Shown one piece after another: positions 1 to 64,000 of a stretch of 64,000 nt of DNA. Origin of the DNA: Microglena sp. YARC (lineage: Eukaryota; Chlorophyta; Chlorophyceae; Chlamydomonadales; Chlamydomonadaceae). The stretch covers positions 14,002,658 to 14,066,657 of the forward strand of contig CM039467.1 in the NCBI GenBank assembly GCA_022414725.1, in the 5' to 3' direction. A program made the position numbers and the translations under genes. The notes beneath the pieces were generated by a model. It ran no database searches. It was not told where the DNA came from and saw only the letters and a program-made list of their open reading frames with translations. The stretch's first letter is position 1, and the number at the start of each line of letters is the position of its first letter.

Positions 1-232
1 GGCGGAAGGGCGGTCGGGGGGGAAGGCTATTAGGTTGGTAGGGAAGAGCATTGAGCATTTTTTTTATTAGCTACGCAGCTGTTTAGCATGCACAAGGAGC
101 TGATGGGTACCGGTGGCAAGTGGGGGCCTTGAAATGCCCCAAAAGTGCCATTGAACGCTCTGCCTCTTCCTAGATGCCGTTTGTTGCTCTTTCAATTGCT
201 TAGGCTTTCTGGACAGTCTCAGCTCACCGATT

Positions 233-724
233 GTGCTCTGCTTTCTTGCTTCTTTTTTTTGTGGGTATGTGGAGCGAACATGTCACACCACGAAGGGGGC
301 CATCATCCTCGATTGTTGCTTTGGTCCTCAATGTTTTTCCATTGAAACTGATGGTTTCCATCTGCAAGCACAAAAACACCCTCATTCAGCCCCCGATTCG
401 CAGCAAGCTCAATGCAGACCCCCCCCACTTCTAGATCACAGTCTATTGCAGTCCATCCCATTGCACACCATGGCAATTCATAGCTGTCCGGTCTGACATG
501 CTGCCGCTGGACATGGTGAACGGTATACAGCCTGCCATGTGTACGAGCTTGTGGATGGCTGCATTTGGCAGCTACGGAAGATCATGAACTGATGCCCCAT
601 GACAGGCGGCGTTCACCACATCACCCACTGCCAGCTTGACAACGGCACATGGGTGTTGATCGACTGGAGCCTTGGCCAGTTCAAGCCGCTTCCATCAGGA
701 GTCGAGCTGCTGCTGTACTTGTGA
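233..724 (+). pseudogene. Left-arm copy of a TGA-interrupted ORF
   Basis: An 87-codon frame (233-496) ends at a TGA and continues in the same frame to 724. In this copy the second half carries a further TGA where the right arm has CGA, a C-to-T change at a CpG. The product is unrecognised. The downstream half has the look of real protein (spaced Cys, His and Asp, and a VLIDWSLGQF stretch). The right-arm copy at 18738-19229 is better preserved. Confidence 0.35.
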
Positions 725-1354
725 TGACCCTGCATGCATGATCCCACCATCGCGTATAATACACCCAGGTGTTGGATCCTGGGCGGCAGGGCATGGCATT
801 TGTGACTACTGCCTGACCCTCATGCATACTTGTTTCATCCATGAAGTTATAGTACTCTTGCTGCATGGCCCCATCAGCTGCGAGCCCGTGCGGCAATAGC
901 TCAGGAAGAAGTGAAAGTCATACAACGCTTGTCTGGTGCGAAAGGTGTGTGATGCGTATATGCCTTGTACGATGAACTTTGTGGTGGGTGCGATGGACAT
1001 GATGCGTTGCATTTCGGCCTGCAGGGCAGCGAATGAGAACACAATGATGGGGCGAGCATCGGACTCTTTGTGTAGTGCATCTACATAGCTTTGGATGTGT
1101 GAGATTGCTGCACTGGTTATGGACCTGTCCATGAACATAACATGTTGTAACAAGAACCCCAGCTTGGCGATTTCTATGCAAACTGCAACTTCTTGCTTGG
1201 CGCACCCACAACCGATGAACAATGGCACAAGAGTCTCGCCTTTCTCCATGCCTGTTGTCAGGTGTTCTGCAATACCTCTCACATCCATGCATGATGATGT
1301 TGGCTCAATGGATGCGTCCAACTCATGGGAGAGCACAACGACGTAGTGTGACAT
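681..1354 (-). pseudogene. Left-arm copy of the 230-aa ORFan, frameshifted
   Basis: This is the counterpart of the intact right-arm ORF 18089-18781. The frame runs from 1354 down to about 895 and then shifts. Relative to the right arm, the left arm has two extra bases in the ATTGCCGCACGGG stretch, so the C-terminal part continues in another frame to 681. It also lacks the short SDALHKE duplication present in the right arm. It is unlikely to make the full product. Confidence 0.6.
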
Positions 1355-1379
1355 ATTATACTAATGGTGCACAGCTCTT

Positions 1380-1600
1380 CCTATACCTTAGCCGCGTAAA
1401 ATTCGCGTTTGCTTCGCGTTCCATAAGTTCTGTCACAGAATCACTATTTTTATCTTAGCTACACCATAGGTAGCTACGAGTTGTCTTATCGCATTCCGCG
1501 GATTGCATCCAAGATCTAGCCGCGGAAATCCAAGATACAGCTAGCTACTACTGGTGTACTGCTTCTTTGATCGCTTTCATTCTTTTCTCTTCGCACACCA
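1380..1600 (-). repeat. 220-bp dispersed repeat, copy 1 of 3
   Basis: This block, rich in CCGCGG and GATCTAG motifs, recurs in the right arm (about 17845-18055) and a third time outside the inverted repeat, directly abutting the 286-bp palindrome (about 21962-22188). The third copy shows it is an independent dispersed unit and not only part of the inverted-repeat arms. Confidence 0.8.
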
Positions 1601-1642
1601 AAGCTGTCTGACCGTTTTGATATTTTCAACACTAATTGTTGC

Positions 1643-1646
1643 GAAT
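1643..1646. other. GAAT junction, left end of YR element
   Basis: The core reads TTGC-GAAT-GCCGCATT. The same four bases occur at the inter-element junction (5030-5033) and at the right end (5785-5788), and once in the empty site of the right arm. This is expected if a circular intermediate recombines at a 4-bp crossover region. Confidence 0.8.
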
Positions 1647-1802
1647 GCCGCATTTCCCACACAGTAGTGGGTGAAATGGAGTATTCAGCCGCGCGACGCA
1701 AGATCCCGCAGGACGCATTCATATTTCAAATACCCGTAACCCCCCGGGCAAAACCAGGAGTAACCACCGCCAGTGTTTTCTCAGTAGTACTGTCCTGCCC
1801 GG

Positions 1803-1811
1803 TATAAAATC
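1803..1811 (+). promoter_or_regulatory. TATA-like box of the YR element
   Basis: GGTATAAAATC lies about 95 bp before the ATG at 1898. It is retained in the deleted second copy (near 5189), so both copies may be transcribed. A GGCAC...GTGCC stem follows, which could be a 5' leader hairpin. Confidence 0.45.
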
Positions 1812-1897
1812 AAGTGCACAGTCACCGGGGGCACTAAATTCTTGGTGCCTCAAGCTGCTGAGCCTTGATCTTAACCAAATTTCGAGTTTCGTTTACC

Positions 1898-2619
1898 ATG
1901 GCCCGCACCAAGAAGACCGCGCGCATGGAGACCGGCGGCAGGAAGCCCGCCCCACCTAAGAAGACCAACGCGCCTCCTACCAAGACCTCCAAGAAGGCCA
2001 AGATCGCTCCAGCCAAGGCCTTCCCAGCCAAGACCGCCCCAGCCAAGACCAAGGGCTCCTCCAAGCCTCAAGGGTCCCAGCCGGGAGACTCCCTCCCCTC
2101 CAGATCTGTGACATCTGGATCCAAGCGCTCGCGCGAGGAGGACGCCTCCTCGCTCAACTCCGAACTGTTGCGCCAGTTGGTGGAGGCCAACGGATCATCA
2201 AGGACTTGCAAGCGTCCATCAAGGAGAAGGAGAGGAATGATCCCCACGTCGAAATCCTACCCGATGTTCCCGCGAACCGAACGACGAACGCATATGGACC
2301 TTCGAAAAAAGATCGCACTCCAAAGCACCGCAATCCCAACGCATCGAAAGATGAGTGGGCAGCGCCAGGCTTAGTAGTCGACCTATCGAAAGTTCCGGAT
2401 CAAGCCCTCGTTGACCTGCACGATCGACTTGCTAGCCCTAGGGCTCTCAAGAAACTCCGAGTTGAACGGCCTGAACTTTACCAAACTATCGAAGCGGCTC
2501 TGGGTATCAAGGATCTGGGGATGCGATCTCACCAGACCTACATGAAATGTGGTCAGGCGTTATCGGAGTTCCATGCAAATCCCCAGACCTACCAGATGCC
2601 AGCCGATTTCCTGAGATAA
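1898..2619 (+). pseudogene. Gag-like protein with histone H3-tail-like N-terminus (frameshifted)
   Basis: The ATG at 1898 sits in a good Kozak context (ACCATGG). The first residues are MARTKKTARMETGGRK, aligning with the H3 tail ARTKQTARKSTGGK. A1-R2-T3-K4, T6-A7-R8 and T11-G12-G13 are matched; K9 is Met and S10 is Glu. A Lys/Pro/Ala-rich, H1-like stretch follows (PAKTAPAK), then an acidic/basic linker (SKRSREED). The frame breaks near 2190: the first frame reads ...LRQLVEAN and the continuing sequence (IIKDLQASIKEKER) is in another frame, open to 2619. One base appears lost, or a programmed shift is used. The C-terminal part is helical and unrecognised. The next ORF starts 4 bp downstream. 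Confidence 0.65.
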
Positions 2620-2623
2620 ACTC

Positions 2624-3229
2624 ATGGCCTTGAACTCACCATCGACAGCTCAGTACAAGGTCAAGACGAAAGTCTCGGCCCTTGTCCAAGAGTGCGCCGA
2701 TGGGGAGGGCAAACCGGACGAGATTGTGTGGACTACCCTGGGTTTGTGCGCGTTCGATACCCCCAGGAACCTTATCAAGTCCATGCAGGACACGATTTGG
2801 ACCCTGAGCACCTTGTACACCGCGGCACAGGCAGCAGGCAATTTCAAAACCTGCTTCTATGCTTTCTGGGCGTACAAGGCTGCCCGCGACCTCTATGAGG
2901 TCCAGTGGAGTGCCCTGACCAAAGCCCTCGGGATTGAGAAGGCGCACGAGCTGTTGATCGAAAGAATGAAACCTTTCGGTGAAATTTCTAACGATCAGTG
3001 GGACAAGCTAGTAAGCTTGGCTAAGGGGGGTAAGTTCGAGGATGCACGCATCGCCCTCGCCCCGCAAATCAGACGTTCCCTGGATTACCAAAAGGAACGG
3101 GCTGAAGCGAAGGACGGAAGGCCGGTGCGCTGCAGCCACTGTGGCATTGAAGGCCACTCGGCTGAGCAATGCTACAAAGGCAAGAACAAGAGGCAGAGGA
3201 AATCGCCAAAGGGGGATGACAAGAAGTGA
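2624..3229 (+). CDS. Gag-like protein with CCHC zinc knuckle
   Basis: This 201-residue protein is mostly helical and ends in a zinc knuckle C-x2-C-x4-H-x4-C (CSHCGIEGHSAEQC, about residues 168-181), followed by a Lys/Arg-rich tail. That layout is typical of retroelement Gag nucleocapsid ends. It starts 4 bp after the preceding ORF in another frame, so the two may be halves of one Gag separated by mutation. A strong splice donor (GGGGTAAGT, intron from 3030) lies inside the ORF. Using it removes the zinc knuckle and joins the first 135 residues to the PHD-YR frame. It would therefore make Gag unspliced and a Gag-PHD-YR fusion when spliced. Confidence 0.7.
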   Translation: MALNSPSTAQYKVKTKVSALVQECADGEGKPDEIVWTTLGLCAFDTPRNLIKSMQDTIWTLSTLYTAAQAAGNFKTCFYAFWAYKAARDLYEVQWSALTKALGIEKAHELLIERMKPFGEISNDQWDKLVSLAKGGKFEDARIALAPQIRRSLDYQKERAEAKDGRPVRCSHCGIEGHSAEQCYKGKNKRQRKSPKGDDKK

Positions 3230-3263
3230 GCCTTCTAACAAGGCCCTCCCTGCTTCATTGTAG
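3030..3263 (+). other. Candidate 234-nt intron joining Gag to PHD-YR
   Basis: The donor is GTAAGT at 3030. There is a branchpoint-like CTAAC at 3235-3239, and the acceptor TTGTAG ends at 3263. Splicing joins G (3029) to GA (3264) as a Gly codon and continues in frame into the PHD finger Cys at 3266. The phase match and the branchpoint spacing support it, but no transcript evidence is available here. Confidence 0.5.
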
Positions 3264-4447
3264 GATGTACCATCTGCCAAGGCACCAAGGGAAGGATGCT
3301 TAGGTGCACCAATTGCAACCAGCACAGCCACCCCCAGTGCCTCAGCTTGGGCAGGAATGCCATGTCCTGTGGTACATTCAAGTGCCCAGCCTGCATTTTA
3401 ATTGAGTGCAACCTCCACATCACTAGCGCCCAAGGCCAGCAAGGGGCCAGGACGTTAGTGATGCTGGAGGGCTCAACCCTGGCTGTCAGTTCGCAAGACA
3501 CTTATGCAAGTGCTCTTAAGCGTTACACCAGGTGCATGGCTGAGGTATACTTAATTACTGAGCAGGAGGCACTCCCCCCTGGCCCCAAGGAACAAGTGCC
3601 ACTGACGCTAGTAAAGCTGTTCATGGGTTGGGCGGCAGGTCACTACAAACCTGCCACCATTCAAACAACCCTGTCAGCACTAGCAGAATGGCACAGGTCT
3701 AAGGGACTGGACCTTCACACTCTGAACTCCAGTGTTGTGGGACAACTCTCACAGGCCATCAGGGTGTTCCAGGGGCTAGAGGGAGTCTCCTCTGGCAAGC
3801 AGGGCATATGTAAGTCCCTCATTATCAAGTGTCTGGAGACCATGAGGAAGCTGAAGACCCTGCAGCCCCACATGGAGGACTTGTTTACTAGAGACGCAGC
3901 TTGGCTAGTGATGGGTTTCTTTGGCCTCCTTAGAAGGAGCGAGCTTATTGCTTTGCGTTTGTCAGATATAGTGACTAAGAAGGATCATGTAGTTGTCCAC
4001 ATCAGGCGCTCTAAAACAGACCAGGAAGGGAAGGGAGCCACTGTAGTGCTCCCAGCCCAGTGTAGGGACTCACTTAGAGTCAGGAGGATTATAGATGCCC
4101 TCTTACAGCTTCGAACCCGTCAGGGCGCCACGCCAGAGGACCACCTCATCACCGCCTGGGACCTAGACTCCCTTAGCTTGTCTTCCTCCCCCCTTCTTTC
4201 AGGTCAGGCTTTGTCCTATCGACTAAAGTCTAATCTCACTGCTATTGCACTCTCTCACCCCAAACTGGACATAGATCCAGCTAGGTTTGCCATGCACAGC
4301 CTCAGACGGGGAGGTGTAGTAGCAGCTTGGGCTAATGGGGCAGACCTAGAGACTATTAGAACTCAAGGTAGATGGAAATCAGATGCCATTAAGGCATATC
4401 TGATCCCAGACCTCTCGGTCAAGTTGAACTTTGCCTCCAGCCTCTGA
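3239..4447 (+). CDS. PHD finger-tyrosine recombinase
   Basis: The frame opens at 3239; the first ATG is at 3296, but the sequence upstream of it completes a zinc finger, so the true N-terminus is probably reached by splicing at 3264. The PHD-type C4-H-C3 pattern runs from CTIC (3266) through CTNC and HPQC to CPAC (about 3397). The catalytic YR signature, numbered from the ATG at 3296, is R213 (LLRRSEL), K240 (RRSKTDQ), H334-x2-R337 (HSLRRGG), W360 (GRWKS) and Y368 (KAYLI). All five positions are present and the frame is uninterrupted, so the enzyme may be active. It would cut and rejoin DNA through a 3'-phosphotyrosine link, inserting the element's circular form. The PHD finger is an uncommon partner. 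Confidence 0.88.
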   Translation, partial: QGPPCFIVGCTICQGTKGRMLRCTNCNQHSHPQCLSLGRNAMSCGTFKCPACILIECNLHITSAQGQQGARTLVMLEGSTLAVSSQDTYASALKRYTRCMAEVYLITEQEALPPGPKEQVPLTLVKLFMGWAAGHYKPATIQTTLSALAEWHRSKGLDLHTLNSSVVGQLSQAIRVFQGLEGVSSGKQGICKSLIIKCLETMRKLKTLQPHMEDLFTRDAAWLVMGFFGLLRRSELIALRLSDIVTKKDHVVVHIRRSKTDQEGKGATVVLPAQCRDSLRVRRIIDALLQLRTRQGATPEDHLITAWDLDSLSLSSSPLLSGQALSYRLKSNLTAIALSHPKLDIDPARFAMHSLRRGGVVAAWANGADLETIRTQGRWKSDAIKAYLIPDLSVKLNFASSL

Positions 4448-5029
4448 GCCTAGCTTTCCTTTCCCTCTCTTTTCTCTTGATACCCCATCACTTAGCCAAG
4501 CCTGCTGTCCTGCACATGCTCCTTACTCCTACACCTTTCCCCCAGTCCCCCCTTTACACTCCCTTCCTTTACATAGTTTTATCCTGAGGGCACGTGTGTG
4601 TGAAATTGCAGTGACTCTTGCATATGGTAGTAGCACAAAGACAGACCTGAACAGTCTGGACTTACAAGCTAGATAGTGCAGTTGACTTAATTTAATGGTA
4701 AAAGCTGATAAGACCAGTAAAGCCAGCTAGTGGTGTGATATACCCCCTAATCAAGGGAAATATCACACACAAAGCTAAAACTTTACAAGGCCCAGCATAC
4801 ACCTTAAATATGTCTACTAGCACTTGTACCAATGGGGGCCCCATCTGAAAGATCGCTGGACCTCTCGTGCAGTGTCTCAATATCCAGCAAGCAGGCCCCC
4901 ATACTTTTGCAAATATAAGTACTGACAATGATGAAGCCTGCATGTGCTTAATTTCCTCAACCCTTAAGGGTAAATCATATGTATTGGAAATATGAAAAAG
5001 CAATTGTAAGGAATCTGAGTCAACCGTCT
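4448..5029 (+). other. 3' non-coding part of the YR element
   Basis: This is pyrimidine-rich sequence followed by about 400 bp (from about 4626) that is repeated almost exactly at the end of the second copy. No ORF is supported. It probably holds the 3' UTR and the right recombination site. Confidence 0.6.
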
Positions 5030-5033
5030 GAAT

Positions 5034-5784
5034 GCCGCATTTCCCACACAGTAGTGGGTGAAATGGAGTATTCAGCCGCGCGACGCAAGATCCCGCAGGA
5101 CGCATTCATATTTCAAATACCCGTAACCCCCCGGGCAAAACCAGGAGTAACCACCGCCAGTGTACTCTCAGTAGTACTGTCCTCCCCGGTATAAAATCAA
5201 GTGCACAGTCACCGGGGGCACTAAATTCTTGGTGCCTCAAGCTGCTGAGCCTTGATCTTAACCAAATTTCGAGTTCCCACCACCATCCCTCTGTCCCACA
5301 GGAGTTATATCTTCCAGAAGCTACCTAGAGCCTCCCCAGGGGAAGTGACTCTGTTATTATTTGACAGTAGCGACTCTATTGGTAGTAGCACAAAGACAGA
5401 CCTGAACAGTCTGGACTTACAAGCTAGATAGTGCAGTTGACTTAATTTAATGGTAAAAGCTGATAAGACCAGTAAAGCCAGCTAGTGGTGTGATACACCC
5501 CCTAATTAAGGGAAATATCACACACAAAGCTAAAACTTTACAAGGCCCAGCATACACCTTAAATATGTCTACTAGCACTTGTACCAATGGGGGCCCCATC
5601 TGAAAGATCGCTGGACCTCTCGTGCAGTGTCTCAATGTCCAGCAAGCAGGCCCCCATACTTTTGCAAATATAAGTAATGACAATGATGAAGCCTGCATGT
5701 GCTTAATTTCCCCAACCCTTAAGGGTAAATTATATGTATTGGAAATATGAAAAAGCAACTGTAAGGAATCTGAGTCAACCGTCT
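5034..5784 (+). mobile_element. Internally deleted second copy of the YR element, tandem
   Basis: This 751-bp copy starts exactly like 1647 and ends exactly like 5029. It shares about 238 bp at the 5' end (through the TATA box and leader) and about 400 bp at the 3' end. The whole coding region is replaced by about 115 bp of unrelated sequence (about 5273-5388). It is therefore non-autonomous and relies on a recombinase in trans. It abuts the full copy through a single GAAT (5030-5033) and ends at GAAT 5785-5788. Confidence 0.85.
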
Positions 5785-5906
5785 GAATAGTCAATCATCG
5801 GGAATTTACAGAATACAGAACATCTCGAAATACCTAGCTCATCTATGTACTTCGGTAAAGAAAGGCTTTTGCAGAATGATATTGTTCCGCTTCCGCATTG
5901 TCTTGA

Positions 5907-5972
5907 GATGTCCGGCCTTTCCATGTTGTATATATGTGAGATGTCCGGCCTTTCCATGTTGTATATATGTGT
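5907..5972 (+). repeat. 33-bp direct duplication
   Basis: A unit containing GAGATGTCCGGCC and TTGTATATATGTG occurs twice in tandem. The same duplication is in the right arm (about 17610-17680), so it predates the inverted duplication. Confidence 0.8.
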
Positions 5973-6328
5973 AACGCGTCTTAAAAAAGGCTTTCAACAG
6001 CCGAGAAGCGGCAGACCTCCTGGACAGCATGGGCCAACATATTACTAGTGACTGGCTGAGGTCAAGGGGGAGGTTACAACTCAGTGGATGGCAATAATTG
6101 TGAGTGCATTTGCATGGATGAAGCTGTCATACACTGTTAGTATTCGTACGATGTCATGTACAAGGACTAATTAGATTATTATGACATGACGAAGACCTGG
6201 TCTGGTCTGGTCTGGCAAGAGCCATCAAGCGAACCGGCAGGCTCGACGCTCTTATTATGTATATTTCATAATTTTGTTACACCTGTTACATAAAAAAGGG
6301 AAACCCTATTTTGACGTCACAGCGCAGA

Positions 6329-6637
6329 ATGGAGTCGACAGCGTCTTTCAATACCATGCATGCAAATTTCACCGAAGATTTCAAGGTGTTCCGCCTCAAG
6401 TTTCCACTGGATGCCCAAGATGACATGAAGTTGTTTTACGACAATGTGAAGCACTGCAACGTGAGCAGGATCAGCTTTGTGTACGAGCGTGACGCTGAAG
6501 GCAACCATGTCCTGTTGGAGATGCGTTCAGCTGTACGCTGGTCTGATTTGCGCAAAGCACCCAGCTTAGCTTGGGCTCTCTTCCTTGATGAGGACGTGCT
6601 CAAATGCACTATGCATTTTGCGGTTGAAGAATGGTAG
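6329..6637 (+). pseudogene. Left-arm copy of small ORFan, read-through variant
   Basis: The frame starts MESTASFN, as in the right arm. An extra C in the GCACCC run relative to the right arm shifts out of the TAG that ends the right-arm copy, adding about 23 residues that run antisense into the convergent gene. The right-arm version at 17004-17243 is taken as the reference. Confidence 0.45.
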
Positions 6638-6838
6638 ATCACATCCTGCAGGTGGTTCGATTAAGTGAATGGTGTACACATGTTGTGTGTCGAAATCTGT
6701 ATGGGGACCTGCAATCACTTTCACGCTTGGTCCACATACTTGAGCGTTTTGTTGTGCAACCTGATAGCGTGTTTCCCAAGCGATATCTTTTTCTGTCAGT
6801 ACAGACTCACCAAGTTGTAAGGATGCTGTAACATACAT
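6566..6838 (-). CDS. Small ORFan, left-arm copy (90 aa)
   Basis: This protein is identical to the right-arm protein at 16735-17007 and is conserved in both arms without a frame break. It starts MYVTASLQ and ends EESPS. It is convergent with the MESTASFN ORF. No family is recognised and no signal peptide or membrane segment is apparent. Confidence 0.5.
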   Translation of the reverse strand: MYVTASLQLGESVLTEKDIAWETRYQVAQQNAQVCGPSVKVIAGPHTDFDTQHVYTIHLIEPPAGCDLPFFNRKMHSAFEHVLIKEESPS

Positions 6839-7202
6839 GTCAAGTTCTTGTTGTAGAGCGTCATATTTAGCGGCAGGTTAATAAACGCAAGTGTAAGTAA
6901 AATGAAACATCTCACACAGCAGCAGGCAGGTGTTGAGCCGGCAGGGTGCCATCCGACAGGGGGGGCCCCAGGGATCATGGAATGCCCGGCTCGTGCATTC
7001 TGGTGGCGTGGGGTCAAAGATATGGGCGGAAACGTGGATGTTGGGAGGTGTGGAGCATCGATCACGCCACAGGGTAATTTTCAAAAAACCCTAATGATTT
7101 CAAAGCTAAAGCGGACGTGAGTGACCTGTAGAAAGTTGAGATACACGGAAGAGTCTCTGGAAATTTATAAGTGTGGGAGACTTCACATCCTTGACCTCAC
7201 AT

Positions 7203-7530
7203 GCTCTGTGATTTATGGTTATGAGTCTTGGGTTGTTGGAGTCGATTAGGTTGGAAGCTGCCCGGAAGCTGGACCCTCATAAATCATACAAAACACAAAC
7301 CCTTTGAGTCTTTTTAAAATCATATGAGTCTTGGGATGTTGGAGTTGATTAGGTCGTAAGCTGCCCGGAAGCTGGCCTATAAATCATACAAAACACAAAC
7401 CCTCTGAGTTTTTAAAAAATCATATGAGTCTTGGGTTGTTGGAGTCGATTAGGTTAGAAGCTGCCCGGAAGCTGGACCCTCATAAATCATACAAATCACA
7501 AACACTCTGAGTCTTTTAAAATCATATGAG
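7203..7530 (+). repeat. 104-bp satellite, about three copies (left arm)
   Basis: Units contain CATATGAGTCTTGGG, a doubled GGAAGCTG and CACAAACCCTCTGAG. They mirror 16045-16370 in the right arm and belong to the same family as the large array at 9575-11700. Confidence 0.9.
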
Positions 7531-7612
7531 GAATATGATTTATTTGCTTGTACTTGTTTACTTACAAGTTGAGGTTCGCAAGGGGTTTGACAACTCTTTG
7601 GGGTTTGGTTTG

Positions 7613-7853
7613 GATTCCCCGCGCTTGGTATGGGGTAATTCCCCGCGCTTGGTATGGGGTAATTCCCCGCGCTTGGTGTGGGGTAATTCCCCGCGCTTGG
7701 TATGGGGGTAATTCCCCGCGCCTGGTGTGGGGTAATTCCCCGCGCTTGGTATGGGGTAATTCCCCGCGCCTGGTGTGGGGTAATTCCCCGCGCTTGGTAT
7801 GGGGTAATTCCCCGCGCATGGTGTGGGGTAATTCCCCGCGCTTGGCAATTGGC
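7613..7853 (+). repeat. 24-bp GC-rich tandem repeat, ten copies
   Basis: The unit core is CCCCGCGC-TTGGTAT-GGGGTAATT. Variants TTGGTAT and YTGGTGT alternate over part of the array. Because 24 is divisible by 3, it gives spurious repeat proteins in several frames. The right arm has only six copies (15827-15960), so copy number changed after the arms formed. Confidence 0.93.
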
Positions 7854-7917
7854 CCGGAGGCAGGAACGCCCATTCTACCCGCTTAAAAATCGCGTTTCGT
7901 ACGCGTCCCATAAGTAG

Positions 7918-8187
7918 TCAGCATGCGACTTCGCTGTGTCGATGCTGGTGGAAAACCTGAAGCTGCTGGTCGTGGATGAAGCTTGGATCATCAATGGGCA
8001 AAAAGAACACGTAGTCATCATTTTTGGCCTCCTCGAATGTCGCTGGTGGCTGTCCTCTCTTGTGTTTGGGAGAGTGATATACAGTGATATCAGCCATCTG
8101 CAACAATAGCATGGGGTCGCTGGGCACCGGGCAGAATGAGCCCAAAACAACGGCATCATTTTGCAGGCGGTGTTCAGGTGTGTGCAT
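7918..8187 (-). CDS. Small ORFan (89 aa), left-arm copy
   Basis: The product is near-identical to the right-arm product at 15483-15752. It starts MHTPEHR and has a mid-section rich in Asp, Phe and Pro. It is divergent from the ORF at 8244 with only 56 bp between starts. It is unrecognised; retention in both arms and tight packing argue it is real. Confidence 0.5.
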   Translation of the reverse strand: MHTPEHRLQNDAVVLGSFCPVPSDPMLLLQMADITVYHSPKHKRGQPPATFEEAKNDDYVFFLPIDDPSFIHDQQLQVFHQHRHSEVAC

Positions 8188-8243
8188 GCAGCATGCAGAG
8201 TTTCAGAAGAAGTATAAAGCCTAGGGGCATGTTATAAGATCAA
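8188..8243. promoter_or_regulatory. 56-bp divergent promoter region
   Basis: The whole spacer between two divergent ATGs contains a GCATGCAGCATGC palindromic pair and TATA-like TATAAAGC and TTATAAGA. The same spacer is present in the right arm (15427-15482). Such compact divergent spacing is more virus-like than algal. Confidence 0.4.
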
Positions 8244-8855
8244 ATGCTGACATTGCAACTTTTTCAGGATGCCAACGATGTGTTCGATTCCATGGCCTTC
8301 CTGAATGATGCGTGTGTCATGGCGTCATTTCACACTGCCCTGGAGTCCACCAGGCAACACTTGGTAGAAGCGTTTCGACATGCCCAACCAGATGGTTTGC
8401 ATGAAGCATTGTTGCTCAACTTCCACATCGGCACAATGTTGCTCATGACGTTTTTCGACGGGCTGGCGGTGTACATCGAGAAAAAAGTTGCAAATCCTGC
8501 GAGCTCAGTCGAGCACATCTACTGGGCGAGCCACACCACCTTCCTAGACCCTCAGTTCGCCGTGCTCCGATCCATTCAACAACGGACCAATGACTACATC
8601 ATCAAAGGGGGCATCAGTGCCAACACGTTGCGCAATTTTGCCAAGCACTACCTCCCTTGGGTGCCGCTAACCGACAGCACGCATTCAGGTGCAGGCGTGT
8701 GGGACATCCGCTTCCCCATCAACGCCACAACCAAATCCGGGCCATTGTTGCATGGTTTGTTGTTCCCGTTGTTTGATGATGCATGTGAGGCATACAGGGC
8801 GTTGGGAGCACTGATGCACCAGCCGGTGCGCGAAATCCGGACTCTCGTGATTTGA
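8244..8855 (+). CDS. ORFan of 203 aa straddling the inverted-repeat inner end
   Basis: The first roughly 83 residues lie in the left arm and the remainder in the unique centre. The right arm carries only the matching N-terminal part. The sequence is helical (FQDANDVFDSMAFLNDA) with no clear signal peptide. An AATAAA at 8919-8924, 64 bp after the stop, could direct polyadenylation. No family is recognised. It is the complete version of a gene truncated at 15139-15426, so the inverted-repeat boundary falls inside a gene. Confidence 0.6.
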   Translation: MLTLQLFQDANDVFDSMAFLNDACVMASFHTALESTRQHLVEAFRHAQPDGLHEALLLNFHIGTMLLMTFFDGLAVYIEKKVANPASSVEHIYWASHTTFLDPQFAVLRSIQQRTNDYIIKGGISANTLRNFAKHYLPWVPLTDSTHSGAGVWDIRFPINATTKSGPLLHGLLFPLFDDACEAYRALGALMHQPVREIRTLVI

Positions 8856-8918
8856 ATATTATTGATTATCGATGAACTGTACTGGTATTGCTTCAGTACC
8901 TTTCTCCCTCATATTTTC

Positions 8919-8924
8919 AATAAA
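8919..8924 (+). terminator. AATAAA polyadenylation-like signal
   Basis: It lies 64 bp downstream of the stop at 8855 and is followed by an A-run. Confidence 0.35.
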
Positions 8925-9300
8925 CTTAAAAAAAACATGTTTCATTTTACTATTCCACTGACTGTCAACAGTTGCCTGAACTTTACTGTACGATTGTAAA
9001 GATGAGATGGTGCGTTACTTTGGTTAGATCATGCATCATTGATTCTAGCACATGATTGTCCCATGATATGTTGTGTTGGGTCACAAATTGTTTTGGGTTT
9101 GATACCCTGCATTGCAATGATACAGACGATGCCTCGGACAAGCACAAGAGATTTGACCTTGAATTTCGTCGAATGGAGACTTTGAGAGAAGGGCCTTTCC
9201 ATTTTACAACAAGGCTGATTGGTACCTGTAAAATCATAGGAGTCTTGGGATGTTGGAGTCCTATCATGAATCATACAAAGCACAAATCTTCTGAGTTTTT
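8925..9300. other. Non-coding or decayed coding sequence
   Basis: Two opposing frames of about 90 codons overlap here. Neither is convincing, and one + frame (from 9056) runs into a partial satellite unit at about 9235. It may be a remnant of an ORFan. Confidence 0.3.
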
Positions 9301-9301
9301 T

Positions 9302-9511
9302 TTATTTGGTAGTGTAGATTATTTGGTAGATGGTATCATGATGTAATACTTCTTTACCGATACGATGCGTAGTTGTAATTGCATTGGCTTCTGATAACAT
9401 GTCTTGCATTCCTGTGAGTTTTTTTTTTATCAATTCCTTGAACTCATGGTCTGGGAACTGTGAAAGTTTCTCATCCAGGTCGTCAGAATCCTTGAAATAT
9501 AGTACATGCAT
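9302..9511 (-). CDS. Small ORFan (about 70 aa)
   Basis: The frame is open from 9586, but its first part is satellite-derived. The protein-like part starts at an internal Met near 9511 ([11 protein letters not shown]) and is Lys/Glu-rich, helical and probably coiled. It is unrecognised and might be a fragment left by satellite invasion. Confidence 0.35.
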
Positions 9512-9574
9512 TTTAATGATAACACACACATTTCTTAATACCTGTTTTTTAAATGAAGCTGGCCTTTCATAATT

Positions 9575-11700
9575 GAAACAAAACACAGACCCTCTGAGTT
9601 TTTTTTAAATCATATGAGTCTTGGGATGTCAGAGTTGATTAGGTCGGAAGCTGCCCGGGAGCTGGCCTGTCATAAATGATACAAATCACAAACCCTCTGA
9701 GTCTTCTTAAAAATCATATGGTCTTGGGATGTTGGATTTGATTAGGTCGGAAGCTCCCCGGAAGCTGGACCCTCATAAATGATACAAATCACAAACCCTC
9801 TGAGTTTTTTTAAAAATCATATGAGTCTTGGGATGTCAGAGTTGATTAGGTCGGAAGCTGCCCGGAAGCTGGCCTTTCATAAATGATACAAATCACAAAC
9901 CCTCTGAGTCTTTTTAAAATCATATGAGTCTTGGGATGTTGGAGTTGTTTAAGTCGGAAGCTGCCCGGAAGCTGGCCTTTCATAAATCATACAAATCTCA
10001 AACCCTCTGAGTTTTTTTTTTTAAATCATATGAGTCTTGGGACGTTGGAGTAAATTAGGTCGGAAGCTGCCCGGAAGCTGGCCTTTCATAAATGATACAA
10101 ATCACAAACCCTCTGAGTCTTTTTAAAATCATATGAGTCTTGGGATGTTGGAATTGAGTAGGTCGGAAGCTGCCCGGAAGCTGGACCCTCATAAATCATA
10201 CAAATCACAAACCCTCTGAGTTTTTTTAAAATCATATGAGTTATGGGATGTCAGAGATGATTAGGTCGGAAGCTGCCCGGAAGCTGGCCTTTCATAAATG
10301 ATACAAATCACAAACCCTCTGAGTTTTTTAAAAATCATATGGTCTTGGGATGTTGGATTTGTTTAGGTCGGAAGCTGCCCGGAAGCTGGACCCTCATAAA
10401 TGAAACAAAACACAAACCCTCTGAGTTTTTTTAAAAGTCATATGAGTCTTGGGACGTTGTAGTTGATTAGGTCGGAAGCTGCCCGGAAGCTAGCCTATCA
10501 TAAATCATACGAAACACAAACCCTCTGAGTTTTTTTTAAATCATATGAGTCTTGGGATGTCAGAGTTGATTAGGTCGGAAGCTGCCCGGAAGCTGGACCC
10601 TCATAAATGATACAAATCACAAACCCTCTGAGTTTTTTTAAAAATCATATGAGTCTTGGGATGTCAGAGATGATTAGGTCGGAAGCTGCCCGGAAGCTGG
10701 TCTTTCATAAATGATACATATCACAAACCCTCTGAGTTTTTTTAAAAATCATATGGTCTTGGGATGTTGGATTTGTTTAGGTCGGAAGCTGCCCGGAAGC
10801 TGGACCCTCATAAATGATACAAATCACAAACCCTCTGAGTTTTTTTTTAAATCATATGAGTCTTGGGATGTCAGAGTTGATTAGGTCGGAAGCTGCCCGG
10901 AAGCTAGCCTATCATAAATCATACGAAACACAAACCCTCTGAGTTTTTTTTAAATCATATGAGTCTTGGGATGTCAGAGTTGATTAGGTCGGAAGCTGCC
11001 CGGAAGCTGGTCTTTCATAAATGATACAAATCACAAACCCTCTGAGTTTTTTTAAAAATCATATGGTCTTGGGATGTTGGATTTGTTTAGGTCGGAAGCT
11101 GCCCGGAAGCTGGACCCTCATAAATGATACAAATCACAAACCCTCTGAGTTTTTTTTTAAATCATATGAGTCTTGGGATGTCAGAGTTGATTAGGTCGGA
11201 AGCTGCCCGGAAGCTAGCCTATCATAAATCATACGAAACACAAACCCTCTGAGTTTTTTTTAAATCATATGAGTCTTGGGATGTCAGAGTTGATTAGGTC
11301 GGAAGCTGCCCGGAAGCTGGCCTTTCATAAATCATACGAAACACACACCCTCTGAGTTTTTAAAAAATCATATGAGTCTTGGGATGTCAGAGTTGAATAG
11401 GTCGGAAGCTGCCCGGAAGCTGGCCTTTCATAAATGATACAAATCACAAACCCTCTGAGTCTTTTTAAAAATCATATGGTCTTGGGATGTTGGATTTGTT
11501 TAGGTCGGAAGCTGCCCGGAAGCTGGACCCTCATAAATGATACAAATCACAAACCCTCTGAGTCTTTTTAAAATCATATGAGTCTTGGGATGTTGGAGTT
11601 GAGTAGGTCGGAAGCTGCCCGGAAGCTGGACCCTCATAAATCATACAAATCACAAACCCTCTGAGTTTTTTAAAAATCATATGAGTCTTGGGATGTTATA
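9575..11700 (+). repeat. 104-bp satellite array, about 20 copies
   Basis: Monomers share TCATATGAGTCTTGGGATG, GGTCGGAAGCTGCCCGGAAG and CAAACCCTCTGAG followed by T and A runs. Sub-variants (GTCAGAGTTGATT against GTTGGATTTGTTT; GGCCTTTC against GGACCCTC) recur in order. The GTTGGATTTGTTT variant appears near 10351, 10761, 11071 and 11486, spacings of about 3 to 4 monomers, so there is higher-order structure. The array ends abruptly inside a coding remnant at about 11700. Confidence 0.95.
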
Positions 11701-12738
11701 GTTTGCAGGCGTTATAAAAAAATTCCTGCATTTGACAAGAGTGGACACGAGGTGACCGTGGAAAGCGCCATGGCATTGCTGGAGAAGGCCGCTCGTGCAG
11801 ATGGCCAGGGGTCTTGGGATCTGAGCGAGATGTGCATGCAGTCAGATTTCTTGATGGGCCTCATCCAGAGGCTGCCCGTTTAGGCAGGCGGAGCATGGGA
11901 GGGTGCTGTGACCTTGGATCTGAGCTCTAACAGGCTGGGGACGCTAAGCGTGGAACAGCTGCGCAAGCTGGCATGTGCCCTGAGGTGCAGGCCGTGGCTG
12001 CGGGTGCGATTGGGGTACGAGGTCATGCCGTCGGTTGTCGTGAAGGCGCTGGAAGCAGAGGAGATGGGCTCTGCCTGGGGTGGCCTGGTGTGTGTAGACC
12101 GGCCGTGGGAGAACCCGGCCAACAAGCGGCTTGCCGACTCTATCGCATCACTGGCCGACGCAACACGGGGGCTGATCACGGCACAGGAGGGCGCGGTGAA
12201 GCATGTCAAGGACAGTACAGCAGAGAGCGATGCAAACAACCGTGGCATATCCAATGCATGGAAGCACCAAATGGCAGTTGGCATCAAGGACCTGGTGGGC
12301 GGTGAGATCGTGGCTGTCAACTACAAGTGGCTTGGCGGCGACCATGATTGCCTGGTGGCGGGGGTGCTAGAGGGCGTGCCAGTGATTGCGATCGGGGAGG
12401 CGAAGTTGAACATGCCATCGAAGGTGAACGATGCGCTGAAACAGCTGGCCAGCAACGCAACTCGCTGGGGGGATCTCTGCTTCAAGTCACAGCATGATGG
12501 CGAATTGGACGATGAGGATGGACAGCTTATGGTGTCACCCCATGATGCAAAGGACATTCGCAAGCTGCGAGTGCCTGAGTTTGCCGAGCGCAAGTTGGTG
12601 TATGCGCTGGGGAGGGCATGTATCCCAAAGCACACGCTGGAGCGCATTGAGCAACAGATGCGTGTGATGGGGCAAAACAAGTGGCTCAAGGTGATCATGC
12701 CACAGGGCACAGCACATCTGGTACAAATGGATGCATGA
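11701..12738 (+). pseudogene. PD-(D/E)XK nuclease-like protein, 5' truncated, in-frame TAG
   Basis: A frame opens at the satellite edge (about 11701), reads YKKIPAFDKSGHEV..., meets TAG at 11881-11883 and continues in the same frame to 12738. After the stop comes a leucine-rich segment (LDLSSNRLGTLS) and then a region with a PD-(D/E)XK-like arrangement: D145/D147 in GGDHDCLV, a hydrophobic strand, then E164-A-K166 (VIAIGEAK), counted from 11908. Such nuclease modules are known in transposon proteins and in the Crinkler/RHS family; either is possible. The missing start and the TAG suggest a pseudogene. The 11908 frame alone (276 aa) could still be translated. Confidence 0.5.
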
Positions 12739-13034
12739 AGGTGGATGCACAGAGTATTGCAGAAGTTGCGAAAATGGGAGGTGAATCACGCCCCCTTGTG
12801 ACGCCTCGCCGATGGTACCGCCCCCCGACCGGTTGGCAGAGCACACAGGAGCAGCACAACCGTGATGCTCTTCACACAATTATGAATGCCCATGATAGAA
12901 GTACCCTTAATGTAGACTTTTCAGGATACTTTAGACATGTAGCGAATGTATCAAATAATGCTTTATTGTTGATACATCAACATTGTCAATACCCAGAAAG
13001 CATGATGATTGACCAAATAGGCTACCAACAATAA
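12735..13034 (+). CDS. Possible small ORFan
   Basis: The frame from an internal Met near 12735 reads MKVDAQSIAEVAK and ends IGYQQ. It begins at the end of the nuclease remnant in another frame. No family was recognised. A competing minus-strand frame covers its 3' end. Weak call. Confidence 0.22.
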   Translation: MKVDAQSIAEVAKMGGESRPLVTPRRWYRPPTGWQSTQEQHNRDALHTIMNAHDRSTLNVDFSGYFRHVANVSNNALLLIHQHCQYPESMMIDQIGYQQ

Positions 13035-13051
13035 TAACTCTACCTGTAGGT

Positions 13052-13348
13052 CTACGCTGGTGTCCCATTTCTAAATGTCCGTGACTGTATGGTGGCGTTG
13101 ACGATCTGCTTATAAAAATTATCATAGCCAAGCACAGACTTCAGTAGTATCTCATATTCGCACACCTTGCGCACCAAATCAGTGTTGAGTGTTTTGTACC
13201 ATGCAATTAGGCATGGCAGGTTCAAATTGAATGTGCATGCAATGTGTGTGTCGCCAGAGGTAACATCATGGTTGGCATGCACATACGCGAACGCAGCTGC
13301 ACACAACTGTAATTCCAAGCTGCGCGTCAGATCGGGATGCATGATCAC
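13052..13348 (-). CDS. ORFan (98 aa)
   Basis: It starts MIMHPDLTRS and has balanced composition with amphipathic helices (LIAWYKTLNTDLVRKVCEY). It is on the same strand as the two larger ORFs upstream at 13.6-14.8 kb. No membrane segment or known motif was recognised. Confidence 0.5.
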   Translation of the reverse strand: MIMHPDLTRSLELQLCAAAFAYVHANHDVTSGDTHIACTFNLNLPCLIAWYKTLNTDLVRKVCEYEILLKSVLGYDNFYKQIVNATIQSRTFRNGTPA

Positions 13349-13566
13349 TGTTGATGTTAGGGTATGGGACTTCTCTTATACACTCTGTCGCATGTAAATT
13401 GACAGTTCTTGCAGTTGTATGTCTCTACACAAACTTAATAAGTCAACATACAGATTTGTTAGGCATCTTCCCAAGGAAGGCTCATGCAGCCATGAAAGTT
13501 TGGATGCATTTCCCAGTATTCGACCACTCCAGCATCGCAAGACCCACCCTTTCTCACCTGGAAGTC

Positions 13567-14421
13567 TTAAGGATGGAAGCTGCTTGCAGGAATCGTCCAC
13601 TCTTTGTGGTGTTTTTTGTCGAGCAAGCTGTCCAACAAGTCATGGACCCAGATAGCGACGAGCGAGCCAAACTCTTCAATGGATAGGGCTTCCTTCAAGG
13701 CACTGAAGAACGCCTGCAGCGTCGGAGCAGAATTGTAGTGCGACTTCATCATCTTGAGCGCTTCACAAGAGGGCTGCACCCCCGTCCGCAAGCACAGTTG
13801 TTCGATGGTGGCTGGCTTGGCTGCTTGCTTCTGAAGCACGCCTTCCACCAGGTGGCGATAGCTGTCGTGCTCTGCTCTTTTCCTGATGTGGGATCCAAAC
13901 TCACGCTCGTACCATGTGGTTCCAGAAGTGCACAAACAGAGCGCTGGCAGCGGCACTTGCAGGCTAGTGTCCAAGGTGACATAACTTGTGTCTGTGAATC
14001 GAAAATTATCGACCCATTTGAAAACTTGCAGGACGTAGGCACAGGCCGTTCGCAACATTATGGCTGTGCCCCCGCCTTTGTGGAGCGTCCCATTCATCGC
14101 ACAGCACATGTCATACTTGACCTGTGTTGAACTCGCAACCTGCTCGATGAGGGCAGTCTTGTGCTCGTCGGATATGTCGTACCGCGGCAAATCATCATCT
14201 TCTAGCGACGGTGCAGGTGGAGCGATCACACTGATGAAGATGCAGACATCGCCCGGATGCGCGCTGTGGACGTGACCACCCACACGGATGTCATAGCTAT
14301 GAGGTCGCTGCGTCGAGAAGCTCACCGTGGCATTGACACGAAGTGGGAACTCATACCGGTCGGCAAACAAGGAACCGCTGATGACCGTGTCTGGCAGGGT
14401 TTCGGTCCCCACTGGCATCAT
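13567..14421 (-). CDS. ORFan of about 284 aa with GTTWYEREFG motif
   Basis: The frame is open from 14493. The start at 14421 (MMPVGTETL) is preferred because it leaves a TATTAT-containing spacer after the upstream ORF. The N-terminal half is beta-rich, with an acidic DDDLPRYDISDE segment. The second half contains VDNFRFTDTSYVTL followed by a LCTSGTTWYEREFG stretch. From memory this resembles a TWYE-x-F motif in hypothetical proteins of large DNA viruses of algae, but that cannot be checked here. It is the longest intact ORF of the unique centre. Confidence 0.6.
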   Translation of the reverse strand: MMPVGTETLPDTVISGSLFADRYEFPLRVNATVSFSTQRPHSYDIRVGGHVHSAHPGDVCIFISVIAPPAPSLEDDDLPRYDISDEHKTALIEQVASSTQVKYDMCCAMNGTLHKGGGTAIMLRTACAYVLQVFKWVDNFRFTDTSYVTLDTSLQVPLPALCLCTSGTTWYEREFGSHIRKRAEHDSYRHLVEGVLQKQAAKPATIEQLCLRTGVQPSCEALKMMKSHYNSAPTLQAFFSALKEALSIEEFGSLVAIWVHDLLDSLLDKKHHKEWTIPASSFHP

Positions 14422-14505
14422 AATACATACACCTGACCTACGATAAATAAGATGCAAAAGCATACGCAATCTTTTGGTGCTCCTATGGCGCATGCCATTG
14501 TCGCC

Positions 14506-14745
14506 TTAATCCCTATATATTGGTCCAATCACTTCCCCATCCGGGTGTCTATAGAAGCCGTAAAGAAAACGCGGCTGTGCATTGGGTCTTATAGCTTTAA
14601 CTGCAATGTGCGTGTGAAAACGATGCTGGTTATCTAGCTCATGGTGGATTGTATGCTCTTCATGCGCAAACGGGATGTGTAATGTAATGGTGTTTGAGGC
14701 TGATGTAATTCCTTGAACATAGCTTCTGGTCAAGCCTTGGTCCAT
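14506..14745 (-). CDS. Small ORFan (79 aa)
   Basis: It starts MDQGLTRSYVQ; the frame is open from 14790 but the upstream residues are poor. It is His-rich (HEEHTIHHELDNQHRFHTH) and ends with GPIYRD just before the next gene on the same strand. It is unrecognised. Confidence 0.4.
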   Translation of the reverse strand: MDQGLTRSYVQGITSASNTITLHIPFAHEEHTIHHELDNQHRFHTHIAVKAIRPNAQPRFLYGFYRHPDGEVIGPIYRD

Positions 14746-14789
14746 TAGTATCCACCATCTAATAGTACACAAGGGAATAATGTTACACA

Positions 14790-15063
14790 TATCCCCGCGC
14801 AGGTCATGTGAACGTCGATGAGGAAGTCGATGATGATGATGATATTTGACCGTGCTGGAGTGTGCTGAGGCAGAGGTGCAGAAGCTGGGACGCGGTGGGG
14901 CACTGGTGGTGGGGGGGTGTATACTAATGCATGTGCATGATCAGGCATGTGAATAATCCTGGCTGCATGCACGTCCCGTTTTGAAATGCCCCTGATTGTG
15001 CGCCATGCGTTTGTCTTGGTGCGTTGAAGCATCATGAATTTATTGCTGTGACATTGCAAAGCA
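14790..15063. other. Intergenic stretch without a supported gene
   Basis: GATGAT runs (about 14826-14848), a G-run and CATGCA motifs are present. No frame on either strand looks like protein. Confidence 0.4.
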
Positions 15064-15175
15064 ATGGATCCCCCGACACGCGAGCAAGTCGCTTGGCTGC
15101 AAAACGGTTTTTGGGACCTCCTGGAGGAGAACGCAGAGTTAAAGACCTCCGTACTGGAAAAGGATGAGCTCAGGA
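15064..15175 (+). pseudogene. 5' fragment of a coiled-coil ORF cut by the inverted-repeat junction
   Basis: It reads MDPPTREQVAWLQNGF then LLEENAELKTS, a plausible coiled-coil N-terminus. At about 15176 the reading frame enters the inverted-repeat arm and becomes antisense to the 15139-15426 fragment. The gene was therefore probably truncated when the arms were joined. Confidence 0.4.
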
Positions 15176-15426
15176 TGTGCAACTTTTTTCTCGACGTACA
15201 CCGCCAGCCCGTCGAAAAACGTCATGAGCAACATTGTGCCGATGTGGAAGTTGAGCAACAATGCTTCATGCAAACCATCTGGTTGGGCATGTCGAAACGC
15301 TTCTACCAAGTGTTGCCTGGTGGACTCCAGGGCAGTGTGAAATGACGCCATGACACACGCATCATTCAGGAAGGCCATGGAATCGAACACATCGTTGGCA
15401 TCCTGAAAATATTGCAATGTCAGCAT
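15139..15426 (-). pseudogene. Truncated copy of the 203-aa ORFan
   Basis: The first roughly 80 residues match the product of 8244-8855; then the frame runs out of the repeat into unrelated sequence (PELILFQYGGL) and stops. It is the right-arm partner of the gene that crosses the left inner boundary. Confidence 0.7.
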
Positions 15427-15482
15427 TTGATCTTATAACATGCCCCTAGGCTTTATACTTCTTCTGAAACTCTGCATGCTGC

Positions 15483-15752
15483 ATGCACACACCTGAACAC
15501 CGCCCGCAAAATGATGCCGTTGTTTTGGGCTCATTCTGCCCGGTGCCCAGCGACCCCATGCTATTGTTGCAGATGGCTGATATCACTGTATATCACTCTC
15601 CCAAACACAAGAGAGGACAGCCACCAGCGACATTCGAGGAGGCAAAAAATGATGACTACGTGTTCTTTTTGCCCATTGATGATCCAAGCTTCATCCACGA
15701 CCAGCAGCTTCAGGTTTTCCACCAGCATCGACACAGCGAAGTCGCATGCTGA
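15483..15752 (+). CDS. Small ORFan (89 aa), right-arm copy
   Basis: It is one residue different from the left-arm product by eye (HRPQND against HRLQND). It is divergent from the truncated ORF with the same 56-bp spacer. Function unknown. Confidence 0.5.
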   Translation: MHTPEHRPQNDAVVLGSFCPVPSDPMLLLQMADITVYHSPKHKRGQPPATFEEAKNDDYVFFLPIDDPSFIHDQQLQVFHQHRHSEVAC

Positions 15753-15826
15753 CTACTTATGGGACGCGTACGAAACGCGATTTTTAAGCGGGTAGAATGG
15801 GCGTTCCTGCCTCCGGGCCAATTGCC

Positions 15827-15960
15827 AAGCGCGGGGAATTACCCCACACCAGGCGCGGGGAATTACCCCATACCAAGCGCGGGGAATTACCCCACACCAG
15901 GCGCGGGGAATTACCCCATACCAAGCGCGGGGAATTACCCCATACCAAGCGCGGGGAATC
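15827..15960 (-). repeat. 24-bp GC-rich tandem repeat, six copies
   Basis: This is the right-arm equivalent of the ten-copy array at 7613-7853. Confidence 0.92.
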
Positions 15961-16044
15961 CAAACCAAACCCCAAAGAGTTGTCAAACCCCTTGCGAACC
16001 TCAACTTGTAAGTAAACAAGTACAAGCAAATAAATTATGTTCCT

Positions 16045-16370
16045 CATATGATTTTAAAAGACTCAGAGGGTTTGTGTCTTGTATGATTTATGAGGGTCCA
16101 GCTTCCGGGCAGCTTCTAACCTAATCGACTCCAACAACCCAAGACTCATATGATTTTTTAAAAACTCAGAGGGTTTGTGTTTTGTATGATTTATAGGCCA
16201 GCTTCCGGGCAGCTTCCGACCTAATCAACTCCAACATCCCAAGACTCATATGATTTTAAAAAGACTCAAAGGGTTTGTGTTTTGTATGATTTATGAGGGT
16301 CCAGCTTCCGGGCAGCTTCCAACCTAATCGACTCCAACAACCCAAGACTCATAACCATAAATCACAGAGC
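16045..16370 (-). repeat. 104-bp satellite, about three copies (right arm)
   Basis: It mirrors the left-arm copies at 7203-7530. Confidence 0.9.
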
Positions 16371-16734
16371 ATGTGAGGTCAAGGATGTGAAGTCTCCCAC
16401 ACTTATAAATTTCCAGAGACTCTTCCGTGTATCTCAACTTTCTACAGGTCACTCACGTCCGCTTTAGCTTTGAAATCATTAGGGTTTTTTGAAAATTACC
16501 TTGTGGCGTGATCGATGCTCCACACCTCCCAACATCCACGTTTCCGCCCATATCTTTGACCCCACGCCACCAGAATGCACGAGCCCGGGCATTCCATGAT
16601 CCCTGGGGCCCCCCCTGTCGGATGGCACCCTGCCGGCTCAACACCTGCCTGCTGCTGTGTGAGATGTTTCATTTTACTTACACTTGCGTTTATAACCTGC
16701 CGCTAAATATGACGCTCTACAACAAGAACTTGAC

Positions 16735-17007
16735 ATGTATGTTACAGCATCCTTACAACTTGGTGAGTCTGTACTGACAGAAAAAGATATCGCTTGGGAA
16801 ACACGCTATCAGGTTGCACAACAAAACGCTCAAGTATGTGGACCAAGCGTGAAAGTGATTGCAGGTCCCCATACAGATTTCGACACACAACATGTGTACA
16901 CCATTCACTTAATCGAACCACCTGCAGGATGTGATCTACCATTCTTCAACCGCAAAATGCATAGTGCATTTGAGCACGTCCTCATCAAGGAAGAGAGCCC
17001 AAGCTAA
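16735..17007 (+). CDS. Small ORFan (90 aa), right-arm copy
   Basis: It starts MYVTASLQ, includes EKDIAWETRYQVAQQN and a Pro-Cys-Asp turn near residue 68, and ends EESPS. Its stop overlaps the stop of the convergent ORF at 17004 by a few bases, a compact arrangement. The protein is unchanged between arms, which may reflect recent duplication and not only selection. Unrecognised. Confidence 0.55.
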   Translation: MYVTASLQLGESVLTEKDIAWETRYQVAQQNAQVCGPSVKVIAGPHTDFDTQHVYTIHLIEPPAGCDLPFFNRKMHSAFEHVLIKEESPS

Positions 17008-17243
17008 GCTGGTGCTTTGCGCAAATCAGACCAGCGTACAGCTGAACGCATCTCCAACAGGACATGGTTGCCTTCAGCGTCACGCTCGTACACAAAGCTG
17101 ATCCTGCTCACGTTGCAGTGCTTCACATTGTCGTAAAACAACTTCATGTCATCTTGGGCATCCAGTGGAAACTTGAGGCGGAACACCTTGAAATCTTCGG
17201 TGAAATTTGCATGCATGGTATTGAAAGACGCAGTCGACTCCAT
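17004..17243 (-). CDS. Small ORFan (79 aa), right-arm copy
   Basis: MESTASFN is taken as the start; the frame is open 18 codons further upstream to 17297, but a GACGTCA motif precedes this ATG. The product has mixed charge (FKVFRLKFPLDAQDDMKLF) and ends with KAPA where the left arm has an insertion. No family is recognised. Confidence 0.5.
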   Translation of the reverse strand: MESTASFNTMHANFTEDFKVFRLKFPLDAQDDMKLFYDNVKHCNVSRISFVYERDAEGNHVLLEMRSAVRWSDLRKAPA

Positions 17244-17844
17244 TCTGCGTGTGACGTCAAAATAGGGTTTCCCTTTTTTATGTAACAGGTGTAACAAAAT
17301 TATGAAATATACATAATAGAGGCGTCGAGCCTGCCGGTTCGCTTGATGGCTCTTGCCAGACCAGACCAGACCAGACCAGACCAGGTCTTCGTCATGTCAT
17401 AATAATCTAATTAGTCCTTGTACATGACATCGTAGGAATACTAACAGTGTATGACAGCTTCATCCATGCAAATGCACTCACAATTATTGCCATCCACTGA
17501 GTTGTAACCTCCCCCTTGACCTCAGCCAGTCACTAGTAATATGTTGGCCCATGCTGTCCAGGAGGTCTGCCGCTTCTCGGCTGTTGAAAGCCTTTTTTAA
17601 GACGCGTTACACATATATACAACATGGAAAGGCCGGACATCTCACATATATACAACATGGAAAGGCCGGACATCTCAAGACAATGCGGAAGCGGAACAAT
17701 ATCATTCTGCAAAAGCCTTTCTTTACCGAAGTACATAGATGAGCTAGGTATTTCGAGATGTTCTGTCTGCAAATTCAGAGGACCGATGATTGACTATTCG
17801 CAACAATTAGTGTTGAAAATATCAAAACGGTCAGACAGCTTTGG

Positions 17845-18055
17845 TGCGCGAAGAGAAAAAGAATGAAAGCGATTAAAGAAGCAGTACACCAGTAGTAGCT
17901 AGCTGTATCTTGGATTTCCGCGGCTAGATCTTGGATGCAATCCGCGGAATGCGATAAGACAACTCGTAGCTACCTATGGTGTAGCTAAGATAAAAATAGT
18001 GATTCTGTGACAGAACTTATGGAACGCGAAGCAAACGCGAATTTTACGCGGCTAG
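17845..18055 (+). repeat. 220-bp dispersed repeat, copy 2 of 3
   Basis: Right-arm copy of the CCGCGG-rich block. It lies just upstream of the 230-aa ORF, so it may include its promoter. Confidence 0.8.
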
Positions 18056-18088
18056 GGTATAGGAAGAGCTGTGCACCATTAGTATAAT

Positions 18089-18781
18089 ATGTCACACTAC
18101 GTCGTTGTGCTCTCCCATGAGTTGGACGCTTCCATTGAGCCAACATCATCATGCATGGATGTGAGAGGTATTGCAGAACACCTGACAACAGGCATGGAGA
18201 AAGGCGAGACTCTTGTGCCAGTGTTCATCGGTTGTGGGTGCGCCAAGCACGAAGTTGCAGTTTGCATAGAAATCGCCAAGCTGGGGTTCTCGTTACAACA
18301 TGAAATGTTCATGGACAGGTCCATAACCAGTGCAGCAATCTCACACATCCAAAGCTATGCAGATACACTACACAAAGAGTCCGATGCACTACACAAAGAG
18401 TCCGATGCTCGCCCCATCATTGTGTTCTCATTCGCTGCCCTGCAGGCCGAAATGCAACGCATCATGTCCATCGCACCCACCACAAAGTTCATCATACAAG
18501 GCATATACGCATCACACACCTTTCGCACCAGACAAGCGTTGTATGACTTTCACTTCTTCCTGAGCTATTGCGCACGGCTCGCAGCTGATGGGGCCATGCA
18601 GCAAGAGTACTATAACTTCATGGATGAAACAAGTATGCATGAGGGTCAGGCAGTAGTCACAAATGCCATGCCCTGCCGCCCAGGATCCAACACCTGGGTG
18701 TATTATACGCGATGGTGGGATCATGCATGCAGGGTCATCACAAGTACAGCAGCAGCTCGACTCCTGATGGAAGCGGCTTGA
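18089..18781 (+). CDS. ORFan (230 aa), intact copy
   Basis: It starts MSHYVVVLSHELD, 33 bp after GGGTATAGGA. A possible alpha/beta fold is suggested by a strand (VVVLSH), a charged helix, then LVPVFIGCGCAKHE and RPIIVFSFAAL strands. In the C-terminal half Cys, His and Trp are frequent. A short in-frame tandem duplication (SDALHKESDA) is unique to this copy. The left-arm homologue is frameshifted. No database family is recognised. Confidence 0.6.
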   Translation: MSHYVVVLSHELDASIEPTSSCMDVRGIAEHLTTGMEKGETLVPVFIGCGCAKHEVAVCIEIAKLGFSLQHEMFMDRSITSAAISHIQSYADTLHKESDALHKESDARPIIVFSFAALQAEMQRIMSIAPTTKFIIQGIYASHTFRTRQALYDFHFFLSYCARLAADGAMQQEYYNFMDETSMHEGQAVVTNAMPCRPGSNTWVYYTRWWDHACRVITSTAAARLLMEAA

Positions 18782-19229
18782 ACTGGCCAAGGCTCCAGTC
18801 GATCAACACCCATGTGCCGTTGTCAAGCTGGCAGTGGGTGATGTGGTGAACGCCGCCTGTCATGGGGCATCGGTTCATGATCTTCCGTAGCTGCCAAATG
18901 CAGCCATCCACAAGCTCGTACACATGGCAGGCTGTATACCGTTCACCATGTCCAGCGGCAGCATGTCAGACCGGACTGCTATGAATTGCCATGGTGTGCA
19001 ATGGGATGGACTGCAATAGACTGTGATCTAGAAGTGGGGGGGGTCTGCATTGAGCTTGCTGCGAATCGGGGGCTGAATGAGGGTGTTTTTGTGCTTGCAG
19101 ATGGAAACCATCAGTTTCAATGGAAAAACATTGAGGACCAAAGCAATAATCGAGGATGATGGCCCCCTTCGTGGTGTGACATGTTCGCTCCAAATACCCA
19201 CAAAAAAAAGAAGCAAGAAAGCAGAGCAC
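18738..19229 (-). pseudogene. TGA-interrupted ORF, better-preserved copy
   Basis: A first part of 87 codons (19229-18966; TTKGAIILDYCFGPQ) ends in TGA, and the same frame runs on without ATG to 18738 (GERYTACHVYELVDG ... VLIDWSLGQFKPLPS). The TGA is shared by both arms. The second part has Cys, HH and Asp spaced as in papain- or transglutaminase-like folds, which is only a suggestion. It is either a nonsense mutation older than the arm duplication or two separate small ORFs. Its 3' end overlaps the convergent 230-aa ORF by 44 bp. Confidence 0.35.
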
Positions 19230-19461
19230 AATCGGTGAGCTGAGACTGTCCAGAAAGCCTAAGCAATTGAAAGAGCAACAAACGGCATCTAGGAAGAGGC
19301 AGAGCGTTCAATGGCACTTTTGGGGCATTTCAAGGCCCCCACTTGCCACCGGTACCCATCAGCTCCTTGTGCATGCTAAACAGCTGCGTAGCTAATAAAA
19401 AAAATGCTCAATGCTCTTCCCTACCAACCTAACAGCCTTCCCCCCCGACCGCCCTTCCGCC

Positions 19462-19709
19462 ATCAAAGCCTTGCTGTTGCGTCCACCTCCAGCCTCACAA
19501 TCGCGCTTGTGCAGCACTGCGCAATGCACAAGTGGGAGGGCATTTGGTGCAATGCAAGGTGGAAGGGCAACTCGTATGTGCTTGTGTGCAATGCAGTGTG
19601 TAGCGGGCCGGGCAGTTTGATTTTGCTTGTGTGCCAGCGTGCCTGACCGCAACTCGCAACCCTAACACTACATGCATGCCCACCTGGACCCAGCATGCCC
19701 ACCTGGATA
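19462..19709. other. Flank of the inverted repeat, no supported gene
   Basis: Whether this still belongs to the inverted repeat cannot be seen because the left partner is off the window. CATGCCCACCTGGA occurs twice near 19674-19700. Frames here are short and unconvincing. Confidence 0.4.
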
Positions 19710-20489
19710 TCATGGCTTGGTGTGGGTGTCAATGAACAACGGCTCGCCCAGCTCCGAGCTCAGGTGCTCGAGGCACTGCATGACCTGGCGCACGGGCTCC
19801 AGCATGTCGGACTTGTCAAAATGGATGTTGATCAGCGTTGTGAGCACCTCATGCATCACGGCCTGCGGGGAGCCCTCCGCCACCCTCAAGCGCTCAGGGT
19901 GGGCGATGGGGATGCCCAGCTTGTTCAGTGCCTCGACACCATCAGCCAGGTCTGGGTACTTGGACAGCAGCGGGCCAAGCCGGGCGTTCTGCTTCTTGTG
20001 GTCCTTGATGCGCTGCAGCGTTGTGTGGCGCGCAGCATATGGAGAGCTGATGCCGTCTACACAGTGGCGCGCAAGCTTGTTGCTGAGTTGCGAGCTCATG
20101 GAGCGCAGCACCAATTTGTTGTGGTCAGTGATCAGGCTGGCCAGCTCAGTCCACTCTGGCAGCTTACCTCCTGAGCTGCATACACACACTAGGTGGGCAT
20201 GCAACTGGGGCAACCAACCGATGAGTTCCAGCATCTGCTGTGGCTTCACCGATGGTGCATGCTCATGTGACCCATCAATTACCAGTACCTTGCGGCTACG
20301 TTGACCCAGGTTGAATAGATTTGACAGCCATGCTTCGATATGTGGGGTCGGGTTTGGGATCCGGCCTATCACGGTCGGGTTGTCAGTGAACATGTAAACA
20401 TCTGTGCATTGTTCGGCCAACTGTGCGATCTCTCTCATGAATGACACGACATCATTTGTGACCACCAAGCTGCCATCCGGAATACCCAT
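19710..20489 (-). CDS. Unrecognised 259-aa protein, possibly NTPase-derived
   Basis: It starts MGIPDGSLVVTND. The segment RKVLVIDGSHEHAP looks like a Walker-B-type strand (hydrophobic residues then D), followed by LVCVCSSGGKLPEW, which resembles the next strand and sensor region of a P-loop ATPase. No Walker A is present, so if related it is a C-terminal fragment. The ATG lies about 40 bp from a reverse-oriented satellite array that may have truncated the gene. A Crinkler-type NTPase partner for the nuclease-like remnant at 11.7 kb is a guess only. Confidence 0.45.
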   Translation of the reverse strand: MGIPDGSLVVTNDVVSFMREIAQLAEQCTDVYMFTDNPTVIGRIPNPTPHIEAWLSNLFNLGQRSRKVLVIDGSHEHAPSVKPQQMLELIGWLPQLHAHLVCVCSSGGKLPEWTELASLITDHNKLVLRSMSSQLSNKLARHCVDGISSPYAARHTTLQRIKDHKKQNARLGPLLSKYPDLADGVEALNKLGIPIAHPERLRVAEGSPQAVMHEVLTTLINIHFDKSDMLEPVRQVMQCLEHLSSELGEPLFIDTHTKP

Positions 20490-20524
20490 TGTAAATTATA
20501 TGCTATTGTCATGAATTATTTGAT

Positions 20525-21335
20525 ATCCAAGACTCATATGATTTTAAAAAGACTCAGAGGGTTTGTGTTTTGTATGATTTATGAGGGTCCAGCTTCCGGG
20601 CAGCTTCCGATCTAATCAATCCCGACATCCCAAGACTCATATGATTTTTAAAAAACTCAGAGGGTTTGTGTTTTGTATGATTTATGAGGGTCCAGCTTCC
20701 GGGCAGCTTCCGATCTAATCAACCCCGACATCCCAAGACTCATATGATTTTTAAAAAACTCAGAGGGTTTGTGTTTTGTATGATTTATGATAGGCCAGCT
20801 TCCGGGCAGCTTACGACCTAATCAACTCCAACATCCCAAGACTCATATGATTTTTAAAAAACTCAGAGGGTTTGTGATTTGTATGATTTATGAGGGTCCA
20901 GCTTCCGGGCAGCTTACGACCTAATCAACTCCAACATCCCAAGACTCATATGATTTTTAAAAGACTCAGAGGGTTTGTGTTTTGTATGATTTATGAGGGT
21001 CCAGCTTCCGGGCAGCTTCCGATCTAATCAACCCCGACATCCCAAGACTCATATGATTTTTAAAAAACTCAGAGGGTTTGTGTTTTGTTTGATGTATGAT
21101 AGGCCAGCTTCCGGGCAGCTTCCGACCATCCCAAGACTCATATGATTTTTAAAAAACTCAGAGGGTTTGTGATTTGTATGATTTATGAGGGTCCAGCTTC
21201 CGGGCAGCTTACGACCTAATCAACTCCAACATCCCAAGACTCATATGATTTTAAAAAGACTCAGAGGGTTTGTGTTTTGTATGATTTATGAGGGTCCAGC
21301 TTCCGGGCAGCTTCCGATCTAATCAACCCCGACAT
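20525..21335 (-). repeat. 104-bp satellite array, about eight copies, reverse orientation
   Basis: Same family as 9575-11700 on the opposite strand. One monomer near 21110-21135 lacks the CTAATCAACTCCAA portion. The array ends at the AATCAACCCCGACATGC junction. Confidence 0.93.
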
Positions 21336-21344
21336 GCAATCCTT

Positions 21345-21900
21345 GGTTGCTCTGTGTTGTTGGGATATGAGGTGCATGGAACGATCCTTGGGCGCGCCAG
21401 ATATTTGCATTTAAGTTGGATCATTGAAGTAGTTGGATGTGCCATGCTATCCAGATAGTTACATGTAAGTTGGATCATTGAAGCACATCCAGGGATGTTA
21501 ATGGTTGTGTTGGGTCTTTGCATCGAAGAGGTAAACGAAGCAAAGCGAAGCAGTAAAATACCGATACGGAGGCTAGTGTATGGATAGATCCTTGGGCGCG
21601 CAATGCTATCCAGATATTTACATGTAAGTTGGATCATTGAAGCCCATCCAGGGATGTTGATGGTTGTGTTGCGTCTTTGCATAGAAGAGGTAAACGAAGA
21701 GGCTAGTGCATGGAACGATCCTTGGGAATGTTCTGGGTCTTTGCATCGAAGCAAAGCGAAGCAGTAAAAGAATCGATGCGAAAAAAGAAGTGAAGCCACT
21801 AGATGGATCTTGGATTTCTGGAAATGCGTTCAATTACGCGCAGAGGCTAGCGTTCACGGAAGCGGAAGAAGCTTCCTTATGTTGGAGATAGTTACAAATG
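21345..21900. repeat. Decayed interspersed repeat cluster
   Basis: Segments such as AAGTTGGATCATTGAAG with CCAGGGATGTT, and GAAGCAAAGCGAAGCAGTAAA, occur two or three times (about 21410-21560, 21600-21700, 21740-21770). CGATCCTTGGGCGCGC recurs near 21380 and 21590. No gene. Confidence 0.65.
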
Positions 21901-21961
21901 TTGAAACGCGATTTTTAAGCGGGGAGGAACGATCGTTGGGCCTTAATTGCATGGATCGATC

Positions 21962-22188
21962 GTTGGGTGCGCTTAGGTGCGCGAAGAGAAAAAGAATGAA
22001 AGCGATAAAAGAAGCAGTACACCAGTAGTAGCTAGCTGTATCTTGGATTTCCGCGGCTAGATCTTGGATGCAATCCGCGGAATGCGATAAGACAACTCGT
22101 AGCTACCTATGGTGTAGCTAAGATAAAAAAGAGTGATTCTGGGACAGAACTTGTGGAACGCGAAGCAAACGCAAATTTAACGCGGCTA
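21962..22188 (+). repeat. 220-bp dispersed repeat, copy 3 of 3
   Basis: Near-identical to 17845-18055. It ends exactly where the 286-bp palindrome begins (GCGGCTA then GGGAAGGG), suggesting the two are related in origin or that the palindrome inserted at its edge. Confidence 0.85.
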
Positions 22189-22474
22189 GGGAAGGGATGC
22201 CCTTGGTTTGTTTCAGAATTACGGGGTTTACGCCAGGTAGGATTCGTCCACCAAGTAGCTGAAGTCTCGTAACTAGCGATCAATCTACCAAGATAGCTCT
22301 CCGACGACTATCCGACTAGTGCATTAATCCGCGGATTAATGCACTAGTCGGATAGTCGTCGGAGAGCTATCTTGGTAGATTAATCGCTAGTTACGAGACT
22401 TCAGCTACTTGGTGGACGAATCCTACCTGGCGTAAACCCCGTAATTCTGAAACAAACCAAGGGCATCCCTTCCC
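22189..22474. repeat. 286-bp spacerless palindrome
   Basis: Arms of 143 bp meet at CCGCGG (22329-22334; centre 22331.5). Outer ends are GGGAAGGGATGCCC and its complement. The only mismatch is in GATCAATC (left) against the complement of GATTAATC (right). No spacer is present. It could extrude as a long hairpin. It encodes nothing. Confidence 0.97.
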
Positions 22475-23855
22475 AATCGCCAGGAAAAATGTAAACGTGG
22501 ACAATTAGATTTCTGTTTCTTTGCGGGCCGAGTAAATACATGATGGGAAGTACGAACACTACTACCGTACCCCCACCACACGCCTGAGTACCGGTACACC
22601 ATGTTGTCACAAGGCTGTATTGTGCCATTGAGAACAGGTCATGAAGCTAAAACAAGTAAAACTTGCTATTTAACATGTTATTTAAAACTTGCTAAATTAG
22701 AAACAGTCAATTGCATAATTAGATTGTATATTTGTGTTAAAATTACGACCGTAGAATGTGGAACGTCCAACTATAATTATCAGGGGGAAACGTCAAAATA
22801 CAATTTAAAACCCTCAAAATGACCGTCAAAAATATTTCGAACTGTTTTTTTTAAATAAAACTTATTTAGGTAGGAATTCGAACCCAGCACTTTCTTCGGT
22901 CCAGCGAAATGTTCAACCATTGAATTACTCATCGAAACGGGAGAAGGATCATAATTTAGCACTCTAGTAACGGAGCGTCCATCCGCCATATGAGTACAAT
23001 ATATACCTGGTTCGCTCTATTTTTTTGTTCAGCTTTTTCATTTTCTTTTTCTTTCACTTTGGGGAGGATATCTCCTGAACGAGGTTCTGAGTTTTTGTTT
23101 TGCCTAAACCATCACTGTCATAAAACTGTCCAGCTGCTGTCCGGTCATGGCATTGATTTTTGCTGAGCATGAAACAATTTCTCCTTCCTTCTTGAACTTG
23201 AGCTTGAACTTGAACTTGGTACATAGCTTCAGCCAGCAATTTGGCTGCTCGCCGTCTTCGGCAGTAAAAAAAAGTATTACCAGAAAATGTAAACTTCCTT
23301 TCCTTCCATCTGGTTGAATACAACTGTCCAGCTGCTCCAGCGCTATACGGTCTCAGCACTAATTATTGCCGATTATGCAGGAGGAAAAAAAAACTGCAAA
23401 CGTCGAGCCTAAAAAACCTGAGGGGGGCCGACCCCCCTCTCCCCCCAACTTTAAATATAAATACTTTTTTTTATAACTTAGACTGGAGTATGTAACAGTA
23501 TCCTTCCTTTGGACAAGGTTCTGAGGGGTATTTTGCCGAAACCCTCAAAGTTATAAAACTGTCCAGTTCCTCCGGTTTCGGCATTTTTGATAGTAGGGTG
23601 CCCTGGTGGGTCCCCTGGTGTCCTGGTCCCCTGGAGATCGGCCCTGGGGCTCGCGTGTCGCTTCAAAAACGCAACTGCCTTGAAAATCTGCAAGCGCGCG
23701 ACTGATTTTCTTTCTTGCGTCTCTTCTGCGTTTACTTGCAAGCGGATTAGCAAGTTGGCAGAGTCAGAAAGTCAGAAAGTCAGAAGCAGTTGGGAAAGTC
23801 AGGAAGCGAGAAGTTGAGACGGAGTATCGACTGATATGACCGGTCACGCCCAATC
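22475..23855. other. No gene supported
   Basis: A/T-rich sequence with short frames only. A tRNA-like stretch on the minus strand (about 22873-22960) has a GGTTCGAATTCC B-box-like element but poor stems. Two places share a TTCTGAG...TTTTGCC-AAACC motif followed by AAAACTGTCCAG (near 23080-23130 and 23518-23566), suggesting old repeat copies. Confidence 0.4.
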
Positions 23856-23952
23856 ATGGCGACAGCTGGTACAAGGTGGTACAAGGAGTGGCAGCCACAG
23901 CAGGAGCATCAAATGGCACAAGTCTACACGGTTGTTCACAATCACCAAAATA
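23856..23952 (+). CDS. Speculative 5' exon
   Basis: The ATG in AATCATGGCG opens a frame MATAGTRWYKEW ... NHQNK, followed by GTAAAA as a weak donor. It is recorded because it is the only plausible start-like exon between the palindrome and the coiled-coil gene. No downstream exon could be linked. Confidence 0.15.
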
Positions 23953-24359
23953 AATGTAAAATCGCGAAAATCGGGAAATTCGAGTTGTCGATCCATTGGC
24001 CTGCGCCTTCGGGCCGACCAATATCTGGATCCTACCCAATGTCCAAATACGAACATGGTGGGGCCAGGTGCGCCCATGGAGAAGGCTGGCATGGTGAGGG
24101 GCCAGGGCAGTGTTTCAACACGCAGGTCCTAGATCATGCTCGTTGATGCTTGTTGATGGCAAGAAGACGGAAGGGGCTAGGCAGAGCTTACCTTGACCGG
24201 CCTAAGGCCACTCAGTGACTGACTGAGCTGTCGAGACATCTGTAGTTCTTCCCTCACATGGTTCTTCTTCTTCTTCGCGCACTATCGCGCACTACAAAAT
24301 CCTCCGCGCACTTCAAAACTGTGAAACGAAGTAAACGCATGCAGGGTTGTTCAGGACGA

Positions 24360-24575
24360 CCCGGGGGACGACCCCCAGCTCTGCGTCCTGACACGCAACC
24401 AATTTTATAGCCTGCGTCTTGTGTCGCAACCAATTTCATAGCCGGCGTCTTGAGACGCAACCGAACCAGCACAGCCTGCATCCTGAGACGCAACCGACCC
24501 GCAACCGACCCATAGTCTGCGTCATGTGACGCAACCAATCCACTGAAGCTGCGTCTGCGACGCAACTGACCCTCC
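24360..24575. repeat. Cluster of GCGTC...GACGC mini-hairpins
   Basis: About seven degenerate copies of a 25-40-bp unit, each with a short inverted repeat (for example GCGTCTTGAGACGCAACC, GCGTCATGTGACGCAACC, GCGTCTGCGACGCAAC). The stem bases co-vary little but the palindromic core is kept while the loop changes. Confidence 0.75.
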
Positions 24576-25080
24576 CCTCTTAGCGATGCAGGACGCATCG
24601 TCCTGAACAAACCCTGGTGCATGTACTGCCCCCGCGTACCTCGCCTCGTTAGCGCTTTAACCGATGCAAAAATATCCAAGAGCTTTCACAGCGGTGACGC
24701 TGATTGGTTCGATACATTGCCGATAATTCCTATTCATGAAATGTAAGGCCGCTGTCGATTTTTGAATGATTCGAATTGCAGATTCCCGTGCTGCGAAGTG
24801 CCCTCCAATCAAACCCCTTTCCACCAGTTGCCGGTGACAATCGAGGCACATAGCCACAAGGAATACGTACCAAACCTGCGAATTGTCGTTTTCCAACTTA
24901 TCAAGCCTTCATGGTATAGCTGTGTCGTATCATATCAGTAGCTCTCGTGCCCGCCCTGCCCTATTTAGTAAGCCGCGCCTTCTGGCGTCCCATGCCTTTA
25001 TTGCTACCTGGCATCGCCTCAACCCCGTGTCGGACCCTGCTCTGCCCTGCAGTTGCGCATTCAAGCCGATGGCTAATCAG
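24576..25080. other. No gene supported
   Basis: Ordinary-looking sequence without a long frame, satellite or splice-consistent exon. Confidence 0.4.
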
Positions 25081-25179
25081 TGATGTATCTTTGGCCGTTC
25101 GGCGGTAAAACTAAGAGCGCATCCAATCCAGACCAGCAGCGAGCGCCACTCCAGGTGAACCATACGGGTGCTGCTGTGT

Positions 25180-25660
25180 GGGAGTGCCTCTTGAGTGTGT
25201 CCTCTAGTCAAGGGGGTCTCATGTGGGCCATACCCATGATCAAGGAGGGTGACCTGTGGACACTGGCTGTAGTCAAATACAAAATACTGGACGGAAGTTG
25301 GCTTGTGCTCACCCCCAATGAGTGTGCTCCCCATAGTACACCTTCAAGCATGCGTGCTATGGTTAAGGGGGGTCCCATGTGGGCCACACCCATTATCAAG
25401 AAGGGTGACCTGTGCACAGTCTCCGTGGTCAAATACAACATGCTGGACCGAAGTTGGTTTGGACCTGAGAAATGAGTGTGCTCCTTGTGGGGACACTGCA
25501 GTGGTCTAATCAGGAAATAAATGACCATAGTTGGCTTGGACAGGCACCCGAATAAGTTTGCTCCCCAGGGCACATCCGCAAACCCTCATGTACCATGGGG
25601 AGCAAACTTATTTGGGTGTGAGCCCAAGCCAACTGTGGTCCCTGATATCCTGATGAAAAT
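25180..25660 (+). repeat. Decayed tandem repeat, about 150-bp unit
   Basis: Blocks with GGTCYCATGTGGGCC, ATCAAGRAGGGTGACCTGTG and GTCAAATACAA occur at about 25215-25290 and 25370-25445. Further partial copies carry TTTGCTCCCCAGGG and CCATGGGGAGCAAACTTATT. Frames through it look protein-like only because of the repeat. Confidence 0.6.
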
Positions 25661-25950
25661 TCAGTACCCAGGTGCGAGGGGGGGGGCAAAACTTTGTCCG
25701 CGTGCCCACAAACTGATTGTATTGTCTGATTTGCTTTTTCTTGCTCCACATATGGCGCATGGTTATGGGAGCAGAACCAGTAGATGGGCCTTTTCAAGCT
25801 ATACAAAATGCACCCTACTTTGACCCCCTAATTATTATTGTGGGGGGAGATAATGGCCTCCAAGTGGGTTCTGGAGCCAGGGGTGGGTGGGTAGGTGGTA
25901 AACTCAGCCCTCTGTAGGAAAAAAGGGCATGGGGTTTGAGGATTTTATTT

Positions 25951-25952
<2 letters not shown>

Positions 25953-25982
<30 letters not shown>
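25953..25982 (+). repeat. 30-nt cytosine run
   Basis: Uninterrupted C homopolymer directly ahead of the CCCA-rich minisatellite. The length may be inexact in assembly. Confidence 0.9.
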
Positions 25983-25984
<2 letters not shown>

Positions 25985-26019
25985 GCCCAGGTGCGCACAT
26001 TGGTCCATACCAACTACAT

Positions 26020-26860
26020 CCACCCACCAACATGCCCACCACCCACCCACCCACTCACCAACATGCCCAATACCTCCCCACCCACCCACTCACCAACATG
26101 CCCAACACCTACCTACCCACCCACTCACCAACAAGCCCAACACCTACCTACCCACCCATCCACCCACCCACCAACATGCCCAACACCTACCTACCCACCC
26201 ACTCACCAACAAGCCCAACACCTACCTACCCACCCATCCACCCACCCACCAACATGCCCAACACCTACCTACCCACCCACTCACCAACAAGCCCAACACC
26301 TACCTACCCACCCATCCACCCACCCACCAACATGCCCAACACCTACCTACCCACCCACCCACTCACCAACATGCCCAACACCTACCTACCCACTCACCCA
26401 CTCACCCACCACGCACGCACCCGCCAACATGCCCAACACCTACCTACCCACCCATCCACCCACCAACATGCCCAACACCTACCTACCCACCCACCCACTC
26501 ACCCACTCACCCACCCACGCACGCACCCGCCAACATGCCCAACACCTACCTACCCACCCACTCACCAGGATGCCCAACACCTACCTACCCACCCACCCAC
26601 CCACCAACATGCCCAACACCTACCTACCCACCCACCCACTCACCCACCCACGCACGCACCCGCCAACATGCCTAACTCCCACCCACCACCCACCCACCCA
26701 CCCACCCACCCACCACCAACATGCCCAACACCCACCCACCACTCACCCACCCACGCACGCACCCACCAACATGCCCAACACCCACCCACCCATGTACCCA
26801 CCCACCCCACCCACCCATCCACCCACCCACATGCCCACCCTCCCAAAACAATCCCCTTCA
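26020..26860 (+). repeat. CCCACC-rich minisatellite
   Basis: Nested repeats of CACCAACATGCCCAACACC, ACCTACCTACCC and CCCACTCACC in higher-order blocks of about 60-70 bp (for example three near-identical blocks at 26100-26350). Long Pro/Thr/His frames in all three + frames are artefacts. Confidence 0.93.
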
Positions 26861-26968
26861 CTGTCAATAGCTAACCATACCCTTCCTGCATCACATTAAA
26901 TACTTATGCTACTATAAACCGATTACGTGTTAGCCTTACACTGACATGGTGCTCCTGCCAACCTCCAG

Positions 26969-27081
26969 ACAAGACAAGTGCCAGCAGCTGCACCTGACGA
27001 GGTGCAAGAGAGCCAAGTGCCAGCCAACGCTGACAATATGAAGAAAGGAAACCAGGGGGGCAAGGGGGGGCGCAAGAAAAG
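26969..27081 (+). CDS. Candidate upstream exon of the coiled-coil gene
   Basis: The acceptor CCTCCAG ends at 26968. The frame reads TRQVPAAAPDEVQESQVPA and ends with a basic GGKGGRKK segment. The donor is AAAAG-GTCTGT (27082), of the GTNTGT type also used at 45479 and 58135. It ends in phase 2, and the next exon (43672) starts with the one base needed, giving ...RKKS-AASKVQ. If right, the 15-kb repeat region lies in a 16.6-kb intron. Phase agreement has a one-in-three chance of being accidental. Confidence 0.35.
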
Positions 27082-27109
27082 GTCTGTGTGTCAGTGTGAA
27101 GTGCTGATG

Positions 27110-28010
27110 GCTTTCTGATAGGTTAATGGGTTGATGATGGTTTGCTGATTGGTTAATGATGGATTGGTGATATGTTGATGGATCATGGGGTCTCTGGTTG
27201 CTAGGTGAGTGGTTCATACAGTTTATGGTTTACTGGGTCTGTTTTTGACAAGGGTGGCAGTGTACAGCGTTGATGGGTTAATGATGGGTTCATGATGGAT
27301 TGATGGCTTGATGGATCATGGGGTCTTTGGTTGCTGGGTGAGTTGTTGATAAGATTGATGGTAGACTAGGTTGCTGGGTGAGTGGTTTATATGGTTGATG
27401 GTTTACTGGGCCTGTTTTTGATAAGGGTGATGGAGTACAGCGTTGATGGGTTGATGGGTTGATGATGGCTTGATGATGGCCTGATGGCTAGATGGATCAT
27501 GGGGTCTCTGGTTGCTGGGTGAGTCGTTGATAATGTTGAAGGTAGATTAGGTTGCCCGGTGAGTGGTTTATAAGCTTGATGGTTTACTGGGTAGTTTATT
27601 GGGAAGGGTTGTGGTGTACAGTGTTGATGGGTTGATGATGGGTTGATGGAGCATGGGGTCTGTGGTTGCTGGGTGAGTGGTTTATATGGTTGATGGTAGA
27701 CTCGGTTGCTGGGTGAGTGGTTTATATGGTTGATGGTAGACTCGGTTGCTGGGTGAGTGGTTTATATGTTTGATGGTAGACTCGGTTGCTGGGTGAGTGG
27801 TTCATATGGTGGATGGTTTACTGGGCCTGTTTTTGATAAGGGTGGTGGTGTACAGCGTTGATGGGTTGATGATGGGTTGATGGATCATGGGGTCTCCGGT
27901 TGCTGGGTGAGTCGTTGATAATGTTGAAGGTAGACTAGGTTGCTGGGTGAGTGGTTTATAAGCTTGATGGTTAACTGGGTCGTTTATTGAGAAGGATGGT
28001 GGTGTACAGT
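27110..28010 (+). repeat. Complex minisatellite of 130-235-bp units, progenitor of the giant array
   Basis: Five copies are marked by GATGGATCATGGGGTCT-type motifs (about 27178, 27310, 27491, 27647, 27882), with GTTGCTGGGTGAGTGGTT, GGTTTACTGGG and GTGTACAGYGTTGATGGG in order. Each copy has only a few GATGGGTTGAT units after the GTGTACAG motif. A sixth copy is at 42147-42300, beyond the giant array. Confidence 0.9.
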
Positions 28011-31000
28011 GTCGATGGGTTGATGATAGGTTGATGGCTTGATGATGGCTTGATGATGGCTTGATGATGGCTTGATGATGGGTTGATGATGGGTTGATGG
28101 CTTGATGATGGGTTGATGATGGGTTGATGGGTTGATGATGGGTTGATGATGGGTTGATGATGGGTTGATGGCTTGATGATGGGTTGATGATGGGTTGATG
28201 ATGGGTTGATGGCTTGATGATGGGTTGATGATGGGTTGATGATGGGTTGATGGGTTGATGGCATGATGATGGCTTGATGATGGCTTGATGATGGGTTGAT
28301 GATGGGTTGATGGGTTGATGATGGGTTGATGGGTTGATGATGGGTTGATGGCTTGATGATGGGTTGATGATGGGTTGATGATGGGTTAATGATGGGTTGA
28401 TGATGGGTTGATGATGGGTTGATGATGGTTGATGATGGGTTGATGATGGGTTGATGATGGGTTGATGATGGGTTGATGATGGGTTGATGATGGGTTGATG
28501 ATGATGGCTTGATGATGGGTTGATGATGGGTTGATGATGGGTTGATGATGGGTTGATGGGTTGATGATGGGTTGATGATGGCTTGATGATGGCTTGATGA
28601 TGGGTTGATGATGGGTTGATGGCTTGATGATGGCTTGATGATGGGTTGATGATGGGTTGATGATGGGTTGATGATGGGTTGATGATGGGTTGATGATGGG
28701 TTGATGGGTTGATGATGGGTTGATGGCTTGATGATGGCTTGATGATGGGTTGATGATGGGTTGATGATGGGTTGATTTGATGATGGTTGATGATGGCTTT
28801 GATGATGGCTTGATGATGATGGGTTGATGATGGGTTGATGATGGGTGATGGCTTGATGATGGGTTGATGATGGCTTGATGATGGCTTTGATGATGGGTTG
28901 ATGATGGGTGATGATTGATGGCTTGATGATGGGTTGATGGGTTGATGATGGGTTGATGATGGGTGATGATGGTTGATGGCTTGATGATGGCTTGATGATG
29001 GGTGATGATGGGTTGATGATGGGTTGATGGCTTGATGATGGGTTGATGATGGGTTGATGATGGGTTGATGGCTTGATGATGGGTTTGATGATGATGGGTT
29101 GATGATGGGTTGATGATGGCTTGATGATGGGTTGATGATGGGTTGATGATGGCTTGATGATGATGGCTTGATGATGGCTTGATGATGGCTTGATGATGGG
29201 TTGATGGCTTGATGATGGCTTGATGATGGGTTGATGATGGGTTGATGATGGGTTGATGATGGGTTGATGGCTTGATGATGGCTTGATGATGGGTTGATGA
29301 TGGCTTGATGATGGCTTGATGATGGCTTGATGATGGGTTGATGATGGCTTGATGATGGGTTGATGATGGCTTTGATGATGGCTTGATGATGGTTTGATGA
29401 TGGGTTGATGATGGTTTGATGCTTGATGATGGCTTGATGATGGCTTGATGATGGGTTGATGATGGGTTGATGATGGGTTGATGATGGCTTGATGATGGGT
29501 TGATGATGGGTTGATGATGATGGTTGATGATGATGGTTGATGATGGCTTGATGATGGTTGATGATGGGTTGATGATGGGTTGATGATGGTTGATGATGGG
29601 TTGATGGCTGATGGCTTGATGATGGGTTTGATGATGGGTTGATGATGGGTTGATGATGGGCTTGATGATGGGTTGATGATGGGTTGATGATGGGTTGATG
29701 ATGGGCTTGATGATGGCTTGATGATGGGTTGATGATGATGATTTGATGATGGATTGATTGATGGTTTGATGATGGCTTGATGATGGGTTGATGATGGGTT
29801 GATGATGGGCTTGATGCTTGATGGCTTGATGATGGGTTGATGATGGGTTGATGATGTTGATGATGGGCTTGATGATGGCTTGATGATGGCTTTGATGATG
29901 GCTTGATGGGTTGATGATGGGTTTGATGATGGGTTGATGATGGGTTGATGATGGTTGATGATGGGTTTGATGGCTTGATGATGGGTTGATGATGGGTTGA
30001 TGATGGGTTGATGATGGCTTGATGATGGGTTGATGATGGCCTTGATGATGGCTTGATGATGGCTTGATGATGCTTGATGATGGCTTTGATGATGGGTTGA
30101 TGATGGGTTGATGGCTTGATGATGGGTTGATGATGGGTTGATGATGTTGATGATGGCTTGATGATGGTTGATGATGGGTTGATGATGGCTTGATGATGGC
30201 TTGATGATGGCTTGATGATGGGTTGATGATGATGGCTTGATGATGGGTTGATGATGGGTTGATGATGGGTTGATGTTGATGATGGCTTGATGATGGCTTG
30301 ATGATGGGTTGATGATGGGTTGATGATGGGTTGATGATGGGTTGATGATGATGATGATGGGTTGATGATGGGTTGATGATGGGTGATGATGATGGGTTGA
30401 TGATGGCTTGATGATGGCTTGATGATGGCTTGATGATGGCTTGATGATGGCTTGATGATGGGTTGATGATGATGATGGCTTGATGATGGCTTTGATGATG
30501 ATGGTTGATGATGGGTGATGTTGATGATGGGTTTGATGATGATGATGGCTGATGATGATGATGGGTTGATGATGGGTTGATGGCTTGATGATGGGTTGAT
30601 GATGATGGTTGATGATGGTTTGATGATGGGCTTGATGATGGTTGATGATGGTTGATGATGGTTGATGATGGGTTTGATGATGGCTTGATGATGGCTTGAT
30701 GAGGTTGATGATGGGTTGATGATGGTTGATGATGATGGGTTGATGATGGGTTGATGATGGGTTGATGATGATGGCTTTGATGATGGGTTGATGGCTTGAT
30801 GATGGCTTGATGATGGCTTGATGATGGCTTGATGATGGGTTGATGATGGGTTGATGGGTTGATGATGGGTTGATGATGGGTTGATGATGGCTTGATGATG
30901 GGTTGATGATGGGTTGATGATGGTTTGATGATGGGTTGATGATGGCTTGATGATGGGTTGATGATGGGCTTGATGATGGTTGATGATGGCTTGATGATGG

Positions 31001-34000
31001 GTTGATGATGGCTTTGATGATGGTTGATGATGGGTTGATGATGGCTTGATGATGGGTTGATGATGGGTTGATGATGATGGCTTGATGATGGGTTGATGAT
31101 GGGTTGATGATGGGTTGATGATGGCTTGATGATGGCTTTGATGATGATGGCTTGATGATGGCTTGATGATGGCTTGATGATGGCTTGATGATGGGTTGAT
31201 GATGGGTTGATGCTTGATGATGGCTTGATGATGGCTTGATGATGGGTTGATGATGGGTTGATGATGGGTTGATGGCTTGATGATGGGTTGATGATGGCTT
31301 GATGATGGCTTGATGATTGGTTGATGATGGGTTGATGGCTTGATGATGGCTTGATGATGGCTTGATGATGGGTTGATGATGGGTTGATGATGGGTTTGAT
31401 GGGGTTGATGATGGTTGATGATGGGCTTGATGATGGGTTGATGGCTTGATGATGATGGGTTTGATGATGGGTTGATGATGGCTTGATGATGGCTTGATGA
31501 TGGGTTGATGATGGGTTGATGATGGCTTGATGATGGGTTGATGATGGGTTGATGGCTTGATGATGGCTTGATGATGGGCTTGATGATGGGTTGATGATGG
31601 CTTGATGATGGGTTGATGATGGCTTGATGATGGCTTGATGATGGGTTGATGATGGCTTGATGATGGCTTGATGATGGCTTGATGATGGGTTGATGATGGC
31701 TTGATGATGGGTTGATGATGGGTTGATGATGGGTTGATGATGGGTTGATGATGGGTTGATGATGGGTTGATGATGGGTTGATGATGGCTTGATGATGGTT
31801 GATGATGGTTTGATGATGGGTTTGATGATGGCTTGATGATGGTTGATGATGGGTTGATGATGATGGCTTGATGATGATGGCTTGATGATGGGTTGATGAT
31901 GGCTTGATGATGGGTTGATGATGGGTTGATGATGGGTTGATGATGGGTTGATGATGGGTTGATGATGGGTTGATGATGGCTTGATGATGGCTTGATGATG
32001 GCTTGATGATGGGTTGATGATGGCTTGATGATGGGTTGATGGCTTGATGATGGGTTGATGATGGCTTGATGATGGGTTGATGATGGGTTGATGGCTTGAT
32101 GATGGGTTGATGATGGCTTGATGATGGGTTGATGATGGGTTTGATGATGGCTTGATGATGGGTTGATGATGGGTTGATGATGATGGCTTGATGATGGCTT
32201 GATGATGGGTTGATGGCTTGATGATGATGGGTTGATGATGGCTTGATGATGGCTTGATGATGGGTTGATGATGATGGCTTGATGATGGGTTGATGATGGC
32301 TTGATGATGGCTTGATGATGGGTTGATGATGGGTTGGATGATGGGTTGATGGCTTGATGATGGGTTTGATGATGGCTTGATGATGGCTTGATGATGGCTT
32401 GATGATGGGTTGATGATGGGTTGATGATGGCTTGATGATGGGTTGATGATGATGGTTGATGATGGGTTGATGATGGGTTGATGATGGGTTGATGGCTTGA
32501 TGATGGGTTGATGATGGGTTGATGATGATGGCTTGATGATGGTTGATGATGGGTGATGATGGCTTGATGATGGGTTGATGATGGGTTGATGGCTTGATGA
32601 TGGCTTGATGATGGCTTTGATGATGGGTTGATGATGATGGCTTGATGATGGGTTGATGATGGGTTGATGGGTTGATGATGGGTTGATGGCTTGATGATGG
32701 GTTGATGATGGGTTGATGATGGCTTGATGATGGGTTGATGATGGCTTGATGATGGGTTGATGGCTTGATGATGGGTTGATGATGGGTTGATGATGGGTTG
32801 ATGATGGCTTGATGATGATGATGGCTTGATGATGGCTTGATGATGATGATGGCTTGATGATGGTGATGATGGCTTGATGATTGATGATGGGTTGATGATG
32901 ATGGCTTGATGATGGGTTGATGATGGGTTGATGATGGGTTGATGGGTTGATGATGGCTTGATGATGGGTTGATGATGGCTTGATGATGGCTTGATGATGG
33001 TTGATGATGGCTTGATGATGGCTTGATGATGGGCTTGATGATGGGTTGATGATGGGTTGATGGCTTGATGATGGGTTGATGATGGGTTGATGATGGGTTG
33101 ATGATGGCTTGATGATGATGGGTTGATGATGGGTTGATGATGGGCTTGATGATGGCTTTGATGATGGGTTGATGATGGGTTGATGATGGGTTGATGATGG
33201 CTTGATGATGGGTTGATGATGGCTTGATGATGGGTTGATGATGGGTTGATGATGGGTTTGATGATGATGGCTTGATGATGGCTTGATGATGGGTTGATGG
33301 CTTGATGATGGGTTGATGATGGGTTGATGATGGCTTGATGATGGGTTGATGGCTTGATGATGGCTTGATGATGGCTTGATGATGGCTTGATGATGGGTTG
33401 ATGATGGGTTGATGATGGCTTGATGATGGCTTGATGATGGGTTGATGGCTTGATGATGGTTGATGATGGGTGATGATGGGTTGATGATGGGTTGATGATG
33501 GTGATGATGATGGCTTGATGATGGGTTGATGATGGGTTGATGATGGGTTGATGATGGGTTGATGATGGCTTGATGATGGGTGATGATGGTTGATGATGGT
33601 TGATGGCTTGATGATGGCTTGATGATGGCTTGATGATGGCTTGATGATGGGTTGATGATGGGTTGATGATGGGTTGATGGGTTGATGATGGGTTGATGAT
33701 GGGTTGATGATGGCTTGATGATGGGTTGATGATGATGGCTTGATGATGGCTTGATGATGATGATGGGTTGATGATGATGATGGGTTGATGGCTTGATGAT
33801 GGCTTGATGATGGGTTGATGATGGTTTGATGGGTTGATGATGGCTTGATGATGGGTTGATGATGGCTTGATGATGGGTTGATGATGGCTTGATGATGGGT
33901 TGATGATGGCTTGATGATGGCTTGATGATGGCTTGATGATGGGTTGATGATGGGTTGATGATGGGTTGATGGGTTGATGATGGGTTGATGATGGCTTGAT

Positions 34001-37000
34001 GATGGGTTGATGATGGGCTGATGATGATGGGCTTGATGATGGCTTGATGATGGGTTGATGATGGGTTGATGATGGGTTGATGGGTTGATGATGGGTTGAT
34101 GATGGCTTGATGATGGCTTGATGATGGGTTGATGATGGCTTGATGATGGCTTGATGATGGGTTGATGATGGCTTGATGATGGGTTGATGATGGGTTGATG
34201 GCTTGATGATGGGTTGATGATGGGTTGATGATGGCTTGATGATGGGTTGATGATGATGGCTTGATGATGGCTTGATGATGGGTTGATGGGTTGATGATGG
34301 GTTGATGATGGGCTTGATGATGATGGCTTGATGATGGGTTGATGATGGCTTGATGATGGCTTGATGATGGGTTGATGATGGCTTGATGATGGGTTGATGA
34401 TGGCTGATGGCTTGATGCTTGATGATGGGTTGATGATGGGTTGATGATGGTTGATGGCTTGATGATGGGTTGATGATGGGTTGATGATGATGATGGCTTG
34501 ATGATGGGTTTGATGATGGCTTGATGATGGCTTGATGATGGGTTGATGATGGGTTGATGGCTTGATGATGGGTTGATGATGGGTTGATGATGGGTTGATG
34601 ATGGGTTGATGATGGCTTGATGATGGGTTGATGATGGGTTTGATGATGATGGCTTGATGATGGGTTGATTGGGTTGATGATGGGTTTGATGATGGGTGAT
34701 GATGATGGCTTGATGATGGGTTGATGATGGGTTGATGATGGCTTGATGATGGCTTGATGATGGCTTGATGATGGGTTTGATGATGGCTTTTTTGATGATG
34801 GGTTGATGATGGGTTGATGATGGGCTTGATGATGGCTTGATGATGGCTTGATGATGGCTGATGATGATGGGTTGATGATGGGTTGATGATGGCTTGATGA
34901 TGGGTTGATGATGGGTTGATGATGGCTTGATGATGGGTTGATGATGGGTTGATGATGGCTTGATGATGGGTTGATGGCTTGATGATGGGTTGATGATGGG
35001 TTGATGATGGTTGATGATGGGTTGATGATGGCTTGATGATGGGTTGATGATGGGTTGATGATGGGTTGATGATGGGCTTGATGATGGCTTGATGATGGCT
35101 TGATGATGGGTTGATGGCTTGATGATGGGTTGATGATGGCTTGATGATGGCTTGATGATGGCTTGATGATGGCTTGATGATGGGTTGATGATGGGTTGAT
35201 GATGATGGCTTGATGATGGGTTGATGATGGGTTGATGATGGCTTGATGATGGGTTGATGATGGCTTGATGATGGGTTGATGATGGGTTGATGGGTTGATG
35301 ATGGGTTGATGATGGCTTGATGATGGGTTGATGATGGGTTGATGATGGCTTGATGATGGGTTGATGATGGGTTGATGGCTTGATGATGGGTTGATGGCTT
35401 GATGATGGGTTGATGATGGGTTGATGATGGGTTTGATGATGGCTTGATGATGGGTTGATGATGGGTTGATGATGATGGCTTGATGATGGGTTGATGATGG
35501 GTTGATGATGGGTTGATGATGGCTTGATGATGGGTTGATGATGATGGTTGATGATGGGTTGATGGCTTGATGATGGGTTGATGATGGGTTGATGATGGGT
35601 TGATGATGGCTTGATGATGGCTTGATGATGGCTTGATGATGGGTTGATGATGGGTTGATGATGGCTTGATGATGATGATGGCTTGATGATGGGTTGATGA
35701 TGGGTTGATGATGGGTTGATGATGGGTTGATGATGGGTTGATGGCTTGATGATGGGTTGATGATGGCTTGATGATGGGTTGATGATGGGTTGATGATGGG
35801 TTGATGATGGTTGATGATGATGGTTGATGATGGGTTTGATGGCTTGATGATGGGTTTGATGATGGGCTTGATGATGGCTTGATGATGGCTTGATGATGGG
35901 TTGATGATGGGTTGATGATGGGTGATGATGGCTTGATGATGGGTTGATGATGGGTTGATGATGATGGCTTGATGATGGGTTGATGATGGGTTGATGGCTT
36001 GATGATGGGTTGATGATGGGTTGATGATGGCTTGATGATGGGTTGATGATGGGTTGATGATGGCTTGATGATGGCTTGATGATGGGTTGATGATGGGTTG
36101 ATGATGGGTTGATGGCTTGATGATGGCTTGATGATGGCTTGATGATGGGTTGATTGATGATGGGTTGATGATGATGGTTGATGATGATGGCTTGATGATG
36201 GCTTTGATGATGGCTTGATGATGGCTTGATGATGGGTTGATGATGGGTTGATGATGGCTTGATGATGGCTTGATGATGGTTGATGATGGGTTGATGATGG
36301 GTTGATGATGGCTTGATGATGGGCTGATGATGATGGGTTTGATGATGGGCTTGATGATGGCTTGATGATGGGTTGATGATGGCTTGATGATGGCTTGATG
36401 ATGGGTTGATGGGTTGATGATGGGTTGATGATGGCTTGATGATGGCTTGATGATGGCTTGATGATGGTTGATGATGGGTTGATGATGATGGGTTGATGAT
36501 GGGTTGATGGCTTGATGATGGGTTGATGATGGCTTGATGATGGTTGATGATGGGTTGATGATGGGTTGATGATGGCTTGATGATGGCTTGATGATGATGG
36601 CTTTGATGATGGCTTGATGATGGCTTGATGATGGCTTGATGATGGGTTGATGGTTTGATGATGGCTTGATGATGGCTTGATGATGATGGATTGATGATGG
36701 GTTGATGATGGGTTGATGGGTTGATGATGGGTTGATGATGGCTTGATGATGGGTTGATGATGGGTTGATGATTGATGGGTTGATGATGGCTTGATGATGA
36801 TGGCTTGATGATGGGTTGATGATGATGGTTGATGATGGGTTGATGATGATGATGGGTGATGATGGCTTGATGATGGGTTGATGATGGGTTGATGATGGGT
36901 TGATGATGGGTTGATGGCTTGATGATGGGTTGATGATGGGTTGATGATGGCTTGATGATGGGTTGATTGATGGCTTGATGATGGCTTTGATGATGGGTTG

Positions 37001-40000
37001 ATGATTGATGATGGGTTGATGATGGCTTGATGATGGGTTGATGATGGGTTGATGATGGGTTTTGATGATGGGTTGATGATGGCTTGATGATGGGTGATGA
37101 TGATGGTTGATGATGGCTGATGATGGGCTTGATGATGGCTTGATGATTGATGATGGTTGATGATGATGGTTGATGGCTTGATGATGGGTTGATGATGGCT
37201 TGATGATGATGGTTGATGATGATGGCTTGATGATGGGTTGATGGCTTGATGATGGCTTGATGATGGGTTGATGATGGGTTGATGATGGGTTGATGGCTTG
37301 ATGATGGGTTGATGATGGGTTGATGATGGGTTGATGATGGCTTGATGATGGGTTGATGATGGGTTGATGGCTTGATGGCTTGATGATGGCTTGATGATGG
37401 CTTGATGATGGGTTGATGATGGCTTGATGATGATGGTTGAGGCTTTGATGATGGCTTGATGATTTGATGGGTTGATGATGGCTGATGATGGCTTGATGAT
37501 GGGTTGATGATGATGGGTTGATGATGGCTTGATGGGTTGATGATGGGTTGATGATGGGTTGATGATGGCTTGATGATGGCTTGATGATGGCTTGATGATG
37601 GGTTGATGATGGCTTGATGATGGCTTGATGATGGCTTGATGATGGGTTGATGATGGCTTGATGATGATGGTTGATTGATGATGGGTTGATGATGGTTGAT
37701 GATGGGTTGATGATGATGGCTTGATGATGGGTTGATGATGGGTTGATGATGATGATGGCTTGATGATGGGTTGATGATGGCTTGATGATGGGTTGATGAT
37801 GGGCTTGATGATGGGTTGATGATGGGTTGATGATGGCTTGATGATGGGTTGATGATGATGGCTGATGATGATGGCTTGATGATGGGTTGATGATGGGCTT
37901 GATGATGGCTTTGATGATGGGTTGATGATGGGTTGATGATGGGTTGATGGCTTGATGATGATGGTTGATGATGGGATTGATGATGATGGGCTTGATGATG
38001 GGTTGATGATGGGTTGATGATGGCTTGATGATGGGTTGATGATGGGTTGATGATGATGGGTTGATGATGGTTGATGTTGATGATGGCTTGATGATGGGTT
38101 GATGATGGGTGATGATGGCTTGATGATGGGTTGATGATGGCTTGATGATGGGTTGATGATGGGTTGATGATGGCTGATGATGGCTTGATGATGGGTTGAT
38201 GGGTTGATGTGATGGTTGATGATGGGTTGATGTTGATGATGGGTTGATGATGGGTTGATGATGGGTGATTGATGATGGGTTGATGATGGGTTGATGATGG
38301 GTTGATGGCTTTGATGATGGGTTGATGATGATGGCTTGATGAATGATGGGTTGATGATGGGTGATGATGGGTTGATGATGGCTTGATGATGATGGCTTGA
38401 TGATGGGTTGATGATGATGGGCTTGATGATGGCTTGATGATGGGTTTGATTGATGGGTTGATGGGCTTGATGATGGGTTGATGATGGCTGATGATGGCTT
38501 GATGATGGGTTGATGATGGGTTGATGATGGGTTGATGATGGGTTGATGATTGATGATGGGTTGATGATGGGTGATGATGATGGCTTGATGATGGGTTGAT
38601 GATGGCTTGATGATGGTTGATGATGGCTTGATGATGGGTTGATGATGGGTTGATGATGGGTTGATGATGATGATGGGTTTGATGGGTTGATGGTTGATGA
38701 TGGGTTGATGAGTGATGATGGCTTTGATGATGGGCTTGATGATGGGTGATGATGGGTTGATGATGGCTTGATGATGGGTTGATGATGGGGATTGATGATG
38801 GCTTGATGATGGGTGATGATGGCTTGATGATGGCTTTGATGATGGGTTGATGATGGGTTGATGATGGGTTGATGATGGCTTGATGATGATGGCTTGATGA
38901 TGGGTTTGATGATGGGTTGATGATGGCTTGATGATGGGTTGATGATGGGTTGATGATGGTTGATGATGGGTTGATGATGATGATGGTTGATGATGATGGC
39001 TTGATGATGGCTGGTTGATGATGATGGGTTGATGATGGGTTGATGATGGGTTGATGATGGCTTGATGATGGGTTGTGATGGGTTGATGATGGCTGATGAT
39101 GGTTGATGATGGGTTGATGGCTTGATGATGGCTTGATGATGGCTTGTTGATGATGGGTTGATGATGGGTTGATGGCTTGATGATGGGTTGATGATGATGG
39201 TTGATGATGGGTTGATGGTTGATGATGGTTGATGATGGCTTGATGATGGGTGATGATGGTTGATGATGGGTTGATTGATGATGGTTGATGATGGTTGATG
39301 GCTTGATGATGGTTGATGAGGGTTGATGATGGTTGATGATGCTTGATGATGGCTTGATGATGGCTTGATGATTGATGATGGTTGATGGCTTGATGATGGG
39401 TTGATGATGGGGATGATGGCTTGATGATGGGTTGATGAATGATGGCTTGATGATGGGTTGATGATTGATGATGGCTGATGGCTTGATGATGGGTTGATGA
39501 TGGTTGATGATGGTTGATGATGGGTTGATGCTTGATGATGGGTTGATGATGGGTTTGATGATGGTTGATGATGGGTTGATGATGGGTTGATGATGGGTTT
39601 GATGAGTTGATGATTGATGATGGGTTGATGATGGTTGATGATGTTGATGTTGATGATGGGCTTGATGATGGTTGATGATGGCTTGATGATGGGTTTGATT
39701 GATGATGGCTTGATGATGGGTTGATGATGGTTGATGATGGGTGATGATGGCGTTGATGATTTGATGAGCTTGATGATGGCTGATGGTTGATGATGATGGT
39801 GATGATGGGTTGATGATGATGGCTTGATGATGGGTTGATGATGGGATGATGGCTTGATGATGGCTTGATGATGGGTTGATGATGGGTTGATGGCTTGATG
39901 ATGGGTTGATGATGGGTTGATGATGGCTTGATGATGGCTTGATGATGGCTTGATGATGGCTTGATGATGGGTTGATGATGGGTTGATGATGGGTTGATGA

Positions 40001-42146
40001 TGGTTGATGATGATGGTTGATGGCTTGATGATGGGGATGATGGGTTGATGATGGGTGATGATGGCTTGATGATGGGTTGATGATGGGTGATGATGGTTGA
40101 TGATGGTTTGATGGCTTGATGATGGGCTTGATGATGGCTTGATGATGGCTGATGAGATGATGATGGGTTGATGATGGATTGATGGTGATGATGGGTTGAT
40201 GATGGGTTGATGATGGCTTGATGATGGGTTGATGATGGGTTGATGATGGGTTGATGATGGGTTGATGGGTTGATGATGGGTTGATGGCTTGATGATGGGT
40301 TGATGATGGGTTGATGATGGGTTGATGATGGCTTGATGATGAGTTGATGATGGCTTGATGATGGCTGATGATGGGTTGATGATGGGTTGGATTTGATGAT
40401 GGCTTGATGATGGCTTGATGATGGGTTGATGATGAATGGCTTGATGATGGGTTGATGATGGGTTGATGATGGTTGATGATGGCTTGATGATGGGTTGATG
40501 GGTTGATGATGGGTTGATGATGGGCTTGATGATGGCTTGATGATGGCTTGATGATGGGTTGATGATGGGTTGATGATGGCTTGATGATGCTTGATGATGG
40601 GTTGATGGCTTGATGATGGGTTTGATGATGGGCTTTGATGATGGGTTGATGATGGCTTGATGATGGCTTGATGATGGGTTGATGATGGCTTGATTGATGA
40701 TGGGTTGATGATGGGTTGATGATGGCTTTGATGATGGGTTGATGATGGGTTGATGATGGGTTGATGGCTGATGATGGGTTGATGATGGCTTTGATGATGG
40801 GTTGATGATGGGTTGATGGCTGATGATGGGCTTGATGATGGCTTGATGATGGGCTTGATGATGGGCTGATGATGGGTTGATGATGAATTGATGATGATGG
40901 GTTGATGATGGCTTGATGATGGCTTGATGATGGGTTGATGATGGGTTGATGATGATGGCTTGATGATGGGTTGATGATGGGTTGATGGGTTGATGATGGC
41001 TTTGATGATGGCTTGATGATGGGTTGATGATGGTTGATGGCTTGATGATGATGGGTTGATGATGGGTTGATGATGGCTTGATGATGGCTTGATGATGGGT
41101 TGATGATGGTTGATGATGGGTTGATGATGATGATGGTTTGATGATGGCTTGATGATGGGTTGATGATGGGTTGATGGCTTGATGATGGGTTGATGGATGG
41201 GTTGATGGCTTGATGATGGTTGATGATGGGTTGATGATGGTTGATGATGGCTTGATGATGGGTTGATGATGGGTGTGATGATGGCTTGATGATGGCTTGA
41301 TGATGGGTTGATGATGATGGGTTGATGATGGGTTATGATGGTTGATGATGGTTGTTGATGATGGGTTGATGGGTTGATGATGGCTTTGATGATGGCTTGA
41401 TGATGGGTTGATGATGGGTTGATGGCTTGATGATGATGGATGATGATGATGGCTTGATGATGGCTTGATGATGGGTTGATGGAGGGTTGATGATGGGTTT
41501 GATGATGTTGATGGCTTGATGATGGCTTGATGATGGGTTGATGATGGTTGATGATGGGTTGATGATGGCTTGATGATGGCTTGATGATGGGCTTGATGAT
41601 GGTTGATGATGGGCTTGATGATGATGGCTTGATGATTTTTGATGATGGCTTGATGATGGTTGATGATGGCTTGATGATGGGTTGATGGGTTTGATGATGA
41701 TGATGGCTTGATGATGGCTTGATGATGGCTTGATGATTGGCTTGATGATGGCTTGATGATGGGTTGATGGCTTGATGATGGCTTGATGATGGCTTGATGA
41801 TGGGTTGATGATGATGGGTTGATGATGGTTGATGGCTTGATGATGGCTTGATGATGGATGATGGCTTGATGATGGCTGATGATGGTTGATGATGGCTTGA
41901 TGATGGCTTGATGATGGCTTGATGATGGCCCGATGATAGGCTGATGGGTTGATGGCTTGATGATGGGTTGATGGTGGGTTGATGGCTTGATGATGGGTTG
42001 ATGGGTTGATGATGGGTTGATGGCTTGATGATGGGTTGATGATGGGTTGATGATGGGTTGATAATGGGTTGATGATGGGTTGATGGGTTGATGATGGGTT
42101 GATGGGTTGATGATGGGTTGATGGGTTGATGGCTTGATGATGGCTT
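28011..42146 (+). repeat. Giant 11-bp minisatellite (about 1,280 units, 14 kb)
   Basis: The unit is GATGATGGGTT or its single-base variant GATGATGGCTT. Shortened (GATGGGTT) and lengthened (extra GAT) units and occasional G or T indels are scattered; irregular units are commonest around 36.8-41.9 kb. The array begins right after GTGTACAGTGTCGATGGG and ends just before GATGGATCATGGGG, so it is an expansion inside one copy of the flanking complex unit. The strand is strongly G/T-biased. The long minus-strand frame is not a gene. Confidence 0.97.
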
Positions 42147-42300
42147 GATGGATCATGGGGTTTGTGGTTGCTGGGTGATTGGTTTATATGGTTGATGCTA
42201 GACTAGTTTGCTTGGTGAGTGGTTAATATAATTATATAGTTGATGGTTTACTGGGTCGTTTATTGAGAAGGGTGGTGGTGTACAGTGCTGATGGGTCTGT
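42147..42300 (+). repeat. Distal copy of the complex minisatellite unit
   Basis: Contains GATGGATCATGGGG, GGTTTACTGGGTCG and GTGTACAGTGCTGATGGG, matching the copies before 28 kb. Confidence 0.85.
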
Positions 42301-42309
42301 GGTGGATCA

Positions 42310-42510
42310 GCATGGCTTTTATTTCCCGCTACGAGCAGCAGCTTCTAGGCTGCTCCATGAGCCAGCCACAGGGCAAAGCCCCAAGATTTCACAAGTACTG
42401 GAACAATGATTTTGCCAGCTTCCAGTTGCACTACGTTGCAACAGGATTAACTGGGTGGCAATCCAGGGGAGCTGCCTAGAAGCTGCCGGTCGTAGCTGAA
42501 TATAAAAGCT
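42310..42510. repeat. Dispersed repeat, also at 56085-56230
   Basis: Shares GCCAGCCAC-GGG-AAGCCC, a TACTGGA/TATTGGA step, a CAGCTT segment and GAGCTGCCTA-AAGCT in the same order with 56085-56230, about 70% alike by eye. Probably an old SINE-like family or a shared intron module. Confidence 0.5.
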
Positions 42511-42569
42511 ATGTTGATCAGGGCCATGATGTACTTGGTTGATGGTGAATGCCAAGTGTTGGATTAGAA

Positions 42570-43160
42570 ACATGCTGGGTTGGGTTGATGGTGAATCTAA
42601 AGTGTTGGATTACAAACATGCTGGGTTGATGGATTTGTAATATGCTGGGTTGATGGATTTGTAATAGGCTGGGTTGATGGATTTGTAATAGGCTGGGTTG
42701 ATGGATTTGTAATAGGCTGGGTTGATGGATTTGTAATAGGCTGGGTTGATGGATTTGTAATAGGCTGGGTTGATGGATTTGTAATAGGCTGGGTTGATGG
42801 ATTTGTAATAGGCTGGGTTGATGGATTTGTAATAGGCTGGGTTGATGGATTTGTAATAGGCTGGGTTGATGGATTTGTAATAGGCTGGGTTGATGGATTT
42901 GTAATAGGCTGGGTTGATGGATTTGTAATAGGCTGGGTTGATGGATTTGTAATAGGCTGGGTTGATGGATTTGTAATAGGCTGGGTTGATGGATTTGTAA
43001 TAGGCTGGGTTGATGGATTTGTAATAGGCTGGGTTGATGGATTTGTAATAGGCTGGGTTGATGGATTTGTAATAGGCTGGGTTGATGGATTTGTAATAGG
43101 CTGGGTTGATGGATTTGTAATATGCTGGGTTGATGGATTTGTAATAGGCTGGGTTGATGA
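42570..43160 (+). repeat. 24-bp minisatellite, about 24 copies
   Basis: The unit GATGGATTTGTAATAGGCTG plus GGTT is almost invariant, with a few TATGCTG variants near both ends. The first units are divergent (GTGAATCTAAAGTGTTGG). Near-perfect copies imply recent expansion. The minus-strand TQPITNPS repeat frame is an artefact. Confidence 0.95.
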
Positions 43161-43380
43161 TGATAAACTGAGTTGATTTTTGACTAGGTTGCCAGGTAGG
43201 TGGCTCATTAGGGTTGATCAGACAAACCTCTGTCCCTCAATGCCTTCTCCCCCCCCCCCACACACACACACACCTCCACCTCCTATTCTCCCCCACCCCA
43301 CCCACCCTCAGTGCCCCACTGCGCTCCCCCACCCCTCTCCTATTCTCTTCCCCCTGACCCCCCACCCCCCACCCCCTCAG

Positions 43381-43671
43381 TGCGGCCAGCAAAGTCTAAG
43401 TGGCCAGTTCCCCAACCTCTGATGCTGCCAATTCACCCCTGACCCCCACCCCACCCCACCCCTCAGTGCGGCCAGCAAAGTCTAAGTGGCCAGTTCCCCA
43501 ACCACTGATGCTGCCAATTCACCCCTGACCCCCCACCCCACTCCACCCCACCCCCACCCCCACCCCTCAGTGCGGCCAGCAAAGTCCAAGTGGCCAGTTC
43601 CCCAACCACTGATGCCGCCAATTCACCCCTGACCCCCCACCACCCCCAACCCACACCACACCACCCCTCAG
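43381..43671 (+). repeat. Acceptor ladder before exon A (three decoy copies)
   Basis: The exon start TGCGGCCAGCAAAGT..., preceded by CCCCTCAG, occurs at 43381, 43467 and 43571 before the last copy at 43672, which leads into the long open frame. The decoy copies change after GCTGCCAATTCACC into C-rich intron sequence. Confidence 0.9.
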
Positions 43672-45478
43672 TGCGGCCAGCAAAGTCCAAGTGGCCAGTT
43701 CCCCAACCACTGATGCTGCCAACTCCTTCCTCCAAGGCGAGCTCTCCATCATGCAACGGAAGCTGCTCTCAGCACATGTCCGCTTTGCTGAAGCCGAGAC
43801 CACCATTCGAAAGGTAGCCGCAGCCAATGTGCCCAAGTCCAGCGAGGCCGCAGCAGCCTTAGGCCAGCTAGGGGCAACAGGTCCCAGTGAGGCAGAAGCA
43901 CCCCCACGACAGCTAGGGTCGATGGGGGAGCTGGCCATTATGAGGCGTACGATGATGATGGCTGAGGCACGTGCCTCGAAAGCCGAAACCGCCTTACGCC
44001 AGCTAGGCGTTACAGGTCTGGAAGAGCCGACGGTGGCAAAATCTGCCCAACGCCAGCTAGGCAGCTTGGACATGTCAACTGAAGCAAAGGGGGAATCTGC
44101 CCCAAGCCAGCCAGGGCCAGCCAACCTAGATGCGTCTGTTCTACCAGAACCTGCCCCAAGCCAGCCAGGGCCAGCCAACCTAGATAAGTCTGTTGCCCCA
44201 AGCCAGCTAGGGTCAAAAACAGTTTCAGCAGAATTTACCCCAAGCCAGCTAGGGTCAACTAAGGAGTCATCGACCACTATGATGGCCAAGACGGCGGCAG
44301 AGTCCTCCCCAAGCCAGCTAGGGTCAACTAAGGAGTCAACGACCTCCTTGATGGCCAAGACGGCGGCTGCTTTAGCTGTAGAGAGCGCCACCAAAGGCTC
44401 CAGGAGCCCCAAGTCAGTTGGGGGCACTCCTGCCAAGGGCTCCCCTGACTCACATTCAAAGAGCAGTCCGACAAGGGGGGCAACTGATTTTCAACCGAAG
44501 AGCAGTCCAATAAGGGGGGCCCCTGGCTCGCAACCGAAGAGCAGTCCAATAAGGGGGGGCCCTGGACCAGGACCAAAGAGCGGTTCAATTAAGGGGGCCT
44601 CTAGCCCTCTCCAACAGGGCAGTCCAAAAGAGGGGGCCTCTGCTTCAAACCCACAAAGCACCCCAATGAAGGGGGCCTCTGGCCCGCCCCTACAGAGTAT
44701 TCCTACAAAGGGGGCCCCTTACTCGCTAGTAAAGAGAGGTCCAATTATGGGGGCCTCTAGCCCGCTCCAACAGAGCAGCCCAATTAAGGGGGCCTCCGGC
44801 CCGCCCCCAGAAAGCAATCCTTCAAAGGGGGGCCCTGACTCGCAACCAAAGGGCGTTCCAAGTAAGGGGACCCATAGCCCGCTCAAAGAGAGCAGCCTAA
44901 TTAAGGGGGTCCTGGACTCGCTCCCACGTAGCAGTACATTGAAGGGGACCTCGGGCTCACAAACAGGGAAGACACACAAGAAAGGTGGCAGCCAGGTTGA
45001 TGCAATTCAGGTTGAGGTGACTCAGATTGATGCGAATCAGGTTGAGGCTACTCAGGCGAACTCAGGCGAATTACAACAGGCAATTCAGGCGAATCAGGCT
45101 GAGGCAAATGAGATTGAGGCAAATCAGGCTGAGGCAAATGAGATTGAGGCAAATCAGGCTGAGGCAAATAAGATTGAGGCTTATCAGGCTGAGGCGAATC
45201 AGATTGAGGCAAATCAATTTATTGCAAACCATGTGGACGAGCTCCAAGGTCGGCTGGACTCTGTTGAAGGCACTCTGAAAGAGGCGCTGGAAGAGGAGCA
45301 CAAGATGAGGGGCGAACTCGAACACAAGGCGAAGCAAGCGGACAACTTCCTCCAGCTGCTTGAAGAGTCCGAGGCTCGGTGCGCGTCCATGACCCTCATG
45401 CTTGCCACGCTGGAGAGTGAGGTCAAAGAGAAGGACCAACAACTTGAGGGCGCTGCAAAGAACATCTCAACATCCAAG
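43672..45478 (+). CDS. Exon A: low-complexity repeats leading into coiled coil
   Basis: Codes 602 residues after one carried-over base. An AQ/LQ-rich start (FLQGELSIMQRKLLSA) is followed by PSQPGPANLD and PSQLGSTKE repeats, then about 17 copies of a 14-residue basic repeat (SSPIRGAPGSQPK-like, with KG or RG at fixed position), then EANQAEANEI repeats (18-bp DNA unit), then coiled coil to CASMTLMLATLESEV. The 14-residue block has one Lys/Arg per repeat flanked by Ser-Pro, which could be phosphorylated or bind an acidic partner. The donor is CCAAG-GTGTGT. Confidence 0.75.
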
Positions 45479-48400
45479 GTGTGTTCCTTCACCTTGCCTT
45501 GGTTCCACCTCGTTCCACCCCATCCGCTTTATCCACCTACCCACCTACCTACCTACCTACCCACCCACCTACCCACCTACCCACCTATCCACCTACCCGC
45601 CTATCCACCAACAACTTGAGGGCTCTGCAAAGAACATCTCAACCTCCAAGGTGTGCTCCTTCTCCTTGCCTTGGTTCCACCTCGTTCCACCCCATCCGAT
45701 TCATCCACCTACCTACCTACCTGCCTACCTACCTACCTACCCACCCACCTACCCACCTATCAGCCTACCCGCCTATCCACCAACAACTTGAGGGCGCTGA
45801 AAGGAACATTTCAACCTCCTGCCCTTGAGAAAGAACTCGACAAGATGACAGCCCAAGCCAACCAGTACCACTTCTACCGAGGCCAAGGCCAAAGTGCCCC
45901 CACCTCCTTGACCCCAAACCAAACCAACCCCCCTACCCCCCGTCCCCATCCCCACCACCCCCAGAATCGTGCCGTTGCCCTCGAGAAAGAACTCGACAAG
46001 ATGACAGCCCAAGCCAACCAGTACCACTTCTACCGAGGCCAAGGCCTAAGTGCCCCCACCTCCTTGACCCCAAACCAAACCACCCCCCCACCCCCCGCCC
46101 CCCAGAATCGTGCCGTTGCCCTCGAGGAAGAACTGGACAAAGAGACAGCCCAAGCCAACCAGCACCAAATCTACTGAGGCCAAGGCCAAAGTGCCCCCAC
46201 CCCCTTGACCCCAAACCAAACCAAAACGACCCCTTTACCCCCCGCCCCCCAGAATCGTGCCGTTGCCCTGGAGGAAGAACTGGACAAAAGAGACAGCCCA
46301 AGCCAACCAGCACCAAATCTACTGAGGTCAAGGCCAAAGTGCCCCACCCCCTTGACCCCAAACCAAAAACAAAACAACCTCCCCCACCCCCTATCCCCCA
46401 GAATCGTGCCATTGCCCTCGAGGAAGAACTGGACAAGGTGACAGCCCAAGCAACCAGCACAGCACCAAATCTACCGAGGCCAATGCCAAAGTGCCCCCAC
46501 CCATTGATTCCAAAACAAAAACAAAACGACCCTCCCCCCCCCCCTCACCCTCCCACCCCCAGAATCGTGCCGTTGCCCTTGAGGAAGAACTGGACAAGGT
46601 GACAGCCCAAGCCAACCAGCACAGCACCGAGTCCACTGAGGCCAAGGCCAAAGTACACGAGCTGCAGCAGCACTTGCTCGCCCTCCAAGAGGAGGTAGAG
46701 AGGGGTATGGGATCTAGGGACGAGCACGTGAGTGCCCTGGAGCAGCAGCTGAAGGAAGCTAGCAAGCAGCTGAAGGAAGCTGGCCAGCATGCGGGCATTG
46801 TAGAGCAGGAGCTGAAGGAAGCTAACAAGCAGCTGAAGGAAGCTGCCCAGCGTGCGGGCAGCGTGGACCAGGAGCTGAAGGAATCCGGCAGGCAGCTGGA
46901 GGAATCTACCAAGCAGCTAGAGGAAGTTAGCAAGCAGCTGGCGTCAAGCCAAGCCAATGTGGAGAGCCTGCAGCACAGCCTGCAAGAGCAGGAGGTTGAA
47001 CTTCGGCGTGAAGTTCGGGCTGCGCTTGATGAGCTGGACAAGGAGAAGACAGCTCACTGCACAGCTGTCGCAGATTTGAACACGATGGTTGAGGAGCTGC
47101 GCAAGGAGGCTGAGTCAGCACGTACAGCGCATGCCTCGGAGCTAGTCACCAATATGAGTGAGGAGGTGAAGGCAGCTGAGGCCACGGCAGCTAGCGCCAA
47201 CAGGCGTGCAGCAGAGTCGGCAGAGGAGGTGAAGTCGGCTGAGGCTACGGCAGCTAGCGCCAACAAGTGTGCAGCAGAGTCGGCAGAGGAAGTGAAAAAG
47301 CTGCGAGCCAACCAGGGGCCTTTGGAAGTGCGCGTGGCTGTGTCTCTTCAGCGCATTCACGTGGCAGAGGAGGAGATGGAAGACGTGCGTTTATGTTGTC
47401 TGTGAACAGTCTGTACAGATAAACAAATAAATAGTACGCCTTATTACGAGGCGTGAGGTTACAAACTGCATCCTTGCCTGTCCTCCTCCCCCCCACCTCC
47501 CCACCTCTGCCCCCCTCCCCCCACCCCACTCCTCTCTCTCCCCCCTCAGGTCCGAGCTGAGCTGCTTCAACTTTGGGAGTTATAACACCTCCCCACCACT
47601 GCCCTCCCCCCCTTCGACTCTCACTCCACCCCCCCTCCTACTCTTACCCCCCTACCCTCTCCCCCCTCTCTTTTTATCCCAGCTCAGGCCCAAGCTGAGC
47701 TGCTTCAACTTCGACAGATCAGACACCGCAGTGCCCCACTACTTGAACAGCTGCTAGACCCCCCCCACCCTCCACCCCCCACCTTCTGACTCTTACCCAC
47801 CCCAGGTCCGATCTGAGCTGCTCCAACTTCAAGAGTTCAAACACCTTAGCGCCCCACTACTCGAGCAGCAGCTGGCCGGCATCAGCGTTGATGATGCACA
47901 CAAGGCAATGGCCAAGCAACTGGTAGCGCCCCCCCCCCCCCCCCCCCCCCTCTCAAACACCGCAGTGCCCACTACTCGAGTTAAAACACGGTAGTGCCCA
48001 CCACTCAAGCAGCAGCTGGCCCACAGCCAATCTCAATCCCAGACTTTCATCCCCCTAAACTGCCTCCTCGCCTATCCTCCTCCCCCCCTCCGCCCCCCCT
48101 CCCCCTCCCCCCACCCCCACCCCCACCCCACCCCTCTGCTGCCCCCCCCCAGGTCCGAGCTGAGCTGCTCCAACTTCGAGAGTTCAAACACCGCAGCGCC
48201 CCACTACTCGAGCAGCAGCTGGCCGGCATCAGCGCTGATGATGCACACAAGGCAATGGCCAAGCAACTGCTAGACACTCACATGGAAGCTGCACAGCTGG
48301 CCCAGAAGCTACAGGAAGCTGAAGAGAAGCTGGTAAGAAACGCTCATACATTCCTTGGTCTGTGCTCCACCTGCACCACAGGATAAGATGTGCGACGCAG

Positions 48401-51400
48401 TGGGTGTGGAATATTATAGGATAGTCCATATGGCTAGCATCTTGTTTTATTGTATATACCTGAATCTGTATTGCGATCTGCCTGCACCTGATAGGAAGAT
48501 GTGCAACGCAGTGGGTGTGGAATGTTAAATTGTATTCCATATGAAGATCATACTCTATATATTATATACCTGGATATACGAGACCTCATACTTTATGTAT
48601 TGTATACCTTATCATATACCTTATCCACTTAAGAAAATGTGCGCCGCAGTGGGTGTGGAATTTTATAGTCTAGTCCATGTGGCTAGCATACTTTTTTATT
48701 AGATATACCTGAATCTGTACTGCGATCTGCCTGCACCACAGGAGAAGATGTGCAGCGCAGAGCGTTATGAATATTTGATTGTAGTCGATACGATGATCAC
48801 ACGTTTATATTATAATATATATATGACTATCATACTCTCTATATTATATATACCTGAATATGCGAGACCTTATACATTATGTGTTGTATACCTTGTCATT
48901 TACCTTATATACATGAGAAGATGTGCAACGCAGTGGGTGTGGAATATTAGAGTGTAGTCCATATGACTGTCATCCTTTTTATTATATATGTATAAACCTG
49001 AATCTGTACTGCGAATCCTGTGAGTCTGTACAGCGATCCACCTGCACCACAGGAAAAGATGTGCGACGCAGTGGGTGTGGAAGCTGATGAGGACAGCCCC
49101 TGTAAGCACGTGGGTGGCGTGCTTAAGAAGAGGGAGGTGGAGGGCAAGAAGAGGCCCACCGCCTTAAAGGCATCTGCTGACTCATCAAAAGAATCTGCTG
49201 ACTCATCGAAGGCATCTGCTGACTCATCAAAGGCAACTGCTGAGCTCATGGTGCGATACTCATGATTTTGGTGTGCCACCCCCCATATCTGTTTGACCAT
49301 TTGTCTGTATCCTTGTCTGCCTGTCTGTCTTTCGTTCTTTCTGTCTGTCTGCCAGCCTGTCTGTCTCTCTGTCTGCCTGTCTGTCTGTCTGTCTGTCTGT
49401 CTTTATTTCTTTTTTTTCTTTACCCAGCCCTGACCTGACCTGACCCAGCCCAACTCAACTCAACTCAACCCAACCCAACCCAACCCAACCCAACCCAACC
49501 CAACCCAACCCAACCCAACCCCCTAACCCAACAGGCTGAAGTGGCGGACTTGAGCCAGAAGCTTAATACTGCCAAACAGTTGGAGACTGCTCTCCATGAG
49601 GACGTGCGTAGCAGCACGGAGCAGCTTGCTAAGCTACAGATCTTGTTTGATGAGCAGCAAGGGAAGTTGGTCGGGGCCCTTCAGGAGGCGGTCCTTGCCC
49701 GATCGCTGCAGGAGGAAGTGAGCTGGGAGCTGACCCAGAAGCTTGAAGCTGCCAAAACGTTGGAGAGCACTCTCCTGGAGGATGTGCGGAGCAGCATGGA
49801 GCAGCTTGCTAAGCTACAGGTCTTGTTGGATGAGCAGCAAGGGGAATTCAGCCAGAAGCTTGAAGCTGCCTACACATTGGAGAGTACTCTCCTGGAGGAT
49901 GTGCGTAGCAGCACGGAGCAGCTTTCTAAGCTGCAGATCTTGTTCGATGAGCAGCAAGGGGAGTTGGTCGGGGCCCTTCAGGAGGCGGTCCTTGCCCGAT
50001 CCGATGCCGTGGCAGAAGTAGAGGGGCTCTCCCAGGCAGTGCGCCAGTCTGGCGATGAGCTGGCGGCTACGCTTGCCAGGCTGGCAGAGTCCAAGGCTGA
50101 TCTGCAGGAGCAGATTGCCGCCAGGGTGGCAGAGGCGGATGGAGCTGCAGGGAAGTTGCAGGTGGAGCTATCAGAGGCCGTCAAGGCCAAAAATAAGGTG
50201 CTGGCAGAGCTGTCAGATGCGAATGAAGCTAAGGAGAAGCTGCAGCTAGAGCTGACTGACAGCCTGGCAGAGCTGTCAGGTGCGAAGGAAGCCGAGGAGA
50301 AGCTGCAGCTGGAGCTGACTGACAGCCTGGCAGAGCTGGCTGCCCTGACTCAGAGTTTGGCAGAGGCTACCAACGAGGCCACGACAGCTAGCTCTAGAGC
50401 AGACGCTCTCGACTTTGAGGCTGATATGCTCAAGGATGAGGTGGCGTCATATGACATGAAGATGGCGCAGCTGGATGTCCAGATGAAGGAGGACAGGGCG
50501 CAGTGGCAGGCCCGGCTGCAAGAGCAGGAGAGAGAGGCGGCCTCTCTGCAAACCAAGGGGGAGAGTGAGAGGGATGGTGCTAGGGCAGAGGTTGCCACGC
50601 TGACTGCTCAAGTAAGTGAGGTGGAGAGTGAGAGGGATGGTGCTAGGGAGGAGGTGGCCATGTTGACTGCCCGAGTATCAGTTCTGCAAGAGCAGGAGAG
50701 GGAGGTGGCCTCTCTGCGAAGCGAGGTGGAGAGTGAGAGGGATGGTGCTAGGGCGGCGATGGCCACCCTGACTGCTCAATTAACCGAGGTGGAGAGTGAG
50801 AGGGACAGTGGTAGGGTGGAGGTGGCCACACTGACTGCCCAAGTATCAACTCTGCAAGAGCGGGAGAGGGAGGTTGCCTCTCTGCGAAAGGAGGGGGAGA
50901 GTGAGAGGGATGGTGCTAGGGCGGCGATGGCCACCCTGACTGCTCTAGTAACTGAGGTGGAGAGTGAGAGGGACAGTGCTAGGGAGGAGGTGGCCATGCT
51001 GACTGCCCAAGTATCAGTCCTGCAAGAGCGGGAGAGGAAGGTTGCCTCTCTGCGAACCGAGGGGGAGAGTGAGAGGGACGGTGCTAGGGCCGCGATGGCC
51101 ACCCTGAGTGCTCAATTAACCGAGGTGGAGAGTGAGAGGGACGTTGCTAGGGCGGCGATGGCCACCCTGAGTGCTCAATTAACGGAGGTAGAGAGTGAGA
51201 GGGACGGTGCTAGGTCGGCGATGGCCACCCTGAGTGCTCAATTAACCGAGGTGGAGAGTGAGAGGGACAGTGCTAGGGTGGAGGTGGCCACGCTAACTGC
51301 CCAAATATCAGTTCTGCAAGAAGCACGTGCTGGTGTCGAGGCTGAGAGGGACGTTGCTAGGGCACTGGTGGCGACCCTGACCGCTCAGGTGCCCGAAATC

Positions 51401-54400
51401 CAAGCAGCGAGAGAGAGTGCTGTGGCGGAGGTGGGCTCTCTGACTGCTGAAGTATCGGCCTTGGAAGAGACTCGTGATGCAATTCAGCTTGAGGCGCGAT
51501 CCCTCACTTCCCAAGTATCTGACGTCAAGGCAGAGAGAGACAGAGCTGTGGCGGAGGTGGGCTCTCTTGCTGCTCAAGTTTCAGCCTTAGAAGTAGCCCG
51601 TGATGCAATTCAGCTCGAGGCACGATCCCTCACTTTGCTCCTGGCGGAGGCCCAGGAGCAGTTAGTGAGGCAAGCCAAGGATGTAGCTGAGCTGCAGGAG
51701 AAGCTGGTTGTGAGGCAAGGCAAAGAAATTGCCGAGCTGCAGGCGGAGCTGGTTGTGAGGCAAGGCAAGGAGATGGTCGAGCTGCAAGAGCTATGCCAGC
51801 AGCTGGTGAGCGCCAAGGGCGGAGTCGAAGCAGCACTGGAGGAGGCAGCAGTCAATGCGGAGCAAGCACTTGACTTGGAGCAAAAACTGGAGGCTGCAGT
51901 AGCCGATGCTGAGCGAGTACTCGACCTGGAGCAAAAACTGGAGGCTGCAGACGCTGCAATGGTTTCATCTGAGGGCGAGATTCAGGCCTTGAGGAGTGAG
52001 CTGGAGGCCATGATTGAGGAATCAGATGGCACAGCGGCAGCAATGGGAGATCAGTCGCAGTCGTTGGGCAAGGTAGAGGGCAGGCTGGCAGAGAAGACTA
52101 CTGAGCTGTCAGATGCAGAGACGAAGCTGGCAGAGCTGGCTACTAGGCTGTTTGACACGGAGGCTAGGCTGCAGGAGCAGGCAGCAGAGCTTATGGCTGC
52201 AGGGGCTGGTCTAGAGGGGCAGGTGGCTGCAGCAGCAAGTGCGCAGGAAAAGCAGCAGACTGCAGCTTTGGCAGAGCTCATGTCGAAGGCGAATGATGCA
52301 GCAGCCCGGCTGGAAGCGTCCCAGTCCCTAGTCAAAGCTCTGCAGGCAGAGTTGGAGCTAGAGCGGGCAAGGGCAGCTGCAGGAGAGGATGACCTCAAAG
52401 CACAGCAGTCAGATATCAACATGCTGCAGGCAGAGCTGGAGCAAGAGCGGGTGAAGGCAGCGGCAGCAGAGGATGAACTCAAAGCACAGCAGTCAGATAT
52501 CAACATGCTGCAGGCAGAGCTGGAGCAAGAGCGGGTGAAGGCAGCTGCAGCAGAGGATGAACTCAAAGCACAGCAGTCAGATATCAGCATGCTGCAGGCA
52601 GAGCTGGAGCAAGAGCAGGCAAAGGCAGCTGGGTCAGTGGACGAGCTAACGTCTGTCCGATCACGTTACGTGGACCTTCAGTCAGAGCTTGAGGGGGAGA
52701 GGGCGAAGGCAGATGCAGCAGTGGGCGAGCTAACGTCTGTCCAGTCGAGCTACGAGGACCTTCAGTCAGAGCTGGAGGAGGCGAAGGCGAAGGCGGCTGG
52801 ATTAGTGGACAAGCTAACGTCTGTCCGATCACGAAACGAGGACCTTCAATCAGAGCTGGAGGAGGCGAAGGCTAAGGCGGTTGGAGCAATGGACGAGCTA
52901 ACGTCTGTCCAGTCGCGCTACAAGGACCTTCAGTCAGAACTTGAGGAGGCAAAGGCGAAGGCAACTAAAGCAGTGGACGAGCTAATGTCTGCCCAATCCT
53001 GTCACGAGGACCTTCAGTCAGAGCTCGAGGAGGAGAGGGCGAAGGCGGCTAAAGCAGTGGACGAGCTGGCACCCCTTCAGTCCCGTGTGTGGGACCTCCA
53101 AACAGAGGTCGAGGAAGAGAGGGGTAAGGCGTCAGCGGCGGGAGAAAACCTTGCTTATGCACAGTCTCGTGTTGAAGATCTTGTTACAGAGCTCGAAGAG
53201 GAGAGAGTGAGGGCAACTGAGGCTGTTGAGAATCATGCCTCATGCCAGTCTCGTGTGAAGGACCTGGAGTCAGAGCTAGCCCTAGTAAGGGCCCAGGCAG
53301 TGGCCATCTCTGCTGACCTGTCAGGGCAGGGGTTGCGTGCGGCTGTGGCCCCGCCCCCCCCTGCTGAGCTGGACGCGCTGAAGGCTTGCCTGGCAGGGCT
53401 TGAGGCTGAGCTGGCACAGAGCAAGACAGCTGCGGAGGAGACCCGGGGACGATTGAAGTCGGCAGTGACCAAGGTAAGAAGGCAGCATGCATGTGGCCTG
53501 TACTTCCTGTATTGCTGTTGTTATTTTAGGGGAGACCTGGGGACGTTTGAAATCGGCAGTGTCCAAAGTAAGAAGGCAGCATGCATGTGGCCTGTACTTC
53601 CTGTATTGCTGTTGTTATTTTAGGGGAGACTTGGGGACGTTTGAAATCGGCAGTGTCCAAAGTAAGAAGGCAGCATGCATGTGGCTTTTACTTTCAGTAT
53701 TGCTGTTGTTATTTTAGGATAGAAGGAGACCGGGGGGCGTTTGAATTTGGCGGTGACCAAAGTAAGAAATCTTGCTATTGGATGCAGCATGCATGAGGCC
53801 TGTATTGCCTGTATTGCTGTTGGAAAACGCTATGCGTGTGGCTTGTATTGCTTGTATTGCTGTATCGCCTGTCCGCATGCATAAGACCTGGATTGCATAT
53901 ATCGTGGTTAGCCTGCCTGCATGAATCTTGTATTGCTGTATTGCTGTATCGCCTGTTTGCATGCATGAGGCCTGGATTGCCTATATTGTGCTTGAGCTAT
54001 ATTATGATGTATGCTTGTATTGCCTGTATTGCTGCTTGGATGCAGCATGCACAGGGCCTGTATTGCCTGTATTACCCGTGTTGTTCTTTCTAGCGGGAAT
54101 GGCCATGACTTTCTTTGTACATCCTCTGTGCTGCTTTCTAGTGTTTAGGGTTTAGGGTTTAGTTTTTTTGTACATCCTCCGTGCTGCTGTCTAGGGTTTA
54201 GGGTTTAGGGTTATTTTTACATCCTCCATGCTGCTGTTTAGTGTTTAAGATTTAGGGTTTCTTGTACATCCTCCATGCTGCTGTCTAATGTTTAGGGTTT
54301 AGGGTTGTTGTACATCCTCCGTGCTGCTGCCTAGTGTTTCGGGTTTAGGGTGTTTTTTAAGGAAAGGAAACACTGTCTTGATGGAGCACCATGATTCTCC

Positions 54401-57400
54401 TAGTATCTTCGGGGTGTTACTGGCAGTTTTTTTCAGGGATGGCAGGGATTGGCAGTTTTCAAATCAAAAAGAGGAAATCTTATTCCTTTTTCTTTTTCTT
54501 CTCCTTTTTGGGTGTAAAATAAAGCAGGAATATATTACAGAAACAAATATCCCTGCTTATTTACCCCCAGAAGGAAACCTAACAGGCTCTTATGTAGCAC
54601 CCCCTAAACATCAAGGTATGTAATGTAGCATTTGTCTAGTCTAACTTAAGCTAATCTGACTGTTTTTATAGAGTCTTCTTATCCAACACATGTACAACGA
54701 CCTATCCAACACATGTACAACGTCCTATCCAACACATGTACAACGTCCTATCCAACACATGTACAACGTCCTATCCAACACATGTACAACGACCTATCCA
54801 AAACATGTACAACGACCTATCCAAACCTTGTGTATGCTTAATGCGACGTGCTATTTCTAGGGAACGATGTGCTATCTCTTTTCTCTTCACCTCTAACTAG
54901 CGCTATAATTACGGGATTTATTTAAGCGCTGGCAAGCGCTATTAGCACTAAACTCCTACCACCACCCCCACTCCCACCCCACCCCACCCCTCCTAATCCT
55001 GCAAATTTGTGTACGGGTATGTTAAATGCAGGGAAAGGGCATTGAGAAGCAGCTCACAGTGCGAAAATCCAAAACATGTAGAATGTCGTATCCACAACAC
55101 GTGCAACATCTTATTCAAACCGTGTGTATGTTCAATGGAGGGAAAGAACATGTAGAAGTTCAGCTCATAGTGCAAAAATCCCTCAACCAAAAAATGTACA
55201 ACGTCGTATCCAAAACATGTACAACGTCTAATCCAAAACTTGTGTATGTTGTAATGCAGGGAAAGGGCATTCGAGAAGCAGCTCCCTTAGTGAAAAGCCT
55301 CTCATCCAAAACATGTACAACGACTTATCCCAAACGTGTGTATGTTGTAATGCAGGGAAAGGGCATTCGAGAAGCAGCTCCCTTAGTGAAAAGCCCCTCA
55401 TCCAAACATGTACAACTACTTATCCAAAACGTGTGTATGTTGTAATGCAGGGAAAGGGCATCGAGAAGCAGCTCCCTTAGTGAAAAGCCCCTCATCCAAA
55501 CATGTACAACTACTTATCCAAAACGTGTGTATGTTGTAATGCAGGGAAAGGGCATCGAGAAGCAGCTCCCTTAGTGAAAAGCCCCTCATCCAAACATGTA
55601 CAACTACTTATCCAAAACGTGTGTATGTTGTAATGCAGGGAAAGGGCATCGAGAAGCAGCTCCCTTAGTGAAAAGCCCCTCATCCAAACATGTACAACTA
55701 CTTATCCAAAACGTGTGTATGTTGTAATGCAGGGAAAGGGCATCGAGAAGCAGCTCCCTTAGTGAAAAGCCCCTCATCCAAACATGTACAACTACTTATC
55801 CAAAACGTGTGTATGTTGTAATGCAGGGAAAGGGCATCGAGAAGCAGCTCAGGGCAGCAAGGGAAGAGCTTGAGCAGAAGACGCATGAAGTGGACGGTCT
55901 GTCTACAGAGGTGAGTTCTTTTACTGGGACTACTTGTTGACGTTTTTGCACATGGTAGCTTCCAGATATTCATGCAAAGCGCTGTTTGGGGGGTTGGGGG
56001 GGGGCTACGCATGGTAGTTTCTGGACATTCATGCAAAACGCCTTTGGGGGGGGGGGGGGGGGGGGGGGGCATGGTAGCCTCTGGCCAGATCCATTAGCCA
56101 GCCACTGGGTCAAGCCCAAAGCTTTCAGATGTATTGGAGCGCCTGTCATGTCAGCTTTAAGAGAGCCTACCTAGCTTTAGGTTGCGCTCAAGGAATGGGA
56201 AAAAGAGCTGCCTATAAGCTACTACGTGTACAGACGTGTCACTAAAAAATTGACAGACCTGAACAGACGATACAAAAATGAATAAACTTCCAAGTTATAA
56301 CCGTCGTGAACATGAGCATATTTGGAGTCAAGCAGGAACCAAAGTGTAGTAGAAGCTAAAGCATGGATCCTCCCATGCCACTACTCACTGGCTACATGCC
56401 AATTTCTACCCATGGCATGATCAATACCTACCTGTCAGTACATATCTTTCAGTACCTACCTGTCAGTACATATCTGTCAATACCTGTCAGTACATACCTG
56501 TCAATACCTCCCTGTCGATTCCTGTCAGTATATATCTGCCAATACCTGTCAGTACATATCTGTCAGTACCTACCTGCCAGTACCTGTCAGTGCATGCCTG
56601 TCAATACCTCCCTGTCGATACCTGTCAGGACATATTTTTCAATACCTACCTGCCAATCCCTACCTGTCAATACCTGTCAAAACCTGTCAATGTGCAGGTG
56701 GCCCAGTACAAGGATCAGGTGCCAGGGCTTGAAAGACAGCTGTGGAATGTTGGAGAGGTTGAGACTGTAGTGGGGGAGCTTCAAGAGCAGATTGATCAGT
56801 ACAAGGGGCAGGTCCAAGGGCTCAAAGAGCAGCTCTCCAGCTCAACACGGGCTGAGGCAGAGGCAGAGGTGCTACGTGAGCAGGTGGCCCGGTACAAGGA
56901 GCAGGTGAAAGCGCTTGAAGGGCAGCTGTGGAATGTTGGAGAGGTTGAGACTGTAGTGGGGGAGCTTCAAGTGCAGATTGAGAAGTACAAGGTGCAGGTC
57001 CAAGGGCTCAAAGAGCAGCTGCCCAATGCTGAGAGCGAAGCTGGAGCGCAGGGTGAGGGCGTGTCCCAAAACGAGGCTCGCGTTGTCTCTCTACAAAAGG
57101 AGGTGTCCAAGTACGAAGAACAGGTCCAAGAGCTCAAAGAGCAGCTGACCAATGCTGAGAGCGAAGCTGCAGCTCAGGGTGAGGGGGTGTCCCAGAATGA
57201 GGCTCACGTTGTCTCTCTACAAGAGCAGGTGTCCAAGTACGAAGACCAGGTGTCGAAGTACGAAGTACAGCTGTCGAAGTACGAGGAGCAGGTGTCCAAG
57301 TACGAGGCTGAGGTAGAGGAGCTGCGTGCACAGTCAAGCAGGTACGAGATGGAGGCAGCTGAGCTGCGTGCACAGTCAAGCAAGCATGAGGGGGTGGTAG

Positions 57401-60400
57401 GGGCAGATGAGCTGCTGGCACAGTCAAGCAAGCTTGATACGGAGGTTGATGAGCTGCGCGCGCAGTCAAGCAAGCACGAGGCTGATGCGTTGGATTATCG
57501 CAACAAGTTCCGCTCAGCTGTGAAAAAGGGGAAACGCTTGGAGGAGCAGCTTGCAGCACTCACACTGCAAAGTCAGGCCAAGGGGAAGGAGGAAGCAGGG
57601 GCAGCAGCAACAGAAGCAGGGGCAACGGCAGCAGGGGCAGGGGCAGCAGCAACGGCAGCAGGGGCTGCAAGCCAGCTGGCCAGGGAGGTGGCTGACAGCA
57701 GTAGTACAGCAGCAGGGGCCAGAGGTGTGGAGGCGGCAAGCCAACAGCAGCAGGAGCAAGGGGAGAGCCCCAGTGCAGCAGCTGAAACAGCAGCAACAAC
57801 AGCAACAGCTGCTGAGGTGGAGTCCCTGACAGCTCGTGCCACGGCGTTAGAAGCAGAGCTTGCAGAAGCTAAGCAGAAGCTGGGGGAGGTAGATTCCCTG
57901 ACTGCTCGTACCCTGGCTTTGGAAGCAGAGGTGACGGAAGCTAGACGGAAGCTGGAGGGGTCCCAGCAGGCTGTGGCGGACCTCGATACAGCGTTGTCCA
58001 ACACGGAGGGCTTGATGTCACGGTCTGAAGGAGCAGATGCCAGGGTGGCAGACGCGGAGGACAGCCTGGCACGAATGCAAGTACAGCTGGCAGAGTATGA
58101 GCAAGAGCTTCAGCTGTCTCACGCTGCCTGCAAGGTTTGTAGTGGTGCAGTCACTAGACATCTCCACCATCACCACAACCACCACCACCGACAACAACCG
58201 CAACCATCCACAACACACCACGATCCTCCAAAATGACCACCACACACCACAACCACACCAACCACATCCATCCACCACACACACCTCAACCACAACCCCC
58301 ACCAACATCATAATTGTCTCTACCACCACAACCACACACCATAACCACACACACCACCACCTCCACACACCTCCACCGTCCACCACACACCATCCACCAC
58401 GACCACCACCACCAACATCTTGCAGTCTGCCTCTGAGGCTGAGGCTGAGTGGAAGGCAGCTGTTTCTGATTTGGAGCAGGATGTCGAGACCATGGGTGCC
58501 AAGCTGGATGTATCTGAAGCTGAGCTGTCATCTCTCCAGCTCAGCTACAGCAATGAGATAGAGCAGATGCGTTTTGGTCTTGAAACTGCCCATTCCAGGC
58601 TGGCAGATGCTGAGCAAGCAGAACGTGGGCTTGCCTCCGTGCAGAAGGAGGTGGAAGTTGTGCAGCAACTGCTGAAAGCTGCTCGTGAATCTGAAGAATC
58701 TGCCCTTAAGGTGTGTGAGGAAGTTGGACAGGAGGCTGCTGAGGCGAGGGCTGAGGTGTCCCGCCTGAATGCTGAAGTACAGGCCGCCAGGGAAGCAGTC
58801 CAGCAGGCAGCTTTAGAGAGCACCAGCTCAGCCGTACCAATTGTACTGTTGACTGCACAGCTGGCAGAAACCAACGCACAGCTGGCGGAGACCAGTGCAC
58901 AGCTGGCGGAGACCAGTGCACAGCTGGCAGACGTCAGTGCACAGCTGGAGGTCGCACAACATGAGGTGGCAGAGTTGAAGGACAGTGCTGAATTAGATGG
59001 GCTCCAGAGGGGCAAGGATCAGCAGAAGCTCCGACAGGTCAGTCCTCTGCTACTACCCTTCCCCCTTTCCCTGTACCGGTTTTCCGGGTTTTTTCCCCGT
59101 TCAGGTTCCTGTTCCGGTTTCGGTGTCCTGTTTCCCCGTTCCCGTTCCGGTTCCTGTTCCGTCACCACCAACACCCACCAATACCCACCAAAACCACCTC
59201 CATCATCACCGCCAGAAAAGCAAGGATCAGCAGAACCTCCGACAGGTCAGTCTTCTACTACTACCCTTCCCCCTTTCCCTGTACCGGTTTTCCGGTTCCT
59301 TTCCCCGTTCAGGTTCCTGTTCCGGTTTCGGTGTCCCGTTTCCCCGTTCCCGTTCCGGTTCCTGTTCCGTCACCACCAACACCCACCAATACCCACCAAC
59401 ACCACCTCCATCATCACCGCCAGAAAAGCAAGGATCAGCAGAACCTCCGACAGGTCAGTCCTCTGCTACTACCCTTCCCCCTTTCCCTGTACCGGTTTTC
59501 CGGTTCCTTTCCCCGTTCAGGTTCCTGTTCCGGTTTCGGTGTCCCGTTTCCCCGTTCCCGTTCCGGTTCCTGTTCCGTCACAACCACCACCCACCAATAC
59601 CCACCAACACCAACTCCATCATCACCGCCAGAAAAGCAAGGATCAGCAGAAGCTCCGACAGGTCAGTCTTCTGCTACTGCCCTTCCCGTTCCGGTTACTG
59701 TTCCGTTTTTGTTCTTCCGGTTCCTTTTCCGTTTTCGTTGTTCCGGTTCCTGTTCTGGTTCCTGTTCCACTTTCGGTTTCGATGTTGCGGTTGGGGGTTC
59801 GGTGTTCCGGTTCTTGTTCCAGTTCTGGTTTCTCCGTTCCGGTTTCGATGTTCCAGTTCATATTCCAGTTCCAGTTTCCCCGTTCCATTTCCAGTTTTCC
59901 GGTTCCAGTTCCGGTTTCCCCGTTCCAGTTTCGGTGTTTCGGTTGGGGGTTTGGTGTTCCAGTTCCTGTTCCAGTTCTGGTTTCCCCGTTCCTGTTCCGG
60001 TTTCTCACTCCTTCCCTCCCTCTACCTACCTACCTCTACCAACCTACCCCCCTCCCTCTACCTACCTCCCTTCCTCCCTCTACCTCCCTCTACCTCCCTT
60101 GCTCCCCTCCTCTGACCTTCATATCCCTCCTCCTTTGTCTTGCTTGTAGGCCTGTGACAATAACACGACAATAACCATCCAATTACCATCCGATTGGGCC
60201 GTGACAATAACGTGACAAGTACGTGACCAATTGGGCCGTGACAAGAACGTGACAATAACGTGACCAATTGGGCCGTGACAAGAACGTGACAAGTACGTGA
60301 CCAATTGGGCCGTGACAATAACGCGACAAGTACGTGACCAATTGGGCCGTGACAATAACGTGACCAATTGGGCCGTGACAATAACGTGACAAGTACGTGA

Positions 60401-63400
60401 CCAATTGGGCCGTGACAATAACGTGACAATAACGTGACCAATTGGGCCGTGACAATAACGTGACAAGTACGTGACCAATTGGGCCGTGACAATAACGTGA
60501 CCAATTGGGCCGTGACAATAACGTGACAAGTACGTGACCAATTGGGCCGTGACAATAACGTGACAATAACGTGACCAATTGGGCCGTGACAATAACGTGA
60601 CAAGTACGTGACCAATTGGGCCGTGACAATAACGTGACAATAACGTGACCAATTGGGCCGTGACAATAACGTGACAAGTACGTGACCAATTGGGCCGTGA
60701 CAATAACGTGACAATAACGTGACCAATTGGGCCGTGACAATAACGTGACCAATTGGGCCGTGACAATAACATGACAATAACGTGACCAATTGGGCCGTGA
60801 CAATAACGTGACAATAACGTAACCATCCAATTACCATCCAATTGGGCCGTGACAATAACGTGACAAGTACCCTACAATGAGCCTACAAGTACCGTACAAG
60901 TACCATGAGGTTGAGAAGATGATAATGCAGCTGACCTTCACTTTGCTTGCAGGCCCGTGAGATGATAGTGAAGCTTCAGCATGAGCGCGTTACCATGCGC
61001 TTTTTACTAAGTTATTACCCTGCAATAACCCTACAAGTACCATACAATTACCATACAATTACGGTACAATACCGTACTTGACGAACCTTTTAATATCCCT
61101 CCTCCTCTATCTAGCTTGCAGGCCCGTGAGATGATAGTGAAGCTTCAGCATGAGCGCGGCACCGTGCGCTCTTTACTATGCAATTACCATACAATGACCC
61201 TACAATGTCCCTACAAGAACCATACAAGAACCATAGGCTGACCTACACCACCATTTCACCTGGCTTGCAGGCCCGTGAGATGATAGTGGAGCTTCAGCAT
61301 GAACGCGACACCATGCGCTCCGAGGTTGATGAGATGTCCATGCAGCTGATCTCACAGGAGGCAGCACTACAGCGGTACGGAGCTGAGGGTGGTGGTGATG
61401 GTGACCGTGAGGGTGAGGGTGACGCCGGACATGTTAACTTCGAGCAAGAGTTTGCCTCCCTTCGTGGCAAGATCTCAGATCTGGAGGGGGAGCTGGAAGC
61501 GGGACGTTCAGATCATGCGCGACAAATCTCAGATCTGGAGGGGGAGCTGGAAGCAGGGCGTACATATCAGATTACGAGTGGTCAACAGATCTCAGATCTG
61601 GAAGCAGGGCGCGCAGATCTTACTCAGCAGATCTCAGATCTGGAAGCAGGGCGCGCAGATCTCACTCTACAGATTTCAGATCTTGAAGCAGGGCGCGCAG
61701 ATCTCACTCTACAGATCTCAGATCTGGCTGCTGAGTTGAAGGCTGAGCGTGAGGGTGGGGCTGAGCAAGCAGGTAGCAGAGTGATGAGCCTGGAGGAGGA
61801 AATTCGGGACCAGAAGGCCACCATCAGCCGCCTTGATGGAGAATTGCAAGAGCAGCAGGGGTTGCATGCAGATTTGGTTTCGGAGCTAAAAGATCAGTTG
61901 AGTTGGTTGGGTCAAGACAGCTCTGACAGGGTGTCGTCCCTGGAAGCTGAGTTGACCCAGAGCAGCGACAGGCTGGCCTCCATGCAGAGGGAGGTAGCAG
62001 GCCAACTGGAAGAAGCTGGGCGGCAGCTGGGCGATGCTGAGCTGGCTGTTATGCAGCTGCACGAACAGGTCGGTCACTGGGTGGGGGGTGGAGGAGCTGA
62101 CTGTGTGGGTGGGTGGGTGGGGGGGGTGGGTGGGGGGGCTGGCTTTCATGTAGTGGCACAAACAAGTGGGTAGCTGGGCATGGGGGTTGGGTGTGTGTGG
62201 GTATGGTAGCTGGGCATGGGTGTGTGTGTGTGGAGGGGGGGGGGGGGGGGGGGGGGCTGGCTTTCATGCAGTGGCACAAACAAGTTGGTAGCTGGGCATG
62301 GGGGTTGGGTGGGTGGGGGTATGGTAGCTGGGCATGGGTGTGGGTGTGGGTGTGTGGGGGGGGGTGGGGGGGGGGGGGGGGCTGGCTTTCATGTAGTGGC
62401 ACAAACAAGTGGGTAGCTGGGCATGGGGGGTGGGGGGGGGGGTGTAAGGTAGCTGGGCATGGGGGGGTGGGGGTGGGGTGGGGGGCTGGCTTTCATGCAG
62501 TGGCACTAACAAGTGGGTAGCTGGGCGATGCTGAGATGGCTGTAATGCAGCTGTATGAAGAGGTCGGTCACTAGGTGAGGGGGGGGCTAGCTTTCATGCA
62601 GTGGCACAAACAAGTAGGTAGCTAGGCATGTGGGAGGAGGTGTTGGGCATGGGTGGGGGGGGAGGGCTGGCTGGCTGTAACATCCAGCCAGCCAGGGGGC
62701 AGAGCAGGGGGCTGGTGGCAGGCCCACCCCGTCCTTACCCCCCCACACCCCCGCCCCACCCCTCCTTACTCCTTACCCAACCCATCCTAATTCCAACCTC
62801 ATCTCTACCCCGACCCATCCTTACCCCCGAACCCAGCCTTACCCCAACCCCAACCCATCCCCTACGCACACCAGGTCGAGCGCCTTACCCAGAAGAGAAG
62901 CTAACTGAATCCTATGCCTCAGTCGCGAACCTAAACTCTCGACTGCATCCAGCCAGCCAGGGGCGGAGCAGTGGGCGGGTGGCAGGCCCAACCCCCTCCT
63001 TACCGTCCTTACCCCCCCCCCCCCCCCCTCCCCCCCTCCTTACTCCTTAATTATATATATATTATCCATCCTAATCCCAACCCCATCCTTACCCGACCCA
63101 TCCTAATCCCAACCCCATCCTTACCCGACCCATCCAAATCCCAACCCCATCCTTACCCCAACCCTTCCTTACCCCTATGCACACCAGGTTGAGCGCCTTT
63201 CCCACCTCATCCTTACCCCCACCACCACCACCCACCCCCCTCCTCACGCCTTACCCAACCCCTCCTTATCCCAAGCCCTCCTTACCCCAACCCATCCCCT
63301 ACGCACAACAGGTTGAGCGCCTTACAGAGGAGCTAACTGAATCCCGCGCCTCAGCTGCGAATCTAACCTCTCGACTACATTCAGCCAGCCAGGGAGCGGA

Positions 63401-63456
63401 GCAGTGGGCGGGTGGCAGGCCCAACCGCATGGACGGCATGCGCTCCTCGGGATCAG
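43672..63456 (+). CDS. Giant coiled-coil protein gene, ten exons, partial at both ends
   Basis: The joined model is 43672-45478, 46563-47384, 48153-48332, 49053-49250, 49535-53473, 55827-55910, 56698-58134, 58426-59037, 61271-62068, 63312-63456. All nine introns are phase 0, exons are 84 to 3,939 nt, and the joined frame codes about 3,340 residues without a stop. The product has a low-complexity Ser/Pro/Gly/Lys-rich N-terminal region followed by almost continuous Glu/Ala/Gln/Leu/Lys heptad-type coiled coil made of internal repeats. No motor, kinase or membrane domain is visible. Long coiled coils of this kind act as golgins, centrosome or basal-body scaffolds, or filament tails; which applies is unknown. 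The start and end of the gene are outside or unrecognised. Confidence 0.78.
45479..46562 (+). repeat. Intron A-B with donor and acceptor ladders
   Basis: The exon A end (CAACTTGAGGGCG...TCCAAG-GTGTG) is duplicated at about 45609-45650 with an intact donor, and at 45780-45818 without one. The exon B start (CCCAG-AATCGTGCCGTTGCC) occurs at 45965, 46106, 46253 and 46402 before the used copy at 46563. Between them are CTACCTACC microsatellites. The spacing of the exon B copies is 141-161 bp. Confidence 0.88.
46563..47384 (+). CDS. Exon B: coiled coil with QLKEA repeats
   Basis: Codes 274 residues, starting NRAVALEEELDKVTAQ. Five or more 11-18-residue repeats of the KQLKEA type, then a 24-residue duplication (AEATAASANRRAAESAEEVK and its copy). 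The donor GAAGAC-GTGCGT is weaker than the others, but the next exon joins in phase. Confidence 0.75.
47385..48152 (+). repeat. Intron B-C with acceptor ladder
   Basis: The exon C start (CAG-GTCCGAGCTGAGCTGC) is present at 47550, 47698 (as GCCCAAGCTG) and 47806 before the used copy at 48153. The 47806 copy is nearly a whole exon and has its own donor (CAACTG-GTAGCG), but its sequence has diverged. C-rich simple sequence separates them. Confidence 0.88.
48153..48332 (+). CDS. Exon C (60 codons)
   Basis: Reads VRAELLQLREFKHRSAP through QLAGISADDAHKAMAK to LQEAEEKL, in phase 0 at both sides. Donor CTG-GTAAGA. Coiled coil with a short break at the SADDAH segment. Confidence 0.75.
48333..49052 (+). 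repeat. Intron C-D with acceptor ladder (five decoys)
   Basis: The start of exon D (GAGAAGATGTGCGACGCAG, then TGGGTGTGGAA) is repeated at about 48382, 48495, 48634, 48742 and 48917 before the used copy at 49053. Some copies lack a clean CAG acceptor (ATAG, TTAAG, ATGAG). The spacers carry TATATACCTGAATCTGTA-type sequence. Confidence 0.88.
49053..49250 (+). CDS. Exon D (66 codons)
   Basis: Starts EKMCDAVGVEADEDSP, has a basic KKREVEGKKRP patch (possible nuclear localisation signal) and three to four KASADSS repeats, and ends TAELM. Phase 0 at both sides, donor ATG-GTGCGA. Confidence 0.72.
49251..49534 (+). repeat. Intron D-E: CTGT and CAACC microsatellites
   Basis: GTCTGTCTGTCT tracts (about 49320-49410) are followed by about 20 CAACC/CAACT pentamers (about 49448-49520) that end directly in the acceptor AACCCAACAG. 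Confidence 0.9.
49535..53473 (+). CDS. Exon E: 1,313-codon coiled-coil block
   Basis: Five repeat families in order: LEDVRSSTEQLAKLQIL (three copies, about 35-40 residues each), AELSGAKEAEEKLQLEL (two), EVESERDGARAAMATLTAQ (about ten, 20-34 residues), LQAELEQERVKAAAAED (four, 28 residues) and VDELTSVQSRYKDLQSELE (about eight, 25-27 residues). The exon is uninterrupted for 3.9 kb, in contrast to the repeat-ridden introns. It ends RLKSAVTK, donor AAG-GTAAGA. Confidence 0.82.
53474..53765 (+). repeat. Donor ladder after exon E (three decoys, 94-bp period)
   Basis: The exon end GAGACC-GGGGACG...GACCAAG with GTAAGA is repeated with donors at 53568, 53662 and 53762 (spacing 94, 94, 100). Each copy is preceded by TTATTTTAG, so each could be read as a micro-exon of about 38 nt, which would shift the frame. 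Confidence 0.9.
53766..54145 (+). repeat. GCCTGTATTGCCTGTATTGC-type decayed repeats
   Basis: Variable copies of CTGTATTGCTGTATCGCC with GCATGCATGAGGCCTG derived from the preceding donor ladder. No coding frame. Confidence 0.7.
54130..54360 (+). repeat. Interstitial TTTAGGG tracts in an approximately 60-bp repeat
   Basis: Four or five copies of TTGTACATCCTCCGTGCTGC followed by one to three TTTAGGG units (about 54146, 54191, 54240, 54290, 54336). TTTAGGG is the Arabidopsis-type telomere repeat found in plants and many green algae. Confidence 0.88.
54680..54830 (+). repeat. 23-bp repeat CCTATCCAACACATGTACAA
   Basis: Six or seven tandem copies. The ACATGTACAACG core reappears in each unit of the 94-bp ladder downstream. 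Confidence 0.88.
55032..55826 (+). repeat. Acceptor ladder before exon F (about eight decoys, 94-bp period)
   Basis: Copies of TGCAG-GGAAAGGGCATCGAG start at 55032, about 55137 (degenerate), 55260, 55356, 55451, 55545, 55639 and 55733, before the used exon at 55827. The last four gaps are exactly 94 bp. Decoys diverge after GAGAAGCAGCTC; the four at 55451-55733 read CCCTTAG there, putting a TAG in frame after nine codons, so splicing to them would truncate the protein. Confidence 0.95.
55827..55910 (+). CDS. Exon F (28 codons)
   Basis: Reads GKGIEKQLRAAREELEQK then THEVDGLSTE, phase 0 at both sides, donor GAG-GTGAGT. The smallest exon and the one with the longest decoy ladder. Confidence 0.78.
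55911..56697 (+). repeat. Intron F-G: SINE-like copy, G-run and CCTGTCAATA repeats
   Basis: A repeated CATGGTAG...TTCATGCAAA segment, a 25-G run near 56046, the second copy of the 42310 dispersed repeat (56085-56230), then ACCTGTCAGTACATATCTGT-type repeats (about 56430-56690) running directly into the acceptor AATGTGCAG. Confidence 0.8.
56698..58134 (+). CDS. Exon G (479 codons)
   Basis: Contains two copies of QLWNVGEVETVVGELQ-type 60-residue repeats, two copies of NAESEAGAQGEGVSQNEA-type 43-residue repeats, short SKYEEQV and RAQSSKHE repeats, then a flexible Ala/Gly/Gln-rich break (about residues 300-380 of the exon) and further coiled coil (LTARATALEAELAEAK). Donor CAAG-GTTTGT. Confidence 0.8.
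58135..58425 (+). repeat. Intron G-H: CCACCA-rich simple sequence
   Basis: ACCACCACAACCACAC-type low-complexity sequence up to the acceptor ATCTTGCAG. No ladder is evident at either side. Confidence 0.8.
58426..59037 (+). CDS. Exon H (204 codons)
   Basis: Starts SASEAEAEWKAAVSDLEQD and has four repeats of AQLAETS (7 residues, one heptad each), ending KDQQKLRQ. Donor CGACAG-GTCAGT. Phase 0 at both sides. Confidence 0.8.
59038..59670 (+). repeat. Donor ladder after exon H (three decoys, exact 208-bp period)
   Basis: The last 25-30 nt of exon H with its donor are repeated so that donors fall at 59246, 59454 and 59662, each 208 bp apart. Units also carry GTACCGGTTTTCCGG and TTCCGGTTCCTGTTCCG tracts. 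The long PVPVPVSV-type frames here are artefacts. Confidence 0.93.
59670..60150 (+). repeat. GTTCCGGTTCC-type and CTACCTCC simple sequence
   Basis: Degenerate 6-12-bp repeats of TTCCRGTTCC, then CCTCCCTCTACCTACC up to about 60115. No gene. Confidence 0.8.
60180..60850 (+). repeat. Minisatellite GTGACAATAACGTGACCAAT
   Basis: Built from three modules (GTGACAATAAC, GTGACAAGTAC, GTGACCAATTGGGCC) in alternating short (about 26-bp) and long (about 37-48-bp) units. CCAATTGG and the GTGAC spacing give it dyad character. Long minus-strand frames across it are artefacts. Confidence 0.95.
60953..61270 (+). repeat. Acceptor ladder before exon I (two decoys)
   Basis: GCTTGCAG-GCCCGTGAGATGATAGTG occurs at 60953 and 61122 before the used copy at 61271. 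The decoys match the exon for about 48 nt (to ATGCGC), then switch to intron sequence (TTTTTACTA, TCTTTACTA). Confidence 0.93.
61271..62068 (+). CDS. Exon I (266 codons)
   Basis: Starts AREMIVELQHERDTMRSEV. A Gly/Asp-rich break (GAEGGGDGDREGEGDAGH) is followed by five to six copies of QISDLEAGRADLT (13-17 residues), then coiled coil to AVMQLHEQ. Donor CAG-GTCGGT. Confidence 0.78.
62069..63311 (+). repeat. Intron I-J with G-rich minisatellite and ladders
   Basis: Repeats of GGCTGGCTTTCATGCAGTGG with GCACAAACAAG and GTAGCTGGGCATGGG, interleaved with long G-runs (62085-62480). A degenerate copy of the exon I end has its donor at 62563. C-rich intron sequence then carries two decoy starts of exon J at 62875 and 63188. 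A TTATATATATATTA tract lies near 63049. Confidence 0.85.
63312..63456 (+). CDS. Exon J (48 codons plus one base), last exon seen
   Basis: Starts VERLTEELTESRASAANL, then SRLHSASQGAEQWAGG and a basic RPNRMDGMRSSGS. It ends in phase 1 at CAG-GTCGGT. It is the first intron of the series that is not phase 0. The coiled coil ends here and the tail becomes Gly/Arg/Ser-rich. Confidence 0.65.
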
Positions 63457-64000
63457 GTCGGTTGGCTTGGCCACACAGCCCAAAGCTCGTTTATATAAGA
63501 TGCTAATGCTTGTGTGTGTGTGTGTGTGTGTGTGAATGTGGCTGTTTGGCAGGAAATTTAGCAGTCGAGGGATGGCGCTGTGTTCGTGATGGGCTGGTGG
63601 CAGGCCCACCGCATGGACGGCATGCGCTCCTCGGGATCAGGTTGTTTTGGCATCACCGCCCAAAGCTGGTTTAAATAAGATGCTAATGCTTGTGTGTGTG
63701 TGTGAGCGTGCCTCTGTGTGTGTGTGAGCGTGTGGCTGTGTGGCAGGAGGTTGTGCGGTCGAGGGGTGATGCTGTGTTCTTGAGTGGGCGGGTGGCAGGC
63801 CCAACCGCATGGACGGCATGCGCTTCTCGCGATCAGGTGGGTTGGCTTGGCTGGTGGTGTGTGTCAAGGGTGTGGACAGGGCTTGGGGGCTGGTGGTTAT
63901 TATGGGGTTGGGTGGTGCTGTGTTTGTGAGGGGTCTGGTGGCAGGCCCAACCACATGGACGGCATGCGCTCCTCGGAATCAAGTGGGTTGGCTTGGCCTC
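63457..64000 (+). repeat. Donor ladder after exon J (three decoys)
   Basis: The exon J end (GGTGGCAGGCCCAACCGCAT then GGACGGCATGCGCTCC...ATCAG-GT) recurs with donors at 63641, 63837 and 63983. GTGTGTGTG microsatellites separate copies. The ladder runs to the window end. Confidence 0.9.

Follow-up and report, generated by a model that had tools for sequence, protein, structure and literature searches.

Why a retrotransposon protein should begin with a close likeness of the histone H3 tail, and what might read that tail, is the question raised by the window, the whole stretch of 64,000 nucleotides analysed here (C6:14002658-14066657, in a host genome of 568 Mb and 2,390 contigs that was searched for related copies). 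The mimic, MARTKKTARMETGGRK, was encoded by positions 1898-1945 of the plus strand (A1 to G13 at 1901-1939), at the start of a Gag protein whose translation from the ATG at 1898 reads MARTKKTARMETGGRKPAPPKK. Translation and alignment confirmed the ten matches named in the original prediction: residues A1, R2, T3, K4, T6, A7, R8, T11, G12 and G13 were identical with H3 residues 1-13 (10/13), and the differences were Q5K, K9M and S10E. The Lys/Pro/Ala-rich tail said to follow the mimic was present as well. As a peptide the mimic is ARTKKTARMETGG, set apart from the form found in family B, a separate family of elements. Judged by the sequence and the known rule of Met removal, A-R-T-K would form the protein start once Met is removed. 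In a tblastn search of the window H3 residues 1-44 matched at E 0.047, and nothing of the H3 fold was found there. Chance resemblance to H3 was ruled out by a probability of 3.3e-9 of at least 10/13 matches at a fixed start (composition of the Lys/Pro/Ala linker) and by shuffling the first-exon peptide 200,000 times, which never gave more than 7/13.

Fifteen host histone stretches were compared with the mimic over codons 2-14. Thirteen host H3 genes (L118-L130) encoded ARTKQTARKSTGGK or one change from it and shared 26-30 of 39 nt with the mimic; a divergent host H3 (L132) shared 23/39 nt, and no start was found in the remaining stretch (L131). A recent or one-off capture of a host H3 gene, named at the outset as a competing origin, was rejected for the main family on this identity and on the recurrence of the mimic in many copies. 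With so low a nucleotide identity, the H3 likeness is old or convergent.

The mimic belongs to a copy of a split-direct-repeat tyrosine recombinase (YR) retrotransposon that is processed and dead, and the assignment to YR elements made in the original prediction was borne out. All its features lay on the plus strand. The repeats were arranged in the order a1 ... b1 a2 ... b2, with a1 at 1643-1888 (left copy of the split direct repeats) and a2 at 5030-5275 98.8% identical by blastn, and b1 at 4625-5033 and b2 at 5380-5788 98.3% identical. A TATA-like box, read from the sequence, lay within a1 (1803-1809), 95 nt before the Gag ATG. Comparison of the donor and of joined copies placed the leader exon (exon 1) at 1898-2239, containing the mimic, the Lys/Pro/Ala tail and a coiled-coil-like segment assigned by eye; its frame was disrupted in the 3' part, and it ended ...AATG where other copies have the donor G/GTGAGA. 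Gag exon 2, identified from translation, homologues and comparison of copies, followed directly at 2240-3229, intron 1, which most other copies have, being absent. It had an internal stop at 2617-2619 and, near its end (about 3128-3172), a zinc-knuckle motif, CSHCGIEGHSAEQC, with a PF00098 match at E 0.11, below the cut-off. The open reading frames 1865-2374, 2206-2619 and 2624-3229 are pieces of one broken Gag, and host homologues read through the frame breaks. Next came a branch-point-like TTCTAAC, a pyrimidine stretch and the acceptor of the reverse transcriptase (RT) exon, TTCATTGTAG (3233-3263, by comparison of copies), which abuts the PHD exon at 3263/3264. The PHD finger (C4HC3, CTICQGTKGRMLRCTNCNQHSHPQCLSLGRNAMSCGTFKCPAC) occupied 3266-3394, and the recombinase frame, with a Cre-like fold, ran from its first ATG, which lies inside the PHD finger, over 3296-4447. 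Reverse transcriptase was absent from the window copy.

Several other features of the window were recorded. A 14-kb satellite at 28014-42123, with an 11-bp unit GATGGGTTGAT, had an extreme strand skew (GC skew 0.82-0.87), and in this region the minus strand was open over 4,784 codons (27802-42156). Arrays of 100-103 bp repeats were found on both strands (7220-7530, 9555-11703, 16043-16353 and 20527-21335), with a 24-bp repeat, ATTCCCCGCGCTTGGTATGGGGTA, near them (7614-7845 and 15825-15959). A TTTAGGG-containing repeat lay at 54142-54356 and would suit a plant or green-algal host. At 49541-53623 and 56590-58236 there were long, internally repetitive open frames of coiled-coil-like character, which by eye may form a single host gene region. 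Copies of exon 1, all without intron 1 and in the same orientation, were located 6.75 kb apart at C6:13991061, C6:13997807 and C6:14004555 (window 1898); this cluster probably arose when a copy already processed was duplicated in tandem. Neither the RT nor the PHD acceptor was found in the short stretches downstream of the other two copies (L134 and L135).

PAT-like and Ngaro YR retrotransposons, of the order DIRS, comprise reverse transcriptase, Gag, a tyrosine recombinase and split direct repeats. The features by which a PAT/Ngaro-like element is recognised, tyrosine recombinase, split direct repeats and reverse transcriptase, were all found, the last of these in other copies: copy L077 has a 698-codon RT frame, and the protein P0138, whose match covered 13% of the host query at 98% identity, had an RVT_1 domain over the cut-off. 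A methylase-like domain separates PAT/DIRS from Ngaro, and in a general Pfam domain scan of the RT proteins P0138, P0139 and P0141 none was detected at E 0.1. These three and P0002, from other sources, were also returned by the Gag searches, in which no Gag of another species was found, the matches being EukProt proteins seemingly of the same host. Relatives of the DNA were not found in viral contigs or in prokaryote genome contigs.

The exon structure was worked out on L077, used as full-length reference because it holds all three coding parts; it is itself defective (K4R in the mimic, recombinase frame broken). Its exon 1 ends GAGAGGAATG/GTGAGA, and three acceptors lie downstream: CTGTTCAG before Gag exon 2, intron 1 measuring 237 nt; TTCATTGTAG/GTGAGA before, and in frame with, the 698-codon RT; and CCCCCATAG/GATGTACC before the PHD-recombinase. 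The end of exon 1 and all three continuations are in phase 1. Across copies, the exon 1 donor GT was kept in 39 of 44 distinct copies (four were joined to the Gag exon, one had lost it), and of 46 entries, with duplicates counted, 33 had an open exon 1 ending in phase 1. The RT acceptor GTAG was present in 29/31 distinct copies, and its AG was directly followed by GTGAGA in 29/31 (L077 1906-1936), so that the RT acceptor can also act as a donor. In this it resembles a recursive splice site, one that a retrotransposon has conserved. At the PHD acceptor, all 20 stretches read the PHD start in phase 1, with AG in 18, and the same phase was found in the sister-family stretches L115 and L116. In a loose scan of 55 entries intron 1 measured 175-290 nt, although the 237 nt of L077 itself was not picked up. 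The idea that removal of a 38-nt intron at the end of Gag fuses it to the recombinase was considered and rejected: the frame does not fit, and the donor of that intron is missing from the diverged copies L031, L033, L038 and L044.

Joined exons were found for two of the three continuations. In the main family, exon 1 is joined to Gag in three copies of the C6 cluster (the window copy, L002 and L004) and in L036/L067 on C1, where an RT match lies 1,990 nt downstream of the exon start; these four copies therefore represent two independent places. In the sister family, L133 (contig C758) has exon 1 fused in frame to the RT exon with nothing between them, the donor position being the same; its exon tail is that of L075, and its exon start is not recognisable. 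A joint between exon 1 and the PHD exon was not found among the 44 distinct copies. The stretch missing in the window is exactly that from the RT-acceptor AG, taken as donor, to the PHD-acceptor AG; since intron 1 is missing too, the window copy is best read as a retrocopy of a spliced RNA. With the first ATG of the recombinase frame inside the PHD finger and in-frame stops before it, the PHD could apparently be made whole only with the help of an upstream exon; splicing of exon 1 to the PHD-recombinase would follow from the common phase and from the lack of an upstream ATG that preserves the PHD. The mimic thus stands at the start of Gag, as originally described, but is not a feature of Gag only, because its leader exon is also in splice phase with the RT and PHD-recombinase exons.

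The PHD finger of the window has the C4HC3 ligands with PHD spacing and does not reach the Pfam gathering score (PF00628, 14.9 against 24 bits). A profile of its relatives matched solved PHD fingers (e.g. PHF12, E 3.3e-7), and the four relatives tested (P0004, P0007, P0008 and P0019) passed the Pfam PHD cut-off. The predicted structure had a pLDDT of about 90-93 over the finger. Many PHD fingers that read unmodified K4 (K4me0) carry an acidic residue right after the third Cys; the window PHD has none there, and in several other copies Asp stands right after the fourth Cys. PHD-YR relatives, among them ones of roughly 40% identity, were detected in many metagenome proteins, several with two PHD-like fingers in tandem (P0019, for example), and PHD-like fingers were fused to tyrosine recombinases in P0004, P0005, P0008, P0018, P0019, P0020 and P0049. 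P0008 is filed under a Spirochaetia MAG and looks like a eukaryotic element. Among the PDB sequence and fold matches listed, none was a structure in which PHD finger and tyrosine recombinase are fused.

The N-terminal part of exon 1 was matched at no fewer than about 50 places in the host genome. Among the best 30 host copies, 28 start with ARTK and 22 have the exact 13 residues; the two other starts are K4R (L009) and A1T (L019), single further changes within the 13 residues occur in L007, L022, L023 and L026, and in L012 and L029 the frame is broken directly after ARTK. Sixteen more diverged stretches were inspected, and eight of them have ARTK (L061, L062, L063, L064, L066, L067, L070 and L071; the frame of L070 is broken after it). 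Scans did not find ARTK in the diverged stretches L065, L072, L073, L074, L075 and L076, and no exon start was found in L068 and L069. The start codon of L073 is lost, yet it reads RTGTTARMSTGG. A real exception is the sister-family copy L075, which starts MTRNTQKTRVSRSKAPK, with MTRNTQKTRVSRSK where ARTK would be, keeps the basic tail, and has an open phase-1 exon and the PHD; with the same exon and PHD retained, an ARTK partner cannot be a strict requirement of the PHD. In family B, copy L078 starts MARTKETACMSTDGKK, with ARTK and Met9 kept; its exon 1, of only 38 codons and one base, comprises the mimic and a basic tail and is followed by GTGAGG in phase 1. Of 20 family-B stretches, six matched the mimic start (in five of these the frame is disrupted after the mimic, and one, L096, reads ARIK), six matched only downstream of the mimic and eight gave nothing useful, so that the mimic is lost in six of the 12 stretches matching the exon. 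Conservation across element families, which had been proposed as a check, therefore stood for the best copies and for L078, but failed in L075 and in half of the family-B stretches that matched; related elements without the motif, named beforehand as evidence against the prediction, do exist to this extent.

Selection on the mimic was assessed on 30 cleanly aligned copies, leaving out the decayed copy L065 and codons over 93. The starting set of 44 distinct copies, 13 of which were left out of the selection count for frame breaks or stops, contains stretches scoring well against the mimic only, and its residue counts are no census. No amino-acid variant common to at least two copies fell in the 14 mimic codons, against 17 in the 78 following; the difference was not significant (random 14-codon sets p 0.066; Fisher 0.15-0.20). 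Shared variants were likewise lacking from the windows that begin at codons 45 and 62-64. A looser count of 31 copies, including L065 and codons beyond a frame shift, gave no shared nonsynonymous variants in the 14 codons against 31 in 89 and, with the same 31 copies, a pN/pS of 0.31 in the mimic against 0.64. The purifying selection asked for in the original prediction was consequently not established; within the main family these comparisons are at most suggestive of it. Met9 was invariant in 30/30 cleanly aligned copies, without codon variant, and was also present in the diverged copies L061, L073 and L078.

A reading in which the mimic is a docking tag for PHD fingers, carried by the shared leader exon of a PAT/Ngaro-like YR retrotransposon, is put forward tentatively, with a confidence that falls a little short of even. 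Pre-mRNA starting with the mimic exon could be spliced in phase to any one of three exons, and alternative splicing would yield Gag, reverse transcriptase or the PHD-finger recombinase. The proteins of the element could thus share an N-terminus that, after the presumed Met removal, would display A-R-T-K as H3 does. Of the possible uses of this end, the most probable would be as a ligand of PHD fingers, above all of the one on the element's own recombinase, and such docking would bring recombinase, Gag and RT together within a particle or complex; alternatively, the mimic could act as a switch that frees the recombinase from restraint by the PHD, as H3K4me3 does in the case of RAG2. Host H3K4 readers would possibly bind it as well. 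The simplest explanation for an element that has an H3-like free tail as well as a recombinase with a PHD would be that the two meet. Against the docking tag count the start of L075, the family-B stretches in which the mimic is lost or followed by a frame disruption, the defects of L077, the lack of a joint between exon 1 and PHD among the 44 distinct copies, the non-significant selection and, for the window PHD, the score under the Pfam cut-off and the missing acidic residue. The full version of this scheme, with the mimic on all three proteins by alternative splicing and read by the own PHD as a private tail/reader pair for assembly or switching, is considered rather doubtful.

The docking tag has to be weighed against other uses of the same tail. 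According to the function originally proposed, a Met9 tail would trap K9 methyltransferases of the SUV39/G9a type, or K9 readers, and keep the element active. H3 K9M inhibits K9 methyltransferases, the invariance of Met9 in the aligned and diverged copies agrees with such a role, and the target may exist: canonical H3 of the host carries K9, and a single Pre-SET (SUV39-type) match scored 31.9 bits, just above the Pfam cut-off of 29.1. However, position 10 is Glu in the main family (A7 R8 M9 E10), so that the residue next to position 9 is changed and the context A7-R8-x9-S10 of H3 is altered; Ser10 was seen in the diverged copies L073 and L078. A dominant effect would presumably need much protein, and Met9 could also be a second start codon, being the annotated start of four predicted host proteins (P0092, P0125, P0126 and P0132). 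The window copy, moreover, is dead. With the mimic exon in splice phase with RT and PHD-recombinase, and with a PHD encoded, a ligand of the K4 side would be better motivated than a K9 trap; we favour the docking tag on these sequence features, and regard the blocking of K9 methylation as unlikely.

Most retroelements have Gag and RT acting partly outside the nucleus, which speaks against a reading in which the K4 side addresses the host, with COMPASS, LSD1 or H3K4 readers methylating or binding the mimic, Gag, RT or recombinase becoming tethered to promoters and open chromatin, and the own PHD doing likewise through real H3. The ARTK start of 28/30 best copies and the match of the PHD profile to H3-reading PHD fingers would suit this reading, and the RAG2 PHD is indeed described as being used to reach H3K4me3 sites (PMC11844651); we nevertheless hold host targeting, in both its forms, to be distinctly unlikely. 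The tail could also be a basic element for nucleic-acid binding or nuclear import, the H3 likeness being the remnant of an old histone-tail capture that has no reader. The Lys/Pro/Ala tail after the mimic, the basic tail kept by L075 without ARTK, the non-significant selection and the loss of the mimic in six of 12 family-B stretches are in its favour, but neither an invariant Met9 nor the exact N-terminal register is needed for a basic tail, and L078 keeps A1-K4, T6, A7, M9, T11 and G13 although its tail beyond the mimic has diverged. This explanation is judged improbable.

Compared with PAT-like and Ngaro elements, the docking-tag element has the same RT, zinc-knuckle Gag, tyrosine recombinase and a1 ... 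b1 a2 ... b2 repeats, and differs in having a PHD on the recombinase and a leader exon that carries the H3 mimic and is in phase for splicing to Gag, RT and recombinase. PHD fingers occur in other transposable elements and can read a free ART-K end, and histone mimics are known mostly from viruses and cell regulators. Among the open-licence PMC papers that the searches listed, judged by title and start of abstract, no earlier report of an H3-tail mimic or a PHD-recombinase in YR retrotransposons was found. YR retrotransposons with extra zinc domains are already known: the ALOG-type DIRS1-like element of Ectocarpus is described with a zinc-knuckle Gag, RT-RNase H and a recombinase with an extra N-terminal zinc domain, and resembles the present one in all of these except the nature of that domain, which is FCS-type plus ALOG and not a PHD; the main text does not use the term PHD, and no H3-like tail is mentioned for this element in the portions of the paper at hand (PMC3537659). 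The UHRF1 PHD is reported to bind the ARTK of H3 as well as the N-terminal VRTK of PAF15, likewise a non-histone N-terminus that resembles ARTK and is read by a PHD; PAF15, however, is a cellular protein, whereas here tail and PHD are encoded by one mobile element (PMC8034647). In RAG1/RAG2 a PHD also accompanies a transposon-derived recombinase and controls it by reading the H3 tail: the RAG2 PHD is described as restraining transposition, and a 21-residue H3K4me3 peptide as relieving this restraint. RAG, in contrast, descends from an RNase H-like transposase and not from a tyrosine recombinase, and the parts of the paper at hand mention no H3 mimic of its own (PMC11844651).

If the docking reading is true, mobile elements would be using the language of chromatin in a new way, through an N-terminal H3 mimic that recurs across a transposable element family and a PHD that the recombinase of this family carries, and the shared leader exon would answer how a retrotransposon without a Gag-Pol fusion could gather Gag, reverse transcriptase and recombinase.
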